Assembly: GCF_001713395.1 (NCBI RefSeq)
Contig: NZ_CP016450.1
Span: 3,836,501 to 3,900,500 of the forward strand
DNA from: Sinorhizobium sp. RAC02
Lineage (GTDB): Bacteria; Pseudomonadota; Alphaproteobacteria; Rhizobiales; Rhizobiaceae
Length of the DNA stretch: 64,000 nt
Direction of reading: 5' to 3'
Shown: piece by piece, positions 1-64,000 of the stretch
Numbering within the stretch: position 1 is the first letter of the stretch
Layout of the letters: every line of letters begins with the position of its first letter
The notes under the pieces: model-generated
What the model was told of the DNA's origin: nothing
What the model saw: the letters and a program-made list of their open reading frames with translations, nothing else
Databases searched by the model: none
Position numbers and translations under genes: made by a program

Positions 1-977
1 TCTTCATCAGCCACAGCTATGACCAGGTCTTCTCTTCCTATGTGACGATCCCGCCAAGCCTTGAGCCGCGGCCGGGCGAAGACTCGCTGGAGGAGGCGAT
101 GAAGGGTGTCGCAACGCGCGCCCGCGTCGAGCTGCAATCCTTCTCTGTCGAAGGCGAGGCCTTTACCGCCATCATCACCGCGAAGGACCCGATCGACCCG
201 CGCGCGACGCGCTATTTCGACCGGGCCAACGAGTTCGACAAGACCGAGGTCACCGCGACCGAGGACGAAGGCCGCAAGCTGACGCTGACCGGCATCGTCG
301 ACCGGGAGTATTTCCTGTTCGGCACGGACACCAACGGCCGCGACCTCATGGCGCGCGTCATGCTCGGCGGGCAGATCTCGATTGCCGTCGGCCTGCTCGC
401 CAGCCTCGTCTCGCTCGGCATCGGCGTCACCTATGGCGCGATCTCGGGCTATATGGGCGGTCGCGTCGATAATGTGATGATGCGCTTCGTCGAAATCCTC
501 TACTCGCTGCCCTTCGTCTTCCTCGTCGTCGTGCTCGTCGTCTTCTTCGGGCGCAGCTTCGTGCTGATCTTCCTCGTCGTCGGCGCGGTGGAATGGCTCG
601 ACATGGCCCGTATCGTGCGCGGCCAGACGCTGTCGCTCAAGCGGCGCGAGTTCATCGGTGCGGCGGAGGCCTTGGGCCTGACGGACTGGCAGATCATCCG
701 CCGCCACGTCATCCCCAACACGATCGGCCCCGTCGTCATCTTCGTGACGGTCATCGTGCCGAAGGTGATCCTGCTCGAAAGCTTCCTGTCCTTCCTCGGC
801 CTCGGCGTGCAGGCGCCCTTGACGAGCTGGGGCTCGCTGATTGCGGAAGGCGCCAACAACATCCAGTCGGCGCCGTGGCTGCTCATCTTCCCCGCCATCT
901 TCTTCGTCGTCACGCTGTTCTCGCTGAATTTCGTCGGCGATGGCCTGCGTGATGCGTTCGACCCGAAGGATCGCTGA
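1..977 (+). CDS. Dipeptide/oligopeptide ABC transporter permease (OppC/DppC type), 5' end outside window
   Basis: Inner-membrane permease of a peptide-class ABC importer. The reading frame is open from base 3 and runs without break through a GTG at 42, so the gene starts upstream of the window and 42 is probably not the true start. About 324 residues are visible: a soluble stretch of roughly 110 residues, then five or so hydrophobic segments. The EAA loop that docks the ATPase is clear (EAAEALGLTDWQ) and the C-terminus GDGLRDAFDPK is typical of OppC/DppC proteins. The double-ATPase gene starts 1 base after the stop, so the two are one operon. The large soluble part before the membrane domain resembles YejE-type permeases; the exact peptide substrate cannot be read. 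Confidence 0.88.
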   Translation, partial: FISHSYDQVFSSYVTIPPSLEPRPGEDSLEEAMKGVATRARVELQSFSVEGEAFTAIITAKDPIDPRATRYFDRANEFDKTEVTATEDEGRKLTLTGIVDREYFLFGTDTNGRDLMARVMLGGQISIAVGLLASLVSLGIGVTYGAISGYMGGRVDNVMMRFVEILYSLPFVFLVVVLVVFFGRSFVLIFLVVGAVEWLDMARIVRGQTLSLKRREFIGAAEALGLTDWQIIRRHVIPNTIGPVVIFVTVIVPKVILLESFLSFLGLGVQAPLTSWGSLIAEGANNIQSAPWLLIFPAIFFVVTLFSLNFVGDGLRDAFDPKDR

Positions 978-978
978 C

Positions 979-2595
979 ATGGCAGAGACGCAAAACACCA
1001 TGGAACCGATCCTCGCCGTGCGCGGCCTGACGGTGTCCTTCACGACGCCGGATGGCGACGTCAATGCGGTGAAGGGCATCGATCTCGATGTCCGTCCCGG
1101 CGAGACGCTGGCGGTCGTCGGCGAATCCGGTTCCGGCAAGAGCCAGACCATGATGGGCATCATGGGCCTGCTCGCCAGCAATGGCAGGGTTTCGGGTTCG
1201 GCGAAGTATCGCGGCAAGGAGATGGTCGGCCTGCCGCCCAAGGCCTTGAACGATATTCGCGGCGCGAAGATCACCATGATCTTCCAGGAGCCGATGACCT
1301 CGCTCGACCCGCTCTATCCGATCGGCAAGCAGATCGCCGAGGTGATCGTGCATCATCGCGGCGGCACTCGGAAACAGGCACGCCCGAAGGTGCTGGAACT
1401 GCTAAAGCTGGTCGGCATTCCGGATCCGGATCGGCGCATCGACAGCTACCCGCACGAAATGTCGGGCGGTCAGCGGCAGCGCGTCATGATCGCCATGGCG
1501 CTCGCCAACGAGCCGGACATCCTGATCGCCGACGAACCGACGACGGCGCTCGACGTGACGATCCAGGCGCAGATCCTGAAACTGCTCCGGGATCTGCAAA
1601 AACGCTTCGACATGGCGATCGTGCTCATCACGCACGATCTTGGCATCGTGCGGCATTTTGCCGAGCGGGTCGCTGTCATGCGGCGTGGCGAGATCGTCGA
1701 GCAGGGGGCGACGGCGGAGATCTTCGAAAACCCGAAGGCCGACTATACGCGCATGCTGATCGATGCCGAACCGCATGGCCGCAAGGCCGCCCCGGCGGAC
1801 AATGCGCCGATCATCCTCGAAGGCCGCAATGTCGTCGTCGATTACAAGATCGACGGGGGATTGCTCAAGAAACGCGCCTCCACCTTCCGTGCGGTCGACA
1901 ATGTCAGCATCAGCTTGCATGAGGGCCAGACGATCGGCGTCGTGGGGGAATCGGGTTCCGGCAAGTCGACGCTCGGTCGCGCACTGCTACGCCTGATCTC
2001 CAGCAAGGGGGCCTACCGTTTCGGCAGGACGGATATTTCCGACCTCGACCGCAACGGCATGCGGCCGCTCCGGCGCAGCATGCAGGTCGTCTTCCAGGAT
2101 CCCTACGGCTCGCTCTCGCCGCGCCAGACGGTGGGCGAGATCATCACCGAAGGCCTCTATGTGCACGAACCGCAGCTTTCGCGCGCCGACCGCGACAAGC
2201 GGGCGATCGAGGCGCTGAAGGAGGTCGGGCTCGATCCGGCCGCGCGCAACCGCTATCCACACGAGTTCTCCGGTGGCCAGCGGCAGCGTATCGCGATTGC
2301 GCGGGCAATGATCCTGAAGCCGCAGGCGGTTATTCTCGACGAGCCGACCTCGGCACTCGACCGGTCCGTGCAGGGCCAAGTGATCGAGCTTCTGCGCGAT
2401 CTCCAGGCCAAACACGGCCTGTCCTATGTCTTCATCAGCCACGATCTTTCGGTGGTGCGCGCCATGTCCGATTATGTCGTGGTGATGAAGGACGGCAGGA
2501 TCGTCGAGGAGGGGCCAACGGATGCCATTTTCAGCGCGCCGCAGGCGGACTATACCAAGACCCTGATTGGTGCGGCCTACAATATCGGGCCGTAG
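979..2595 (+). CDS. Peptide ABC transporter, fused double ATP-binding protein
   Basis: Cytoplasmic ATPase of the peptide importer, 538 residues, with two complete nucleotide-binding domains in one chain as in YejF and GsiA. Each half has a Walker A ([20 protein letters not shown]), a signature ([16 protein letters not shown]) and a Walker B (LIADEPT, VILDEPT). An upstream in-frame ATG at 940 lies inside the permease gene; the ATG at 979 directly after the permease stop fits the family N-terminus better. A single fused ATPase explains why no second ATPase gene follows. The next gene starts 22 bases downstream. Confidence 0.93.
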
Positions 2596-2617
2596 GCAAA
2601 GAACCGCAGGAGAAGGT

Positions 2618-3760
2618 ATGGCCGAAGGCCGACGTCCGCATATCGTGCTCTTTTCGGGCGGCAGTGCCTGCCGCTCGATCAATCTTGCCCTCTGTTCCCT
2701 GCCGGTCCGCCTCACGCGGGTGGTTCCGGCCTGGGATAGCGGCGGCAGCTCCAAGGTGATCCGCGAAAGCCTGGGCGTGCTCGCCGTCGGCGATATCCGC
2801 CAGGCGCTGATGACCATGGCGCATGGCGAGGGCCGGGCGGGTGACGTGGTGAAAGTCTGCAACGCCCGCATGACCAGCGGCGCCGAAGAGGACGCCCGCA
2901 CGGAGTTCGCGCTCTATGCCGAAGGCCGCCATCCGCTTCTGGAGCGCATGGAGCCGGGCCTGCGCGGCGCGATCCTCAACTACCTGCGCACGTTCCGGGC
3001 GGCGATCGGTCCGGATTTCGATTTCCGCAACGGCAGCATCGGCAACTTCATCCTGACCGGCGCGCATCTCGCTCACAACAGCGACATCAACACGGCGATC
3101 TTCGTCTTCCGAAAGCTGTGCGAGGTCGCCGGCCATGTCTGGCCCTCGACCGCGATCAACGATGTGGCACTTTCGGCCGTGTTGAATGATGGGACACGCA
3201 TCAAGGGGCAGCACCGCCTGACGGCGCTCGGCGATGCCGACAGCGCGACCGGCGTGCGCGAAATCATGCTTTCCGCCGGAGATGGGGCCGCCGTGCCGGC
3301 CAACGAAGCCGTGATCGAAAGCCTGGAAAGTGCGGATGCCATTGTTTTCGGGCCGGGCAGCTTCTTCACCAGCGTGCTTCCGCATTTCCTGGTCGACGGG
3401 ATCGTGCCGGCGATCGTGCGCAACGTGCATGCCCGCCGCGTCTTCCTCGGCAACATCCTGCAATGCCGCGAGACGCGCGGGATGGATGTGGCGCGCATGG
3501 TGGAGGTTGCCGCCGAGGTCTGGCACACCCGAGGCGGGGCGGATGTGCGGCCCTTCACGCATGTTCTTGCGAACCGCCAGATCCTGCCCTTCGAGAAGAC
3601 GGCGGGTTCTTTCGCCTATCTCGGGACCGAGGCCCTGGAGGCTGCGGGTGCGCGACTGGGCGCAGAGGTGGTGATCGGCGAGTTCGAGGATCCATGGCAG
3701 CGCGGCCACCATGACGGTCGCGTGCTTGCGGAAGCGCTCAGCGCGCTTTTGCCGTCGTAA
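2618..3760 (+). CDS. YvcK/CofD-like protein (gluconeogenesis factor family)
   Basis: 380-residue member of the YvcK/CofD superfamily, whose members bind UDP-sugars or transfer phospholactate. Visible family marks are the N-terminal strand and glycine turn (VLFSGGSACRSIN), the NDG segment, and FGPGSFFTS, which corresponds to the GPGSLYTS motif of YvcK. The start at 2618 follows an AGGAGAAGG ribosome binding site. It lies 22 bases after a peptide-transporter ATPase gene and is probably co-transcribed with it, an unusual setting for a family normally found near whiA and rapZ or in F420 synthesis. Its last 23 bases overlap the 3' end of the convergent GGDEF-EAL gene. The biochemical role here is not known. 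Confidence 0.75.
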   Translation: MAEGRRPHIVLFSGGSACRSINLALCSLPVRLTRVVPAWDSGGSSKVIRESLGVLAVGDIRQALMTMAHGEGRAGDVVKVCNARMTSGAEEDARTEFALYAEGRHPLLERMEPGLRGAILNYLRTFRAAIGPDFDFRNGSIGNFILTGAHLAHNSDINTAIFVFRKLCEVAGHVWPSTAINDVALSAVLNDGTRIKGQHRLTALGDADSATGVREIMLSAGDGAAVPANEAVIESLESADAIVFGPGSFFTSVLPHFLVDGIVPAIVRNVHARRVFLGNILQCRETRGMDVARMVEVAAEVWHTRGGADVRPFTHVLANRQILPFEKTAGSFAYLGTEALEAAGARLGAEVVIGEFEDPWQRGHHDGRVLAEALSALLPS

Positions 3761-6410
3761 GGGGCATTCCCGCAGCCGTCATCCAGGCGCGCGCCTTGGC
3801 GAAAGCGAGGAAATCCTCCGCCGCCATCGGTCGGGCAAGGGCATAACCTTGCAGGACATGACAGCCGAGACGGCGCAGCAATTCGGCATGCGCCATCGTC
3901 TCGACACCCTCGGCGACCGTTTCGATGTTGCGCACCTTGCCGATGTCGATGATCGATTGCACCAGGCTTTGCTGCGCGGTCGATTGCGTCAAGGGCTGCA
4001 CCAGCCGCCGGTCGATCTTCAGCCGCTTGGGCGACAGTTCCAGCAGGCTGACGATGGAGGCGTGGCCGCTGCCGAAGTCGTCGATCTCGATCTCGATGCC
4101 GAGCGCCTTGATGTCTTCGATCGCCTGTTTCAATCCGTCGTCCGCCGTATCGAAGGAGATCGATTCCAGGAGTTCGAAGGTCAGCGCGCCGGGGCGAATG
4201 TTCATCGCCTTGAGCTTTTCGATGAGATTTTCGTCCCGCAGGCGCTGGCACGAGACATTGACCGAGACGCGGGCGATGCCCAATCCCTGCGCCTCCCAGC
4301 GCATGGCCTGCAAAAGCGCCTGGCTAAGGATCGCCTCGTCGATCTGGGCGACGACGTTGAGGCTTTCGGCGACCGGCAGGAAAACGTCGGGGGCGACGAA
4401 GCCGCGGGTCGGGTGGTTCCAGCGGGCGAGCGCCTCGACGCCGACGATCTCCAGCGTCTGCGCGTCGAATTGCGGTTGGAAGAAGGGGTGGAATTCTCCC
4501 TGCTCGAGGCCGCGCAGAATGTCGTCGCTGAGCCGCTTCACCTCCACGGTGCGCAGGCGCAGGTCGTCGTTGAACGCCTCGACGCGGTTGCGCCCGCGGC
4601 GCTTGGCCTCGTAAAGGGCGATATCGGCATTGACGAGCAACTGTTCGGTGGATTCCTCCAGGTCATTGCGCGTGGCAATGCCGATGCTTGCACCGATGCG
4701 GCAGTCATGACCCTCGATCGCCATCGGCTCGCTGATTGCCGCGATCAGACGGGCCGAAAGGGCAGCGAAGTCGGCCACGACCGGATCGCGGCGCGAGAGC
4801 AGGACGAATTCGTCGCCGCCGATGCGCGCGATGAAATCCTCGGCCGGCACATGGGCGCGCAGGACGCCGGCCGCCTGTTTCAGCACCTCGTCGCCGGCGG
4901 CGTGGCCGAGCGTGTCGTTGATATCCTTGAAGCGATCGAGGTCGATATGCAGCAGCGTCAGCGGGCGTCCGTCGCCGCTGCCGGCAAGCGCGATCTGCTG
5001 GTCGAGGAAGCGCCGGTTCGGCAGGCGGGTCAGCGCGTCATGCAAAGAATTATGCTCCAGCACGAGGCGCGCTTCCTCCAGTGCACGGTTCTGCGCTTCC
5101 GCCGTCAGCTTCGCCTGCAGCAGATCGGCCTGCAACTGGTTGTCTTGCGTCACGTCCCAGTTGGCGCCGACGATGCGTTTTGCGCCGGAAGTGGCGCGGT
5201 AGGTCATGCCGTGCGCGCGGATGTGGCGGATGCTGCCATCGCTGGCCAAAACGCGGAATTCGGTAATGTAGGGTTTGTCCGCTGCGATAGCGTCGGCGAA
5301 AACGCGTTCGGCCTCCTCGATGTCATCGGGATGCAGTGCCGCGCGCCAGTCCTTGTAGCTGCAAACGGGCTGCGCCGCCGATACGCCGTAGAGTTTTCGC
5401 ATGCGCGCATCCCAGGAGAGCGCCTTGGTCTCGGTATCGTATTCCCACACGCCGACCTTGGAGGCGTCGAGCGCCAGTTGCAGGCGTTGCGAGACGGTTT
5501 CGAGCCTGTCCTCCCGGTCCTGCAGTGCCAGGATATGCCGGTGACGGTCCTTCATCAGGTAGCCGACCCAGAACATCGGCGCGACGATGATGATGGCGAG
5601 CAGCGCAAGGCCGCCGCGAAACAGGCCAAGATCGGCGGACGGCTGGTGCCAACCCTTCAACGGCGCGGCCGACATGGTCCAGATTTCGTGGCCAATATCG
5701 ATGGTCATCACCACCGGTTCAACATCGACGGCCGCGGTCGTGTTGAAGAAGGTGCGCGCCTCGCCGCCATCATGAGCCCGGCTGGAAATGGCGAGCGCGA
5801 CCCGCATGTCACTCTTGAAACCGCTGGCGGAAAACAGTTTCTCAAGGTCGATCACCGCCGATGCGATGCCGAAAAACGCTTTGTCCTTGCCGGCATGGAT
5901 GGGGTAGCGCGCAATCACTCCGCGCCCGCCCTGCACGAGGTCGACCGGGCCGGTGACGATCAGCCGGCCCAGTTCCTTCACCTGCATCGCGGCGGCGCGC
6001 TGCCGTTCGTTCGTGCGATAGTCGAGGCCGAGGCTGCGCTCGTTGCCCTTCAGCGGATAGACCAGGGAGATCACGAAATCCGGCGCAATGGCGAGGCTGC
6101 GCAGCTGGTTGTCCTCGTCGAAGATGCGGCCGGCAAGATCGGCGAAGCGGGCGGGGGGCATGGTGGGTTCAGTGGAGAGCGTGGCGACGAGGCCCTGCAC
6201 CAGCTTGACGTTGCCGAGGATATTGCCCTGTAGGCGCGAGCGGAGGAGACCGAGCTGTTCGGTGGTGAAGGAGCGCAGATACTCTTCCTCCAGCCGGCGC
6301 TTCTGGACATCCGCAAGGAAGACGGCGACCAGCACGGCGAACGCGACGACGATGGCGGGGACATAATATCCCAGCCCCCGGAAGGATGGTGGGGCATGCC
6401 GGTCGGTCAT
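3738..6410 (-). CDS. CHASE-PAS-GGDEF-EAL membrane protein (cyclic-di-GMP synthesis/breakdown)
   Basis: 890-residue inner-membrane sensor protein. A membrane segment near residues 12-31 and another near 270-290 bracket a periplasmic CHASE-type sensor domain containing the LGLDYRTN segment. A PAS domain follows at about 310-420, then GGDEF with an intact GGDEF motif at about residue 531, then EAL with EALARW at about 659. Both output motifs are intact, so the protein could make or break c-di-GMP; which activity dominates cannot be read. It is transcribed alone, converging with the YvcK-like gene. An inverted repeat lies just upstream of its start. Confidence 0.92.
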   Translation of the reverse strand: MTDRHAPPSFRGLGYYVPAIVVAFAVLVAVFLADVQKRRLEEEYLRSFTTEQLGLLRSRLQGNILGNVKLVQGLVATLSTEPTMPPARFADLAGRIFDEDNQLRSLAIAPDFVISLVYPLKGNERSLGLDYRTNERQRAAAMQVKELGRLIVTGPVDLVQGGRGVIARYPIHAGKDKAFFGIASAVIDLEKLFSASGFKSDMRVALAISSRAHDGGEARTFFNTTAAVDVEPVVMTIDIGHEIWTMSAAPLKGWHQPSADLGLFRGGLALLAIIIVAPMFWVGYLMKDRHRHILALQDREDRLETVSQRLQLALDASKVGVWEYDTETKALSWDARMRKLYGVSAAQPVCSYKDWRAALHPDDIEEAERVFADAIAADKPYITEFRVLASDGSIRHIRAHGMTYRATSGAKRIVGANWDVTQDNQLQADLLQAKLTAEAQNRALEEARLVLEHNSLHDALTRLPNRRFLDQQIALAGSGDGRPLTLLHIDLDRFKDINDTLGHAAGDEVLKQAAGVLRAHVPAEDFIARIGGDEFVLLSRRDPVVADFAALSARLIAAISEPMAIEGHDCRIGASIGIATRNDLEESTEQLLVNADIALYEAKRRGRNRVEAFNDDLRLRTVEVKRLSDDILRGLEQGEFHPFFQPQFDAQTLEIVGVEALARWNHPTRGFVAPDVFLPVAESLNVVAQIDEAILSQALLQAMRWEAQGLGIARVSVNVSCQRLRDENLIEKLKAMNIRPGALTFELLESISFDTADDGLKQAIEDIKALGIEIEIDDFGSGHASIVSLLELSPKRLKIDRRLVQPLTQSTAQQSLVQSIIDIGKVRNIETVAEGVETMAHAELLRRLGCHVLQGYALARPMAAEDFLAFAKARAWMTAAGMPLTTAKAR

Positions 6411-6437
6411 CGTGTTTCGTTGATCTCCGCGCTCCAG

Positions 6438-6476
6438 CCCTCGACGACGGTTCGCGCGAGGGTCGGTTGTCGAGGG
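6438..6476 (-). promoter_or_regulatory. Inverted repeat upstream of the GGDEF-EAL gene
   Basis: The arms CCCTCGACGAC (6438-6448) and GTTGTCGAGGG (6466-6476) pair over 11 bases with one mismatch around a 17-base loop. The structure lies 28 bases upstream of the start codon of the c-di-GMP protein on the - strand, so it is probably in the leader RNA or is a protein-binding dyad. No function is assigned. Confidence 0.35.
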
Positions 6477-6626
6477 ACGATGGCAGATGCGGCTTAAATA
6501 TTTACTGACGAAACATGCCCCTCTTCTGTGAGATTACGGGCTCCGCGGCGCGTGCGGGCTTTCCGTTCCGGCCAATTCTGGGGTAGTCCTCGGCACGACC
6601 GAAGTTGCAAATGAAGGCGGGCAGAC

Positions 6627-7520
6627 GTGCCGGGTGAGAAGGACAGGCCAGAAAGCGCGTTCGGCGCGCTGATCAAGGCGATCATCGAGGAGAGCCCGCT
6701 GAAGGCGGCCGGCTTCATCGTCACTATCTATGGCGACGTGGTGGAGCCGCGTGGCGGCGTGGTCTGGACCGGCAACCTCATCGACACCTGCGCCGATGTC
6801 GGCATCAGCGAAACGCTGGTGCGCACCGCCGTCTCGCGGCTCGTCGCCGCCGGGCAGGTGTCGGGCGAGCGCGAGGGGCGCCGTAGCTTTTATCGGCTGG
6901 CAGCGCCGGCGCGTACCGAATTTGCCGCCGCCGCCCGCATGCTTTTCGGCCCGCCGGAAGTGGCCGACTGGCATTTCGTGCAGTTGACGGGCTCGGCGCC
7001 GGACGAGGCGATGCAGGCTCTGGAGCGCGCCGGCCATGCGCGGCTGGGGCCAAGGCTTGCCGTCGGCGCGCGGCCCATGCCCTCCTTGAAACAGCCGGCC
7101 GTGCTCTTCCGGGCGGAGGTTGTGAGCGGCGAAGGCGATCTAGGCGCCTTTGCGGCCGACCACTGGAACCTTGCACAGCACGCGGATGCCTATCGCGGCT
7201 TCATCCGACGGTTCGGGCGGCTTGCCGATCTGCTCGGTGGCGGCGTGCGGCTGGCGGCGGCCGAAAGCCTCGCCGCCCGGCTGGTGCTGGTGCACCAGTT
7301 CCGCCTCGTCGTGCTGCGCGATCCGCGCCTGCCGCAGGCGGCACTACCGGCCGACTGGCCGGGCGACGAGGCGCGGCGGCTTTTCAACGATCTCTACCTT
7401 CGCCTTTCGCCCGAAGCGGACCTGCATGTCGCCCGCCATTTCGTGACGGCGGATGGTGCGCTGCCGGAGGCGAGCGAGGCGACGCTGCGCCGTCTTTCGC
7501 TGTTGCGCGACGCTATCTGA
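6627..7520 (+). CDS. paaX: PaaX-family transcriptional repressor of phenylacetate catabolism
   Basis: 297-residue PaaX protein. The N-terminal winged helix (about residues 30-85, including ISETLVRTAVSRL) is followed by the long PaaX-specific effector region with the WNLAQHADAYRGF segment. In E. coli PaaX represses paa genes and is released by phenylacetyl-CoA. The start is a GTG at 6627 after a GAAGGCGGG sequence; no in-frame ATG fits better. It is transcribed towards the paaJABCDE operon with a 180-base gap. The TGATTC-N27-GAATCA type of PaaX box was not found in this gap. A TetR-type operator lies there instead, so PaaX may act at another site. Confidence 0.9.
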   Translation: MPGEKDRPESAFGALIKAIIEESPLKAAGFIVTIYGDVVEPRGGVVWTGNLIDTCADVGISETLVRTAVSRLVAAGQVSGEREGRRSFYRLAAPARTEFAAAARMLFGPPEVADWHFVQLTGSAPDEAMQALERAGHARLGPRLAVGARPMPSLKQPAVLFRAEVVSGEGDLGAFAADHWNLAQHADAYRGFIRRFGRLADLLGGGVRLAAAESLAARLVLVHQFRLVVLRDPRLPQAALPADWPGDEARRLFNDLYLRLSPEADLHVARHFVTADGALPEASEATLRRLSLLRDAI

Positions 7521-7604
7521 GGCACTTTTCACACGGAAAAACGCAGTTTGTGCTATGATATCGGCTGCTGAAATGAAACATCACAGAATGTGGAGAAATT
7601 GTCA

Positions 7605-7633
7605 TTGATTTGTGACGTGTTGGGTGGTAAATA
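7605..7633 (+). promoter_or_regulatory. Candidate sigma-70 promoter of the paaJABCDE operon
   Basis: TTGATT (7605-7610) and TAAATA (7628-7633) are separated by 17 bases, a good spacing for a housekeeping promoter. The TetR-type operator begins at the next base, so bound repressor would cover the expected transcription start. The assignment rests on motif match and position only. Confidence 0.45.
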
Positions 7634-7651
7634 ACCAACCGATCGGTCGGC
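7634..7651. promoter_or_regulatory. TetR-type operator upstream of paaJ
   Basis: ACCAACCGATCGGTCGGC is an interrupted palindrome with a perfect ACCGATCGGT core. A related 18-mer lies between the divergent paaG and paaN genes (19649-19666). Both have the form of sites bound by TetR-family regulators of paa genes, and a TetR gene lies within the cluster at 16233-16829. The regulator-site pairing is inferred. Confidence 0.6.
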
Positions 7652-7700
7652 GAATGTTTCGGGAGAGGCAAGCCGGCCTTGGGTACAGGGAGGAAACCGC

Positions 7701-8906
<1,206 letters not shown>

Positions 8907-8929
8907 CGCGCAAGCCAGGAGGAAAGACC

Positions 8930-9934
8930 ATGTATGCCCAGATGGTGAAGACCGATGCCGCCCGCGTCCGGTCCCTCGACGAGATGGAACCCCATGAGCG
9001 CGCCTTTCAGGAGCGCGTCGATGCCGGCCAGAAGATCGAGCCGAAGGAATGGATGCCGGAAGGCTACCGCAAGACGCTGGTGCGCCAGATCAGCCAGCAC
9101 GCCCACTCGGAAATCGTCGGCCAGCTGCCGGAAGGCAACTGGATTTCCCGCGCGCCGACCCTTGAGAGGAAGGCGATCCTGCTTGCCAAGGTGCAGGACG
9201 AGGCGGGCCACGGCCTCTACCTCTACTGTGCCGCCGAGACGCTCGGCATCAGCCGCGACCAGATGTACGAGCAGCTGCATTCCGGCAAGGCCAAATATTC
9301 CTCGATCTTCAACTATCCGACGCTGACCTGGGCAGATATCGGCGCGATCGGCTGGCTGGTCGATGGTGCGGCGATCATGAACCAGGTGCCGTTGCAGCGC
9401 TGTTCCTACGGCCCCTATGCGCGGGCCATGGTGCGCATCTGCAAGGAAGAGAGTTTTCACCAGCGCCAGGGTTACGATGCCCTGATGCGCATGGTGAAGG
9501 GCACGCCGGCGCAGAAAGCCATGGTGCAGGATGCGTTGAACCGCTGGTGGTGGCCGTCGCTCATGATGTTCGGCCCCTCGGACGATGCCTCCGTGCACTC
9601 GGCCCAATCGATGGCCTGGAAGATCAAGCAGAATTCCAACGACGAGCTGCGCCAGAAATTCGTCGACCAGACGGTGCCGCAGGCCAAATATCTCGGCCTC
9701 ACCGTGCCGGACCCGGACCTCAAGTGGAACGAGGAGAAGGGCGGCCACGATTTCGGCGAGCCGGACTGGGAAGAATTCTTCAACGTGATCGCCGGCAATG
9801 GCCCCTGCAATGCGGAACGTCTCGACGCCCGCAAGAAGGCCTGGAATGACGGCGCCTGGTTCCGCGACGGCCTGACGGCGCATGCCGAAAAGGCCGCCGA
9901 CCGCCGCGCCGCCGCAAAAATCGCCGCCGAGTAA
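8930..9934 (+). CDS. paaA: Phenylacetyl-CoA 1,2-epoxidase catalytic subunit
   Basis: 334-residue ferritin-fold diiron subunit of the PaaABC(D)E multicomponent monooxygenase, which turns phenylacetyl-CoA into its ring 1,2-epoxide. Ligand-type motifs are intact: Glu61, E91-A-G-H94 and E174-S-F-H177. The ATG at 8930 has a strong AGGAGGAAAG site upstream and gives the canonical N-terminus. The gene is 23 bases after paaJ and 13 bases before paaB. A diverged relative occurs later in the same operon (12725-13480). Confidence 0.96.
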
Positions 9935-9947
9935 GGGAGAGAGCACG

Positions 9948-10232
9948 ATGTCCAGCGAATGGCCGCTTTGGGAAGTTTTCATCCGGGGCCAGCACGGCCT
10001 CAACCATCGCCACGTCGGCAGCCTGCACGCGCCAGATGCCGAAATGGCGATCAACAATGCCCGCGACGTCTATACGCGCCGGAACGAGGGCGTCAGCATC
10101 TGGGTGGTGCGGTCTTCCGAGATCACCGCCAGTGCCCCCTCGGAAAAGGGCCCGCTGTTCGACCCGTCGAATTCCAAGGTCTACCGTCACCCGACCTTCT
10201 TCGACATTCCGGATGAAGTGGGGCACATGTGA
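9948..10232 (+). CDS. paaB: Phenylacetyl-CoA epoxidase subunit PaaB
   Basis: 94-residue small subunit of the phenylacetyl-CoA epoxidase, which bridges PaaAC heterodimers in larger assemblies. The N-terminus WPLWEVFIRGQHGLNHRHVG and the segment INNARDVYTRRNEGVSIWVV are family hallmarks. The ATG at 9948 follows AAGGGAGAGAG. Its TGA shares one base with the paaC ATG (TGATG), which suggests translational coupling. Confidence 0.96.
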   Translation: MSSEWPLWEVFIRGQHGLNHRHVGSLHAPDAEMAINNARDVYTRRNEGVSIWVVRSSEITASAPSEKGPLFDPSNSKVYRHPTFFDIPDEVGHM

Positions 10233-11014
10233 TGGCGACCGCAGCACTTGAACCGGCGGTCGATCAGGCCGCGTTTCTCGAATTCCTTTTGCGCATCGGC
10301 GATAATGCGCTGATCCTCGGTCACCGCGTCTCCGAATGGTGCGGCCATTCTCCGGCTCTGGAGGAGGATATCGCGCTCGCCAATACCGCGCTCGACCTGA
10401 TAGGCCAGACGCAGCTCTGGCTCGGCCTTGCCGGCGAGGTGGAGGGCAAGGGCCGCTCGGCGGACGATCTTGCCTATCTGCGCGACGGCTACGACTTCCG
10501 CAATATCCTGCTGGTCGAGCGCCCAAACGGCGATTTCGGCAAGACGCTGATGCGGCAGTTTCTGTTCGATGCCTGGCACTACCTGCTCTTGAAGGCGCTG
10601 AAAGGCTCGACGGAGACGCGTATCGCGGAGATCGCGGAAAAGGCCTTCAAGGAGGTCTCCTACCATCTCGACCGCAGCCGCGACCTCGTCATCCGCCTCG
10701 GCGACGGCACGGCGGAAAGCCATCGCCGCATGCAGGAGGCGCTGGACGATCTCTGGCCCTATACCGGCGAGATGTTCGCCGCCGACGCGGTGGACGCGGC
10801 ACTCGTGGAAGCCGGGATCATTCCGGAACCGCAGAGCCTCAAGGCCGGCTGGGACGAGATTGTAGCCGAGGCGCTGGCCGAAGGCACGCTGAAGAAACCC
10901 GCCGACGGCTACATGCACAAGGGCGGCCGGCGCGGCGTGCACACCGAGCATCTCGGCTTCATCCTGTCCGAAATGCAGTTCCTCCAGCGCGCCTATCCGG
11001 GCGCTACCTGGTAG
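10232..11014 (+). CDS. paaC: Phenylacetyl-CoA epoxidase structural subunit PaaC
   Basis: 260-residue ferritin-fold partner of PaaA, a structural subunit that lacks a working diiron site in characterised enzymes. Recognisable parts are LRIGDNALILGHRVSEWCGH near the N-terminus and the C-terminal GGRRGVHTEHLGFILSEMQ. The ATG at 10232 overlaps the paaB stop by one base, and paaD starts nine bases after its stop. Confidence 0.96.
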   Translation: MATAALEPAVDQAAFLEFLLRIGDNALILGHRVSEWCGHSPALEEDIALANTALDLIGQTQLWLGLAGEVEGKGRSADDLAYLRDGYDFRNILLVERPNGDFGKTLMRQFLFDAWHYLLLKALKGSTETRIAEIAEKAFKEVSYHLDRSRDLVIRLGDGTAESHRRMQEALDDLWPYTGEMFAADAVDAALVEAGIIPEPQSLKAGWDEIVAEALAEGTLKKPADGYMHKGGRRGVHTEHLGFILSEMQFLQRAYPGATW

Positions 11015-11023
11015 GAGGCGGTC

Positions 11024-11548
11024 ATGGACCCGGCGCTCCGTCCCTCGCTCGATGAGGTCTGGCACTGGCTGGCTGAAGTGCCGGATCCGGAAATTCCGGT
11101 GATCTCGCTCACCGACCTCGGCATCATCCGGAATGTCGCGTGGCGCGACGATACGCTGGTGGTGACGGTGACGCCGACCTATTCCGGCTGTCCTGCCACC
11201 ACGATCATCAATCTCGATATCGAGACGGCGCTCGCGGAAAAGGGGCTTTCCAAGGTGAAGCTGGAACGCCAGCTCTCGCCCGCCTGGACGACGGACTGGA
11301 TCAGCGCCGAGGGCCGCGAAAAACTGCGCGACTACGGCATCGCCCCGCCGATCGACGGCACGGCAGCCGATGGCGTGCTGATGAAACGCGTCGACCGGCT
11401 TTCGGGCCGCTCGAACCTGACGATCGCCTGTCCGCGCTGCGGATCGACGAACACCGAGAAGATCAGCCAGTTCGGCTCGACGCCCTGCAAGGCGAGTTAC
11501 CGCTGTACCGACTGCCTGGAACCGTTCGACTACTTCAAGTGCATCTGA
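11024..11548 (+). CDS. paaD: PaaD, DUF59-type iron-sulfur maturation factor of the epoxidase
   Basis: 174 residues. The N-terminal DUF59/MIP18-like domain includes VPDPEIPVISLTDLGI and TPTYSGCPAT; the C-terminus is a zinc-ribbon-like module with CPRCGS and a second CTDC pair. PaaD is needed in vivo for the epoxidase and is thought to help assemble its metal centres. An interspersed palindromic repeat separates it from paaE, the only long gap (87 bases) between the core epoxidase genes. Confidence 0.94.
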   Translation: MDPALRPSLDEVWHWLAEVPDPEIPVISLTDLGIIRNVAWRDDTLVVTVTPTYSGCPATTIINLDIETALAEKGLSKVKLERQLSPAWTTDWISAEGREKLRDYGIAPPIDGTAADGVLMKRVDRLSGRSNLTIACPRCGSTNTEKISQFGSTPCKASYRCTDCLEPFDYFKCI

Positions 11549-11553
11549 CCACC

Positions 11554-11618
11554 AGAGCTTTTTGTTTTTACGCAATTCCGAACGCAAAACGCTCAAGCAC
11601 TTTTGCTGGAATTGCTCT
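11554..11618. repeat. Interspersed intergenic palindromic element, copy 1 of 3
   Basis: About 65 bases between paaD and paaE, beginning AGAGC and ending GCTCT. The core ACGCAAAACGCT, CACTTTTGCTGGAATTGC matches copies at 16944-17013 and 38689-38779. Such short mosaic elements are common between Rhizobiaceae genes. Here it sits inside an operon, and the paaE ribosome binding site begins two or three bases after it. Confidence 0.75.
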
Positions 11619-11635
11619 ATGGAAAGGGCCTACGC

Positions 11636-12712
11636 ATGGCACGTTTTCATTCCCTGACCGTTACCGACGTTCACCGCGAGACGCGCGATGCGGTCGTGGT
11701 CACGCTTCGGCCGTCCGACGAGGACCGGGCCGTCTTCGATTTCACGCAAGGCCAGTACCTGACCTTCCGCCGCAAGTTCGAGGATGAGGAACTGCGCCGC
11801 TCCTATTCGATCTGCGCCGGCAAGGATGAGGGTGTCTTGAAGGTTGGCATCAAGCGCGTCGATGGCGGCTGTTTTTCCACCTGGGTCAACGAGAACCTGA
11901 AGGCCGGCGACACGCTGGAAGCCATGCCGCCGATGGGTGCCTTCTTCACGGCGCTGGAGCCTGAAACGGCCAAACACTATCTCGGCTTTGCCGGCGGCAG
12001 CGGCATCACGCCTGTTCTTTCGATCATCAAGACGGTACTTTCCCGCGAGCCGCGCGCCCGCTTCACGCTGGTCTATGCCAACCGGCAGATCAGCTCGATC
12101 ATGTTCCGCGAGGAGCTGGAGGACCTGAAGAACGTCTATCTCGGCCGCCTCTCCGTGCTGCATGTGCTGGAGAGCGAGGCGCAGGATATCGATCTTTTCA
12201 CCGGCCGTATCGATGGCGCGAAATGCGCGGCGCTGTTCAAGAACTGGATCGACCCGAAGTCGGTGACGACGGCTTTCATCTGCGGCCCGGAGCCGATGAT
12301 GCTGGCGATTGCTGCCGCGCTTCGCGAGCATGGATTGCGCGACGATCAGATCAAGTTCGAACTCTTTGCCTCCTCGCAGCCTGGCCGAGCGCGGCGCAAG
12401 GTGGAGCAGGTCAACGGTGCCGATCACGCTGCCGCCTGCGAGGCGACCGTCACGCTCGATGGCGCGACCCGCACCTTCAAATTCCCCAAGCACGGCCAGA
12501 GCCTGCTCGATGCTGCGCTCGAAAATGCCATGGACGCGCCCTATGCCTGCAAGGCCGGTGTCTGTTCCACCTGCCGCGCCAAGGTTCTGGAAGGTGAGGT
12601 CGAGATGGAGACCAACCACGCGCTGGAAGATTACGAGGTGCGCCAGGGTTATGTGCTGACCTGCCAGTGCTATCCGCTCACCGACCGCATCGTCGTCAGC
12701 TACGACCAGTAA
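11636..12712 (+). CDS. paaE: Phenylacetyl-CoA epoxidase reductase subunit
   Basis: 358-residue electron-transfer subunit. An FAD domain (RRSYSICAG) and an NAD(P)-binding ferredoxin-reductase domain (GFAGGSGITPVLSII) come first; a C-terminal plant-type [2Fe-2S] ferredoxin domain has Cys305, Cys310, Cys313 and Cys343 in the C-X4-C-X2-C-X29-C pattern. It passes NADPH electrons to PaaA. An in-frame start at 11603 would lie inside the upstream repeat; the ATG at 11636 follows GGAAAGGG and gives the family N-terminus. Confidence 0.95.
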   Translation: MARFHSLTVTDVHRETRDAVVVTLRPSDEDRAVFDFTQGQYLTFRRKFEDEELRRSYSICAGKDEGVLKVGIKRVDGGCFSTWVNENLKAGDTLEAMPPMGAFFTALEPETAKHYLGFAGGSGITPVLSIIKTVLSREPRARFTLVYANRQISSIMFREELEDLKNVYLGRLSVLHVLESEAQDIDLFTGRIDGAKCAALFKNWIDPKSVTTAFICGPEPMMLAIAAALREHGLRDDQIKFELFASSQPGRARRKVEQVNGADHAAACEATVTLDGATRTFKFPKHGQSLLDAALENAMDAPYACKAGVCSTCRAKVLEGEVEMETNHALEDYEVRQGYVLTCQCYPLTDRIVVSYDQ

Positions 12713-12724
12713 GGGGAACTTGCC

Positions 12725-13480
12725 ATGTCCGATACGATGCCGATCGAGGATTATCTGGCGCAAGGCGGCGTGCTGTCGTCGCCGGCCAATGTGCCGCCGC
12801 GCTATCGGGGCGAACTGCTGCGCCTGATGGCGAGTTTCGTCGACAGCGAGCTTGCCGGTTCCGCCGGCTTTGCCGATACGATCAACGATGCGCCGGGCAT
12901 TCAGGAGCGCATTTCCGCCGCCCGCATCGTGCTGGAGAAGGCCGATCATGCCGGCAAGGTGCTGCGGGTGATGGAAACCTTTGGCGCGGATGGCGGGCGT
13001 TATGCCGTGCATCATCCCTGGGCCGAGCGGCTTTCCCGCGAGGCGGATATCGGCGCGGCGCGGCAGGGCGGCGACATGCGCCTGTCCGTCTTCCATTATC
13101 CGCTGCAAGGCTGGGTCGATGCCGTGGTCATGAACGTGCTGATGGGCCGGGCGAGCGTCGTGCAGTTGAAAGAACTGTCGCGGGTCTCCTACCAGCCGCT
13201 CGCCGAGGTTTTTCGCGCCATCCTGCCGCGCGAGACGCGTCATGCGGAACTCGGCCTCGCCGGCCTTATCCAGATCGTCGATGATGCGGAAGGCCGCGCA
13301 AAGGCCAAAGCCTCCGTTGCCTATTGGTATCCGCGGGTCGCCGCGAGTTTTGGCCATTCCGGCTCGGCCCGCTTCGAGACGCAGTCGCGCTTCGGCCTGC
13401 GGCACACACCCAACGAGACCCTGCTTGCCGAATGGCGGGCGGAGGTCGATGCGCAGCTTTCCGCGCTCGGATTGAACTGA
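12725..13480 (+). CDS. PaaA/PaaC-superfamily ferritin-fold protein of unknown role
   Basis: 251-residue protein between paaE and paaZ, 12 bases from each neighbour. It aligns with PaaA over the diiron region with identical spacing: Ser41-Glu42 to His75 spans 35 residues, as does Ser60-Glu61 to His94 in PaaA. A second E-X-X-H motif (E170-T-R-H173) matches E174-S-F-H177. The glutamate of the first E-X-X-H (PaaA Glu91) is replaced by Lys72, with Glu71 next to it. It could be an alternative oxygenase subunit, an assembly factor or an inactive structural paralogue. The family is known from Rhizobiales phenylacetate clusters, but I know of no assigned function. Confidence 0.8.
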   Translation: MSDTMPIEDYLAQGGVLSSPANVPPRYRGELLRLMASFVDSELAGSAGFADTINDAPGIQERISAARIVLEKADHAGKVLRVMETFGADGGRYAVHHPWAERLSREADIGAARQGGDMRLSVFHYPLQGWVDAVVMNVLMGRASVVQLKELSRVSYQPLAEVFRAILPRETRHAELGLAGLIQIVDDAEGRAKAKASVAYWYPRVAASFGHSGSARFETQSRFGLRHTPNETLLAEWRAEVDAQLSALGLN

Positions 13481-13492
13481 GAGGATACTGAG

Positions 13493-15550
13493 ATGAACGT
13501 CATGGCAAACCGGCCGCGCCGGCTCGAAAGCTATGTCGGCGGCCAGTGGGCCGCCGGTGCCCGGGAAGGCGTGCCGCTGCTCGACGCTTCCACGGGTGCC
13601 CCGGTCGCCTTCATCGATTCCACCGGCGTGGATTTCAAGGCGTCGCTCGCCTATGGCCGCGAGAAGGGTGGCCCGGCGCTGCGGCGCCTCTCCTTCCACG
13701 AACGCGCCGCCATGCTGAAGGCGCTCGGTCAGGCCCTGATGGAGCGCAAGGAAGAGTTCTATGCGCTATCGACCGCCACGGGTGCGACCCGCGCCGACAG
13801 CTGGGTCGATATCGAAGGCGGTATTGGCACGCTGCTGTCCTATGCTTCCAAAGGTCGGCGCGAGTTGCCGAACACCCGCGTTCTGCTCGATGGCGATGTG
13901 GAGCTGCTCTCCAAGGATGGCACCTTCTCTGCGCAGCATATCCTGAGCCCGTTGCAGGGTGTTGCCGTCCACATCAACGCCTTCAACTTCCCCTGCTGGG
14001 GCATGCTGGAGAAGCTGGCACCGACGCTGCTCGCCGGCGTTCCGGCCATAGTCAAGCCGGCAAGCCAGACAGCCTATCTCACCGAACTCATGGTCCGCCG
14101 CATCGTCGAGACCGGTATTTTGCCCGACGGCGCATTGCAGCTCGTCTGCGGCTCGGTCGGCGACCTGCTCGACCATGTCGAAGGCCAGGATGCCGTGACC
14201 TTCACCGGTTCGGCCTCGACAGGCCAGCGCCTCAAGACGCACAAGGCCATCGTCGAAAACTCCGTGCGCTTCACCATGGAGGCCGACAGCCTCAATGCCG
14301 CCGTGCTTGGCCTCGATGCCGCACCCGGCACGGAGGAATTCGACCTCTTCGTCAAGGAAGTCACCCGCGAGATGACGGTGAAGGCCGGCCAGAAGTGCAC
14401 CGCGATCCGCCGCGTCATCGCGCCGCGCGCCTTTAGCGAAGCGCTGATCGAGAGCCTGCGCGCCCGTCTCGGCAAGACGGCGATCGGCAATCCGGCGGAC
14501 GAAGCCGTCCGCATGGGACCGCTCGCCAGCCTCGACCAGCGAGAGGAAGTGCGCGCCCGCATCCGCGATCTCTCTGCCGACGCGGAAATCGTCGCCGGCG
14601 ATCCGGACATAGCAAATATCCTGTCTGGCGATGCTGCGGCAGGCGCCTTCCTCAATCCGGTGCTGCTCTATTGCGACAAGCCGGGCTCGGCCCGCGCGGT
14701 GCACGACGTCGAGGCTTTCGGTCCGGTCAGCACCGTCATGCCCTATGAGACCGCGGAAGAAGCGGTGGACCTCGCCCGCCGCGGCAAGGGTAGCCTCGTC
14801 GCCTCCGTCTTCACCAATGATCCAGGCTTTGCCGAAGAGGTCGTGCTCGGGCTTGCGCCGTTCCACGGCCGCGTGATGATCGGCAACCGCGTCAGTGCCA
14901 AGTCGTCTACCGGCCACGGTTCGCCGTTGCCGGGCCTCGTGCACGGCGGCCCCGGCCGCGCGGGTGGTGGTGAGGAACTGGGCGGCATGCGCGGCGTCAA
15001 GCATTACATGCAGCGCACCGCCATCCAGGGTGCGCCGACGCTGCTTTCCGCCGTTACCGGCCGTTGGTTGCAGGGCGCGGAAGCACGGGCGGGCGGCGAG
15101 CATCCGTTCCGTAAGTCGCTGGCGGAACTCAAGATCGGTGACCAGCTGATCACGGCGACGCGCACGGTGACGCTCGACGATATCGAGCACTTCGCCAACT
15201 TCACCGGCGACACCTTCTACGCCCACATGGACGAGGAAGCCGCCAAGGCGAACCCGTTCTTCGACGGGCGCGTGGCGCATGGCTATCTCATCGTGTCGTT
15301 TGCCGCCGGCCTCTTCGTCGATCCGGCGCCGGGCCCGGTCCTCGCCAATTACGGCGTCGACAATCTGCGCTTCCTGACACCGGTCAATCCGGGTGATACG
15401 TTGCAGGTGCAGCTCACCTGCAAGGAGATCAACCCGCGGGCCAATGCCGAACATGGCGAGGTCCGCTGGGATTGCAACGTAACGAACCAGTCTGGAGCGA
15501 CCGTCGCGCAGTATGATGTTCTGACGATGGTGGCCAAAACGAGAGAGTGA
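13493..15550 (+). CDS. paaZ: PaaZ: oxepin-CoA hydrolase / 3-oxo-5,6-dehydrosuberyl-CoA semialdehyde dehydrogenase
   Basis: 685-residue bifunctional ring-opening enzyme. The N-terminal aldehyde dehydrogenase domain (about 1-520) carries catalytic Cys302 (GQKCTAIRR) and Glu263; the C-terminal MaoC-type hot-dog domain (about 535-680) carries Asp573 and His578 in GDTFYAH. These correspond to Glu256, Cys295, Asp561 and His566 of the E. coli enzyme. It opens oxepin-CoA and oxidises the unstable semialdehyde in one protein. A stand-alone PaaN is also encoded nearby (19697-21358). Confidence 0.95.
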   Translation: MNVMANRPRRLESYVGGQWAAGAREGVPLLDASTGAPVAFIDSTGVDFKASLAYGREKGGPALRRLSFHERAAMLKALGQALMERKEEFYALSTATGATRADSWVDIEGGIGTLLSYASKGRRELPNTRVLLDGDVELLSKDGTFSAQHILSPLQGVAVHINAFNFPCWGMLEKLAPTLLAGVPAIVKPASQTAYLTELMVRRIVETGILPDGALQLVCGSVGDLLDHVEGQDAVTFTGSASTGQRLKTHKAIVENSVRFTMEADSLNAAVLGLDAAPGTEEFDLFVKEVTREMTVKAGQKCTAIRRVIAPRAFSEALIESLRARLGKTAIGNPADEAVRMGPLASLDQREEVRARIRDLSADAEIVAGDPDIANILSGDAAAGAFLNPVLLYCDKPGSARAVHDVEAFGPVSTVMPYETAEEAVDLARRGKGSLVASVFTNDPGFAEEVVLGLAPFHGRVMIGNRVSAKSSTGHGSPLPGLVHGGPGRAGGGEELGGMRGVKHYMQRTAIQGAPTLLSAVTGRWLQGAEARAGGEHPFRKSLAELKIGDQLITATRTVTLDDIEHFANFTGDTFYAHMDEEAAKANPFFDGRVAHGYLIVSFAAGLFVDPAPGPVLANYGVDNLRFLTPVNPGDTLQVQLTCKEINPRANAEHGEVRWDCNVTNQSGATVAQYDVLTMVAKTRE

Positions 15551-15554
15551 CCGC

Positions 15555-16070
15555 ATGACGCCGATGGAGCAGGACCCGCGCCGCCTGGAAATGACCGTTT
15601 TGATGACGCCCGACATGGCGAATTTTTCCGGAAAGGTTCATGGCGGCGCGCTGCTCAACCTGCTCGATCGCGTCGCCTTCTCCTGCGCCTCGCGCTACTC
15701 GCAGCAATATGCGGTGACGCTCTCGGTCGACCAGGTGATGTTCAAGGAGCCGATCAACGTCGGTGAACTCGTCACCTTCCGCGCCTCGATCAACCATACG
15801 GGGCGAACCTCCATGGAGGTCGGCATCCGGGTCGAGGCGGAGAACATCCGCAGCGGCCACCGCCGGCACACCAACTCCTGCTATTTCACCATGGTCGCCG
15901 TCGATGAGGCCGGAAGGCCGGTGCGCGTGCCGGAGCTGGAGCCGAAGAGCACGGTTGATGTGCGCCGCTACAAGGCAGCCGAGCTTCGCCGTACGCTCCG
16001 GCGTGAATTCGCCGAACGGCTGGAGTCGGTTGCCACGACAGGCAAGGATGTGGAGCGGGACGGGGATTAA
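15555..16070 (+). CDS. Acyl-CoA thioesterase, hot-dog fold (YciA/ACOT type)
   Basis: 171-residue cytoplasmic hot-dog thioesterase. FSGKVHGGALLNLLDRVAF is the central helix with its HGG turn and acidic residue, and a lysine/arginine-rich tail follows the domain. It starts four bases after the paaZ stop and so closes the paa operon. It is distinct from PaaI, also present in the cluster. A role in releasing CoA from stalled pathway intermediates is plausible but inferred. Convergent with the TetR gene. Confidence 0.83.
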   Translation: MTPMEQDPRRLEMTVLMTPDMANFSGKVHGGALLNLLDRVAFSCASRYSQQYAVTLSVDQVMFKEPINVGELVTFRASINHTGRTSMEVGIRVEAENIRSGHRRHTNSCYFTMVAVDEAGRPVRVPELEPKSTVDVRRYKAAELRRTLRREFAERLESVATTGKDVERDGD

Positions 16071-16115
16071 GCGTGGGCGGCACTGCTCTTGGGGCGCTAC
16101 GCTGCCTCCCCGCCA

Positions 16116-16191
16116 CGTCATCCTCGGGCTTGACCCGAGGATCCACTCGGCACCCGTGGCATGGTTCCTCGGGTCAAGCCCGAGGATGACG
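16116..16191. repeat. Compound palindromic repeat between convergent genes
   Basis: Two inverted arms, each itself a palindrome: CGTCATCCTCGGGCTTGACC at the left, and its complement ending GAGGATGACG at the right, around a central spacer. A second copy lies at 32583-32659. Both lie between convergent genes, where the strong hairpins may end or protect transcripts from both sides. Confidence 0.8.
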
Positions 16192-16232
16192 AAAGAGAGG
16201 TAGTAGGTTTTTGGAGATGGTGTGCGTAAGTC

Positions 16233-16829
16233 TTAGCTTACAGCCTTGACACCCTCAAGGATCAGCGTCGTCGCAATATCCGCATATTCGTCCCGCGTGA
16301 TCGGCCCGTTCGGGCGGAACCACATGTACACCCAGTTCATCATGCCGAAGAGCGACATGGTGACGGGCATAAGGAGTGGGCGGTCCTTGTTCAGGTCCGG
16401 GTTGATGTCGCGAATGACGCCGGAGAAGCGTTTGACGATCTGTCGCTCGATCGCCTGCAATTCGGCAAGCTGCGGCTCGGAGAGCGCGCTGGTGCCGTTG
16501 AGCTGCACCTTGTGCTCGTTGTCGCGGCCCTCGTAGTTCGCCAGCACCGCCTTCACCAGCAGGCGCAGCCGCTCCTGCGGGGTGACGTCGGTGCGGTCGG
16601 CCGCCTCGATCGCTTCTTCCAGCTCCGACAGGTGCGTGCGCACGATGTCGAAGATCAGGGCGTCCTTGCTGGGGTAATAATGATAGAGCAGGGCCTTGGA
16701 AACATTGCTGTGCGAGGCGATCAGCGACATGGAGGCCTTCTCCATGCCCATCTCGGCGAAGACCGCCGCGGCACTCGATAGAATGCCTCGCTGTTTTTCC
16801 TCGAAATCCACTGCGCGCGTGCGTGCCAT
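16233..16829 (-). CDS. TetR-family regulator, probable PaaR-type repressor
   Basis: 198 residues. The N-terminal helix-turn-helix spans about residues 15-60 (FAEMGMEKASMSLIASHSNV, then SKALLYHYYPSKDALI); the C-terminal ligand-binding part has the QLNGTSALSEPQL segment. It lies between the paaJ-paaZ operon and paaK and is the natural candidate to bind the two TetR-type operators at 7634-7651 and 19649-19666. No such site was found upstream of its own start, so it may be expressed from the paaGIK transcript or constitutively. TetR-type PaaR repressors responding to phenylacetyl-CoA are known in other bacteria. Confidence 0.8.
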   Translation of the reverse strand: MARTRAVDFEEKQRGILSSAAAVFAEMGMEKASMSLIASHSNVSKALLYHYYPSKDALIFDIVRTHLSELEEAIEAADRTDVTPQERLRLLVKAVLANYEGRDNEHKVQLNGTSALSEPQLAELQAIERQIVKRFSGVIRDINPDLNKDRPLLMPVTMSLFGMMNWVYMWFRPNGPITRDEYADIATTLILEGVKAVS

Positions 16830-16943
16830 GTCGTCCTGCTCTGCTCATTCGGGCTGCGGCTGCGCGGAAGGGCGGCCGCCCTCCCTATACACAGTCAAGC
16901 CGGTGCCGGGCTAGAGTATCTCCGTTCGTCCTGTAGCAACGGA

Positions 16944-17013
16944 GAGACTCTGGCTCTTTGTTTCTTCACAATTCCGGACGCAAAACCGCTCCGCGCTTTT
17001 GCGGGAATGTTTT
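16944..17013. repeat. Interspersed intergenic palindromic element, copy 2 of 3
   Basis: About 70 bases between the 3' end of paaK and the TetR gene. It shares the core ACAATTCCGGACGCAAAACC and GCGCTTTTGCGGGAAT with the copies at 11554-11618 and 38689-38779, with several substitutions, so it is the most diverged of the three. Confidence 0.65.
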
Positions 17014-17023
17014 GTCCGGCGTT

Positions 17024-18334
17024 TCATTCTTTCGGGCGGTTGTCGACCACCCGCTTTGCCTTGCCTTCCGAGCGGGCGACGCCGCCCGGCTCATGCACGG
17101 TAATCTTGGTGGAGACCCCCACGATGCTCTTGATGTGGTGGGCAAGCTCCTTCGCCGACCCCGCACGCGCGCCCTCGTCGGTCGCCTCCAGCGTACATTC
17201 GACATGCACCGTCATGTTGTCCATACGGCCGGCGCGCGTCAGTTCGATCTGGAAATGCGGCGCAAGCCCGCGACATTTCAGGATCTGCTCCTCGATCTGC
17301 GTCGGGAAGACGTTGACGCCGCGCAGGATCATCATGTCGTCGGAGCGGCCGGTGATCTTTTCCATGCGGCGCATGGAGCGGGCGGTGCCGGGCAAGAGAC
17401 GCGTCAGGTCGCGCGTGCGGTAGCGGATGATCGGCAGGCCTTCCTTGGTGAGCGTGGTGAAGACCAGTTCACCGATCTCGCCATCCGGCAGCACCGCGCC
17501 TGTCTCGGGATCGATGATCTCAGGGTAGAAATGATCTTCCCAGATGTGCAGGCCGTCCTTCGTCTCGACGCATTCGTTGGCGACGCCCGGACCCATGACT
17601 TCCGACAGGCCGTAGATATCGACGGCGTGCATGTCGAAGGCCTGCTCGATTTCCTCGCGCATGGCGTTCGTCCAGGGTTCGGCGCCAAAAATGCCGACTG
17701 CCAGCGAACTTTCGCGCGGGTCGATGCCATGGCGGCGGAACTCGTCGAGGATGGAGAGCATGTAGGACGGCGTCACCATGATGATGCGCGGCTTGAAATC
17801 CTGCATCAGGGTGACTTGGCGCTCGGTCATGCCGCCGGAGATCGGCACGACGGTGCAGCCGAGCTTTTCGGCGCCGTAATGCGCGCCAAGCCCGCCGGTG
17901 AACAGCCCGTAGCCATAGGCGACATGCACGATATCGCCGGCCCGGCCGCCCGAGGCGCGGATCGAGCGGGCGACGACGGTCGCCCAGGTGTCGATGTCCT
18001 TGGCCGTGTAGCCGACGACGGTCGGCTTGCCAGTCGTGCCCGAGGAGGCGTGGATGCGGGCAAGCTTTTCGCGCGGTACGGCGAACATGCCGAAGGGATA
18101 GGTGTCGCGTAGGTCCTTCTTAGTGGTGAAGGGGAATTTCGCGAGGTCCGACAGGGTCTTCAGGTCGGAGGGGTGCACGCCAGCCTCGTCGAAGCGCTGG
18201 CGGTAGAAGGGAGAATTCTCGTAGGCGTGGGTCAGCGACCACTTCATGCGCTCCAGCTGCAGCGCGGAAATCTCGTCGCGCGACGCTGTCTCGATGGCTT
18301 CGAGTTCGCCGGGGTGGGGGGACAGGTCTTCCAT
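17024..18334 (-). CDS. paaK: Phenylacetate-CoA ligase
   Basis: 436-residue adenylate-forming enzyme that activates phenylacetate to phenylacetyl-CoA, the first step and the inducer-forming step. The phosphate loop ASSGTTGKPTVVGY, the YGLSEVMGPG adenine-binding motif and the GRSDDMMILRGVNVFP hinge are intact. The ATG at 18334 follows GGAGGAGAA; an upstream in-frame start at 18373 is less likely. It lies 35 bases after paaI, in a paaG-paaI-paaK operon. Confidence 0.95.
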   Translation of the reverse strand: MEDLSPHPGELEAIETASRDEISALQLERMKWSLTHAYENSPFYRQRFDEAGVHPSDLKTLSDLAKFPFTTKKDLRDTYPFGMFAVPREKLARIHASSGTTGKPTVVGYTAKDIDTWATVVARSIRASGGRAGDIVHVAYGYGLFTGGLGAHYGAEKLGCTVVPISGGMTERQVTLMQDFKPRIIMVTPSYMLSILDEFRRHGIDPRESSLAVGIFGAEPWTNAMREEIEQAFDMHAVDIYGLSEVMGPGVANECVETKDGLHIWEDHFYPEIIDPETGAVLPDGEIGELVFTTLTKEGLPIIRYRTRDLTRLLPGTARSMRRMEKITGRSDDMMILRGVNVFPTQIEEQILKCRGLAPHFQIELTRAGRMDNMTVHVECTLEATDEGARAGSAKELAHHIKSIVGVSTKITVHEPGGVARSEGKAKRVVDNRPKE

Positions 18335-18369
18335 GAAATTCTCCTCCAAGAATGTGGGGATGGTCTGCC

Positions 18370-18810
18370 TCACTCCGGCAGGTGCGTACCCTTGACTGTT
18401 CGCGAGTGGCCACGGAACTCCGCGACGTGCTCGCCCTCCTGATTGCTGATGCGGATATCGTAGATGCCGCCCCGCCCGCGGCGCGACACTTCTCGCGCCG
18501 TCGCCGTCAGTTTCTCGCCCCTGAAAGCCGGTGCGATGAAGGTCACCGAACAGTGCTGGGCGACGGTGCGCTGGTTGTAGGTGTTGCAGGCAAACGCAAA
18601 GGCCGAATCCGCCAGCGTGAACATGTAGCCGCCGTGACAGGTGCCGTGGCCGTTCGTCATGCTGTCCGCGATCGTCATGGTGATCGTCGCTTCACCGGGG
18701 GCGACGGAGATCAGTTCCATGCCGAGATGGCGGGTGGCATTGTCGTCGTCCCACATGGCCTTGGCGCAGGCTTCGGCGAGCGCCTGGGGGGAAAGGCTGG
18801 CGGCACTCAT
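18370..18810 (-). CDS. paaI: PaaI hydroxyphenylacetyl-CoA thioesterase
   Basis: 146-residue hot-dog thioesterase. The catalytic region NGHGTCHGGYMFTLADSAFA is intact. PaaI removes CoA from dead-end (hydroxy)phenylacetyl-CoA species and so rescues the CoA pool. Its ATG overlaps the paaG stop codon (ATGA), a coupled arrangement. The start at 18810 is fixed by that overlap. Confidence 0.92.
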   Translation of the reverse strand: MSAASLSPQALAEACAKAMWDDDNATRHLGMELISVAPGEATITMTIADSMTNGHGTCHGGYMFTLADSAFAFACNTYNQRTVAQHCSVTFIAPAFRGEKLTATAREVSRRGRGGIYDIRISNQEGEHVAEFRGHSRTVKGTHLPE

Positions 18811-19595
18811 TTGCCTTTGAACTCCGGCTTGCGCTTTTCGAGGAACGCGGAGACGCCCTCGGCATAGTCGGCGCTGCGACCGGCCTCGCGTTGCAGGTCG
18901 CGTTCGAGGTCGAGTTGCTGGTCCAGCGAATTGGTGGCGGCGGCCTGGATGGCGCGCTTCGTCATGCCAAGCCCGCGGGTCGGGCCGGCGGCGAGGCGGG
19001 TGGCGAGTGCCGTCGCCTCGTCCATCAGCGCGTCGTCGTCGACGGCGCGCCAGATCAGGCCCCAGTCGGCGGCGGTTTCCGCGCCGAGCGGTTCGGCGGT
19101 GAGCGTAAGCGCCTTGGCGCGCGCCTCGCCGATCAGCCGCGGCAGGCTCCAGGTGCCGCCGGAATCCGGCACGAGACCGATCTTGGCAAAAGCCTGGATG
19201 AAGCGGGCGGAGCGGGCGGCGAGCGTGATGTCGCAGGCAAAGGCGATATTGGCGCCGGCGCCGGCGGCAACACCGTTGACGGCGCAGATCACCGGCTTTT
19301 CGAGGCTGCGGATCAGGCGGAGCAGCGGGTTGTAGTAGGTCTCGATCGTGTGGCCGAGGTCCGGCACGCCCTTCTTGGGGTCGCGGTCGCCGAGATCCTG
19401 GCCCGCGCAAAAACCGCGGCCGGCGCCGGTGAGCAGCACGGCGCGGACGGTTTCATCCGCATGCGCCCGCTCGAAACCGGCGCGCAGTGCCAGGTGCATC
19501 TCTTCATTGAAGGCGTTGAGTTTGTCCGGGCGATTCAGCGTGAGGCTCAGAACGCCATCGGCAAGCGCCGACAGAATGGTGTCGGATGTGGACAT
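18807..19595 (-). CDS. paaG: PaaG: ring-1,2-epoxyphenylacetyl-CoA isomerase (oxepin-CoA forming)
   Basis: 262-residue crotonase-fold isomerase. Both glutamates needed for hydratase activity are missing (GAGANIAF and QAFAKIG replace GGG-E and QPE), while the isomerase aspartate is present in LVPDSGGT, exactly the PaaG pattern. It converts the epoxide to oxepin-CoA and also isomerises a later double bond. The ATG at 19595 follows GGGAGGAAAA. It is the first gene of the operon divergent from paaN, with a TetR-type operator between them. Confidence 0.93.
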   Translation of the reverse strand: MSTSDTILSALADGVLSLTLNRPDKLNAFNEEMHLALRAGFERAHADETVRAVLLTGAGRGFCAGQDLGDRDPKKGVPDLGHTIETYYNPLLRLIRSLEKPVICAVNGVAAGAGANIAFACDITLAARSARFIQAFAKIGLVPDSGGTWSLPRLIGEARAKALTLTAEPLGAETAADWGLIWRAVDDDALMDEATALATRLAAGPTRGLGMTKRAIQAAATNSLDQQLDLERDLQREAGRSADYAEGVSAFLEKRKPEFKGK

Positions 19596-19648
19596 TTTTC
19601 CTCCCTGTCGCCCTTCCCAGCGACGACCGTAAAAAAACTCTTGCATAA

Positions 19649-19666
19649 ACCGAACGGCCGGTCAAT
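19649..19666. promoter_or_regulatory. TetR-type operator between divergent paaG and paaN
   Basis: ACCGAACGGCCGGTCAAT matches the site upstream of paaJ in its invariant ACC, A, CG and CGGT positions. It lies about 53 bases from paaG and 30 from paaN, among AT-rich promoter-like sequence including TATAAA at 19667, so one bound dimer could control both directions. Confidence 0.5.
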
Positions 19667-19696
19667 TATAAATTCACTGACTGGGAGGAGCCAGAG

Positions 19697-21358
19697 ATGA
19701 CCGAACTTTTCGAGCGCCATCGCCCGACGCTGGACGCAGCTTTGCAAGCGGCCGCCAAGCGTGACTTCTGGTCCGCCTATCCTGAAGTGCCGAGCGGCAA
19801 GATCTATGGCGAGACCGCCAAGGACGACGGGCTCGCTGCCTATAAGGCGCGGCTCGGCAAGGCCTTCGCTCTCGCCGATCATCCGGCGGAGGGTTCCGTG
19901 GGTGCGGAAGTGTCGCCTTACGGATCATCTCTCGGCATCACCTATCCAGCGGCCTCCGTCGACATGCTGATCACGGCTTCCCGTGCCGCCGCTCCGCAAT
20001 GGGCCGCGGCGTCGCTGGAGGTGCGCACCGGCATCTGTCTCGAAATCCTCGCCCGCCTCAATGCCCGTAGTTTCGAAATGGCCAATGCGGTCATGCACAC
20101 GACGGGCCAGTCTTTCGCCATGGCCTTCCAGGCTGGCGGCCCGCATGCGCAGGATCGCGGCCTCGAAGCCGTCACCTACGCCTATGCCGAGATGATCCGC
20201 ACGCCGGCGAAGGCGATCTGGACGAAGCCGCAGGGCAGGGGCGAGCCGATCGTCATGGAAAAACACTGGCGCGCCGTGCCGCGCGGCGTCTCGTTGGCTA
20301 TAGGCTGCAACACCTTCCCGACCTGGAACAGCTATCCGGGCCTCTTTGCCAGCCTTGCCACCGGTAACACCGTTATCGTCAAGCCGCATCCAGCCGCCAT
20401 CCTGCCGCTCGCCATCACCGTCGAGATTGCCAGGCAGGTGCTGGTGGAAGAGGGCTTTGCCGCCGATATCGTGCTGCTTGCCGCCGATGCGCCCGGTTCC
20501 GAAATCACCAAGGATCTTGTGCAGCACCCGGCGGTCGCCATCATCGACTATACCGGTTCCAACACGTTCGGAAGTTGGGTGCGCGAAAACGCCGGCGACG
20601 CCGACGTCTATACGGAAGAGGCGGGCGTCAACTCCATCGTCATCGGCGCCACCGACGATTTTGCCGGCATGTGCAGCAACATCGCCTTCTCGCTGTCGCT
20701 CTATTCCGGCCAGATGTGCACCGCCCCGCAAGATATCTTTGTTCCGCGCGACGGCATCGAGACAAACGAGGGCCACAAGAGTTTTGACGCGGTCGCTGCG
20801 GGCATCACTGCCGCCGTCGACGGCCTGCTCGCCGACCCGGCCCGTGCGGCCGGTGTCTGCGGCGCTATTGCCAATCCGGCGACACTCGCGCGCATCGCGA
20901 CGGTCCGTTCGCGCGGCCGCATCGTGCGCGACTCCGCACCGGTCGAAGGCCTCGACGACGCGCGCACGGCAACGCCGTTGATCCTCGCCGTCGACGCTGC
21001 GGATAGCGAAGCCTATGCGGAAGAACGTTTCGGCCCCATCGCCTTCATCGTCGCGGTCGATGACGCCACCGATGGCGTCGACCGCGCCGCCGAGCTCGCC
21101 GAGCGCAAGGGCGCGATCACCGCTGCCCTCTACGCCACCGACGAGGCGCAGATCCTTGCCGCCGCCGACCGGTTCGCCACGGCCGGTGTCAATCTTTCGG
21201 TCAACCTGACCGGCGGCATCTACGTCAACCAGAGTGCCGCCTTCAGCGATTTCCACGTCACCGGTGCCAACCCGGCAGGCAATGCCAGCCTGACGGATGC
21301 GGCTTTCGTCGCGAACCGGTTCCGCGTGGTGATGTGGCGCCGCCCCGTGGCGGCGTAA
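19697..21358 (+). CDS. paaN: PaaN, phenylacetate-degradation aldehyde dehydrogenase
   Basis: 553-residue aldehyde dehydrogenase-fold protein of the PaaN family, with catalytic Cys341 (SGQMCTAPQD). It lacks the C-terminal MaoC domain found in PaaZ. PaaN proteins were first taken for the ring-opening enzyme; having it beside a full PaaZ suggests either redundancy or a distinct aldehyde substrate. The ATG follows GGGAGGAG. It heads a + strand operon continuing into an ABC importer and a hydratase/dehydrogenase fusion. Confidence 0.9.
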   Translation: MTELFERHRPTLDAALQAAAKRDFWSAYPEVPSGKIYGETAKDDGLAAYKARLGKAFALADHPAEGSVGAEVSPYGSSLGITYPAASVDMLITASRAAAPQWAAASLEVRTGICLEILARLNARSFEMANAVMHTTGQSFAMAFQAGGPHAQDRGLEAVTYAYAEMIRTPAKAIWTKPQGRGEPIVMEKHWRAVPRGVSLAIGCNTFPTWNSYPGLFASLATGNTVIVKPHPAAILPLAITVEIARQVLVEEGFAADIVLLAADAPGSEITKDLVQHPAVAIIDYTGSNTFGSWVRENAGDADVYTEEAGVNSIVIGATDDFAGMCSNIAFSLSLYSGQMCTAPQDIFVPRDGIETNEGHKSFDAVAAGITAAVDGLLADPARAAGVCGAIANPATLARIATVRSRGRIVRDSAPVEGLDDARTATPLILAVDAADSEAYAEERFGPIAFIVAVDDATDGVDRAAELAERKGAITAALYATDEAQILAAADRFATAGVNLSVNLTGGIYVNQSAAFSDFHVTGANPAGNASLTDAAFVANRFRVVMWRRPVAA

Positions 21359-21407
21359 GAGGAGTTTTCGCTTTAAACCTTTGTCTTTGTTGGGAGGAGA
21401 AACCGAC

Positions 21408-22547
21408 ATGAAATTTGCGCTCACCACCACCGCACTTGCCCTGATCCTGGGCCTTGCTGCGCCCGCCTTCGCCGATATCAAGATTGGCGCGACCATTTCC
21501 GAAACCGGCCCCGCCTCCTTCCTTGGCGACCCGGAAGCCAAGACGCTGAAGCTGTTGGTCGAAGAGATCAATGCGGCCGGCGGCGTCAATGGCGAGAAGC
21601 TGGAACTCGTCATCTACGACGACGGCGGCGACCCGAACAAGGCGCGCACCTTCGCGACCCGCCTTGTGGAAGACGACGAAGTCGTCGCCGTGATCGGCGG
21701 CACGACGACCGGCACCTCCATGGCGATCATCCCGGTTTTCGAGGATGCGGAAGTCCCCTTCATCTCGCTGGCCGGCGCCATCGAGATCATTGATCCGGTC
21801 AAACCCTACACCTTCAAGACGCCGCACACCGACCGCATGGCCTGTGCGAAGATCTTTGAAGACATGAAGAAGAACGCCATCACCAAGATCGGCATGATCT
21901 CCGGTTCCGACGGCTTCGGCGCGTCCATGCACAAGCAGTGCCTTTCGATCGTCGGCGACTACGGCATCGAGGTGCTGGCCGACGAGACCTATGGCCCGAC
22001 CGATGCCGACATGACGCCGCAGCTTACCAACATCAAGGGCAAGGACGGCATCCAGGCCGTGCTGAACCCCGGCTTCGGCCAGGGCCCGGCAATCGTAACC
22101 CGCAACTACGCCCAACTCGCCGTCGGCCTGCCGCTCTACCAGTCGCATGGTGTTGCCTCGGATGGTTTCATCGAGCTTGCCGGCGCGGAAGCCGCGGAAG
22201 GCGTTCGCCTGCCGGGTACGGCTCTGCTCGTGGCAAAGCTGCTGCCGGAAAGCGACCCGCAGCGCGCTGTCGTCACGGCTTACAAGGACGCCTACGAGAA
22301 GGCGACCGGCAAGCCGGTCTCGACCTTCGGCGGTTATGCCCATGATGCGCTTCGCATCCTCGTCGATGCCATCACGCGGGCGGGGAGCGCCGAGCCGTCG
22401 GCGATCCGCGATGCGATCGAAGGCACAAAGGGTCTCGTTGGCACAACAGGCACCGTCACCATGACGGCCGAGGATCACCTCGGCCTCGACCTCTCGGCCT
22501 TCCGCATGCTGCAGATCGAAAAAGGCGGCTGGAAGATCGTCGAGTAA
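21408..22547 (+). CDS. Branched-chain-type ABC transporter substrate-binding protein (LivK family)
   Basis: 379-residue periplasmic binding protein with a clear signal peptide (residues 1-22, MKFALTTTALALILGLAAPA then FA). The leucine-binding fold is marked by KIGATISETGPASFLGDPE and VIGGTTTGTSMA. The ATG at 21408 follows TGGGAGGAGA. Coming 49 bases after paaN and preceding all other transporter parts, it probably captures phenylacetate or a related aromatic acid. Homologous LivK-type systems take up aromatic acids in other proteobacteria, but the substrate here is inferred. Confidence 0.88.
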   Translation: MKFALTTTALALILGLAAPAFADIKIGATISETGPASFLGDPEAKTLKLLVEEINAAGGVNGEKLELVIYDDGGDPNKARTFATRLVEDDEVVAVIGGTTTGTSMAIIPVFEDAEVPFISLAGAIEIIDPVKPYTFKTPHTDRMACAKIFEDMKKNAITKIGMISGSDGFGASMHKQCLSIVGDYGIEVLADETYGPTDADMTPQLTNIKGKDGIQAVLNPGFGQGPAIVTRNYAQLAVGLPLYQSHGVASDGFIELAGAEAAEGVRLPGTALLVAKLLPESDPQRAVVTAYKDAYEKATGKPVSTFGGYAHDALRILVDAITRAGSAEPSAIRDAIEGTKGLVGTTGTVTMTAEDHLGLDLSAFRMLQIEKGGWKIVE

Positions 22548-22553
22548 TTGAAC

Positions 22554-22588
22554 CCGCCGGCCCACGCCCTTACGGCACGGGTCGGCGG
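22554..22588 (+). terminator. Hairpin between binding-protein and permease genes
   Basis: CCGCCGGCCC (22554-22563) pairs with GGGTCGGCGG (22579-22588) over ten positions with one G-T wobble and a 15-base loop. No run of T follows. In transporter operons such a structure commonly stabilises the binding-protein message or lowers read-through into the permease genes. Confidence 0.5.
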
Positions 22589-22617
22589 ATACCGTCGTGC
22601 GCGAAGCGGAGGCCTCC

Positions 22618-23490
22618 ATGCCCGAACTGCTGCAATTCCTTCTGTCCGGGATCACGGTCGGCGCCGTCTATGCGCTGGTGGCCCTCGGCTTCACGATCAT
22701 CTACAACGCCTCCGACGTCGTGAACTTCGCGCAGGGCGAGTTCGTCATGCTCGGCGGCATGATTACCTTCTTCGCGCATGCCGCCGGCCTGCCGCTGCCG
22801 TTGGCAGCCCTCATCGCCATCATCGTCACGGCGGCGATCGGTGTGGCACTCAACAAGCTCGCGATCGAGCCCGCGCGCGGCGCCCCGGTCGTCTCGCTGA
22901 TCATCATCACCATCGGCGCCTCCATCTTCATCCGTGGTGCGACGCAGCTCGTGTTCGACAAGCAGATCCATCGCTTTCCGGCCTTTTCCGGCGACCAGCC
23001 GATCCTTATCGGCGGCGCGACCATCCTGCCGCAGAGCCTGTGGGTGATTGCCGGTGCGCTCGCCGTTTTCGTCTGTCTCTGGCTGTTCTTCACCCGCACG
23101 CTGATCGGCCGCGCGGTGCTGGCGACGGCGAACAACCGCGTTGCCGCGCAACTCGTCGGCATCAACACCAACTATGTGATGACGCTCTCCTTCGCCATGT
23201 CCGCCGCCATCGGCGCGCTCGCCGGCGTGCTGGTGACGCCGATCACGCTGACGAGTTACGATGTCGGCCTTGCATTGGCGCTGAAGGGCTTTGCCGCTGC
23301 CATGCTCGGTGGCATGGGCAACCCGAAGGGCGCGCTGGTCGGCGGCCTGCTGCTCGGTGTGCTGGAGGCGACGACGGCCGGCTATGTCAGCTCGCAATAC
23401 AAGGATGCGGCCGCCTTCATCGTCATTCTCGCTGTGCTCTTCGCCATGCCGCAGGGCCTGTTCGGCCGCAAGTCGACGGATCGGGTGTGA
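22618..23490 (+). CDS. Branched-chain-type ABC transporter permease (LivH family)
   Basis: 290-residue inner-membrane permease with about eight hydrophobic segments. SGITVGAVYALVALGFTIIY and FAQGEFVMLGG near the N-terminus and the LGGMGNPKGALVGG loop are LivH signatures. The ATG at 22618 follows GCGGAGGCC; an in-frame GTG at 22597 is less likely. Two bases separate its stop from the livM-type gene. Confidence 0.92.
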   Translation: MPELLQFLLSGITVGAVYALVALGFTIIYNASDVVNFAQGEFVMLGGMITFFAHAAGLPLPLAALIAIIVTAAIGVALNKLAIEPARGAPVVSLIIITIGASIFIRGATQLVFDKQIHRFPAFSGDQPILIGGATILPQSLWVIAGALAVFVCLWLFFTRTLIGRAVLATANNRVAAQLVGINTNYVMTLSFAMSAAIGALAGVLVTPITLTSYDVGLALALKGFAAAMLGGMGNPKGALVGGLLLGVLEATTAGYVSSQYKDAAAFIVILAVLFAMPQGLFGRKSTDRV

Positions 23491-23492
23491 TC

Positions 23493-24449
23493 ATGCGGCT
23501 CTCCAGCAAGGTAACCACGCTCCTCATCCTCGCCGCGGTCATCGCGATTGCGCCGGTCTTCTTCCCGTCCTCCTACTATTTCCGTGTCGGTTCGCTGATC
23601 TTCGTCAACGGCCTCGCGGTGACGGGTCTTGTCATCCTCATCGGCTATGCCGGTCAGATCAGCCTGGGACATGCGGGTTTCGCCGGCATCGGCGCCTACG
23701 CCTGTGCGCTAGCGCCTGTTCATCTCGGCCTGCATCCGGCACTCGCCGCGCTGCTCGGCGCGCTTTTGTCCGCGGCCATCGCCTACCTCGTCGGCCGGCC
23801 GATCCTGCGGCTCAAGGGCTATTATCTCGCCGTCGCCAGCCTCGGCTTTGGCATCCTCGTCTCCATGGTGCTCTCCAACGAGGCGCAGCTGACCGGCGGG
23901 CCGGATGGCATGGCGGTGCCGGAACTCGGGCTTCGTGCGGTGCTGAAGGCAATTGGCATCGACCTGTCGAACACCGAGTTCTGGTATGCCTTCTCCGGCC
24001 TCGTCCTGGTGCTCGGCGCGTGGCTGGCCCTCAACCTTTACCACAGCCCGACTGGCCGGGCGCTCAGGGCGCTGCACGGTTCGGAAGTCGCGGCCCGCAC
24101 GGTCGGCGTCGATGTCGCGCACTACAAGCTCGTCGCCTTCGTCATTTCGGCGGTCTATGCCTCTGTGTCCGGCTCTTTGCTGGCGTTGCAGAACAAGTTC
24201 ATCACGCCAGATGTCGCAGGCTTCATGCATTCGATCGAGATGGTCACCATGACGGTTCTCGGCGGCGCGGGATCGGTGCTTGGCGCAATCCTCGGTGCGG
24301 CGATCCTCACCACGCTGCCGCAGGTGCTGACGATCTTCCAGGAATACGAACAGCTCATGCTCGGCCTCGTCATGATGCTCGTCATGATCTTCATGCGCGA
24401 GGGCCTGCTGCCCTCCATCGCGCGCCGCATCCGGGGGAGGGCAGAATGA
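23493..24449 (+). CDS. Branched-chain-type ABC transporter permease (LivM family)
   Basis: 318-residue inner-membrane permease. GYAGQISLGHAGFAGIGAYA is the LivM hallmark and LGGAGSVLGAILGAAIL the ATPase-contact loop. The chosen ATG at 23493 lies two bases after the upstream stop; a GTG at 23487 overlapping that stop is possible. It ends in an ATGA overlap with the ATPase gene. Confidence 0.92.
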   Translation: MRLSSKVTTLLILAAVIAIAPVFFPSSYYFRVGSLIFVNGLAVTGLVILIGYAGQISLGHAGFAGIGAYACALAPVHLGLHPALAALLGALLSAAIAYLVGRPILRLKGYYLAVASLGFGILVSMVLSNEAQLTGGPDGMAVPELGLRAVLKAIGIDLSNTEFWYAFSGLVLVLGAWLALNLYHSPTGRALRALHGSEVAARTVGVDVAHYKLVAFVISAVYASVSGSLLALQNKFITPDVAGFMHSIEMVTMTVLGGAGSVLGAILGAAILTTLPQVLTIFQEYEQLMLGLVMMLVMIFMREGLLPSIARRIRGRAE

Positions 24450-25231
24450 GCCTGCTTCAGATCGAAGGTTTGGGCATCGATTTCGGCGGCCTGCGCGCCG
24501 TCAACGATGTCGGCTTCTCCTTGAAACCCGGCGAGATTGTCTCCGTCATCGGCCCGAATGGCGCCGGCAAGACGACGCTGTTCAACATGATCTCCGGTGT
24601 CTATGCCCCGGCGCGCGGCCGCGTCGTTCTGGATGGCGAGGACGTCACCCGCATGCCGCCGCATCTTCTGGCGCGCCGCGGCCTGTCGCGCACCTTCCAG
24701 AACCTCCAGATTTTCCAATCGATGAGCGTTCTGGAAAACGCCGTCGCCGGCCATCACCTGCATGAGCGCGGCTCGGTGTTTGCCGATCTCTTCTCGCTGC
24801 CCGCCGCACGCCGCCGCAGCAAGGCATCCGAGGACAGCGCCCGCACCTTGCTCGACCGCGTCGGCCTCGGCCGCGCTGCCGAGCAGGAGGCAAGCTCGCT
24901 CTCCTACGGCGCGCTGAAGCGGCTGGAAATCGCCCGCGCGCTGGCGCTGAAGCCTCGCGCGCTGCTGCTCGACGAACCGGCGGCCGGCTGCAACGCGGTC
25001 GAGACGGAAGAGATCGATCACCTCATCGCACAGGTTGCGGCCGAAGGCGTCTCGATCCTGCTGGTGGAGCACGACATGAAGATGGTCATGCGCATTTCCA
25101 ACCATATTGTCGTGCTCGATCACGGCGAAAAGATCGCCGAGGGGGAGCCGACGGCGATTTCACGCAACCCGCGCGTCATCGAAGCCTATCTCGGCGTCCA
25201 GGCAACGGAGGCTCAGCATGCTGACGGTTGA
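24446..25231 (+). CDS. Branched-chain-type ABC transporter ATP-binding protein (LivG family)
   Basis: 261-residue ATPase. Walker [10 protein letters not shown], LivG-specific [11 protein letters not shown] and Walker [11 protein letters not shown] are present. The usual LNPxET after Walker B reads CNAVET here, a small change near the D-loop. The signature motif reads [15 protein letters not shown], typical of LivG. It overlaps the upstream gene by ATGA and the downstream ATPase gene by 14 bases. Confidence 0.92.
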
Positions 25232-25919
25232 GGGACTGCGCTCGCGCTACGGCCGCATCGAGGTGCTGCACGGCATCGATCTCGACGTGGCGTCCGGCGA
25301 GATCGTCACGGTGGTCGGTGCGAACGGCGCCGGCAAGACGACGCTGCTCAAATGCCTCTCCGGCATCCAGCCGGTTTCGTCCGGCTCGATCGTCTTCCGC
25401 GGCGAGACGCTGACATCCGTGCCGGCGCATGCCCGCGTACGCCGTGGCCTCGCCCAGTCGCCCGAGGGCCGGCAGATCTTCACCAACCTCACAGTCGAGG
25501 AAAATCTCCGGCTCGGCGCCTATCTCTTCGCTGACGACAAGGTGGACCGCGATATGCAGGACGCCTTCGCGATGTTCCCGATCCTCAAGGAGAAACGGAA
25601 CCTTGCGGCGGGCGGCCTGTCCGGCGGCCAACAGCAGATGCTGGCGATCGCCCGCGCGCTGATGGCCCGTCCTTCCTGCCTGCTCCTTGATGAGCCGAGT
25701 ATGGGCCTCGCCCCCATCCTCGTTGCCCAGATCTTCGACGTGGTGAAGAGCCTGAAGGCGCTCGACGTGACCGTGCTCCTCGTCGAGCAGAACGCTTTTG
25801 GCGCGCTCTCCGTCGCCGATCGCGGCTATGTCATGGAGACGGGACACATCACCATGTCCGGCCCCGCCGCCGAATTGATCGCGGACGAACGCATCCGCGC
25901 CGCCTACCTGGGAATATGA
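25218..25919 (+). CDS. Branched-chain-type ABC transporter ATP-binding protein (LivF family)
   Basis: 233-residue second ATPase of the importer. Walker A GANGAGKTT, the LivF feature LAQSPEGRQIFTNLTVEENL, signature LSGGQQQML and Walker B LLLDEPSMGLAP are all intact. Its ATG lies within the end of the LivG-type gene, preceded by GGAGG. The next gene follows after four bases, tying the transporter to the beta-oxidation fusion protein. Confidence 0.93.
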   Translation: MLTVEGLRSRYGRIEVLHGIDLDVASGEIVTVVGANGAGKTTLLKCLSGIQPVSSGSIVFRGETLTSVPAHARVRRGLAQSPEGRQIFTNLTVEENLRLGAYLFADDKVDRDMQDAFAMFPILKEKRNLAAGGLSGGQQQMLAIARALMARPSCLLLDEPSMGLAPILVAQIFDVVKSLKALDVTVLLVEQNAFGALSVADRGYVMETGHITMSGPAAELIADERIRAAYLGI

Positions 25920-25923
25920 CACC

Positions 25924-27984
25924 ATGACCGTCACCATCACCCGCGAAAACGCCGTCGCCGTCGTCACCGTCGACAACCCGCCCGTCAATGCGCTGTCGCA
26001 GGCGCTGCGTCAGGGTCTGATCGAAGCCGTGGCGGAGCTCGATGCGGACGCGGCGGTGAAGGCCGTCGTGCTGATCTGTGCCGGGCGTACCTTCATCGCC
26101 GGGGCGGATGTCAACGAGTTCGGCAAGCCGCCGCAGCCGCCGCATCTGCCGGATGTGGTGGCGACCATCGAGGGTGCGAAAAAGCCCTGGGTCGCGGCCA
26201 TTCATGGCAGCGCACTTGGCGGCGGGCTCGAAGTGGCACTCGGCTGTGCCTATCGCGTGGCGGTTGCCTCCGCCAGCCTCGGCCTGCCGGAAGTCAAGCT
26301 CGGCATCATCCCCGGTGCCGGCGGCACGGTGCGTCTGCCGCGCCTAATCGGCCCTGCCGCCGCCGTCGACCTGGTGACGGGCGGCAGCCCGGTCGGGGCG
26401 AAAAAGGCGCAAGCGCTTGGCCTCGTCGATGCCATTCTCGATGGCGACCTGCGTGCCGGCGCGATTGCCTTTGCGAACGGCATTGCCGGCAAACCAGTGC
26501 CACAGCCGATTTCCGGCCGCGCCGTGCCGGCGGTCGAAGCCGGGTTCTGGGAGGGCGCGGAAAAGGCCGTCGCTGACAAGGCGAAACGCGAAGTCGCGCC
26601 GCTCAGGGCACTCGCCTCGGTCCGCAACGCCAGCGAAACGGATTTCGCAAGCGCCATGGCCTTCGAGCGGGAAACCTTTCTGGAGCTGCGTGGTTCTGCC
26701 CAGGCATCGGCGCTGCGCCATGTCTTCTTCGCCGAGCGCGCGGCGCCGCGCCCACCCGAGCTTGCCGGTATCACGCCACGCGATATCCGCTCGGCGGCTG
26801 TGATTGGCGGTGGCACGATGGGTGCGGGCATTGCCGCGGCGCTGCGCGATGCCGGCCTGCCGGTAATCCTCATCGAGCGCGATGCGACGGCGGTCGAGCG
26901 GGGGCTTGCCAATATCCGCACCATCTTCGACGGCTCGGTGAAGCGTGGCCGCATCACGCAGACGGTTGCGGATGACCGCATGTCCGGCGTCACCGGCAGT
27001 GACGACTATGGCCTGCTTGCCGATACGGATCTAGTCATCGAAGCCGTCTTCGAGGATATCGCCGTCAAGCGCGCCGTCTTCGAAAAGCTGTCGGCGGTCT
27101 GCCGGCCGGATGCGGTGCTGGCGACAAATACCTCCTATCTCGACCCCACTGCGATCAGTGAAGGCGTAAACCATCCCGAACGCTTCCTCGGCCTGCATTT
27201 CTTCAGCCCGGCGCACATCATGAAGCTGCTGGAGATCGTGCCGACGGAGGAGACGGCGCCGGAGGTTCTGGCGACCGGCTTCGCGCTTGCCCGCCTGCTC
27301 GGCAAGATCCCGGTTCGTGCCGGCATCTGCGACGGCTTCATCGGCAACCGCATCCTGAAGGTGACGCGCGCGCAGGCCGAACGGTTGCTGCTCTCCGGTG
27401 CAACGCCCTCGGCCATCGATGCCGCCATACGCGCCTTTGGCCTGCCGATGGGGCCGTTCGAGGCACAGGATCTTGGCGGACTCGATATCGCCGCCTTCCA
27501 GCGCAAGGCCGCCCGCGAACGCGGCGAAATACCGTTCGCCCCCGTCGCCGAGCGGCTCTGCGCCATCGCGCGCTTCGGCCAGAAATCGGGCGGTGGCTGG
27601 TACGACTACACCCCGGGCGACCGCGCGCCAAAACCATCCGAAGCCGTGGCGGCGATCATTGCCGAAGTGGCTGCCGGACGGCCTCAGCGGGCGTGGGACG
27701 AGGCGTCGATCGCCGATGCGATCATCCTGCCGATGGTCAACGAGGCGACGCGTATTCTGGAGGAGCGCGTGGCGTTGCGTTCCGCCGATATCGACCTGGT
27801 GAAAATCCACGGCTACGGCTTTCCGCGCTGGCGCGGCGGGCCGATGCACTATGCCGAAGCGCGCGGACTTGCCGAGGTTGTGGCGGTGCTCGACCAGCTT
27901 GCTGCGGAAGGGCTTGCCGATGCGCCCTGCGAGGGGCTGCGCCAGGCGGCGCAAGCCGGTGGTTTTGCAGCGATTGCAGGGTAA
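25924..27984 (+). CDS. Enoyl-CoA hydratase / 3-hydroxyacyl-CoA dehydrogenase fusion, likely PaaF+PaaH function
   Basis: 686-residue FadB/FadJ-like bifunctional enzyme. The crotonase half (about 1-260) keeps both catalytic glutamates (GGGLEVAL and LPEVKLG); the dehydrogenase half has the NAD fold VIGGGTMGAGIAAAL at about 293 and the catalytic GLHFFSPAHIMK. No separate paaF or paaH occurs in the window, so this protein probably hydrates 2,3-dehydroadipyl-CoA and oxidises 3-hydroxyadipyl-CoA, giving the substrate of PaaJ. The assignment to these steps is inferred from location; the two activities are well supported. Confidence 0.88.
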   Translation: MTVTITRENAVAVVTVDNPPVNALSQALRQGLIEAVAELDADAAVKAVVLICAGRTFIAGADVNEFGKPPQPPHLPDVVATIEGAKKPWVAAIHGSALGGGLEVALGCAYRVAVASASLGLPEVKLGIIPGAGGTVRLPRLIGPAAAVDLVTGGSPVGAKKAQALGLVDAILDGDLRAGAIAFANGIAGKPVPQPISGRAVPAVEAGFWEGAEKAVADKAKREVAPLRALASVRNASETDFASAMAFERETFLELRGSAQASALRHVFFAERAAPRPPELAGITPRDIRSAAVIGGGTMGAGIAAALRDAGLPVILIERDATAVERGLANIRTIFDGSVKRGRITQTVADDRMSGVTGSDDYGLLADTDLVIEAVFEDIAVKRAVFEKLSAVCRPDAVLATNTSYLDPTAISEGVNHPERFLGLHFFSPAHIMKLLEIVPTEETAPEVLATGFALARLLGKIPVRAGICDGFIGNRILKVTRAQAERLLLSGATPSAIDAAIRAFGLPMGPFEAQDLGGLDIAAFQRKAARERGEIPFAPVAERLCAIARFGQKSGGGWYDYTPGDRAPKPSEAVAAIIAEVAAGRPQRAWDEASIADAIILPMVNEATRILEERVALRSADIDLVKIHGYGFPRWRGGPMHYAEARGLAEVVAVLDQLAAEGLADAPCEGLRQAAQAGGFAAIAG

Positions 27985-28063
27985 GAACGATAGGCAAGCG
28001 CTGCGGTCTGTGATGAGATAGGTTTGGGAGAACAGGCATTCTGCTGGAGCCGGGGAGGGCGCG

Positions 28064-28990
28064 ATGCAGTCGCTGATGACGCCGGGGCACAAGCCGGTAC
28101 AGGTGGAAATTCTCGAGGCGGAGATCCGGCGGGTCTGCGGTTCGTTCGATCTCGAGCCGATGCGGCGCACGGGCGTCGTCAATGGCGATGTCACCACGCG
28201 GCGCGTCGGCCCGTTCGATACGGCGATCGTGGCGCTCGATGCATCGGAGGTCGCGCGCAACACCCGCTCCATCCGGCAGGATCCCGGCGAGCATTTTTTC
28301 CTGCTGGTGCAGGATGCCGGCCAATGTCGCGTCGAGCAGGGCGATCAGGTGGCGGAGCTTCTGCCCGGCGACATGTTCCTCGTCGATTCCGTCAAACCCT
28401 CGACCTTTCTCTATCGCGGCGAGCGCTCCAATCAGGTGTCGCTGCACATTCCGCGCGATGAGATCGTCCACCGTTTCGGCACGCTATGCGCCGGCGGTCT
28501 TTCGATCTCGCGTGACGATCCGCTCTGGCTCGCCATGCGCGCCGTCATCGCAAAGATGCTGATGGAAGACGGCGCACAGGCCCAGCTTGGTGAAGCGTTC
28601 CTGTGCCTTATGGGCGCCTACCTGCATTCGACGCGCGTGATGGGCGCCGCCAACCCGGCCGAGACGCTGCTCTCGCGCGCGCTCGCGATGATCGACCGTC
28701 ACCGCGCGGACCCGTCCTTCGGCCCGCGCGAACTGGCGTCGCGTCTCAACGTGCCGGAGCGCACCTTGCAGCGACATTTCCGACCGCTTGGCGAAACGCC
28801 GGGCCATCGACTGCTGAACCGCCGGCTGGAGCTCGCACATGCGCGGCTTTCCACCCACAAGGGGCAGCACCTTGCAGAGGGGGTGACTGCCGTCGCCTTC
28901 GACTGCGGCTTCAACGACCTTTCCTATTTCTACCGCGAGTTTCGCAAGAAATACGGCACGACGCCGGGTGCGGTCGCGCGCTGCCATTGA
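28064..28990 (+). CDS. AraC-family regulator, FeaR-like
   Basis: 308 residues: an N-terminal AraC-binding-like domain (about 30-190) and a C-terminal double helix-turn-helix (about 205-305; FGPRELASRLNVPERTLQRH, then VAFDCGFNDLSYFYREFRKK). It precedes an aldehyde dehydrogenase and a copper amine oxidase, the same set that FeaR activates in E. coli for phenylethylamine and tyramine use. The ATG at 28064 follows GGGGAGGGC. A direct repeat compatible with AraC-type binding lies just downstream of the gene (28998-29025). Confidence 0.85.
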   Translation: MQSLMTPGHKPVQVEILEAEIRRVCGSFDLEPMRRTGVVNGDVTTRRVGPFDTAIVALDASEVARNTRSIRQDPGEHFFLLVQDAGQCRVEQGDQVAELLPGDMFLVDSVKPSTFLYRGERSNQVSLHIPRDEIVHRFGTLCAGGLSISRDDPLWLAMRAVIAKMLMEDGAQAQLGEAFLCLMGAYLHSTRVMGAANPAETLLSRALAMIDRHRADPSFGPRELASRLNVPERTLQRHFRPLGETPGHRLLNRRLELAHARLSTHKGQHLAEGVTAVAFDCGFNDLSYFYREFRKKYGTTPGAVARCH

Positions 28991-28997
28991 CGCTTTT

Positions 28998-29025
28998 GTC
29001 CAAAAGGCGGGACGGCACCGTCCAA
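28998..29025. promoter_or_regulatory. Direct repeat upstream of the aldehyde dehydrogenase gene, possible AraC-type site
   Basis: GTCCAA occurs at 28998-29003 and again at 29020-29025, 22 bases start to start, about two helical turns on the same face. AraC-type activators commonly bind direct repeats with this spacing. The half-sites are short, so chance is possible. Confidence 0.3.
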
Positions 29026-29104
29026 GTCTGACGCCCCGCCAAGACCTATTCTCTGCCACCAGATGTGCCCGCCGGAGGTGGGCCGTTCCTTGGAGGAGGC
29101 GGAA

Positions 29105-30511
29105 ATGATGGAATTCAAGGCGACGATCGGTGGCAAGCCGGCAGCAGTCGGCTCTGACTTTGCTGTGCTGAACCCGGCGACGGGCGAAGAAGTCGGCCGC
29201 GCGCCGAACATGGGCGGAGCGGAGTTGGATGCCGCCGTCGCCGTCGCCAAGGCGGCGTTTGCGACGTGGTCGGCGCAGAGTGACGAGGCCTTGCAGGCTG
29301 CCTGTGCGGCGGTGACGGCGAAGATCGAGGAGCACGCGGGCGAACTCGCCGAGATCATCACGCTGGAGCAGGGTAAGCCGCTGAACGGCCTCGGCTCGCG
29401 CTGGGAAGTTGGCGGCGCCGTCGCCTGGGCCGGTTACACCACCGGGCTTTCGATCCCCGTCAAGGTGTTGCAGGACAACGAGCAGGGCCGGATCGAGCTT
29501 ACCCGCAAGCCGCTCGGCGTCGTCGGCTCCATCACGCCGTGGAATTTCCCGGTCATGATCGCCGTCTGGCACATTCTTCCCGCGTTGCGCACGGGCAACA
29601 CGGTCGTCGTCAAACCCTCGCCTTATACGCCGCTCTCGACGCTGCGCCTCGTCGAGATCATGAACGAGGTGCTGCCGCCGGGTGTCGTCAATGTGGTGAC
29701 CGGCGACGACAAGGCCTTCAATCTCGGCGGCGCCATGTCGGCGCATCCGGATATTCGCAAGATCGTCTTCACAGGCTCCTGCGCCACCGGGCAGAAGGTC
29801 ATGCAATCGGCAGCCGAGACCATGAAGCGGCTGACATTGGAACTCGGCGGCAATGATGCCGGCATCGTGCTGCCGGACGCGGACCCGCAAGCGATTGCCG
29901 AGGGCCTGTTCTGGGGCGCCTTCATCAACAACGGCCAGACCTGCGCGGCGATGAAGCGGCTCTATGTGCACGACACGATCCATGACGCCGTCTGCGATGC
30001 GCTCGTCGCCTATGCGAAGGCGATCCCGGTCGGCAATGGCATGGAGGAGGCAAGCATTCTCGGGCCGATCCAGAACCGCATGCAGTTCGACAAGGTTTCG
30101 AGGCTTGTCGCGGATGCCAAGGGGCGCGGCAAGGTGCTGCTCGGTGGTGAGCCGGGCGAGGGCCTGTTCTTCCCGCCGACCATCGTGTCCGGGCTTCGCA
30201 ACGGCGATGCGCTGGTCGACGAGGAGCAGTTCGGCCCGGCGCTGCCGATCATCCGCTATTCCGACGTGGAAGAGGCGATCCGGCTTGCCAATGACAGCCC
30301 GAACGGGCTCGGCGGCTCCGTCTGGTCGTCCGATATTGCGGCGGCGAAGACGGTGGCGAGCCGGCTCGCCTGCGGCTCCGTCTGGATCAACAAACACGGC
30401 GCCATCCAGCCCAATGCGCCCTTCGGCGGCGTGAAGGCCTCCGGCATCGGCGTCGAGTTCGCCGAAGAGGGGCTTGCCGAATACACCGATATCCAGGTGG
30501 TCTTCGCCTGA
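29105..30511 (+). CDS. Aldehyde dehydrogenase, probable phenylacetaldehyde dehydrogenase
   Basis: 468-residue NAD(P)-dependent aldehyde dehydrogenase. ITPWNFPVMIAVWHILPAL, ELGGNDAGI with the general-base glutamate and NNGQTCAAMKRL with the catalytic cysteine are all present. It lies 28 bases before a copper amine oxidase, whose aldehyde product it would oxidise to phenylacetate. The ATG at 29105 (the first of two adjacent ATGs) follows GGAGGAGGCGGA. It is somewhat shorter than E. coli FeaB and may belong to a different subfamily. Confidence 0.85.
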   Translation: MMEFKATIGGKPAAVGSDFAVLNPATGEEVGRAPNMGGAELDAAVAVAKAAFATWSAQSDEALQAACAAVTAKIEEHAGELAEIITLEQGKPLNGLGSRWEVGGAVAWAGYTTGLSIPVKVLQDNEQGRIELTRKPLGVVGSITPWNFPVMIAVWHILPALRTGNTVVVKPSPYTPLSTLRLVEIMNEVLPPGVVNVVTGDDKAFNLGGAMSAHPDIRKIVFTGSCATGQKVMQSAAETMKRLTLELGGNDAGIVLPDADPQAIAEGLFWGAFINNGQTCAAMKRLYVHDTIHDAVCDALVAYAKAIPVGNGMEEASILGPIQNRMQFDKVSRLVADAKGRGKVLLGGEPGEGLFFPPTIVSGLRNGDALVDEEQFGPALPIIRYSDVEEAIRLANDSPNGLGGSVWSSDIAAAKTVASRLACGSVWINKHGAIQPNAPFGGVKASGIGVEFAEEGLAEYTDIQVVFA

Positions 30512-30539
30512 CAGAACCAAGCAAGAAGAGGGAACGATC

Positions 30540-32513
30540 ATGAGACTTTTCAAACACCTGGCCTCGACGGCGCTGGCGCTCGGCCTTGCCGCTGGTGCCG
30601 CGGCCGCGCATCCGCTCGACGGGCTGACGGCCGAGGAATACCAGAAGATCAACCAGATCCTGCGCGGCGAGAAGGTCGCGGACGACAACACGCTCTATCC
30701 GCTGATCGAACTGAAGGAGCCCGCCAAGGCCGACGTGCTGGCCTGGAAGGAGGGCGACAGCCTCGACCGCAAGGCGACGGTCTATTTCACCAGCGCCGAG
30801 GGCTTTAGCGAGGCGGTGGTCAACATCACCAAGGGCACGGTCGAGAGCAATGCCAAGACATCGGGCCAGCCGATGGTGCTCTTCACCGAGTTCATGAATG
30901 CACTGGAAGGCGCGCTCGGCCATCCGGATATGGTGGCGGGGCTTGCCAAGCGTGGCCTGAAGCCGGAACAGGCCTTCTGCCTGCCGCTGACCGGCGGCAA
31001 CTTCTTCACGGAGGAGTACCAGAATTCCCGCCTGATGAAGGTGCCGTGTTACCAGGTTCCGGAAGGCTCCAACTTCTATGCCAAGCCGGTCGAGGGCCTC
31101 TTTGCCATCTATGACATCGGCAAGAAGGAAGTGCAGCGCGTCATCGATACCGGCGTCGTCGAAGCACCGAAGGACGCTTGGGGTTACACGGAGGAAGAGG
31201 TCGCCAAGCGCGTGCCGCTGCGTACCAAGACGAACCCCGTCAAGCTGGTTCAGGAAGGCGGCCCGAACTACAAGATCGACGGCAGCCATATCGAATGGGA
31301 CATGTGGCGCTTCAATTTCCGCGTCGACAAGCGTCCCGGTCTCGTCGTCTCCAATCTCGATGTCAACGACGCCGGCACGTGGCGTTCGGTCATCTACCAG
31401 GCGCATCTCTCCGAAGTCTTCGTGCCCTATATGGACCCAACGGAAGGCTGGTACTGGCGCACTTATATGGACAGCGGGGAATATGGTTTCGGCCTGTTCC
31501 TGAGCCCCTTGCGCGCCGGCATCGATTGCCCGTCGCACGCCACTTTCCTGCCGGCGACGATTGCCGACGACAAGGGCTCGCCGCTGGTCATTCCGGATGC
31601 GATCTGCGTCTTCGAGCGCAGCATCGGTGATCCCGCCTGGCGCCACTTCGAAGTCTTCGCGCAGACGCCGGACAAACCGGTGCCGGCGGAAGGCCGCCCG
31701 GCCACGGAACTTGTTGTGCGCACGGCCTCGGAAGTCGGCAACTATGACTACCTGATCGACTACCGCCTGCAGCAGAACGGCCAGGTCAACATCTATGTCG
31801 GCGCCACCGGCCTCGACGCGGTGAAGGGCGTTGCCTCCACCTCGATGAAGGATCCGACGGCCAAGGCGGACACGGCTTATGGCACGCTGATCGCGCCGAA
31901 CCTCGTCGCCGCCAACCATGACCATTACTTCAACTTCCGCATCGACTTCGACGTCGACCAGCCGGTGAACCACTTCTCGACCATGGACATCGTGCCGGCG
32001 AAACTCGACGCGTCGAGCCCGCGCAAGTCGATGTGGACGGTCGAACACAAGATGCCGATGACGGAGATGGAAGCGCGCTACAAGCTGTCGTCCTCGCAGC
32101 CGCGCTACTTCCACATCTCCGACCCGTCGCGTGAAGGCTATCTCGGACATGAGCCGGGCTACATGATCCATCATGGCGACGTGTCCTACGGTCCGTTCGA
32201 CTTCGAAAACGACCCGCCGATGAAGCGCAACGCCTATATCGAATATTCGGTGTGGAACACGGTCTACGATCCGGAACAGCGTTATGCCGGCGGCAAGTTC
32301 GCCATGCAGAGCGATGGGTCGGATACGCTCGCCGAATGGGTGAAGAAGGACCAGAGCCTGATGGGCAAGGACATCGTCACCTGGTTCTCTGCGGGCTTCC
32401 ACCATATTCCGCGCATGGAAGACTGGCCGGTCATGTCGACGGAGTGGAAGACCGTACACATCATGCCGCACAACTTCTTCGCGCATAACCCGGCGCTGAC
32501 GATCCGGAAATAG
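30540..32513 (+). CDS. tynA: Copper-containing primary-amine oxidase, periplasmic
   Basis: 657-residue quinoprotein amine oxidase with an N-terminal signal peptide (about residues 1-23). Tyr402 in GNYDYLIDY is the precursor of the topaquinone cofactor; Asp311 in YMDSGEYG is the catalytic base; His460, His462 (NHDHYFNF) and His622 (HHIPRMEDWPVM) would bind copper. It oxidises primary arylalkylamines to aldehydes, ammonia and hydrogen peroxide. It is about 100 residues shorter than E. coli TynA and probably lacks that protein's extra N-terminal domain. Confidence 0.93.
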   Translation: MRLFKHLASTALALGLAAGAAAAHPLDGLTAEEYQKINQILRGEKVADDNTLYPLIELKEPAKADVLAWKEGDSLDRKATVYFTSAEGFSEAVVNITKGTVESNAKTSGQPMVLFTEFMNALEGALGHPDMVAGLAKRGLKPEQAFCLPLTGGNFFTEEYQNSRLMKVPCYQVPEGSNFYAKPVEGLFAIYDIGKKEVQRVIDTGVVEAPKDAWGYTEEEVAKRVPLRTKTNPVKLVQEGGPNYKIDGSHIEWDMWRFNFRVDKRPGLVVSNLDVNDAGTWRSVIYQAHLSEVFVPYMDPTEGWYWRTYMDSGEYGFGLFLSPLRAGIDCPSHATFLPATIADDKGSPLVIPDAICVFERSIGDPAWRHFEVFAQTPDKPVPAEGRPATELVVRTASEVGNYDYLIDYRLQQNGQVNIYVGATGLDAVKGVASTSMKDPTAKADTAYGTLIAPNLVAANHDHYFNFRIDFDVDQPVNHFSTMDIVPAKLDASSPRKSMWTVEHKMPMTEMEARYKLSSSQPRYFHISDPSREGYLGHEPGYMIHHGDVSYGPFDFENDPPMKRNAYIEYSVWNTVYDPEQRYAGGKFAMQSDGSDTLAEWVKKDQSLMGKDIVTWFSAGFHHIPRMEDWPVMSTEWKTVHIMPHNFFAHNPALTIRK

Positions 32514-32582
32514 TGAAGATCGCGAGGCCCGGTGGGTGATCTGCCAGGCCTCCTATCGTGCACCAATCCACCACCTCTCCTC

Positions 32583-32659
32583 CGTCATGCTCGGGCTCGA
32601 CCCGAGCATCCACAGGCTGTGGAGGGTGATGGATCCTCGGGTCGAGCCCGAGGATGACG
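32583..32659. repeat. Compound palindromic repeat between convergent genes, second copy
   Basis: Same element as at 16116-16191: a left arm starting CGTCATGCTCGGGCTCGACC and a right arm ending GAGGATGACG. The left arm has compensating changes (GCTCGG...CGAGC) that keep its own palindrome. It lies between the convergent amine oxidase and disulfide oxidoreductase genes. Confidence 0.8.
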
Positions 32660-32718
32660 TTGGTGGGTGGAGCGCGGGGTCGTTCGCCAAATGAGGGGTT
32701 GGGCTCGTTGGGCTTTTC

Positions 32719-34092
32719 TTATTCCACCGGCTGCATGTCCCCGAACACCGTCGGGATCAGCTCCGCCACCGTCGGGTGGATATGCACCGCATGCGTGATC
32801 GTCGTGTAGGGCTTGCCCGCATACATCACGTCCAGGATGCTTTGCACCGCCTCGTCGCAACCCGTGCCGAGCAGCGACGCGCCGAGGATTTCCCTGGTGT
32901 TTGCATCGGCGATCACCTTCATGAAGCCGAGCGTCTCGCCCTTCTCCTTGGCGCGGCCGACCCGCGTCATCGGCCGCGTGCCGATCAGCAGTTTGCGGCC
33001 AGTCTTGCGGGCCTCGGTTTCCGTCATGCCGGCGCGGCCAAGTGGCGGGTCGATGTAGAGCGCGTAGGTCTGGATACGGTCGCTCACCTTGCGCGGCTCG
33101 GCGTCGAGCAGGTTAGCGGCGACGATCTCGAAGTCGTTGTAGGCGGTATGGGTGAAGGCGCCGCGCCCGTTGCAATCGCCCATCGCGAAAATGCCGGGTA
33201 CGGTGGTTTCCAGCCGCTCGTCGACGGTGATGTAGCCGCGCTTGTCCGTTGCGACGCCCGCCGTGTCGAGGCCGAGATCGTCGGTGTTCGGCCGCCGTCC
33301 GGTGGCGAGCAGGATGTGCGAGCCTATGATCTCCGGTGCGCCGGCCGTGCAATCGACGCCGACCCCGACGCCGCTCTCCTGCCGGAAGAAGCGGATGCAC
33401 TCCGCGCCGGTGCGAATCTGGATGCCCTCACGCTCGAGGATGTCGCGCACGGCAGTGCTGACGTCCTCGTCTTCGCGTGCAATCAGCCGCGGCCCTTTTT
33501 CGATCACCGTCACTTCGGAGCCGAAGCGGCGGAACATCTGGGCGAACTCCAGCCCGATATAGCTGCCGCCAATGACGACTAGGTGTTTTGGCACCTCCGT
33601 CAGGTCCATCATCGACACGTTGTCGAGATAGGGCACGTCGCCGACACCCGGAAAATCCGGCACGACGGCGCGGCCGCCGACATTGAGGAAGACCTGCTTT
33701 GCCGACAGCAGGTCGTCGCCGACGCGGATCTGCGTCGGGCTTTCGAAACGCGCATGGCCGCGGAGGAAGGTGAGGCCCTCCATGCCGTTCAGCCAGTCCT
33801 CGTTGCCCTTGCGGGCATCGAAACGCACCTTGTCCTTGCGCGCCATGACCTTGGCGAAGTCGATGGAAACATCGCCCGTCACCACGCCGTATTCCGCGCC
33901 GCGGCGGGCGAGGTGGGCGGCATAGGCGCTGGCGACCATGGCCTTGGTCGGCATGCAGCCGGTGTTGACGCAGGTGCCGCCGACGAGTTTTCGTTCGATG
34001 AGCGCGACCTTTTTTCCCGCGGCCGTCAGCCGGCCGGCGAGCGACGGGCCGGCCTGGCCCGCGCCGATAATAATGGCATCGAAGGTCTGCAT
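32719..34092 (-). CDS. FAD-dependent pyridine nucleotide-disulfide oxidoreductase (mercuric reductase/lipoamide dehydrogenase-like)
   Basis: 457 residues: FAD fold IIIGAGQAGPSLAGRL, redox-active pair Cys41/Cys46 in GGTCVNTGCMPTK, NAD fold VIGGSYIGLEFAQMF, the ATGRRPNTD segment and C-terminal HAVHIHPTVAELIPT with the His-Glu dyad. It lacks the N-terminal metal-binding domain and the C-terminal cysteine pair of true mercuric reductases, so the substrate is unknown. Its ATG shares one base with the stop of the upstream DUF4126 gene. Confidence 0.85.
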   Translation of the reverse strand: MQTFDAIIIGAGQAGPSLAGRLTAAGKKVALIERKLVGGTCVNTGCMPTKAMVASAYAAHLARRGAEYGVVTGDVSIDFAKVMARKDKVRFDARKGNEDWLNGMEGLTFLRGHARFESPTQIRVGDDLLSAKQVFLNVGGRAVVPDFPGVGDVPYLDNVSMMDLTEVPKHLVVIGGSYIGLEFAQMFRRFGSEVTVIEKGPRLIAREDEDVSTAVRDILEREGIQIRTGAECIRFFRQESGVGVGVDCTAGAPEIIGSHILLATGRRPNTDDLGLDTAGVATDKRGYITVDERLETTVPGIFAMGDCNGRGAFTHTAYNDFEIVAANLLDAEPRKVSDRIQTYALYIDPPLGRAGMTETEARKTGRKLLIGTRPMTRVGRAKEKGETLGFMKVIADANTREILGASLLGTGCDEAVQSILDVMYAGKPYTTITHAVHIHPTVAELIPTVFGDMQPVE

Positions 34093-34559
34093 CAGATCAC
34101 CGACGAGACTACGAAGAGGCCAAGCAGAACGGCGACCACATCTTCGAGCAATGCAATGGGCAAATCCCTGCCGCCGGTGGCCGCGACGAGGCGCTGGCGG
34201 GCTTCCGCCCCACCGAGCGTGCCGATGACCGCACCGACGACCCCGGCCACGAGGCCGCCGACCAGTGAACCGCCCGTGGTGCCGATGACCGCGCCGCAAA
34301 ACGCCCCGCTGACGATGCGGGCGCCGAACTGCTGCGGCACCTTGCGGCTCGGCGTGCTCGGTAGCTGGTCGGTGACGAATTCGATGAGCGCCAGGACACC
34401 GAAAATATAGGGCGTGAAACGATAGGCCAGGAAGGCGGCCCAGGTGACGGAGACTGGTAGCCAGCCCAGTGCCGCGCCGATGCTGACGGCGGCCGGTGCC
34501 GTCATCGCCCGAAGCCCTGCCACGACACCGATCAGCAATGCGAGAATGTAAATGCTCAT
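34092..34559 (-). CDS. DUF4126-type membrane protein
   Basis: 155 residues, almost wholly hydrophobic with about four membrane segments and glycine-rich repeats (GAVIGTTGGSLVGGLVAGVV, then GAVIGTLGG). The N-terminus YILALLIGVVAGLRAMTAPA fits the DUF4126 family, which has no known function. Translation appears coupled to the downstream disulfide oxidoreductase (TGATG overlap), so the two may work together. Confidence 0.75.
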   Translation of the reverse strand: MSIYILALLIGVVAGLRAMTAPAAVSIGAALGWLPVSVTWAAFLAYRFTPYIFGVLALIEFVTDQLPSTPSRKVPQQFGARIVSGAFCGAVIGTTGGSLVGGLVAGVVGAVIGTLGGAEARQRLVAATGGRDLPIALLEDVVAVLLGLFVVSSVI

Positions 34560-34888
34560 GCGTCCCCCAACGAAAATCTACGCCGGACATCGGCCCGGGA
34601 TGGTGTCCCGGCAGGTGATGAAATGCGGTATCGGAAAACTGGAATGGGCCGCCCCGAGAGTGTCGGATGCGACTATGAATTGCAACGCGTTTCTGTTGCC
34701 AAAGGCCATCTCTTCGTACAATCCTGCAAGCGCTTTGAACGCGGCAACAAACGACGTGCATTGCACCGCTGGCGCGGTCTGTTTTTTGCGATTCGGCGCC
34801 ATATATGGAATGCTTTGCCCGGACGGGCTTTTCGAAACGTGGTCTGAATGCCGCCATGGGTTCCCGCACAGAACGAGAGGTTTTTCAC
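34560..34888. other. 329-base intergenic region between divergent genes
   Basis: Separates the DUF4126 gene from the osmoprotectant binding protein and must hold both promoters. A short dyad CCGGGA/TCCCGG (34595-34611) is the only clear structure. I found no convincing protein-coding frame, riboswitch or repeat. Confidence 0.5.
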
Positions 34889-35800
34889 ATGCGCCCAACC
34901 GTAAAATTCATCGGAGCAGCTCTGGCGCTCGGCCTTGCAGCCGGTGCCGCCCAGGCCCAGGTCGTCGTCTCGTCGAAGATCGACACCGAAGGCGGCGTGC
35001 TCGGCAATATCATCCTGTCGGTTCTGAACGCCAACGGTATCCAGACGACGGACCGCGTGCAGCTCGGTGCGACGCCGGTCGTGCGCCAGGCGATCATCGC
35101 GGGCGAGATCGACATCTATCCGGAATATACCGGCAATGCTGCGTTCTTCTTCGAAAAGGCCGATGATCCGGCCTGGAAGGATGCCACCAAGGCCTATGAG
35201 CTCGCCAAGACGCTCGATTTCGATGCCAACAAGATCGTCTGGCTGACGCCGTCGCCGGCCAACAACACCTGGGCGATCGCGCTGCGCAAGGACGTCGCCG
35301 AGCCGAACAAGCTGGTAACGCTGACCGATTTCGGCAAATATGTTGCCGGTGGTGGCCAGGTGGTGCTGGCCGCTTCCTCCGAATTCGTGAATTCGGCCGC
35401 AGCTCTTCCGGCCTTCCAGACGACCTATGCCTTCACGCTGAAGCCGGAACAGTTGATCACGCTGTCGGGCGGCGACACGGCCGCGACGATCGCCGCCGCT
35501 GCCAACCAGACGAACGGCGCGAACGCCGCCATGGTCTACGGCACGGATGGCGGCATCGCGCCGTCGGGCCTCGTCGTTTTGCAAGACGACAAGGGCGTGC
35601 AGCCGGTCTACCAGCCGTCGCCGATCATCCGCGAAGAGGTGCTGAAGGCCAATCCGCAGATCGAGGAAATTCTCAAGCCGGTCTTCGAGAAGCTCGATCT
35701 CGTGACGCTGCAGGACCTGAACGGCCGCGTCCAGGTCGGCGGCGAGCCGGCCAAGGCGGTCGCTGAGGACTTCCTCAAGAAGAACGGCTTCCTCAAGTAA
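34889..35800 (+). CDS. osmF: Osmoprotectant ABC transporter substrate-binding protein (OsmF/YehZ type)
   Basis: 303-residue periplasmic binding protein of the choline/glycine-betaine class with a signal peptide (about residues 1-23). VVSSKIDTEGGVLGNIIL and EIDIYPEYTGNAA, with NGANAAMVYGTDG later, are typical of the OpuCC/OsmF family. The ATG at 34889 lies downstream of an in-frame 34805 start that would give no signal peptide. Followed by three genes in the same order as E. coli yehYXW. Related E. coli proteins have low affinity for betaine, so the true ligand is uncertain. Confidence 0.87.
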   Translation: MRPTVKFIGAALALGLAAGAAQAQVVVSSKIDTEGGVLGNIILSVLNANGIQTTDRVQLGATPVVRQAIIAGEIDIYPEYTGNAAFFFEKADDPAWKDATKAYELAKTLDFDANKIVWLTPSPANNTWAIALRKDVAEPNKLVTLTDFGKYVAGGGQVVLAASSEFVNSAAALPAFQTTYAFTLKPEQLITLSGGDTAATIAAAANQTNGANAAMVYGTDGGIAPSGLVVLQDDKGVQPVYQPSPIIREEVLKANPQIEEILKPVFEKLDLVTLQDLNGRVQVGGEPAKAVAEDFLKKNGFLK

Positions 35801-35808
35801 GCTCGTCT

Positions 35809-35834
35809 GTCCTCCGTCCATTCGGGCGGAGGAC
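35809..35834 (+). terminator. Strong hairpin between binding-protein and permease genes
   Basis: GTCCTCCGTCC (35809-35819) pairs with GGGCGGAGGAC (35824-35834) over 11 positions with one T-G wobble and the loop ATTC, followed by CTCTCTTCC. It could partly terminate transcription or shield the upstream message, raising binding protein over permease. Confidence 0.6.
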
Positions 35835-35854
35835 CTCTCTTCCAGAAAGCGTTT

Positions 35855-37015
35855 ATGCGGTTCAGAATCGACAAGCTCGGCGTGGTGATCGCCGCATTGC
35901 TGGCTTATGGCGCCTTTCTGGCGCCGCTTGCGCAGTTCAGGGCAAACCGCATCGTGCCGGGCGAGGCGCGGTCTATCCTTGAGGCCCTTCCCGACGGGCT
36001 TGGCACGGCGCTTCTCGCCTTCATCGTCCTTTCCCTCATCCTTATCGTGCTGAAGACGCCGACGGTCTTCCGGCTGGTGCTGGGGCTGGTGGCGCTTCTC
36101 GTGCTGGCGGTCCTTATCGGCCTTTCCGCCGGCCATCTGACGCCGCCGGAAAACACCTATGCCCGCGTGTCGCCAGCCTCCGGCTTCTGGCTGCTCAGCT
36201 TCGCCTTCGCGCTGGTGACGGCGGATGCGCTGGCGCGGCTGAAGCTCCCGCCGCTCGCCCGTGTCGCGCTGCTCGCGGCTGTGGCCGCTGCCGTCGCGGC
36301 GCTGCTGATGTCCGGCGCCTGGGACGGTCTCTCGATCCTCAAGGAATATGGCAGCCGCGCCGAAACCTTCTGGCTGGAGGCAAGCCGCCACGTCATGCTG
36401 GCGCTCGGCTCGCTTGCGGCGGCAACCCTCGTCGGCCTGCCGCTCGGCATCCTGTGCCATCGCGTCGAGGCGCTCCGCGCCGGCGTGCTCAATGTGCTGA
36501 ACATCATCCAGACGATCCCGTCGATCGCGCTCTTCGGCCTGCTCATCGCGCCGCTCGGCTGGATCGCACTCCATGTGCCTGGCGCTGCGGCGTTGGGCAT
36601 TCGCGGCATTGGTGCGGCGCCCGCCTTCGTGGCGCTGTTCCTTTATTCGCTGCTGCCCGTCGTCGCCAATACCGTCGTCGGCCTCGCCGGCGTGCCGCGC
36701 GACGCCAACGACGCGGCGCGCGGCATCGGCATGACGGATCGCCAGCGGCTGTTCGGCGTCGAGCTGCCGCTGGCCTTCCCGGTCATTCTCACCGGCATCC
36801 GCATCGTGCTCGTGCAGAATATCGGCCTTGCGACGATCGCGGCGCTGATCGGCGGCGGCGGGTTCGGCGTCTTCGTCTTCCAGGGCATCGGCCAGACGGC
36901 CATGGACCTCGTGCTGCTCGGCGCGGTGCCGACCGTCGCACTCGCCTTCGCCGCCGCCATCGTCCTCGATGCCGCGACCGAACTTTCCAGCAACAAACCC
37001 GGCAGGGCCGCATGA
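35855..37015 (+). CDS. yehY: Osmoprotectant ABC transporter permease (YehY type)
   Basis: 386-residue permease with about three N-terminal membrane segments ahead of the usual OpuCB-type core, a layout characteristic of YehY. The core contains NIIQTIPSIALFGLLIAPL and the ATPase-docking loop DANDAARGIGMTDRQ. It ends in an ATGA overlap with the ATPase gene. Confidence 0.87.
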   Translation: MRFRIDKLGVVIAALLAYGAFLAPLAQFRANRIVPGEARSILEALPDGLGTALLAFIVLSLILIVLKTPTVFRLVLGLVALLVLAVLIGLSAGHLTPPENTYARVSPASGFWLLSFAFALVTADALARLKLPPLARVALLAAVAAAVAALLMSGAWDGLSILKEYGSRAETFWLEASRHVMLALGSLAAATLVGLPLGILCHRVEALRAGVLNVLNIIQTIPSIALFGLLIAPLGWIALHVPGAAALGIRGIGAAPAFVALFLYSLLPVVANTVVGLAGVPRDANDAARGIGMTDRQRLFGVELPLAFPVILTGIRIVLVQNIGLATIAALIGGGGFGVFVFQGIGQTAMDLVLLGAVPTVALAFAAAIVLDAATELSSNKPGRAA

Positions 37016-37950
37016 TCGAGATCGACAGCATCACCAAGCGCTACGGCGATACGACCGTCGTCGACAATGTCTCGATGACCATCGCGCCGCGCACGATCAC
37101 CGTCATCGTCGGCACGTCCGGCTCCGGCAAGACGACGCTGATGCGCATGATCAACCGCCTCGTCGAGCCGACCTCGGGAAAGATCCTGATCGACGGCGAG
37201 CCGAACAGCGCGATCCCCGGCTACGAGCTGCGCCGCCGCATCGGCTACGCCATCCAGGGCCATGGCCTCTTTCCGCATCGCACGGTCGGCGAAAACATCG
37301 CCACCGTGCCGACGCTGCTCGGCTGGGAAAAGAGCCGCATCGATGCCAAGGTCAAGGAACTGCTGACCCTCTTCCAGCTCGATCCGGCGGCCTTCGGCCC
37401 GCGTTATCCGCATGAGCTTTCCGGTGGCCAGCAGCAGCGCGTCGGGGTTGCCCGGGCGCTTGCCGCGGAGCCGAATATTCTGCTGATGGACGAACCTTTT
37501 GGCGCGCTCGACCCGGTCATCCGCGCCAAGGCGCAAGAGGATCTCCTGGCGATCCAGAAACATTTCGGCACGACCATCGTGCTCGTCACGCACGACATGG
37601 AAGAGGCCTTCCACCTCGCCGACAAGATCGCGGTGATGGACAAGGGCAAGATCGTGCAATACGCCGCGCCGGAAGAGATGCTGGTAAACCCGGCCACCGA
37701 CTTTGTCGAAACGCTGATCGGTGCCGGCGAGCGGCCGTTCCGGCTGCTCTCGATCGGTTCCGTTGGAGACGCCACCGAGGCCGGGGAGGCGGAAGGTGAA
37801 GCCATCGCCGCCGCCACGAGCCAGCGCGACGCACTCTCCGCGCTGCTCTGGGCCGGCCGTGACGCCCTGCCGGTCGTCGGCTCGGATGGCGCACCCCTTG
37901 GCCGCGTCACGCTCGCCGGCCTTGCCCGTCGCGCCGCGAGGCCGCAATGA
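37012..37950 (+). CDS. yehX: Osmoprotectant ABC transporter ATP-binding protein (YehX type)
   Basis: 312-residue ATPase. Walker A GTSGSGKTT, YAIQGHGLFPHRTVGENI, signature LSGGQQQRV and Walker B LLMDEPFGALD are intact. A C-terminal extension after about residue 240 ends in a single CBS-like stretch (RDALPVVGSDGAPLGRVTL). It overlaps both neighbours by ATGA. Confidence 0.92.
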   Translation: MIEIDSITKRYGDTTVVDNVSMTIAPRTITVIVGTSGSGKTTLMRMINRLVEPTSGKILIDGEPNSAIPGYELRRRIGYAIQGHGLFPHRTVGENIATVPTLLGWEKSRIDAKVKELLTLFQLDPAAFGPRYPHELSGGQQQRVGVARALAAEPNILLMDEPFGALDPVIRAKAQEDLLAIQKHFGTTIVLVTHDMEEAFHLADKIAVMDKGKIVQYAAPEEMLVNPATDFVETLIGAGERPFRLLSIGSVGDATEAGEAEGEAIAAATSQRDALSALLWAGRDALPVVGSDGAPLGRVTLAGLARRAARPQ

Positions 37951-38690
37951 AGCGGCTCCTGCCAAACCTGCTGAGACTGGCGGCGCTGATCATCCTCATC
38001 GCCTTCCTCGTCCAGCCCATGCTGTTCGAGCCGCTTTTGAAGCCGCTCGTGCAGGCCAATGCGCCGGCTATCTACAACCAGGGCAGTCTGCTTTCGCTGA
38101 CGCTTTCCCATCTCGCCACGGTCTTCACCGCGACGCTCGCCGCGACCATCGTCGCCGTTGGCCTCGCCATCCTCGTCACAAGGCCGATCGGCGCGGAGTT
38201 TCTGCCGCTGTCGCGCAGCCTGGTGAATATCGGCCAGACCTTTCCGCCCGTCGCGGTGCTGGCGCTCGCCGTTCCCGCCGTCGGCTTCGGCGAAAAGCCG
38301 ACGCTGATCGCGCTCTTCCTCTACGGCCTGCTGCCGATCTTCGAGAATGCCATGACGGGCCTCTCCAACCTGCCGCCGGCCATCGTCGAGGCGGCGCGCG
38401 GCACGGGCATGACGGCGTGGCAGCGGCTCACCAAGGTGGAAGTGCCGCTGGCGCTGCCCGTCATTCTCGCCGGCATCCGTCTGTCGGTGACCATCAGCCT
38501 CGCCACGGCAACGATCGGCTCGACGGTTGCGGCGAAGACACTCGGCGAGGTCATCATTGCCGGCCTGCAATCCAACAATCTCGCCTTCGTGCTGCAAGGC
38601 GGCCTGGTCGTCGCGGTGCTGGCGGTGCTGATCTACGATGCTTTTTCTGCCGTCGAACGCGTGCTGGCGCGTCGCGCCGGCCGGGTCTAG
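37947..38690 (+). CDS. yehW: Osmoprotectant ABC transporter permease (YehW type)
   Basis: 247-residue second permease. VNIGQTFPPVAVLALAVPAV and the docking loop VEAARGTGMTAWQRLTKVE mark the OpuCB/ProW family. The stop TAG at 38688-38690 is shared with the first bases of an interspersed repeat (38689-38779), which places the repeat directly at the operon end. Confidence 0.9.
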   Translation: MKRLLPNLLRLAALIILIAFLVQPMLFEPLLKPLVQANAPAIYNQGSLLSLTLSHLATVFTATLAATIVAVGLAILVTRPIGAEFLPLSRSLVNIGQTFPPVAVLALAVPAVGFGEKPTLIALFLYGLLPIFENAMTGLSNLPPAIVEAARGTGMTAWQRLTKVEVPLALPVILAGIRLSVTISLATATIGSTVAAKTLGEVIIAGLQSNNLAFVLQGGLVVAVLAVLIYDAFSAVERVLARRAGRV

Positions 38691-38779
38691 AGCATTTCCG
38701 CGTTTCTTCGAATTGTGAAAACGCTCCGATTTTTTATTCTCGCGCAAAACCGCTGCGCACTTTTGCTGGAATTGCTTTA
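38689..38779. repeat. Interspersed intergenic palindromic element, copy 3 of 3
   Basis: Longest copy (about 91 bases), beginning AGAGCATTTCC and ending GCTTTA. The core GCGCAAAACCGCTGCGCACT then TTTGCTGGAATTGC matches the copies at 11554-11618 and 16944-17013. It fills the gap between two convergent genes and contributes to the stop codons of both. Confidence 0.75.
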
Positions 38780-40045
38780 GCGGATCAGGATCGCCCGAAA
38801 GTCGTTGACGTTGGTGCCCGTCGGGCCGGTATCGAAGATATCACCTATAGAATCGAAGGCGCTGTAGGCGTCGTGGCCCATCAGGTGCGTTCTGGGCTCG
38901 ATGCCGGCGGCGCGCATGCGCAGGATACTTTCACCATCGGCAAAGGCCCCGGCATTGTGCTCCGAGCCGTCGCGACCGTCCGTGTCGGCGGCGAGCGCCT
39001 GCACGTTCGGTAGACCGTCGATGGCATGGGCGAAGGAGAGCAGGAACTCCGTGTTGCGCCCGCCCTTGCCATACCCTTCGTCGCGGATCGTCACCGTCGT
39101 CTCGCCACCGGAGAGGATGACGACGGGGGTGGCGAAGGGCCTTCCGTGATGGCGCGCTTCGCGGGCGAGGGCGGCATGCATTAGCCCGATATCCCGCGCC
39201 TCGCCTTCGATCGAATCCGACAGGATGACCGGCGTGATGCCCGCTGCTTTCGCCGTCGCTGCCGCGGCCTCCAGCGAGACACGCGCGGAGGCGATGACAT
39301 GGTGCTCGTGCCGGGCGAAGATGGGGTCGTCCGGCCCTGCCGCAGCGGCCTCGGGCGATGCGAGATGCTCCATCACCGCCGCGGGCAGCGTCATGCGATA
39401 TTGCTGGACGATCGCCAGCGCGTCCTGCGGCGTCGAGGTGTCGGGGATCGTCGGGCCGGACGCGACATGGGCGGGGTTGTCGCCGGGAATGTCCGAAATG
39501 ATGAGGCTCACCACCCGGGCTGGATGGGCCGCATGCGCCAACCGCCCGCCCTTGATGCGCGAGACGTGCTTGCGCACGACGTTCATGGCCGAGATCGGCG
39601 CGCCGGAGGCGAGCAGCGCCCTGTTGACGGCGATCTCGTCGGCCAGCGTCAGCATGCCTGCCGGGGCCGGCAGCAGCGCCGAGCCGCCACCGGAGACAAG
39701 CGCGATGACGAGGTCGTCTTCCGTCAGATCGCGCAGGAGGGCAAACAGCCGGGCCGAGGCGGCGATGCCGGCCTCGTCGGGAACGGGGTGGGCGGCCTGC
39801 AAGACTTCGATTTGCTGGCACGCCGCCACCGGGCCGTGCTGCGCGACGACGGTGCCTTCCAGCGGGCCATCCCACAGGCTTTCCAGCGCAGCCGCCATCT
39901 GGCTTGCCGCCTTGCCGGCGCCGATGACCACGGTGCGCCCCTTCGGCCTTTCCGGCAGGTGCGTACGGATCGCGGCAACAGGGTCGGCAGCCTCGACGGC
40001 AGCGTTGAACAGCGAGGCGAGGAAGGCGCGGGCGTCTTCGATCAT
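38777..40045 (-). CDS. Glycerate 2-kinase / MOFRL family protein (GckA/TtuD type)
   Basis: 422-residue glycerate kinase of the MOFRL family, once annotated as hydroxypyruvate reductase. VIGAGKAASQMA, ALVSGGGSALLPAPAGML, the NVVRKHVSRIKGGRLA segment and the C-terminal GGRNTEFLLSFA-TDGRDG region are intact. It would phosphorylate D-glycerate to 2-phosphoglycerate. It is the last gene of a nine-gene - strand operon, five bases after a Dabb gene, which suggests that glycerate is a pathway end product. Its TAA lies in an interspersed repeat. Confidence 0.9.
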   Translation of the reverse strand: MIEDARAFLASLFNAAVEAADPVAAIRTHLPERPKGRTVVIGAGKAASQMAAALESLWDGPLEGTVVAQHGPVAACQQIEVLQAAHPVPDEAGIAASARLFALLRDLTEDDLVIALVSGGGSALLPAPAGMLTLADEIAVNRALLASGAPISAMNVVRKHVSRIKGGRLAHAAHPARVVSLIISDIPGDNPAHVASGPTIPDTSTPQDALAIVQQYRMTLPAAVMEHLASPEAAAAGPDDPIFARHEHHVIASARVSLEAAAATAKAAGITPVILSDSIEGEARDIGLMHAALAREARHHGRPFATPVVILSGGETTVTIRDEGYGKGGRNTEFLLSFAHAIDGLPNVQALAADTDGRDGSEHNAGAFADGESILRMRAAGIEPRTHLMGHDAYSAFDSIGDIFDTGPTGTNVNDFRAILIR

Positions 40046-40050
40046 GAGGC

Positions 40051-40368
40051 TCAGTCGTCGGTTTCGAGGTCGTAGACGAGAATGCCCGCGATGCCGCCTT
40101 CTGCGGCTGCGACCAGACGCCCACCGGTCTGCTTGTGCTCGGGATCTTCCAGATAGGCGTCGCGGGCAAAACTGTCCGCGAAATCGACGATGAAGCCGTC
40201 GCCAAACCCCTTGTCCATGCCCTCTTCCGGGCTGACATTGGTGCCGATATGCACGGCGAGCATGCCCGGGAGACGGCTCTTCAGCGCGTCGATCTCGTTG
40301 AACAGTTCGGCCTTGTAGTGGGCGGAAATGGTCGGCTTGAAGTGGATGAAGACACAATGGCGGATCAT
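40051..40368 (-). CDS. Dabb (stress-responsive A/B barrel) domain protein
   Basis: 105-residue dimeric alpha/beta-barrel protein. MIRHCVFIHFKP at the N-terminus and the C-terminal VDFADSFARDAYLEDPEHK are typical of the Dabb family. Most members have no known activity; some are small cyclases or isomerases. It lies eight bases after a GMC oxidoreductase gene and five before the glycerate kinase gene, so it probably acts in the same pathway. Confidence 0.88.
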   Translation of the reverse strand: MIRHCVFIHFKPTISAHYKAELFNEIDALKSRLPGMLAVHIGTNVSPEEGMDKGFGDGFIVDFADSFARDAYLEDPEHKQTGGRLVAAAEGGIAGILVYDLETDD

Positions 40369-40376
40369 GGTTGCCC

Positions 40377-42032
40377 CTATCGGATGTTGGCGCGGGCGCG
40401 CGGACGCGCGTCGTTGCGTTCATGTTGGAAGACCTGGGCCGGCAGCGCCGGCAGGCCGCGAATGATGTCGGCGCCCTTTTCGCCCACCATGATGGTCGGC
40501 GCATTGGTGTTGGCGGAAGGAACGCGCGGCATGACGGAACTGTCGCAGACGCGTAAACCTTCAAGCCCATGCACCTTCAAATCAAGCCCGACGACCGCAT
40601 CCGCGCCCGTGCCCATCTTGCAGGTGCCGACCGGATGGTGGTCCGTCTTGGCATTGGCGCAACCATAGTCGAACAGCTCCTCGTCGGTCATCGCCTTCGG
40701 TCCCGGCAGGCGCTCGGCCAGGACGAAGGGTTTCAGCGCTGCCTGCTGCAGGATTTCGCGGGCAATCTTCAGGCCCTCGATCGACATTTTGCGATCGTGC
40801 GGGTCTTCCCAATAATTCGGGTCGATCAGCGGTGCGGCGGAAGGATCGGCGGAGGAAAGCCGCACCGTGCCCTTCGAGCGTGGATGCAGGTAGGCGGAAT
40901 TCAGCGTCACGCCGGCATTCTTCAGCTTCTCCACGCCCGCCTCGATGCCGGAACCGAGACCGAGGTGGAACTGGATATCCGGCGAGCGGGCATCCGGATC
41001 GGCATACCAGAAGCCGCCCGTCTCGAAGAGCGAGGAGGCGACGGGGCCGGAACGGAACAGCACATATTGCAGGCCGGCCCACAGCGTACGGTGGAGTTTG
41101 GCGACGCCGTCATAGGTGTGGTCGCCGGTGCATTCGGAAATCACGAACAGGTCGAGATGGTCCTGCAGGTTGGAGCCGACGCCGGGCAGGTCGTGTTTGA
41201 CCTCTACGCCGACGGACTTCAGGTGGTCGGCCGGGCCGATGCCGGATTGCTGGAGCAGTTTCGGCGAGCCGATGGCGCCGGACGAGACCAGCACCTCGCG
41301 CTCCGCCCGGATGGTCTCGACACCCTTGCCCGTCACCACCTCGACGCCGACGGCGCGAGAACCTTCGAGCACGATGCGGGAAACACGAGCGCCGGTGCGG
41401 ATCGTCAGGTTCTTACGATCCTTGATCGGTGAGAGATAGGCGAGCGAGGCGGAGGAGCGGCGGCGGTTGCGCTGGGTCAGCTGGTAGAAGCCGACGCCGG
41501 CCTGCTGGCGACCGTTGAAATCGTGATTGTAGGGAATGCCGAGTTCCTGGCCGGCGCGGATATAGGCGTCGCAGATCGGCAGCGCCGAAACCGGCATGGA
41601 AACGCCGAGTGGCCCGCCATAGGCGTGGTAGTCGTCGGCAAAACGCTGGTTGTCCTCGGCGCGCTTGAAGTAGGGCAGGATTTCCCGGTAGCTCCACCCT
41701 TCGCAACCGTCTTCGCTGGCCCAGAGGTCGTAGTCTGCCGCGTTGCCACGGGCGTAGAGCTGGGCATTGATCGAGGACCCGCCGCCGATCACCTTGGCCT
41801 GCGTGTAGCGCAGCACGCGGCCTTTCATATGCTTCTGCGGCACGGTCTCCCAGCCCCAGCTCGCCACGCCCTTGGTCATCTTGGCAAACCCCGCCGGCAT
41901 GTGGAACAGCGGGTTCCAGTCCCCGCCGCCGGCTTCCAGCAGCAGCACGCGCACGGTGGGGTCTTCCGAGAGGCGGCTCGCCAAAACGCAGCCAGCCGGC
42001 CCTGCGCCGGTGATGATGTAGTCGTAGGTCAT
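40377..42032 (-). CDS. GMC-family FAD oxidoreductase (choline dehydrogenase-like)
   Basis: 551-residue flavoprotein. The FAD-binding N-terminus YIITGAGPAGCVLASRLSED, the GMC signature VIGGGSSINAQLYARGNAAD and the active-site His (DHHPVGTCKMG) and Asn (NTNAPT) are all present. Members oxidise alcohols, choline or sugars. Its location among sugar-transport and polyol genes argues for a sugar- or polyol-type alcohol, not choline. The start ATG at 42032 is 40 bases after the SDR gene. Confidence 0.9.
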   Translation of the reverse strand: MTYDYIITGAGPAGCVLASRLSEDPTVRVLLLEAGGGDWNPLFHMPAGFAKMTKGVASWGWETVPQKHMKGRVLRYTQAKVIGGGSSINAQLYARGNAADYDLWASEDGCEGWSYREILPYFKRAEDNQRFADDYHAYGGPLGVSMPVSALPICDAYIRAGQELGIPYNHDFNGRQQAGVGFYQLTQRNRRRSSASLAYLSPIKDRKNLTIRTGARVSRIVLEGSRAVGVEVVTGKGVETIRAEREVLVSSGAIGSPKLLQQSGIGPADHLKSVGVEVKHDLPGVGSNLQDHLDLFVISECTGDHTYDGVAKLHRTLWAGLQYVLFRSGPVASSLFETGGFWYADPDARSPDIQFHLGLGSGIEAGVEKLKNAGVTLNSAYLHPRSKGTVRLSSADPSAAPLIDPNYWEDPHDRKMSIEGLKIAREILQQAALKPFVLAERLPGPKAMTDEELFDYGCANAKTDHHPVGTCKMGTGADAVVGLDLKVHGLEGLRVCDSSVMPRVPSANTNAPTIMVGEKGADIIRGLPALPAQVFQHERNDARPRARANIR

Positions 42033-42072
42033 GCCCTGGTCCTCAGAATTTGTGCTTGGGGCGCATGGCGGT

Positions 42073-42852
42073 TCAAAGCCGGCCGATCGATAGCCCGCCG
42101 TCGAGATTGATCACCGAGCCGGTGGCGAAGCCGAACTTGCCGGTGGCAAGCGCGGCGGCCGCGGACCCGATATCGTCCGGTTCGCCCCAGCGCTTCATCG
42201 GCACGAGGCCGCCCGCGATCAGCGCGTCGTATTTCGCCGAAACGCCTGATGTCATGTCCGAGCGGATGATGCCGGGACGGATCTCGAAGACGGCGATGCC
42301 GGTGTCCGCCAGGCGCAGCGCGAGGCCCTGGCTGAAGGCGGCGAGCCCGGCCTTGGTCATGCAATAGTCGAGCCGTTCCGGCGAGGTGAGGCCTGCCGAG
42401 ACGGAGGTGATGTTGATGATCGTGCGCGGACCGGCCGCCTGTTTCGAATGCAGCATCGCCTTCAAAACGGCCTGGGTGAAGAACACCGTGCCGCGTAGGT
42501 TGGTGGCGACGATCGTGTCGAAATTCTCCGGCGTCAGATCGAGGAAATCGCCGCGGATGACGGAGGCGATGCCGGCATTGTTGACGAGGCAGCCGATGGC
42601 GCCGAGCTTGTCTTCGATGGCCGCGACGGTCGCCGCGTGGCCGGAAAGATCGGCAAGGTCGGCCTTCAGGTAGATCGCGCGGCTGCCTGCGGTCGCGAAT
42701 TCTGCGAGCATGGTGTCGGTTGCCGCATCGCTGTCGCCGATACCGGTGATGGCGATGTCGAAACCTTCTGTCGCAAGCGCCTTGGCAATGCCGAGGCCGA
42801 TGCCGCGGCGACCGCCGGTGACGATGGCGACGGGGCGTGCTGGTGTCGTCAT
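42073..42852 (-). CDS. SDR-family oxidoreductase
   Basis: 259-residue classical short-chain dehydrogenase/reductase. The cofactor motif TGGRRGIGLGIA, NNAG, the catalytic serine region (ITSVSAG) and the YCMTKAGL Tyr/Lys pair are intact; the C-terminus GSVINLDGG fits FabG-like members. Substrate unknown, probably a sugar or polyol intermediate given the neighbours. Its ATG overlaps the stop of the upstream GMC gene (ATGA). Confidence 0.9.
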   Translation of the reverse strand: MTTPARPVAIVTGGRRGIGLGIAKALATEGFDIAITGIGDSDAATDTMLAEFATAGSRAIYLKADLADLSGHAATVAAIEDKLGAIGCLVNNAGIASVIRGDFLDLTPENFDTIVATNLRGTVFFTQAVLKAMLHSKQAAGPRTIINITSVSAGLTSPERLDYCMTKAGLAAFSQGLALRLADTGIAVFEIRPGIIRSDMTSGVSAKYDALIAGGLVPMKRWGEPDDIGSAAAALATGKFGFATGSVINLDGGLSIGRL

Positions 42853-44357
42853 GCGGCAAGATCCCTCGATTTGATGTGGGTCGCGACGCGCAGCGCCTGG
42901 GCGGCAACACTGAGCGCCGGGTTCACCGCGGCCGAGGTCGGCAGATAGGAGGCGTCGACCACGAAGAGGTTCGGATGGTCGTAGGCGCGGCACCAGATAT
43001 CGAGTGGTGCCGTTGCCGGATCGTTGCCGATGCGCACCGTGCCGCACTGGTGCGACGGCGTGCGCTTGTCGAAGGCGCGGGCGAGCACGATCGGGAAGCC
43101 GGCCTTCTTCAGGGCGCCCTTCAGCTTGGTGACGAGGTCGAGATGGGCCTGCCAGTTGGTGCGCGTCCACTTCATGACGATCCGGTCGCGGTCGACCGTG
43201 ATTCGGCTCTCGGGATGCGGCAGGTCCTCGCTCATCGCGTAGAAATCGATGGTGTGGGCGGCAACCTGTTCCAGCAGCCATTCCGGTACGGAGGGCATGT
43301 TGGCCTTCAGGATTTTGCCGGAGACGCGGCCGAGCAGCTGGACATTGCCGAGCGGCGCGCCGCCGTTTCCGTCGGAGAGATAGTAGTCGTTGAAGCCAAA
43401 GCTCTTCTGGTAGACGGAGGTGTTCTTGTAGAAGGGCGAGACGCCGATCACGGCGCTCGAATTGTGGTTCATGAAGTTGCGGCCGACCTGGTCGGAGCTG
43501 TTGGCGAGGCCTTTCGGGAAGGCCTCCGAGGCCGAGCGGAGCAGGAGCACGGCCGATTGCACGGCGCCGGCCGAAAGGATCACCAGCTTCGGCGAGATGC
43601 TCCGGGCTTCATCGCCCTGCATATAATGCACGGTCGAAATGCTGCGGCCATGCGGCGTGGTGGCAAGCCGTGTCACCCGGCAATGGGTGCGCAGTTCGAC
43701 ATTCGGATGCTTGAGAGCCTCGGCGAGCGCCGCACTTTCTGCATCCATCTTGCCGTCATTGCTGTTCGGATGGGCATCCCAGGGCGTCTTCGCCTTGGCC
43801 AGCCAGCGGTCGATGTCGATGCCGAGCGGCAGCGAATAGGGATGCAGGCCGTTCGCCTTCATCCTGGCGCGGACCTTCGCGATGGCCTGTTCGTCCGGCA
43901 CGGGCGGGAAAGGGTAGGGCGCGGAATGGTGCGGCTCGGTCGGGTCTTCGCCGAGCGTACCGCGCACATTGAAGAGTTTTTCGGCGGCGGAATACCACGG
44001 CTCCAGCTCTTCATAGGGGAAGGGCCAGGCGGGGGAGACGCCTTCGCGATGCTTCATCTCCTCGAAGTCTTCCCTACGGTAGCGCACCAGCACCGCGCCG
44101 TAGAACTTCGAATTGCCGCCGACATTGTAGTAGTTGCCAGGGTTGAAGGCCGTGCCGTCGGCCTCGTACCACATCTCCTTCGGGCGGAAATGGCCACGCT
44201 GGAAGATCGCGCGCTGGTCGCGGTTTTCCGGGCGGTCGGGCAGGTGGTCGCCCGCCTCCAGGATGACGATCCTTGCGCCCGTCGGGGCGAGAGCGGCGGC
44301 CATGGTGGAGCCGCCGATGCCCGATCCGATGATGACGATGTCCGGCTGCGTGGTCAT
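42849..44357 (-). CDS. GMC-family oxidoreductase, second type
   Basis: 502-residue flavoprotein, clearly different from the GMC protein at 40377-42032. The FAD fold IIGSGIGGSTMAAALA, the NVGGNSKFYGAVLVRYRRED segment and the C-terminal active site (SHQCGTVRIG, SAAVNPALSVAAQA) place it in the GMC branch near sugar oxidases and gluconate-type dehydrogenases. It lies seven bases after the ABC ATPase gene and overlaps the SDR gene. Two GMC enzymes in one operon suggest two oxidations on one transported substrate. Confidence 0.85.
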   Translation of the reverse strand: MTTQPDIVIIGSGIGGSTMAAALAPTGARIVILEAGDHLPDRPENRDQRAIFQRGHFRPKEMWYEADGTAFNPGNYYNVGGNSKFYGAVLVRYRREDFEEMKHREGVSPAWPFPYEELEPWYSAAEKLFNVRGTLGEDPTEPHHSAPYPFPPVPDEQAIAKVRARMKANGLHPYSLPLGIDIDRWLAKAKTPWDAHPNSNDGKMDAESAALAEALKHPNVELRTHCRVTRLATTPHGRSISTVHYMQGDEARSISPKLVILSAGAVQSAVLLLRSASEAFPKGLANSSDQVGRNFMNHNSSAVIGVSPFYKNTSVYQKSFGFNDYYLSDGNGGAPLGNVQLLGRVSGKILKANMPSVPEWLLEQVAAHTIDFYAMSEDLPHPESRITVDRDRIVMKWTRTNWQAHLDLVTKLKGALKKAGFPIVLARAFDKRTPSHQCGTVRIGNDPATAPLDIWCRAYDHPNLFVVDASYLPTSAAVNPALSVAAQALRVATHIKSRDLAA

Positions 44358-44364
44358 GATCTAC

Positions 44365-45486
44365 TCAGGCGATGCGAAGCTGGTTTGCGGGGTCGAAGAA
44401 CACCGCCTTGTCGAGGTTGAAGGCGAGGCGCGCCGTCTGGCCGGGGGCGATGCGTACATCGGCCCGCAGGCGCGCGACGACCTCCTTGCCGCCGAGATGG
44501 GTGACGGCGAACGTGTCGGCGCCGGCGGGCTCCACCACTTCGATCAGGCAGTCGCCCTCGCCGATCGTGCGGGCATTGCGGTCCGCGCCATCAGGGTCCG
44601 TCAGCGCCTCCGGGCGGATGCCGAAGATCACATCCTTGCCCTTATAGGCGGCAAGTCCGCCGGGCGCGTTCGGTACCGACAGCACCAGCGGTTCGGCCTG
44701 GTGGCGGGCGAGCGAGACGGCCATGCCGGTGCCGTTCTGCTCAATCTTCGCCGAAAGCAGGTTCATGGCCGGTGAGCCCATGAAGTCGGCGACGAAGATG
44801 TTGGCGGGGTTGTTGTAGATTTCCGCCGGCGAGCCGAACTGCTGCAGCACGCCGTCCTTCAAGACGGCGATCTTGGTGGCGAGCGTCATCGCCTCGATCT
44901 GGTCGTGCGTGACGTAGACGATGGTGGTCTTCATGCGCTGGTGCAAGCGCTTGATTTCGGTGCGCATGTCGACGCGCAGCTTGGCGTCGAGGTTCGACAG
45001 TGGTTCGTCGAACAGGAAGAGTTTCGGGTCGCGCACCAGCGCCCGGCCCATGGCGACGCGCTGGCGCTGGCCGCCGGAGAGCTGGCCCGGCTTGCGATCG
45101 AGTAGATGGCCGATCTGCAGCATGTCGGCGACCTGCTTGATCGCCTTTTCCCGCTCTTCCTTCGGCACGCCGCGGATTTCCATGCCGAAGGCGATGTTTC
45201 CGCCGACCGTCATGTTCGGGTAGAGCGCGTAGGACTGGAACACCATGGCGATATCGCGCTTGGAGGGGTGCAGGCCCGCAACCGAGCGGCCGTCGATGGC
45301 GATGTCGCCCGAGGTGATCGGCTCCAGGCCGGCGATCGTGTTGAGCAGCGTGGACTTGCCGCAGCCGGAGGGGCCGACGAGCACGAGGAAGCCGCCCTGT
45401 TCGATCTCGAGATTGATGTCCTTCAGGATTTCGAGCGATCCGTAGGATTTGCGCAGGTTGCTGATCTTCAGGAAAGACATGGACAT
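44365..45486 (-). CDS. Sugar ABC transporter ATP-binding protein (MalK/UgpC type)
   Basis: 373-residue ATPase. Walker A GPSGCGKSTL, signature [16 protein letters not shown] and Walker B LFLFDEPLSNLD are followed by a C-terminal TOBE domain (about 240-370) as in MalK. The ATG at 45486 shares a base with the permease stop (TAATG) and follows AAAGGAT at good spacing; the alternative ATG at 45480 is two codons later. Confidence 0.93.
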   Translation of the reverse strand: MSMSFLKISNLRKSYGSLEILKDINLEIEQGGFLVLVGPSGCGKSTLLNTIAGLEPITSGDIAIDGRSVAGLHPSKRDIAMVFQSYALYPNMTVGGNIAFGMEIRGVPKEEREKAIKQVADMLQIGHLLDRKPGQLSGGQRQRVAMGRALVRDPKLFLFDEPLSNLDAKLRVDMRTEIKRLHQRMKTTIVYVTHDQIEAMTLATKIAVLKDGVLQQFGSPAEIYNNPANIFVADFMGSPAMNLLSAKIEQNGTGMAVSLARHQAEPLVLSVPNAPGGLAAYKGKDVIFGIRPEALTDPDGADRNARTIGEGDCLIEVVEPAGADTFAVTHLGGKEVVARLRADVRIAPGQTARLAFNLDKAVFFDPANQLRIA

Positions 45487-46367
45487 TATCCTTTCACGGC
45501 GCCGGACATCAGGCCGCGCACGAAATACCGTCCGGAGACGATGTAGACGATGAGGGTGGGGAGTGCGGCGAGGATCGCGCCCGCGAAATGCACGTTGTAT
45601 TCCTTCACGCCCGTCGAGGACTGGACGAGGTTGTTGAGCGCCACCGTCATCGGCGTCGTACCCGCGCCGGAGAAGGAGGCGCCGAACAGGAAGTCGTTCC
45701 AGATGTTGGTGAACTGCCAGATGACGGAGACGACGATGATCGGCCCGGAGGACGGCAGCAGGATGCGGTAGAAGATCTGGAAGAAGCTCGCGCCGTCGAT
45801 CTGAGCGGCACGCACCAGCTCGGTTGGGAAGTTTTCGTAGTAGTTGCGGAAATAGAGCGTCGTGAAGCCGAGGCCGTAGACAATGTGCACCAGGATCAGG
45901 CCCCAGAGCGAACCGGCCAGCCCCAGCATGCCGAGGATGCGCGCCATCGGGATCAGCACGATCTGGAACGGGATGAAGCAGGAGAGCAGCAGCAGGCCGA
46001 AGAAGACGTTCGAGCCCCTGAACTGCCACTTGGTCAGCACGTAGCCGTTCAGCGCGCCGATGATGGTGGAGATCGCCACGGCCGGCACGACCATCAGGAT
46101 CGAGTTGATGAAGAAGGGGCGAAGGCCGGTCGGCTGCACGCCGATCTGCGCCGTCGACCAGGCTTGCAGCCAGGGCTCGATCGTCCAGACCTTCGGCAGG
46201 TTCAGCATGCCGCCCTGGCGGATTTCCTCCAGCGGCTTCAGCGAATTCACCAGCATCACGTAGAGCGGCAGCAGGTAGTAGACCGCAAACAGGATGAGGG
46301 CGGTGTAGATCAGCGCACGCGTCAGCTTGTTGTGCGAGATCACGTTGTCGGGGTTTTGAGCGCTCAT
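45486..46367 (-). CDS. Sugar ABC transporter permease (MalG type)
   Basis: 293-residue inner-membrane permease with about six membrane segments. The docking loop reads ELVRAAQIDGASFFQIFYRI and the C-terminus SGRYFVRGLMSGAVKG is typical of carbohydrate importers. It overlaps the MalF-type gene by ATGA and the ATPase gene by TAATG. Confidence 0.93.
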   Translation of the reverse strand: MSAQNPDNVISHNKLTRALIYTALILFAVYYLLPLYVMLVNSLKPLEEIRQGGMLNLPKVWTIEPWLQAWSTAQIGVQPTGLRPFFINSILMVVPAVAISTIIGALNGYVLTKWQFRGSNVFFGLLLLSCFIPFQIVLIPMARILGMLGLAGSLWGLILVHIVYGLGFTTLYFRNYYENFPTELVRAAQIDGASFFQIFYRILLPSSGPIIVVSVIWQFTNIWNDFLFGASFSGAGTTPMTVALNNLVQSSTGVKEYNVHFAGAILAALPTLIVYIVSGRYFVRGLMSGAVKG

Positions 46368-47245
46368 CGGCCTTTGCCTCCGCGGATTTCGGAATAGAGG
46401 TAGGGGATGATGATCGAGAAGATCATGACCAGCATGATGATGGCCGACGAGGCGCCGATGCCCATCTGGTTGCGGGTAAACGTGTAGGAATACATGAAGG
46501 TCGCCGGCAGTTCGGTCGCCTGGCCGGGGCCGCCGCCTGTCAGCGCCACGACAAGGTCGTAGGCCTTGATGGCGAGGTGGGCGAGCACGACGAAGGCGGA
46601 CAGGAAGACCGGGCGCATCAGCGGAATGATGATGCGGCGGTAGATCGTCGAGGTCGAGGCGCCGTCGATCTGGGCCGCCTTGATGATCTCGTTGTCGACG
46701 CCGCGGAGCCCTGCGAGGAACATCGCCATGACGAAGCCGGAGGATTGCCAGACGGCGGCGATCACCACGCAGTAGATCGCGTAGTTTCGGTCCTTGATCC
46801 AGTTGAAGGAGAAGCTCTCCCAACCCCACAGGTGCATGGTGTTTTCAAGCCCGATGCCGGGGTCAAGGAACCACTTCCAGGCGGTGCCCGTCACGATGAA
46901 GGAGAGCGCCATCGGGTAGAGGTAGATCGGCCGGAGAATGCCTTCGGCGCGGATCTTCTGGTCGAGCAGGATGGCGAGCCCGAGCCCCAGCACCGAGCAG
47001 ATGACGATGTAGAGCGAGGCGAAGATCGCGAGATTCGAGATCGCCCGCCACCAGTGCGGCAGCGCCCAGAGCTTGGAATAGTTGCTGAGGCCCACGAAAT
47101 TGTAGGAGGGCAGCATCTTGCTGTCCGTCAGCGACAGGAAGCCCGTATAGGCGATGAAGCCGTAGACGAAGACGAGCACGATGAGGAAACTGGGTGCCAG
47201 CACGAGCTTCGGCAGAAGCTCCTGCAGCCGGCTTCGGCTATCCAT
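46364..47245 (-). CDS. Sugar ABC transporter permease (MalF type)
   Basis: 293-residue permease with about six membrane segments and the docking loop EIIKAAQIDGASTSTIYRRI. An in-frame GTG at 47257 would add four residues; the ATG at 47245 is preferred. A compound hairpin repeat separates it from the binding-protein gene. Confidence 0.92.
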   Translation of the reverse strand: MDSRSRLQELLPKLVLAPSFLIVLVFVYGFIAYTGFLSLTDSKMLPSYNFVGLSNYSKLWALPHWWRAISNLAIFASLYIVICSVLGLGLAILLDQKIRAEGILRPIYLYPMALSFIVTGTAWKWFLDPGIGLENTMHLWGWESFSFNWIKDRNYAIYCVVIAAVWQSSGFVMAMFLAGLRGVDNEIIKAAQIDGASTSTIYRRIIIPLMRPVFLSAFVVLAHLAIKAYDLVVALTGGGPGQATELPATFMYSYTFTRNQMGIGASSAIIMLVMIFSIIIPYLYSEIRGGKGR

Positions 47246-47288
47246 GGTCGGTACCACCGTTGAAATCGGGTTACAGGGCGGCTCGTGG

Positions 47289-47391
47289 CCCCCTCATCCG
47301 GCTGCCGCCACCTTCTCCCCGTCGGGGAGAAGGGCTTTGCCGCGACGTTCAAGTTCCCTCTCCCCAGCGGGGAGAGGGTAGGGTGAGGGGG
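47289..47391. repeat. Compound hairpin repeat inside the sugar-transport operon
   Basis: Outer arms CCCCCTCATCC and AGGGTGAGGGGG enclose two hairpins, CCTTCTCCCC/GGGGAGAAGG (47311-47333) and CCCTCTCCCC/GGGGAGAGGG (47356-47378). This is a familiar Rhizobiaceae intergenic repeat type. It lies between the binding-protein and permease genes, where it may limit read-through. Confidence 0.8.
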
Positions 47392-47399
47392 CTAGCCCC

Positions 47400-48650
47400 T
47401 TACTTCGCGGCCTCGACGGCGGCCTTGAGTTCCGTCACGGCTTCCTCGGAGGAAAGCTCGCCGTTGAACTGGCGGGTCACGACGTCATAGATCGCGTTCT
47501 TGACCGAGGCCGGATTGGCGTGGCCGTGTGCCATGGAGCCGAACAGCGAGCCGTTGGTGTTGGCTTCTGCGAGGTCCTTGATGGCCTTCTTGCCGCAATC
47601 GTCGAAGGCTTCGTCCGAGACGTCGGTGCGGGCAGGGGCAGAGCCCTTGACCACGTTGAAGGCCGACTGGAAGGCCGGGCTTTCGATAGCGGTCGCCATT
47701 TCGAGCTGCGACGGGATCTTGGCGTCGGCAACCTTGAACATCGCGAACTGGTCGGAGTTGAAGGTGACCGAACCCTGCGTGCCCGGGAAGCGCATGCAGA
47801 CGAAGTCCGTGCCCGGCTTCTTGCCGGCCTTGATGAATTCGCCCTTCGCCCAGTCGCCCATGAACTGCACGCCGGCCTTGCCTTCGATGACCATGGCGGA
47901 AGCGAGGTTCCAGTCACGGCCCGAGAAGTTGTCGTCCACGTAGGAGCGCAGCTTCGTCATGCGGTCGAAGGCTTCCTTCATCTGGGCGCCGCCCAGCGTG
48001 TCCGGATCGAGGTCGATGAACGCCTTCTTGTAGAAGTCGTTGCCGAAGGACAGCACGACCGCGTCGAAGATCGTCGCGTCCTGCCACGGCTGGCCACCAT
48101 GGGCGACCGGCGTGATGCCCTGTTCCTTGAACTTGTCGAGGAGAGCAACAAGCTCGTCCCAGTTCGCCGGCTCCTTGCCGCCTGCCTTGTCGAGGGCTGC
48201 CTTGTTGACCCAGACCCAGTTCGTGGAGTGCACGTTGACCGGGGCTGCGATCCAGTGGCCGTCATACTTCGAGAACTGCTGGAGCGCGGTCGGGATGACC
48301 TTGTCCCAGCCTTCCTTGGCGGCGATGTCGTCGAGATTGCCGAGTGCGCCTTCCTTGGCCCAGTCGAGAATATCGAAGCCGAGCATCTGCACCGCGGTCG
48401 GCGCATTGCCGGCCGTGACGCGGGCGCGCAGCACCGTCATGGCTTCCGTGCCGCCGCCGCCGGCAACCGGCATGTCGGTCCAGGAAATGCCCTTGGCTTC
48501 CAGATCCTTCTTCAGAACGTCGAGAGCGGCGGCTTCGCCACCCGAGGTCCACCAGTGCAGAACCTCGACGCCTTCGGCTGCCTTGGCGGACATGCCGCCC
48601 ATCGTCATCATCACCGCGGCGATTGCGGTGGTTGTTAGAAACTTGCGCAT
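47400..48650 (-). CDS. Sugar ABC transporter substrate-binding protein
   Basis: 416-residue periplasmic binding protein of the carbohydrate class with a signal peptide (about residues 1-25, ending MSAKA/AE). [20 protein letters not shown] and [20 protein letters not shown] are typical of glucose/mannose-type binding proteins. The ATG at 48650 follows GGAGGAAT. It is the first gene of the nine-gene operon and lies downstream of two LacI-type operator sequences. Confidence 0.9.
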
Positions 48651-48756
48651 CGTATTCCTCCCGTTTGCAAGTTCGAGGGCGAGAGCCTCCTCCCGCCGAT
48701 TTCCCCGAGGCCCTTGAAGGCGTCGGAATTTCGTTTGCGGCTCAAAGTGCCGCGCC

Positions 48757-48777
48757 AATTTAAAACGTTGTAAATTT
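48757..48777. promoter_or_regulatory. LacI-type operator, proximal to the binding-protein gene
   Basis: TTTAAAACGTTGTAAATTT is an AT-rich dyad centred on AACGTT (48764-48769). It shares AAAACGTT, any base, TAAATT with the site at 48886-48900. Central CG dyads of this type are characteristic of LacI-family operators, and a LacI gene is divergent here. Confidence 0.6.
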
Positions 48778-48885
48778 GCGGAGTCAAGCCACCCGAGGCG
48801 TCGGCCGCGACTGCTTTCGCAAATGCGGTAAATTCGGGCAGTTCAGGCGATTGGCGCAAATTCGGGCGCTTGCTGCGCTGCACGG

Positions 48886-48900
48886 AAAACGTTTTAAATT
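48886..48900. promoter_or_regulatory. LacI-type operator, proximal to the regulator gene
   Basis: AAAACGTTTTAAATT contains the perfect palindrome AAAACGTTTT. It lies 122-124 bases from the partner site, a distance compatible with looping, and about 80 bases upstream of the LacI-family start, so autoregulation is plausible. The rest of the 332-base gap (48651-48982) shows no gene. Confidence 0.6.
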
Positions 48901-48982
48901 CTGTGCGGTGCAAGATTGCTAGAGGCGTAGCGCGTCGGTATGGTGCCGCCGATCGACGCCCGCCATCCAAAGAAACGCACCC

Positions 48983-50035
48983 GTGTCCCGCATCGAAAAG
49001 CCCGCCGACAGTGAACCCGCCCGCAGCCCGTCCCGAGCCGGCAAGCCGACGCTGAAGACGATTGCCGAAATGACGGGCCTGGCGATCACCACGGTCTCCC
49101 GTGCGCTCGGCAATGCGCCGCAGATTTCCGAAAACACCCGCCGGCGCGTGCATGAGGTCGCCGCCGAGATCGGCTACCTGCCCGACCGCGCCGCCCAGCG
49201 CCTCAAGACCGGCCGCACCAATGTCATTTCCGTGCTGCTCGATCCGCACGAGGAAATTCTGGGCTTCGGCACGTCCATCATGCATGGCCTGGCGCGCGCG
49301 CTCCAGACGACGCCCTACCATCTCATCGTCACGCCGAATTTTCTCGACGGCAGCAATGTCGATGCCGTCAACTACATCATCCGCAACGGCATGGCCGACG
49401 GCCTGATCTTTTCGCGCACCGAACCCTTCGATCCGCGCGTGCGGCTGCTGCTCGAAAACGGCTTTCCCTTCGTCACGCACGGCCGCACGGAATTTTCCAC
49501 CCCGCACGCCTTCGTCGACTACGACAATTACGCCTTCGCCTACGAGGCCACCAGGCGCCTGATCGTCAAGGGCCGGCGCAAGGTCACGATCATCCGGCCG
49601 CCGAAGCGCCTGACCTTCCACCAGCACATGCTGCACGGTTTCATGACCGCGGTGCGCGAGGCCGGTATCGCCTACGAAATTCCCGACACGCTCGATCTCG
49701 ACAGTCCGGCCGACATGATCCGCGACTATGTGCGCCGCCGCAGCGGTGAGCCTGATCCGCCGGACGGTTTCGCCTGTCCCGGGGAAGTCTCGGCACTTGC
49801 CACCATCACCGGCATGAGCGACCAGGGTTTTACCCTCGGCACGGAATACGACATCGTCGCCAAGCAGACCTCGCTGCTGCTCAGCCAGATCCAGCCCAAG
49901 GTCGAGACGATCTACGAGGACCTCAAGGCGGCCGGAGAGGCCATGGGGCAGCTGCTCTTGCAGCGCATCGCCGGCGAGCCCGTCGAGGACCTCACGATCC
50001 TGCAAAGCCCGCAGTTCGGCTTCCCGACGCCCTGA
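48983..50035 (+). CDS. LacI-family regulator of the sugar-transport operon
   Basis: 350 residues with an N-terminal helix-turn-helix (about 24-70; TLKTIAEMTGLAITTVSRAL, then ISENTRRRVHEVA) preceded by about 20 extra residues, and a periplasmic-binding-like effector domain. The start is a GTG at 48983. It is divergent from the nine-gene sugar operon and converges with the aldehyde dehydrogenase at 50083. The two AACGTT dyads in the shared gap are its likely targets. Confidence 0.88.
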   Translation: MSRIEKPADSEPARSPSRAGKPTLKTIAEMTGLAITTVSRALGNAPQISENTRRRVHEVAAEIGYLPDRAAQRLKTGRTNVISVLLDPHEEILGFGTSIMHGLARALQTTPYHLIVTPNFLDGSNVDAVNYIIRNGMADGLIFSRTEPFDPRVRLLLENGFPFVTHGRTEFSTPHAFVDYDNYAFAYEATRRLIVKGRRKVTIIRPPKRLTFHQHMLHGFMTAVREAGIAYEIPDTLDLDSPADMIRDYVRRRSGEPDPPDGFACPGEVSALATITGMSDQGFTLGTEYDIVAKQTSLLLSQIQPKVETIYEDLKAAGEAMGQLLLQRIAGEPVEDLTILQSPQFGFPTP

Positions 50036-50082
50036 GCGGGCGGCAAAGCCGATCCCATCCATGATTGTCGGGAAGGGTTTTG

Positions 50083-51588
50083 TCATCGCGGCATCCACCA
50101 GCCGGTACGCGCGCCCATATGCATGTTGAGCGTCTTGGTCTCGGTGTAGTCCTCCACCGCATGGCGACCGAGTTCGCGGCCGAGTCCGGACTGTCGGTAG
50201 CCACCGAAGGGCAGTTCGGACGCGCCGTCCATGAAAGTGTTCATCCAGACCGTGCCGGCGCGCACCTTGCGGCCGACCGTCAGGCAGGTGTCGAAGTCGC
50301 GGCTCCACACACCGGCCGACAGGCCGTAGTCGATGGCGTTGGCGATGCGGATCGCCTCTTCCGTCGTCTCGAAGGTCAGCACCGACAGCACCGGACCGAA
50401 GACTTCCTCGCGGGCGACCGTCATCTCGGGCAACACGCCGGAGAGGATGGTCGGTGCCATGAACTGGCCGAGGCCGAGATCGAGTGCGCCGCCGCCGAGT
50501 GCGACCGAAGCGCCGGCCCTGGTGGCGCCCTCAACATAGGAGCCGATCTTTTCGAGGTGCTGCGGCGTGATGATCGCGCCGACCTGGGTCGTCGGATCGA
50601 GCGGATCGCCGACCTTCACTTGTCTCGCAAGTTCGGCGATGCGGGCGGTCACGTCCGCCGCAATCGACGTGTGCAGGATCAGTCGCGAGCCGGCATTGCA
50701 GCATTCGCCCGCGTTGAAATAGGCGCCGAAGACGGCGGCGTCGATGAATTCGTCGAGGTTGGCATCGGGGAAGATGATCTGCGGGTTCTTGCCGCCGAGT
50801 TCCAGCGAGACCTTCTTCAGCGTCTGCGCGGCATTGGCCATCGTCAGGCGGCCGACGCCGGTGGATCCGGTAAACGAGATCATGTCCACGTCGGGATGTG
50901 TGGTCATCGGTGCGCCGACTTCAGGGCCGGTGCCGGTGAGGATGTTGACGACACCGGCGGGCACGCCCGCTTCGATGAGGATTTCGCCGAGCACCAGCGT
51001 CGAGCCGGAGGTGAGCTCCGAAGGCTTGACGACCGTCGTGCAGCCGGCGGCGAGCGCGAAGGGCAGCTTCTGGCTGACGATCAGGAAGGGGAAGTTCCAC
51101 GGCGTGATGATGGAGACGACGCCGATTGCCTCGCGCAGCACGACGCCGAGCGTGCCTTCGCCGAGCGTGTTGTAGCTTTCGCCGTGCAGGTCACGGGCAA
51201 GGGCTGCGGCATAGCGCCAGATATCGGCAGCACCGCCGAGTTCGCCCTTGGCCTGGCTGATCGGCTTGCCGCTCTCGATGCAGTCGAGGAAGGCCAGTTC
51301 ATCGGCGCGGGCGGCGATGAGGTCGGCGGCCTTCAGCAGGATGTTCGAGCGCTCTGCGCCCGTCATGGTCGGCCATGGACCGTCGTCGAAGGCCTTGCGG
51401 GCGGCTGCGATGGCGCGTTCGGCATCGGCCTTGGTGCCGGCCGGATAGCGGCTGACCACGATGCCGTGGCCCGGTGCCACGCGTTCGAGCACGGGGCCTG
51501 CGCCTTCCGTCCAGACGCCGTCGATCAGCATGCGGAAATCGCGTGCCTTGAAGTTTTCCAGCGCTTTCGGCTTCACATGCGCGGTCAT
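50083..51588 (-). CDS. NAD(P)-dependent aldehyde dehydrogenase
   Basis: 501-residue aldehyde dehydrogenase. SIITPWNFPFLIVSQKLPFA, SLELGGKNPQI with the catalytic Glu and FNAGECCNAGSRL with the catalytic Cys are intact. The first in-frame ATG (51594) is only one base from GGGAG, while the ATG at 51588 is seven bases away and overlaps the upstream stop (TAATG); the latter is chosen. It is the last gene of the LacI-Gfo/Idh-CoA-transferase-crotonase operon. Substrate unknown. Confidence 0.9.
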   Translation of the reverse strand: MTAHVKPKALENFKARDFRMLIDGVWTEGAGPVLERVAPGHGIVVSRYPAGTKADAERAIAAARKAFDDGPWPTMTGAERSNILLKAADLIAARADELAFLDCIESGKPISQAKGELGGAADIWRYAAALARDLHGESYNTLGEGTLGVVLREAIGVVSIITPWNFPFLIVSQKLPFALAAGCTTVVKPSELTSGSTLVLGEILIEAGVPAGVVNILTGTGPEVGAPMTTHPDVDMISFTGSTGVGRLTMANAAQTLKKVSLELGGKNPQIIFPDANLDEFIDAAVFGAYFNAGECCNAGSRLILHTSIAADVTARIAELARQVKVGDPLDPTTQVGAIITPQHLEKIGSYVEGATRAGASVALGGGALDLGLGQFMAPTILSGVLPEMTVAREEVFGPVLSVLTFETTEEAIRIANAIDYGLSAGVWSRDFDTCLTVGRKVRAGTVWMNTFMDGASELPFGGYRQSGLGRELGRHAVEDYTETKTLNMHMGARTGWWMPR

Positions 51589-52367
51589 TACCATTCTCCC
51601 TTGAACTCTGCGGGGCGCTTACCCGTGAAGGCGGCGACGCCTTCCTTCAGGTCCCCGGTCTTGGCGACGAGGATCGAGCCCAGGGCCTCCACCGCCGCAC
51701 CATTGTCTTCGCCGTTTGCTACGGCGATCATCAGTTTCGAGACTTCCGTCGCCGCAGGCCCACGGGCCGCGATGCGCGCGACATAGGCCTTTGCAGCCTC
51801 GACGGCCGTTCCCGTTTCCACAACCTGGTCGACGATGCCGAGCGTCTGCGCCTCCACGGCGGTCAGCACCTCGCCGCCGAGCAGCATGCGCCGCACGGTC
51901 TGCGCGCCAAAGCGTTTCACCAGCCGCTGGGTGCCGGACCAGCCCGGAACCATGCCGAGGCCGGCTTCCGGCAGGCCGATCTTCACCTGCGTTTCGGCGA
52001 TGCGAATGTCGGCGGCAGCCGCCAGTTCCAGCCCGCCACCGAGCGCGTGGCCGTTGACGGCGGCGATCAGCGGCATGCGCAACGTCGCCAGCCGTTCGAA
52101 CACCCGGTGGCCGAAGCGCACCCAGGCATGGCCGAATTCATTGGCTTCCATGCCGGCCCAGGCGCGGATATCGCCGCCCGCCGAAAAGGCCTTGCCTTCG
52201 CCGGTCAGGATCGCGACGCGCACGGCGGCATTCGCCTCGACCGCGTCGCAGGCAGCGGAAAGCTCCTTCAGCATGTCGATGTCGAAGGCGTTCGCCTTTT
52301 CCGGCCGCGCGACGGTGATCGTCGCGACGTAGCCTTCAATGGAGATGCGGATGCGCGGTTCAGCCAT
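51588..52367 (-). CDS. Enoyl-CoA hydratase/isomerase (crotonase) family protein
   Basis: 259-residue crotonase. The oxyanion-hole segment FSAGGDIRAW is present, and both hydratase glutamates are kept (GGGLELAAAADI and LPEAGLGMVPG), so hydratase or related lyase activity is possible. It overlaps the CoA-transferase gene by eight bases and the aldehyde dehydrogenase gene by TAATG. Substrate unknown; the neighbours imply a CoA thioester made by the CoA-transferase. Confidence 0.88.
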   Translation of the reverse strand: MAEPRIRISIEGYVATITVARPEKANAFDIDMLKELSAACDAVEANAAVRVAILTGEGKAFSAGGDIRAWAGMEANEFGHAWVRFGHRVFERLATLRMPLIAAVNGHALGGGLELAAAADIRIAETQVKIGLPEAGLGMVPGWSGTQRLVKRFGAQTVRRMLLGGEVLTAVEAQTLGIVDQVVETGTAVEAAKAYVARIAARGPAATEVSKLMIAVANGEDNGAAVEALGSILVAKTGDLKEGVAAFTGKRPAEFKGEW

Positions 52368-53973
52368 GGTGTGCTCCTGCTAGCTGGCGCGGAGCCTTCT
52401 GCGGCAGCGTCAGGCCGATCGGCGCATCGGTGAACAGCGCGGCATCCATGACCTTCAGGTCCGGCGAAACGATGAGGTCGAATTCCGACTGGTCGAGGAT
52501 GTGCGCCTGAAGATCGACGCCCGGTGCGATCTCGGTGAGCACGATACCCTCCGGCGTCAGCTTGAGCACGCAGCGCTCGGTGACATAGGTGATGTCCTGC
52601 CCCTGCGCCACGCCGCGCGGGCCGGAGAAGGTGACGTGCTCGACAGCGTTGACCAGCTTCTTGAGCTTGCCTTCCTTCTCGATCACCAGCTTGCCGCCCT
52701 CGACGGCAAGCTTGGCGCCGGCATTGAACATGCCGGAGAAGACGATCTTCTTCGCCCGTGCCGTGATGTCGACGAAGCCGCCGGCGCCTGCCGTCACATG
52801 CGGCCGGAACGAGAGCTTCGACACATTGACCGAGCCGTCCTTGCCGATTTCCAGGAAGGAAAGCAGCGAGGCATCGAAGCCCGCGCCCTGGAAATAGGTG
52901 AACTGGTAGGGCGAGGGCATGAAGGCATCGGCATTCGACGCGCAGCCGAAGGCGAAGTCGAGCAGCGGCACGCCGCCGACCGCACCCTGTTCGATCACCC
53001 AGGTGACGGTGCCGTGCAGGCCCTCTTCGAGAAGGATGCGCGGCACGTTGGCGGAAATGCCGAAGCCGAGATTGACGGCGCTGCCGGCCTGCAGTTCCTG
53101 CGCCACGCGGCGGGCGATGACCTTCTGGATGTTGAATTCCGGCACGCGGAATGTGTCGAGCGGCCGGAAGATCTCGCCTGATATCGCGGGATCGTACAGC
53201 GTCTGCGTCGTCTGCTTCTGGTCGGGATCGACCACGACGTAGTCGACCAGCATGCCGGGCACGCGCACGTCGTGCGGCTTCAGCGAGCCTTCCTTCACGA
53301 TGCGCTTGACCTGCGCAATGACGATACCGCCATTGTTGCGGGCGGCGAGCGCCTGGTCGAGGCCGCCGAGATAGGCGCCTTCGTGTTCGTAGGTCAGGTT
53401 GCCGCGTTCGTCTGCCGTCGTGGCGCGAATGATCGCCACCTGCGGTGCGATCGCCTTGAAATACAGCCATTCCTCACCGGCGAAGGTGATTTTTTCGACG
53501 ACCGGGGTCTTTGCCGCCGAAGCATTCATAGCGCAGCCTTCGCGGCTCGGATCGACGAAGGTTTCGAGGCCGACCTTGGTGATCACGCCCGGGCGCTTGG
53601 CGGCGGCCTCGCGGTGCATGTCGAAGAGAATGCCGGACGGGACGTTGTAGGCGGCGACCTCGTCGCTGCCGATCATCTGCCAGATCAGCGGCGGTTCGGA
53701 CGAGGAGGGGCCGGATGGATAGGAGCCGCCGATGATCGTCTTCAGCAGGCCTTTTTTCGCGATGTAATCCACGCCCTTGATGCCGCTCATGTCGCCGGCG
53801 GCGATCGGATGCAGCGTGGTGAGGTTCTGCGGATGACCGGTCTCGTCGAAGCGCTCGCCGATCGCCTTCAATGTCAGGTCCGGGCAACCGAGGCCGGAGG
53901 AGGAGGAGACCGAAACGACGGCGCCGTCCGGGATCAGGTCTGCGGCCTGGCGTGGCGTGATATGCTTGCTCAT
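52360..53973 (-). CDS. Family I CoA-transferase (acetate/propionate CoA-transferase type)
   Basis: 537-residue protein with fused alpha and beta CoA-transferase domains. Glu328 in VIEQGAVGGVPLLDFAFG is the expected catalytic residue, corresponding to Glu324 of propionate CoA-transferase. The enzyme would move CoA from acetyl- or succinyl-CoA to a carboxylic acid. It starts six bases after the Gfo/Idh gene and overlaps the crotonase gene. The acceptor acid is unknown. Confidence 0.9.
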   Translation of the reverse strand: MSKHITPRQAADLIPDGAVVSVSSSSGLGCPDLTLKAIGERFDETGHPQNLTTLHPIAAGDMSGIKGVDYIAKKGLLKTIIGGSYPSGPSSSEPPLIWQMIGSDEVAAYNVPSGILFDMHREAAAKRPGVITKVGLETFVDPSREGCAMNASAAKTPVVEKITFAGEEWLYFKAIAPQVAIIRATTADERGNLTYEHEGAYLGGLDQALAARNNGGIVIAQVKRIVKEGSLKPHDVRVPGMLVDYVVVDPDQKQTTQTLYDPAISGEIFRPLDTFRVPEFNIQKVIARRVAQELQAGSAVNLGFGISANVPRILLEEGLHGTVTWVIEQGAVGGVPLLDFAFGCASNADAFMPSPYQFTYFQGAGFDASLLSFLEIGKDGSVNVSKLSFRPHVTAGAGGFVDITARAKKIVFSGMFNAGAKLAVEGGKLVIEKEGKLKKLVNAVEHVTFSGPRGVAQGQDITYVTERCVLKLTPEGIVLTEIAPGVDLQAHILDQSEFDLIVSPDLKVMDAALFTDAPIGLTLPQKAPRQLAGAHHG

Positions 53974-53979
53974 GGTCTT

Positions 53980-56024
<2,045 letters not shown>

Positions 56025-56076
56025 GATCAGTCCTCCCTGTGCGAGCTGCAATGTGCTCGCTTGTTGGATGTAGTTA

Positions 56077-56095
56077 ATTGGATCGTTCCAAATTT
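56077..56095. promoter_or_regulatory. LacI-type operator near the regulator start
   Basis: ATTGGATCGTTCCAAATTT, a near-palindrome around GGATCGTTCC. Read on the other strand it matches the site at 56334-56354 over AAATTTGGAACGATC. It is 53 bases upstream of the LacI start, suited to autoregulation. Confidence 0.6.
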
Positions 56096-56333
56096 GTCAA
56101 GTGCGTTTGATGAAGATTGAAGGCATATGTCGGCCCGGTCTTCTGGCCAGGCCGCTTTCTCTCCGCCTGTCCTGGTGAGCTTCTTTTGGCCAATCCAAAC
56201 CCAGGCATAGCCTGATTTGAGGTTGGTGCGCCGAGATGGGCAGGGCGGAGGAGGGGTGGTGGCAGTTTCCTGCCCTGTCATTGCATCAGGGACGGCCTGC
56301 CACCAATCAGAGTACTTCAAAAAATCGCACTTG

Positions 56334-56354
56334 AAATTTGGAACGATCTAAATT
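56334..56354. promoter_or_regulatory. LacI-type operator near the DUF993 start
   Basis: AAATTTGGAACGATCTAAA lies about 30 bases before the DUF993 ATG. It is the inverted partner of the site at 56077-56095. Between the two sites (56096-56333) I see no gene; one short - strand frame there overlaps both the operator and the LacI leader and is not credible. Confidence 0.6.
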
Positions 56355-56384
56355 ATTGCCCTGAGAAACCCTTGGGAGGATTTC

Positions 56385-57551
56385 ATGCCGATCAACCTTT
56401 CCCTGCCGCGTGCCGATGGTGGCGTCGAAGCCTACGCTCTCGTGGGAACGCCCACGGCGCGTCCCGCCGGCGTGCCCGTCTTCAGCCGTATCGCCTATGC
56501 CGCGGCCCATGTGGTATCGGACCCGCGTCGCGATACGCGCCCCTGGGAGGCGCCGGCCGTCGATTGGGACGCCACCATGGCCTTCCGCCATCATCTCTGG
56601 TCGCTCGGCTTCCGCATCGCCGAGGCGATGGATACGGCACAGCGCGGCATGGGGCTCGATTGGGCCGGCGCGCAGGAGTTGATCCGCCGGTCGCTGGCGG
56701 ACGCTAGAACGGTGCCGGATGCTGACCTCGCCTGCGGCGCCGGCACGGATCACCTGAACCCGGCCGATGCCCGCTCGCTGGACGATGTGATCGCGGCCTA
56801 TGAGGAACAGGTCGGCTTTGTCGAAAAGCATGGCGGCCGCGCGATCATGATGGCCAGCCGCGCGCTTGCCCGTCTCGCCAAATCGCCGGACGATTACCGC
56901 AAGGTCTATGGCCGCATCCTCGGCCAGGCGAAGGACAAGGTCGTGCTGCACTGGCTCGGCGACATGTTCGATCCGCAGCTGAAGGGTTATTGGGGCTCGG
57001 ACAGTTTCGAGCCGGCGCTCGATGCGGTGCTGTCGATCATCGACGAAAATCGCAACAAGGTCGAAGGCATCAAGATTTCGCTTCTCGAAAACGCCAAGGA
57101 AGTGGCGCTGCGCGATCGCCTGCCGGAAGGCGTGCTGTGTTTTACCGGTGACGATTTCAACTATGCCGAACTGATCGAGGGCGATGGGCGCAAATACAGC
57201 CATGCGCTGCTCGGCATCTTCGATGCGGTGGCGCCCCAGGCCTCTAAGGCGCTGGCTTCGCTGGCCACCGGCGACGTTGCGACGTTCCGCTCGGTCATCG
57301 AGCCGACCGTGCCGCTGTCGCGCAAGATCTTCGAAGCGCCGACGCAGTATTACAAGGCGGGCGTCGTCTTCCTTGCTTGGCTGAACGGCCATCAGGACCA
57401 CTTCACCATGCCGGCCGGCATGCAGTCCGCGCGCGGCGTGCTGCATTATGCCGATGTCTTCCGCCTCGCCGACCAGGCAAATGTGCTCGACAAGCCGGAT
57501 CTGGCCGCAGAGCGCATGAAAAGCCTGATGACCGTGCTCGGGGTGCGTTGA
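56385..57551 (+). CDS. DUF993 protein, dihydrodipicolinate-synthase-like aldolase fold
   Basis: 388-residue protein of the DUF993 family, annotated elsewhere as dihydrodipicolinate synthase family. RIAYAAAHVVSDPRRDTRPW near the N-terminus and HWLGDMFDPQLKGYWGSD are family features. Lys230 in VEGIKISLL is placed like the Schiff-base lysine of dihydrodipicolinate synthase (I-K-x-S), which suggests class I aldolase or lyase chemistry on a 2-oxo acid. The ATG follows GGGAGGA. It is divergent from a LacI-Gfo/Idh-CoA-transferase operon. Substrate unknown. Confidence 0.82.
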   Translation: MPINLSLPRADGGVEAYALVGTPTARPAGVPVFSRIAYAAAHVVSDPRRDTRPWEAPAVDWDATMAFRHHLWSLGFRIAEAMDTAQRGMGLDWAGAQELIRRSLADARTVPDADLACGAGTDHLNPADARSLDDVIAAYEEQVGFVEKHGGRAIMMASRALARLAKSPDDYRKVYGRILGQAKDKVVLHWLGDMFDPQLKGYWGSDSFEPALDAVLSIIDENRNKVEGIKISLLENAKEVALRDRLPEGVLCFTGDDFNYAELIEGDGRKYSHALLGIFDAVAPQASKALASLATGDVATFRSVIEPTVPLSRKIFEAPTQYYKAGVVFLAWLNGHQDHFTMPAGMQSARGVLHYADVFRLADQANVLDKPDLAAERMKSLMTVLGVR

Positions 57552-57564
57552 GATAGCTGTGGAT

Positions 57565-57584
57565 GACCGGCCCTTTGGCCGGTC
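57565..57584 (+). terminator. Terminator-like hairpin after the DUF993 gene
   Basis: GACCGGCC, loop CTTT, GGCCGGTC: a perfect eight-base-pair stem 13 bases after the stop codon. The downstream run is GTTCCGTCT and not a T tract, so it is a weak or factor-assisted terminator at best. Confidence 0.5.
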
Positions 57585-57640
57585 GTTCCGTCTATCCGGC
57601 GCTAAACTCCGCCTCCTCGAAAGCGTGACGGGAGCGGATG

Positions 57641-58330
57641 ATGACGGATGTGAAGATCGGCGAAAGCTGGAAGGCGCCGCTCGCGGCGGAATTCTCCAGT
57701 CCCTACATGGCCGACCTGAAGACCTTTCTGCTGGAGCAGAAGCAGGACGGGCGGCGCATCTTCCCCAAGGGGCCTGAATATTTTCGTGCGCTGGACCTGA
57801 CGCCGCTCGATGAGGTGCGGGTCGTCATTCTCGGTCAGGATCCCTACCACGGCGAAGGACAGGCGCACGGACTGTGCTTTTCCGTGCAACCCGGCGTGCG
57901 CATTCCGCCGTCGCTCGTCAATATCTACAAGGAATTGCAGGAAGACCTCGGCATTGCGCGGGCGAATCATGGCTTCCTAGAACATTGGGCCAAGCAGGGC
58001 GTGCTGCTGCTCAACAGCGTCCTGACGGTGGAAATGGGCCGCGCCGCCTCGCATCAGGGCAAGGGCTGGGAACGCTTTACCGATGCGGTGATCCGCGCCG
58101 TCAACGAGCAGGAAAAACCCGTCGTCTTCATCCTCTGGGGCTCGTACGCGCAGAAGAAGGCCGCCTTCGTTGACAGCAAGCGCCATCTTGTGCTGCGCTC
58201 GGTTCATCCCTCGCCACTTTCCGCACATAACGGGTTTTTCGGCACGAAACCGTTTTCTAGGGCGAATGCCTTCCTGGAAAAAAACGGCCGCAAGCCGATC
58301 GACTGGCAATTGCCGGCAACGCCGGAATAG
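57641..58330 (+). CDS. ung: Uracil-DNA glycosylase (family 1)
   Basis: 229-residue DNA repair enzyme that removes uracil from DNA. The catalytic motif GQDPYH (Asp67, His70) and the leucine-loop motif [13 protein letters not shown] are intact. Of two adjacent ATGs, 57641 is better spaced (six bases) from GGGAG than 57638. It is a housekeeping gene unrelated to its catabolic neighbours. Confidence 0.97.
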
Positions 58331-58363
58331 AAATCGACAGGCGGGGCTGGTAGGCTCTGCCGC

Positions 58364-59350
58364 ATGGCTCCCACCGGTTCCGTCATCGACTGGCTGCTCG
58401 CTTCGGATCCCGCGATCCGCTGGCAGGTGATGCGCGACCTCCTCGATGCGCCGGAAGCGGAATGGCAGGCCGAGCGCGCCAGGGTGGAAACCGAAGGCTG
58501 GGGCGCGCGGCTCCTCTCCCATCAGGATCAGGATGGCCAATGGGCCGGTGGCGCCTTCATGCCGGCCGGCTACACGCAGGAGAACTGGCGCGACCTCGGC
58601 CAGGCTTGGACCGCCACCTGCATTTCCCTGCAGCAGCTTTACGACTTCGGCCTCGATCCTTCATCGGCACGGGCGCGGCGTACGGTTGATCTCATTGCGA
58701 AGAATTCGCGCTGGGACCATGACGGCCAGCCTTTCTGGGATGGCGAAGTCGAAGAATGCATCAATGCCCGCACGGTGATGGTGGGCGTCTATTTCGGTGT
58801 CGAGGTTTCGCCGATCGTCGAGCGGTTGCTGGGCGAACGGCAGTCGGATGGCGGCTGGAACTGCGAGCGCTGCAACGGCTCGCACCGCTCGTCCTTCCAC
58901 ACGACGATCAATGTGCTGGAAGGACTGCTCGAATACGAAAAAGCCAAGGGCGCCACGGCGAAAACGCACGCGGCGCGGGCAGCGGGTGAAGCCTATCTGC
59001 TGGAACGCGGTCTTTTCCGCCGTCTCGGCACCGGCGCGCCGGTGGACGAACGCTATCTGAAATTCCTCAACCCGAACCGCTGGCGCTACGATGTTCTGCG
59101 CGGTCTCGACTATTTCCGCGCGGCGTCGCTGGCGACAGGCGCTGTACCCGATCCTCGCCTGCGCGAGGCGATCGACCATCTACGCTCCCGGCAGTCGGAC
59201 GATGGCACCTGGCCGCTCGACTGGACCTTGAAGGGGCCGGTCTGGTTCGAGATGGAGGTGCCGGGACAGCCCTCGCGCTGGATCACGCTTCGGGCCTTGC
59301 GCGTGCTGCGCTGGTGGGATGCGGCCGGTGACGGGCACCGGCCGTCCTGA
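58364..59350 (+). CDS. Squalene-cyclase/prenyltransferase-like alpha-alpha repeat protein
   Basis: 328 residues built of alpha-hairpin repeats with QW-like motifs (DQDGQWAGG, QSDGGWNC, QSDDGTWPLDW), the pattern of terpenoid-cyclase and prenyltransferase barrels. No DXDD cyclase motif is visible and the protein is half the length of squalene-hopene cyclase. It lies 33 bases after ung and stops two bases before the convergent nucleoside hydrolase gene. Function unknown; it may bind hydrophobic or peptide ligands. Confidence 0.7.
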   Translation: MAPTGSVIDWLLASDPAIRWQVMRDLLDAPEAEWQAERARVETEGWGARLLSHQDQDGQWAGGAFMPAGYTQENWRDLGQAWTATCISLQQLYDFGLDPSSARARRTVDLIAKNSRWDHDGQPFWDGEVEECINARTVMVGVYFGVEVSPIVERLLGERQSDGGWNCERCNGSHRSSFHTTINVLEGLLEYEKAKGATAKTHAARAAGEAYLLERGLFRRLGTGAPVDERYLKFLNPNRWRYDVLRGLDYFRAASLATGAVPDPRLREAIDHLRSRQSDDGTWPLDWTLKGPVWFEMEVPGQPSRWITLRALRVLRWWDAAGDGHRPS

Positions 59351-59352
59351 GC

Positions 59353-60303
59353 TTAGCGGACCAGCGTCTCGTCGAGCAGCGCCATCACCTTTTCCGCATC
59401 GATGCCGATGCAGGCATGCTGGCTCGGCAGGTCGTCCCAGTTGCCGGGCGGGAAGCCGCGGCCGTCCGGCTTCTGGATCGTCTGGCCATCGGCAATGCCG
59501 CCGGCGACGACGCGGATCGCGCCACTGCGCGTCTCGAAGAGTTCGGGGGCGACGAGATAGACGCAGGCGCAGCTGTCGTGCACCACCATGCCCTCGTCCT
59601 TCACATGCTGGCCGTAGAAATCGATGTAGAACTGCGAGATGTCGGAGAGCAATTTCAGGTGCTTGCCGTTCTGCGCCGTGAGGTCGGCCAGCCGCTTGCG
59701 CAGCATCACGGTCTTCATCGTCACGTCGAGACCGACGACGACCACCTTCCACGCCGCCCCCATCACGACGTCGGCCGCCTCCGGGTCGCCGTGGATATTG
59801 GCTTCGGCGGCGGGCGTGATGTTGCCGGGCACGTCGAAGGCGCCACCCATGATGATGACCTGCTTGACGAGACCGGCGATCTCCGGGTCTTCCTTCAGCG
59901 CATAGGCGAGGTTCGACATGCGGCCGACGGCGATCAGCGTCACCTCGCCGGGATTGGCGCGGACCGTCTCGATGATGAAGCGGTGCGCCGGGCGCGGATC
60001 GAGCGGCAGGTCGATCGTGTCAGGGACGTCGATATTGCCGAGCCCGTCATGGCCGTGGATCATCACCGGCCAGTCGATCGGGTTGCGCATCGGATTGTAG
60101 GTCTTGCCGTCACCCTTCGCCACCGGCGCCCCGATGCCCCATTCGCGCTTCAAAAACAGCGCGTTGCGCGTCGTCGTCTCGATCGAGGCATTGCCGAAGA
60201 CGGTGGTGATGCCGATCAGGTCGATCTCGGGGTGATTGTGCAGGAACAGCAGCGCCATCGCGTCGTCGACGCCGGGATCCGTATCGAAAATAACCTTGTG
60301 CAT
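59353..60303 (-). CDS. Nucleoside hydrolase (inosine-uridine preferring type)
   Basis: 316-residue enzyme that splits ribonucleosides into base and ribose. The calcium-binding N-terminal DTDPGVDDA (Asp7, Asp9, Asp13, Asp14), the VIIMGGAFDVPGN segment and the C-terminal VHDSCA motif with the catalytic-site His are present. Base preference cannot be read. A flavoprotein gene lies 39 bases downstream on the same strand. Confidence 0.93.
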   Translation of the reverse strand: MHKVIFDTDPGVDDAMALLFLHNHPEIDLIGITTVFGNASIETTTRNALFLKREWGIGAPVAKGDGKTYNPMRNPIDWPVMIHGHDGLGNIDVPDTIDLPLDPRPAHRFIIETVRANPGEVTLIAVGRMSNLAYALKEDPEIAGLVKQVIIMGGAFDVPGNITPAAEANIHGDPEAADVVMGAAWKVVVVGLDVTMKTVMLRKRLADLTAQNGKHLKLLSDISQFYIDFYGQHVKDEGMVVHDSCACVYLVAPELFETRSGAIRVVAGGIADGQTIQKPDGRGFPPGNWDDLPSQHACIGIDAEKVMALLDETLVR

Positions 60304-60342
60304 GGTCGTTTCTTTCTTTTTGTTGTCCTGGAGATCGCGCGT

Positions 60343-61578
60343 TTACTGGAAGCGGGCGATGGAGAAGGGGGCGAGCGCTGTCTCTCCTTCGCCGGCCAGC
60401 AACCGCGCGACATGGCGCCCGGTCGTTGCCGAAAGCGTGAGGCCAAGATGGCCATGGCCGAAGGCGAAGGCGATGCGCGGATCGCCGGGATGCAGGCTGA
60501 TGACGGGCAGGGTATCCGGCGTCGAGGGGCGTCGCCCCATCCACTCCGTGCCGCCCTCTTCCGGAAGGTCAGGCACGTAGCGCCGCATCTTCTTGCGCAT
60601 CACGGCGGCACGCTTGTAGTTGGCGGGCGCGTCCGGCGAGGCGAGTTCCACGGCGCCACCAACGCGCAGCGCATTCTCGAAGGGGGTCGCGACAAAGCCG
60701 TGCTCGGAGAAGAACACCGGCATTTCCAGCGTGGTCGAGGGGTTCATGAAGGTCGTGTTGTAGCCGCGCTCGGTTTCGAGCAGCACCGTCAGGCCGAGAT
60801 CGGCGACGAAACGGCGCGACCACACGCCCGAGGTGATCGCCAGCCGATCGAAGGTGAATTCGCCGCCGCCTTCCGTCCTAACGACGATGCCGTTCTCGGC
60901 GCGCGCCACCGACGAGACGGTGGCATCGAGCAGCGTCGCGCGCTCGCGCAGCACCGCCTGCAGCCGGCGCAGGAAGGTCAGCGGATATTCGAAGGTCTTG
61001 TAGCCGTCGCTGAAGGTGGCGCCGGCAAAGGCGCCCTGCAGCGCCGGCACACGGCGGCGGGTTTCCTCGGCGTCCAGTTTTTCGACATTGCAGCCGATCA
61101 GCCTGGCATTCTCTGTCTCGTGCGCGAAAGCCTTGTCGCGGGCCGCAACAGTGTCGAAAACGGTCATGGCGCCGGTATCGCGCATATGGCCGGATATGCC
61201 GGCGAAATTTCCGAGGCGCACATGATCGGCCTCGGCCGTCTTCATGAGGTAGAGCATGGCTGCGCGGCTTGCGGTGACGTTTGCCGAGCGCGCGGAGAGC
61301 AGGAACTTAAAAAGCCAGGGTGTGAGCGCCGGCAGGTCCTGCCAGCGAACGGTCAGCGGTCCGAGTGGATCAAGCAGCCATTTCGGCACGGAGAGCAGCA
61401 TGTCCGGCCGGGCGAGCGGATCGATTTCCGGTACGGCCAGAATGCCCGCATTGCCGACGGATGCGGGCAGGCCACCGGCGTCCCGCTCGAGGATGGTGAC
61501 GCTGTGGCCCTGCTCCAACAGATTGAGCGCTGTGGCACAGCCCATGAGGCCACCGCCGACGATACCGATATGCGCCAT
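60343..61578 (-). CDS. FAD-dependent amino acid oxidoreductase (D-amino-acid dehydrogenase-like)
   Basis: 411-residue DadA/DAO-family flavoprotein: the FAD fold IGIVGGGLMGCATALNLLEQ, the GNAGILAVPEIDPLA region, and the C-terminal GHGHLGLTLSATTGRHVARL are typical. It probably oxidises a D-amino acid or similar amine at the membrane. The ATG at 61578 follows GGGACGG. It lies 119 bases after the metal-transporter permease and may have its own promoter. Confidence 0.87.
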   Translation of the reverse strand: MAHIGIVGGGLMGCATALNLLEQGHSVTILERDAGGLPASVGNAGILAVPEIDPLARPDMLLSVPKWLLDPLGPLTVRWQDLPALTPWLFKFLLSARSANVTASRAAMLYLMKTAEADHVRLGNFAGISGHMRDTGAMTVFDTVAARDKAFAHETENARLIGCNVEKLDAEETRRRVPALQGAFAGATFSDGYKTFEYPLTFLRRLQAVLRERATLLDATVSSVARAENGIVVRTEGGGEFTFDRLAITSGVWSRRFVADLGLTVLLETERGYNTTFMNPSTTLEMPVFFSEHGFVATPFENALRVGGAVELASPDAPANYKRAAVMRKKMRRYVPDLPEEGGTEWMGRRPSTPDTLPVISLHPGDPRIAFAFGHGHLGLTLSATTGRHVARLLAGEGETALAPFSIARFQ

Positions 61579-61697
61579 GCCGTCCCGCTGCTTGTTCTCG
61601 TCTTCATTGGGCCTGCCGCGAAGCACGCGGCCGACCGGTCGCGGCGGACGATAGACGGAAACCGCACCTCTGTCGACACGGCCGCAGCCGTGCCGGG

Positions 61698-62540
61698 TCA
61701 CGCCTCCTGTGCCGGCCTGCGGCTTTGCAGCACGTTGCGGAAGAAGGCCAGGATGAAGAGGATGGTCATCAAAAGCACGATGGTCGGGGCCGGCGCACTG
61801 TCGATCAGGAAGCTCAGCCAGATGCCGAAGAACGTCGCTCCGACGGCAACCGCGACGGCGACCATCAGCATGCTCGGGAAGCGCCGGGTGACGAGGGCGG
61901 CAATGGCACCCGGCGCCACCAGCATGGCGATCGCGATGATGATGCCGACCGCCTTCAGCGCGCCGACCACCACCAGCGACAGCACCGCAAGCAGGCCGTA
62001 ATGCAGCAGCTTGACCGGCAGGCCGATGGCGGATGCGTGCTGCCTGTCGAAGGCATGCACCAGCAGGTCCTTGCGGAAAAGCAGGATGAAGCCGGTCGAG
62101 GCAAGCGCGATGACAGCCGTTTCGACGAGATCCGAGACGGCGATGCCGAGCATGTCGCCGAACAGGATGTGGTCGAGATGGATGTCCGGCTGGATCTTGA
62201 CGTAGAGCACCAGCCCGATCGCGAACATACCGGAGAAGACGATGCCGAGGATGGTGTCTTCCTTCACCCGGCTGTTGTCCTTGAGGTAGCCGGCGGCAAG
62301 CGCGCAGAACAGGCCGGCGACGAAGGCGCCGACCGCAAAGGGCAGGCCGACGACATAGGCGATGACGACGCCCGGCAGCACGGCATGGGAGACCGCATCG
62401 CCCATCAGCGACCAGCCCTTCAGCACCAGATAACAGGACAGCAGCGCCATCGGCACGGCGATCATCAGCGTCACCAGGAAGGCGTTCTGCATGAAGGCGA
62501 GTTGAAAGGGCATGATGGCGAGTTCGAGCGTCTCGTTCAT
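61698..62540 (-). CDS. sitD: Manganese/iron ABC transporter permease (SitD type)
   Basis: 280-residue permease of the metal-ion ABC-3 family with about eight membrane segments; YLVLKGWSLMGDAVSHAVLP and VLVAPGAIAALVT-type helices are typical. Its ATG overlaps the sitC stop (ATGA). It is the last gene of the sit operon. Confidence 0.9.
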   Translation of the reverse strand: MNETLELAIMPFQLAFMQNAFLVTLMIAVPMALLSCYLVLKGWSLMGDAVSHAVLPGVVIAYVVGLPFAVGAFVAGLFCALAAGYLKDNSRVKEDTILGIVFSGMFAIGLVLYVKIQPDIHLDHILFGDMLGIAVSDLVETAVIALASTGFILLFRKDLLVHAFDRQHASAIGLPVKLLHYGLLAVLSLVVVGALKAVGIIIAIAMLVAPGAIAALVTRRFPSMLMVAVAVAVGATFFGIWLSFLIDSAPAPTIVLLMTILFILAFFRNVLQSRRPAQEA

Positions 62541-63409
62541 GGCTTGGCGCCTTCCACGGGTTCGAGCGCCAGTTGGCCCTTGCGGCGTGCGGCAAGCAGG
62601 CCGTGTTTCGGGGCGAAGACGAAGGCCAGCAGGAAGATCGCCGTTTGCAGCACGACGATGATGCCGCCGGTCGCACCGTCGAGGAAGTAGGAAATATAGG
62701 CGCCGACGAAGCTCGTGCCGGCGCCAAGCGATGCGGCGATGATGATCAGCCGCTGGAAGCGGTCGGTCAAAAGATAGGCGGTGGCCCCCGGCGTCACCAC
62801 CATGGCGATGACCAGGAAGGCGCCGACCGTCTGCATGGCGGCGACCGTCGAGGCGCTGAGCAGCGTGAAGAACAGGATTTTCAGGCCCGTCGGGTTGAGG
62901 CCGATCGAGCGGGCATGGCTCTCGTCGAAGAAGGTGACCATCAGGTCCTTCCACTTGAACAGCAGGATGATGAGCGTGACCGCGCCGATGATGGCGAGCT
63001 GGATCGTATCCTCGGGGCTGACGGCAAGGATGTTGCCGAGCACGATGGTCTGGATGTTCACCGGCGTCGGCGACAGCGACACCATGAACAGGCCAAGGCC
63101 GAAGAAGGAGGAGAAGATCATGCCGATGATCGCGTCTTCCTTCAGTTTGGTCTGGCGGTTGAGGAAGAGCATGGCGGCGGCGGCAAGCCCGCCGGAGAGG
63201 AAGGCGCCGGCCGCAAAGGGCAGGCCGAGCATATAGGCGCCGGCGACGCCCGGCACGATCGAGTGCGAGAGCGCATCGCCGATCAGCGACCAGCCCTTCA
63301 GCATGAGATAGGCGGAGAGGAAGCCGCAGATGCAGCCGACCAGCGCGCTGACCCACATGGCGTTGACCATGTAGCCGTAACCGAAGGGCTCGAGGAGCGT
63401 GTCGATCAC
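62537..63409 (-). CDS. sitC: Manganese/iron ABC transporter permease (SitC type)
   Basis: 290-residue ABC-3 family permease. [20 protein letters not shown] and [13 protein letters not shown] mark the family, and about eight membrane segments are visible. It overlaps sitB and sitD by ATGA-type junctions, so the three are translated together. Confidence 0.92.
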
Positions 63410-64000
63410 GGCGTCTTCTCCTTCTCGGGCTCGCCATAGATGACGAAGGGGCGTTCGTCGTCGGTGATGACCGTGATCGAGCGCTTGTCCTCGTCGTCGT
63501 GCAGGTCGTGGCCGCCGAGAATGAAGTGACGCAGCACGCCGCCGAAGGCGCGCTCCAGATTGGCCTCGGTAAAGGTTTCCGCCGTCGGCCCGGAGGCGAT
63601 GACCGTGCCTTTCACGAAGACGGTGCGGTCGCAGAAATCCGGCACGCTGCCGAGATTGTGCGTCGAGACCAGCATGACGCGGCCTTCGTCGCGCAGCTTG
63701 CCAAGCAGTTCGACGATCTGCTCTTCCGTGTTGACGTCGACGCCGGTGAAGGGTTCGTCGAGCAGGATCACCTGGCCTTCCTGCGCCAGCGCCCGGGCAA
63801 GAAAGACGCGCTTGCGCTGCCCGCCGGAAAGCTCGCCGATCTGGCGCTTGCGGAAGGCCGCCATGTTGACGCGCGACAGCGCCTCGTCGACCAATTCGTG
63901 GTCGCGCTTGCTCGGAATACGCAGCCAGTTCATGTGGCCGTAGCGGCCCATCATCACCACGTCCTCGACGAGCACGGGAAACGTCCAGTCGACCTCTTCG
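63406..64000 (-). CDS. sitB: Manganese/iron ABC transporter ATP-binding protein (SitB type), 5' end outside window
   Basis: C-terminal 197 residues or so of a metal-importer ATPase; the frame stays open to the window edge, so the Walker A motif lies outside. [15 protein letters not shown], the signature [17 protein letters not shown] and Walker [13 protein letters not shown] are present. A charged tail rich in Asp, Glu and His ([13 protein letters not shown]) follows the domain. Confidence 0.92.

Follow-up and report, generated by a model that had tools for sequence, protein, structure and literature searches.

A conserved gene cluster in rhizobia-like soil bacteria that probably breaks down 1,5-anhydro sugars by a route of which we found no description

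The 1,5-anhydro sugars are cyclic, stable compounds related to glucose and mannose. According to portions of a 2025 review (PMC12441222), Rhizobiaceae metabolise 1,5-anhydro-D-fructose (AF) through 1,5-anhydro-D-mannitol (AM), and in S. morelense, where an AF reductase converts AF into AM (Kuehn et al. 2006, cited therein), a P450-like enzyme, as yet unidentified, then turns AM into mannose by hydroxylating C1. The same portions describe anaerobic pathways through the 6-phosphates of 1,5-anhydro-D-glucitol (AG) and AM (YbiW and PflD; Ma et al. 2024), which depend on PTS phosphorylation and oxygen-sensitive glycyl-radical enzymes, and state that an oxidative route for AG is not yet described. 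They further note that, in two inherited neutropenias, a bacterial lowering of intestinal anhydroglucitol would need an aerobically working enzyme.

The locus considered here lies in a window of 64,000 nt (the whole stretch that was analysed) from Sinorhizobium sp. RAC02 (NZ_CP016450.1, positions 3,836,501 to 3,900,500, forward strand), in which a cluster of about 16 genes spans positions 38777 to 57551. A preliminary description had taken six genes at one end for the whole system; their coordinates and families are borne out, but a minus-strand continuation beyond the aldehyde dehydrogenase gene, down to 38777, had been missed. Read from 38777, the order is glycerate kinase, Dabb protein, GMC oxidoreductase, SDR, second GMC oxidoreductase, a MalK/MalG/MalF/binding-protein importer, a second LacI regulator and then the six reported genes. 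A plasmid of Peteryoungia has 15 counterparts of the cluster genes, rearranged onto one strand. The features are as follows (percentages are identities).

38777..40054, minus strand: GlyK, predicted glycerate 2-kinase (DUF4147 plus MOFRL; PF13660 and PF05161)
40051..40368, minus strand: Dabb, small alpha/beta-barrel protein (PF07876; 46.5% to the Peteryoungia Dabb)
40377..42032, minus strand: GMCa, choline-dehydrogenase-like GMC oxidoreductase (family matches, run without the first 23 residues)
42073..42837, minus strand: SDR oxidoreductase, FabG-like (PF13561; NF009386 above its cut-off; 48% to Peteryoungia)
42849..44357, minus strand: GMCb, GMC-type FAD oxidoreductase (best PDB match a glucose dehydrogenase; 58% to Peteryoungia)
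44365..45495, minus strand: MalK-type ABC ATPase (PF00005, OB_MalK)
45486..46376, minus strand: MalG-type permease (PF00528)
46364..47257, minus strand: MalF-type permease (PF00528)
47400..48653, minus strand: sugar-binding protein of the importer (PF01547; ORF taken from 48758)
48983..50035, plus strand: LacIB, second regulator of the LacI type, transcribed away from the importer (PF00356; palindrome AAAACGTTTT at 48886, in the gap between the two)
50083..51588, minus strand: ALDH, aldehyde dehydrogenase (PF00171)
51588..52367, minus strand: ECH, crotonase (PF00378; best PDB match 5zai, 3-hydroxypropionyl-CoA dehydratase)
52360..53973, minus strand: CoAT, family I CoA-transferase, YdiF-like (PF01144; PDB YdiF 2ahu, E 3.3e-111)
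53980..54981, minus strand: Gfo/Idh protein, predicted 1,5-anhydro-D-fructose reductase orthologue (2glx and 4koa, full length)
54978..56051, minus strand: LacIA, LacI regulator of both divergent units (PF00356/PF00532; conserved operator pair adjoins)
56078..56091, no strand: predicted Operator 1, TTGGATCGTTCCAA, upstream of LacI, matching Operator 2
56338..56351, no strand: predicted Operator 2, TTGGAACGATCTAA, upstream of DUF993, matching Operator 1
56385..57551, plus strand: DUF993, TIM barrel resembling class I aldolases (K230 on strand beta-6, H189 on beta-5)

Compared with the S. morelense route, as far as those portions of the review give it, the cluster has in common an orthologous reductase, a host among the Rhizobiaceae and the conversion of AF into AM, but it has no P450 and carries instead acid-forming, CoA, crotonase and aldolase-like proteins; no member of the P450 family was found among the 16 cluster proteins scanned, and the two P450 loci of the genome both lie outside the cluster. 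The anaerobic YbiW and PflD pathways probably concern the same substrate class, and neither a glycyl-radical enzyme nor a PTS was found among these 16 proteins. The non-phosphorylative Entner–Doudoroff branch employs 2-keto-3-deoxygluconate aldolase, glyceraldehyde dehydrogenase and glycerate 2-kinase, and the cluster likewise pairs an aldolase candidate of DHDPS fold with a glycerate-kinase-family protein, but its upstream chemistry differs and its DUF993 protein is devoid of the tyrosine and GTTGE motif considered below. L-Sorbose is oxidised to 2-keto-L-gulonate by sorbose and sorbosone dehydrogenases, to which a GMC and ALDH pair of the cluster is related, and to our knowledge this pathway involves no CoA-transferase, crotonase, DUF993 or AF reductase. 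The DUF993 clusters of S. meliloti pSymA and of Paracoccus share GMCa, ALDH, CoAT, crotonase, GlyK, SDR and DUF993 with the window (36–69% identity between window and pSymA proteins), whereas AF reductase and GMCb are not annotated in the stretches inspected, which carry instead aldo/keto reductases, an acyl-CoA dehydrogenase with ETF, a sugar isomerase and a different sugar ABC importer. The pAO1 sugar cluster of Paenarthrobacter nicotinovorans, which the literature calls a xylose cluster, brings together Gfo, DUF993, ALDH, GMC and glycerate kinase as the window does, but without annotated CoA-transferase and crotonase. As had been supposed, no described route with this gene set was found in the literature searched.

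The cluster is almost certainly one catabolic unit, its importer, both LacI regulators, specific operator pair, AF-reductase orthologue, DHDPS-fold DUF993 protein, crotonase, CoA-transferase and glycerate-kinase-family protein being inherited as a set. The four junctions reported earlier are all read from the sequence: an ATGA overlap between LacI and Gfo, a 6-base gap between Gfo and CoAT, an 8-base overlap between CoAT and crotonase (52360-52367) and TAATG between crotonase and ALDH. Eighty related loci were fetched, five of them too short, and among the 75 that extend 9 kb or more upstream of DUF993, 70 hold all five minus-strand genes in unchanged order and strand (LacI 74/75, Gfo 71/75, CoAT 75/75, crotonase 74/75, ALDH 74/75). 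A co-regulated unit, as proposed in the preliminary description, that is conserved across Rhizobiales is supported. Its matched operators between LacI and DUF993 are real as well. Within the window alone (11-base core, one mismatch tolerated, 100 shuffles), they are not beyond chance: 1.26 matches were expected and two found, both of them perfect, and 37 of the 100 shuffles also reached two. The case for them rests on conservation. Two operators (at most two mismatches) occur in all 74 LacI–DUF993 intergenic regions examined, which are 134 to 498 bases long, and the exact pattern TTGGAWCGWTCYAA has exactly two sites, both upstream of DUF993 at a distance of at most 0.7 kb, in 20/20 same-genus genomes. 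The window's own genome has three, the third lying about 100–145 bases before an orphan binding protein, while the reversed pattern has no match in the same 21 genomes (the 20 plus our own). With such a pair of operators, the regulon is simple to verify.

The Gfo/Idh protein had been given the first, oxidising step on a polyol not further specified, a role that our results do not support. By its sequence it is an orthologue of AF reductase, an enzyme characterised as a reductase: its two closest PDB relatives, one characterised and one named, are 2glx (E 3.4e-170, 568.6 bits) and 4koa (E 6.2e-170, 567.7 bits), the third match falling to 121.5 bits, and its best paralogue in the genome reaches 30%. 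Residues K94, D176 and H180, which we take to be catalytic, and S33 and R38, presumably its NADPH site, are all present (EKP 93-95, DITVH 176-180, STNAER 33-38). Three Mesorhizobium genomes lack the gene although the remainder of the cluster is retained in them.

Among the oxidising enzymes, ALDH is closest, of the characterised structures, to L-sorbosone dehydrogenase 7w5l (E 1.6e-160, 538 bits); the uncharacterised 3u4j scores above it (547 bits) and the next differently named structure reaches 402. GMCa, 69% identical to its Peteryoungia counterpart, lies 13–15 kb from DUF993 on one contig in 21/21 genomes of the genus (own included). By inferred numbering, SMc04390 would be its S. meliloti counterpart, and part of one publication names SMc04390-04392 L-sorbose dehydrogenase, SDR and dehydrogenase (PMC12542648), an order that matches GMCa-SDR-GMCb. 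GMCb shows weak matches to pyranose oxidase, and the best PDB match of Dabb is 3bb5, those to olivetolic acid cyclase being weak (E 0.13–0.61). The importer's binding protein is 75% identical to that of Peteryoungia and 51% to the orphan binding protein, and smc04396, a sugar-transport gene given as dextrin-induced in an excerpt of the S. meliloti literature, would be its counterpart, again by inferred numbering.

The CoA-transferase and crotonase are present as reported, and the crotonase has both hydratase glutamates, E114 and E134, aligned with glutamates of 5zai, 5z7r and 2pbp; in the Octadecabacter cluster, a MaoC gene is present and crotonase is not annotated. The earlier reading of DUF993 as an aldolase is in keeping with its fold, a TIM barrel of the DHDPS/NAL class I aldolase superfamily (which includes KDG aldolases), and with K230 (strand 226-232), which aligns with the Schiff-base lysine of GVKDATG (E 4.7e-4, probability 33%) and is conserved in no fewer than 98% of 145 DUF993 sequences. 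In that alignment, H189 fills the beta-5 column of the catalytic tyrosine of pyruvate-type class I aldolases, and the carboxylate-binding GTTGE string occurs nowhere in the protein, its place being taken by 83-DTAQR-87 with the middle threonine retained (the alignment starts at residue 91 and was extended by hand without gaps). 2-Keto-3-deoxygluconate may therefore not be the substrate of DUF993, a domain named in none of the papers of a full-text library of 5.39 million. Against the glycerate 2-kinase models of NCBIfam, GlyK stays below the equivalog cut-offs, with 238 bits where 550 are required and 163 where 670 are; it is 62% identical to its counterpart in the pSymA cluster and 48% to that of Peteryoungia; glycerate kinase occurs in the window's cluster and in five other CoA-type clusters, Peteryoungia's among them, and was not seen in one further CoA-type cluster inspected.

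We consider it rather likely that the cluster imports and aerobically degrades 1,5-anhydrohexitols, namely AF, AM and probably AG, as suggested by the full-length orthology to AF reductase with the expected residues and by the reported dextrin induction of smc04396 and the use of AF through AM in Rhizobiaceae. That this substrate class and an acid–CoA–aldolase logic hold jointly is more tentative, somewhat short of an even chance, and the following route with CoA-assisted ring opening is doubtful. GMCb would oxidise AG at C2 to AF, which the reductase would turn into AM with net inversion of C2; if AG skipped this inversion, L-glyceraldehyde would result, and this would account for the oxidation–reduction pair. 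GMCa and ALDH would turn the exocyclic C6 alcohol, equivalent to C1 of L-sorbopyranose, into an acid, CoAT would make the thioester, and the crotonase would take off H5 and the C4 hydroxyl to leave an enol ether, after which water at C5 would yield a hemiketal and the ring would open. From AM, the product (derived by hand) would be 2-keto-3-deoxy-D-gluconate, which DUF993 would cleave into pyruvate and D-glyceraldehyde, the latter being converted to glycerate and phosphorylated by GlyK. The mechanism in full, i.e., a cyclic ether opened via a C6 acid, a CoA thioester, crotonase elimination, enol-ether hydration and DUF993 cleavage of a 2-keto-3-deoxy acid, with C2 first inverted by GMC oxidase and AF reductase to give D-glyceraldehyde and CoA returned by the CoA-transferase, would be previously undescribed and is, in our view, rather unlikely to hold as a whole. 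If true, it would give DUF993 a function; the cluster names the genes to test for an oxidative AG route and for the enzyme acting after AM.

The wide margin by which ALDH is nearest to L-sorbosone dehydrogenase among characterised structures, the names of SMc04390-04392, the crotonase glutamates, the Octadecabacter MaoC, the fold and K230 of DUF993, the glycerate kinase of the clusters, the Peteryoungia gene set and the third operator at the orphan binding protein all speak for the anhydrohexitol route. It is weakened by the water needed at C5, since ordinary crotonases add water at the beta carbon, by the missing tyrosine and GTTGE of DUF993 and the one CoA-type cluster in which no glycerate kinase was seen, and by SDR and Dabb, neither of which is used in any step. 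The three reductase-free Mesorhizobium clusters and the class-level DUF993 regions with another Gfo group also count against it, as does the C1 hydroxylation of AM by a P450-like enzyme given in portions of the review, which would bypass most of the cluster. If that published scheme from AF through AM to mannose holds, the reductase alone would serve AF and the remaining operon would degrade another plant polyol or glycoside. The account of S. morelense in the review, the P450 loci elsewhere in the genome and the dispensable reductase of the Mesorhizobium genomes agree with this, but the reductase gene overlaps LacIA (ATGA), lies 6 bases from CoAT and keeps its position in 71/75 loci; we hold this reading to be unlikely, though the likeliest alternative.

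L-Sorbose or a related ketohexose, the next in rank and improbable, would be turned by GMCa and ALDH into 2-keto-L-gulonate via sorbosone, the 2-keto group reduced by the AF-reductase homologue, the aldonate dehydrated by CoA-transferase and crotonase, and the product cleaved by DUF993. The kinship of ALDH and the L-sorbose dehydrogenase annotation of the inferred S. meliloti counterpart of GMCa favour it, against the orthology of the reductase to AF reductase, the lack of a role for GMCb and the fact that the dehydration of linear aldonates does not normally involve CoA. Least probable is the order of the preliminary description, in which Gfo oxidises a polyol, DUF993 splits the product, and of the two fragments the aldehyde is oxidised by ALDH while the acid passes through CoA chemistry to central metabolism. 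DUF993 does have an aldolase fold, and in 18 of the 20 class-level regions a Gfo protein is encoded on its strand no more than 4 kb away, but these partners, which stand with an isomerase, best match another Gfo group and only 1/20 regions has CoA-pathway genes near DUF993, while the Gfo of the window is a reductase orthologue by all appearances. ALDH resembles L-sorbosone dehydrogenase and GMCa the protein annotated as L-sorbose dehydrogenase, which fits better with an acid that arises from the exocyclic CH2OH ahead of cleavage than with CoA steps on an acid released by DUF993, and the glycerate kinase points to glyceraldehyde as the product of cleavage.

The six genes of the preliminary description (LacIA, Gfo/Idh, CoA-transferase, crotonase and aldehyde dehydrogenase, or ALDH, on the minus strand, and the divergent DUF993) have the positions and families given there, and its ATGA junction, 6-base gap and 8-base overlap were read again in the sequence; for the ALDH the likeliest start is 51588, hence the TAATG junction. 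They are not the whole system, since the minus-strand run goes on to 38777. Past the importer genes, this strand carries genes for GMCb, an SDR, GMCa, a Dabb protein and a glycerate-kinase-family protein (GlyK), with gaps of at most 40 bases or small overlaps from GMCb to GlyK, and GMCa and DUF993 lie 13 to 15 kb apart on the same contig in all 21 genomes of the genus, the window's own being one of them. On a Peteryoungia plasmid, counterparts of 15 of the 16 genes (LacIB being the missing one), 39 to 75% identical to the window proteins, are all on a single strand, arranged as Gfo, CoA-transferase, crotonase, ALDH, binding protein, permeases, ATPase, GMCb, SDR, GMCa, Dabb, DUF993, LacI, GlyK; the same gene set in another arrangement is good evidence for one pathway. 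The unit is a real, conserved and specifically regulated catabolic one, about two and a half times as large as initially described.

Conservation was studied in a translated search of species genomes, of which the best 80 loci were taken among a larger number (DUF993 67 to 96% identical), and gene order was counted in the 75 of these with at least 9 kb upstream. All five minus-strand genes keep their order at 70 of the 75 loci, each single gene being present in 71 to 75 of them. One locus (L080) is devoid of crotonase, LacIA and Gfo, a 64% identical Gfo being found elsewhere in that genome, and another (L046) has no ALDH. Moreover, three Mesorhizobium loci (L056, L057, L060) keep the cluster without the gene for the reductase of 1,5-anhydro-D-fructose (AF), and no close copy was found elsewhere in these three genomes (best match 27–28%).

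The matched operators also stood up: the divergent LacI–DUF993 gap holds two copies of the imperfect palindrome TTGGAWCGWTCYAA. Their weight comes from conservation across relatives and not from the window, where the 11-base core was found twice against 1.26 expected, which is not beyond chance. The pair (at most two mismatches per site) occurs in all 74 intergenic regions examined, the gap being 134 to 498 bases long. The exact pattern was searched for in 20 same-genus genomes, and each of the 20 has it just twice, both times less than 0.7 kb upstream of DUF993. A reversed control pattern gave no match in 21 genomes of the genus and, among 20 other relatives, two matches in one genome; another of these relatives has a single true operator match without a DUF993 match. 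Three further features were noted.

G000:C3:1799166-1799179 (positions 9967-9980 of L154, a region of the RAC02 genome), third exact LacIA operator pattern, from an exact-pattern search of the genome
L154:8555-9868, minus strand, orphan sugar-binding protein gene, 51% identical to the binding protein of the cluster
Window 48983-50035, divergent from the importer, LacIB, a second LacI regulator

The third operator precedes the orphan gene by about 100 to 145 bases, and no such third exact match was found in the 20 same-genus genomes searched. The divergent gap between LacIB and the importer contains the palindrome AAAACGTTTT at window 48886; in several relatives LacIB is missing, and the binding-protein gene of the importer comes there after the ALDH, on the same strand.

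A protein search with DUF993 listed at least 8000 relatives. Of 385 genomes sampled from the class, the window's own among them, 35 carry DUF993, at 36 places in all. In 20 regions from these places, the same-strand neighbours within 4 kb include an isomerase-like gene (20/20), Gfo (18/20), an enolase-type gene (12/20) and CoA-pathway genes (1/20), the Gfo and isomerase labels being fewer when the regions are restricted to non-overlapping ORFs; a constant pairing of DUF993 with CoA enzymes is therefore rejected. In all 18 of the fetched regions L111–L128, Gfo/Idh, DUF993 and a sugar-isomerase-like protein form a cassette, to which an enolase-superfamily protein and genes for Tct or ABC transporters are often added. 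A second type of DUF993 cluster, seen in S. meliloti pSymA (L142, L146) and in L138/L147, L140 and L143/L148, comprises GMCa, ALDH, CoA-transferase, crotonase, SDR, a sugar isomerase, two aldo/keto reductases, an acyl-CoA dehydrogenase with ETF and, mostly, a glycerate kinase (none seen in L143/L148). Finally, the pAO1 plasmid of Paenarthrobacter nicotinovorans (L133, 5756-12373) groups genes for GMC, ALDH, Gfo, DUF993 and glycerate kinase; this cluster, labelled a xylose pathway in the literature, may be related to the window's pathway instead of serving plain xylose breakdown.

In a DUF993 tree of 62 rows from 145 sequences, thinned mainly in the window's type, that type forms one clade (96/99), the pSymA type another with Octadecabacter and one Paraburkholderia cluster (100/99), and 33 of the remaining rows a third (99/95). 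These groups largely follow gene context, with exceptions: the match is weakened by Nonomuraea (L145), which has Gfo and isomerase and branches with pAO1, by Peteryoungia and Roseibium, placed outside the window's clade, and by the weak branch joining the deep groups. Clusters of the CoA type occur in the window's clade, the pSymA clade and Peteryoungia. Given both the CoA-type and the isomerase/Gfo contexts, DUF993 looks like an aldolase-type module serving different front ends. KDG aldolase was rejected as a firm label, two defining motifs being unmatched.

For Gfo/Idh, inositol dehydrogenase was rejected, as the best NCBIfam model, inositol 2-dehydrogenase, scores 154 bits where its cut-off is 355; compared with structures, the protein reaches 568 bits with AF reductase versus 87.5 for the best listed inositol 2-dehydrogenase. 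AF made by the bacterium itself through alpha-1,4-glucan lyase was discarded, as the genome has no GH31 match. The route that best explains the cluster would give a step to most of its enzymes, the SDR and the Dabb protein falling outside that assignment. Its strongest parts are the substrate class (anhydrohexitols), which the reductase suggests with moderate support, and the oxidation of the exocyclic CH2OH, to which GMCa and ALDH point; its weakest concern how the ring would be opened and which compound DUF993 acts on. According to Fischer projections drawn by hand, 1,5-anhydro-D-mannitol (AM), not 1,5-anhydro-D-glucitol, would yield a D-erythro 2-keto-3-deoxy acid and hence D-glyceraldehyde.

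If right, this route is new. According to passages of a 2025 review (PMC12441222), AF is reduced to AM in Rhizobiaceae and a P450-like enzyme, still to be identified, then yields mannose; for 1,5-anhydroglucitol, the review knows of no described oxidative pathway analogous to this. In excerpts of other studies, smc04396 is dextrin-induced (2016, PMC4960864), and a 2025 table (PMC12542648) gives SMc04390-04392 names fitting GMCa, SDR and GMCb, these three forming with SMc04132, 04133, 04135, 04138 and 04139 one module that is lower in a phaR mutant (PMC12542648). Judging from the order of SMc04390-92, smc04396 and SMc04401, the S. meliloti counterparts would be numbered SMc04389-04401. Presumably, SMc04400 is the reductase and SMc04389 a glycerate kinase. 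Anhydro sugars are absent from the main text of the LacI regulon paper, and literature searches reaching few subscription journals found neither a published description of the cluster nor, in full text, any paper naming DUF993.

Outside the cluster, window 58364-59350 encodes a protein of 328 residues without a match in Pfam or NCBIfam, and its gene adjoins that of a uracil-DNA glycosylase, in a few relatives too.
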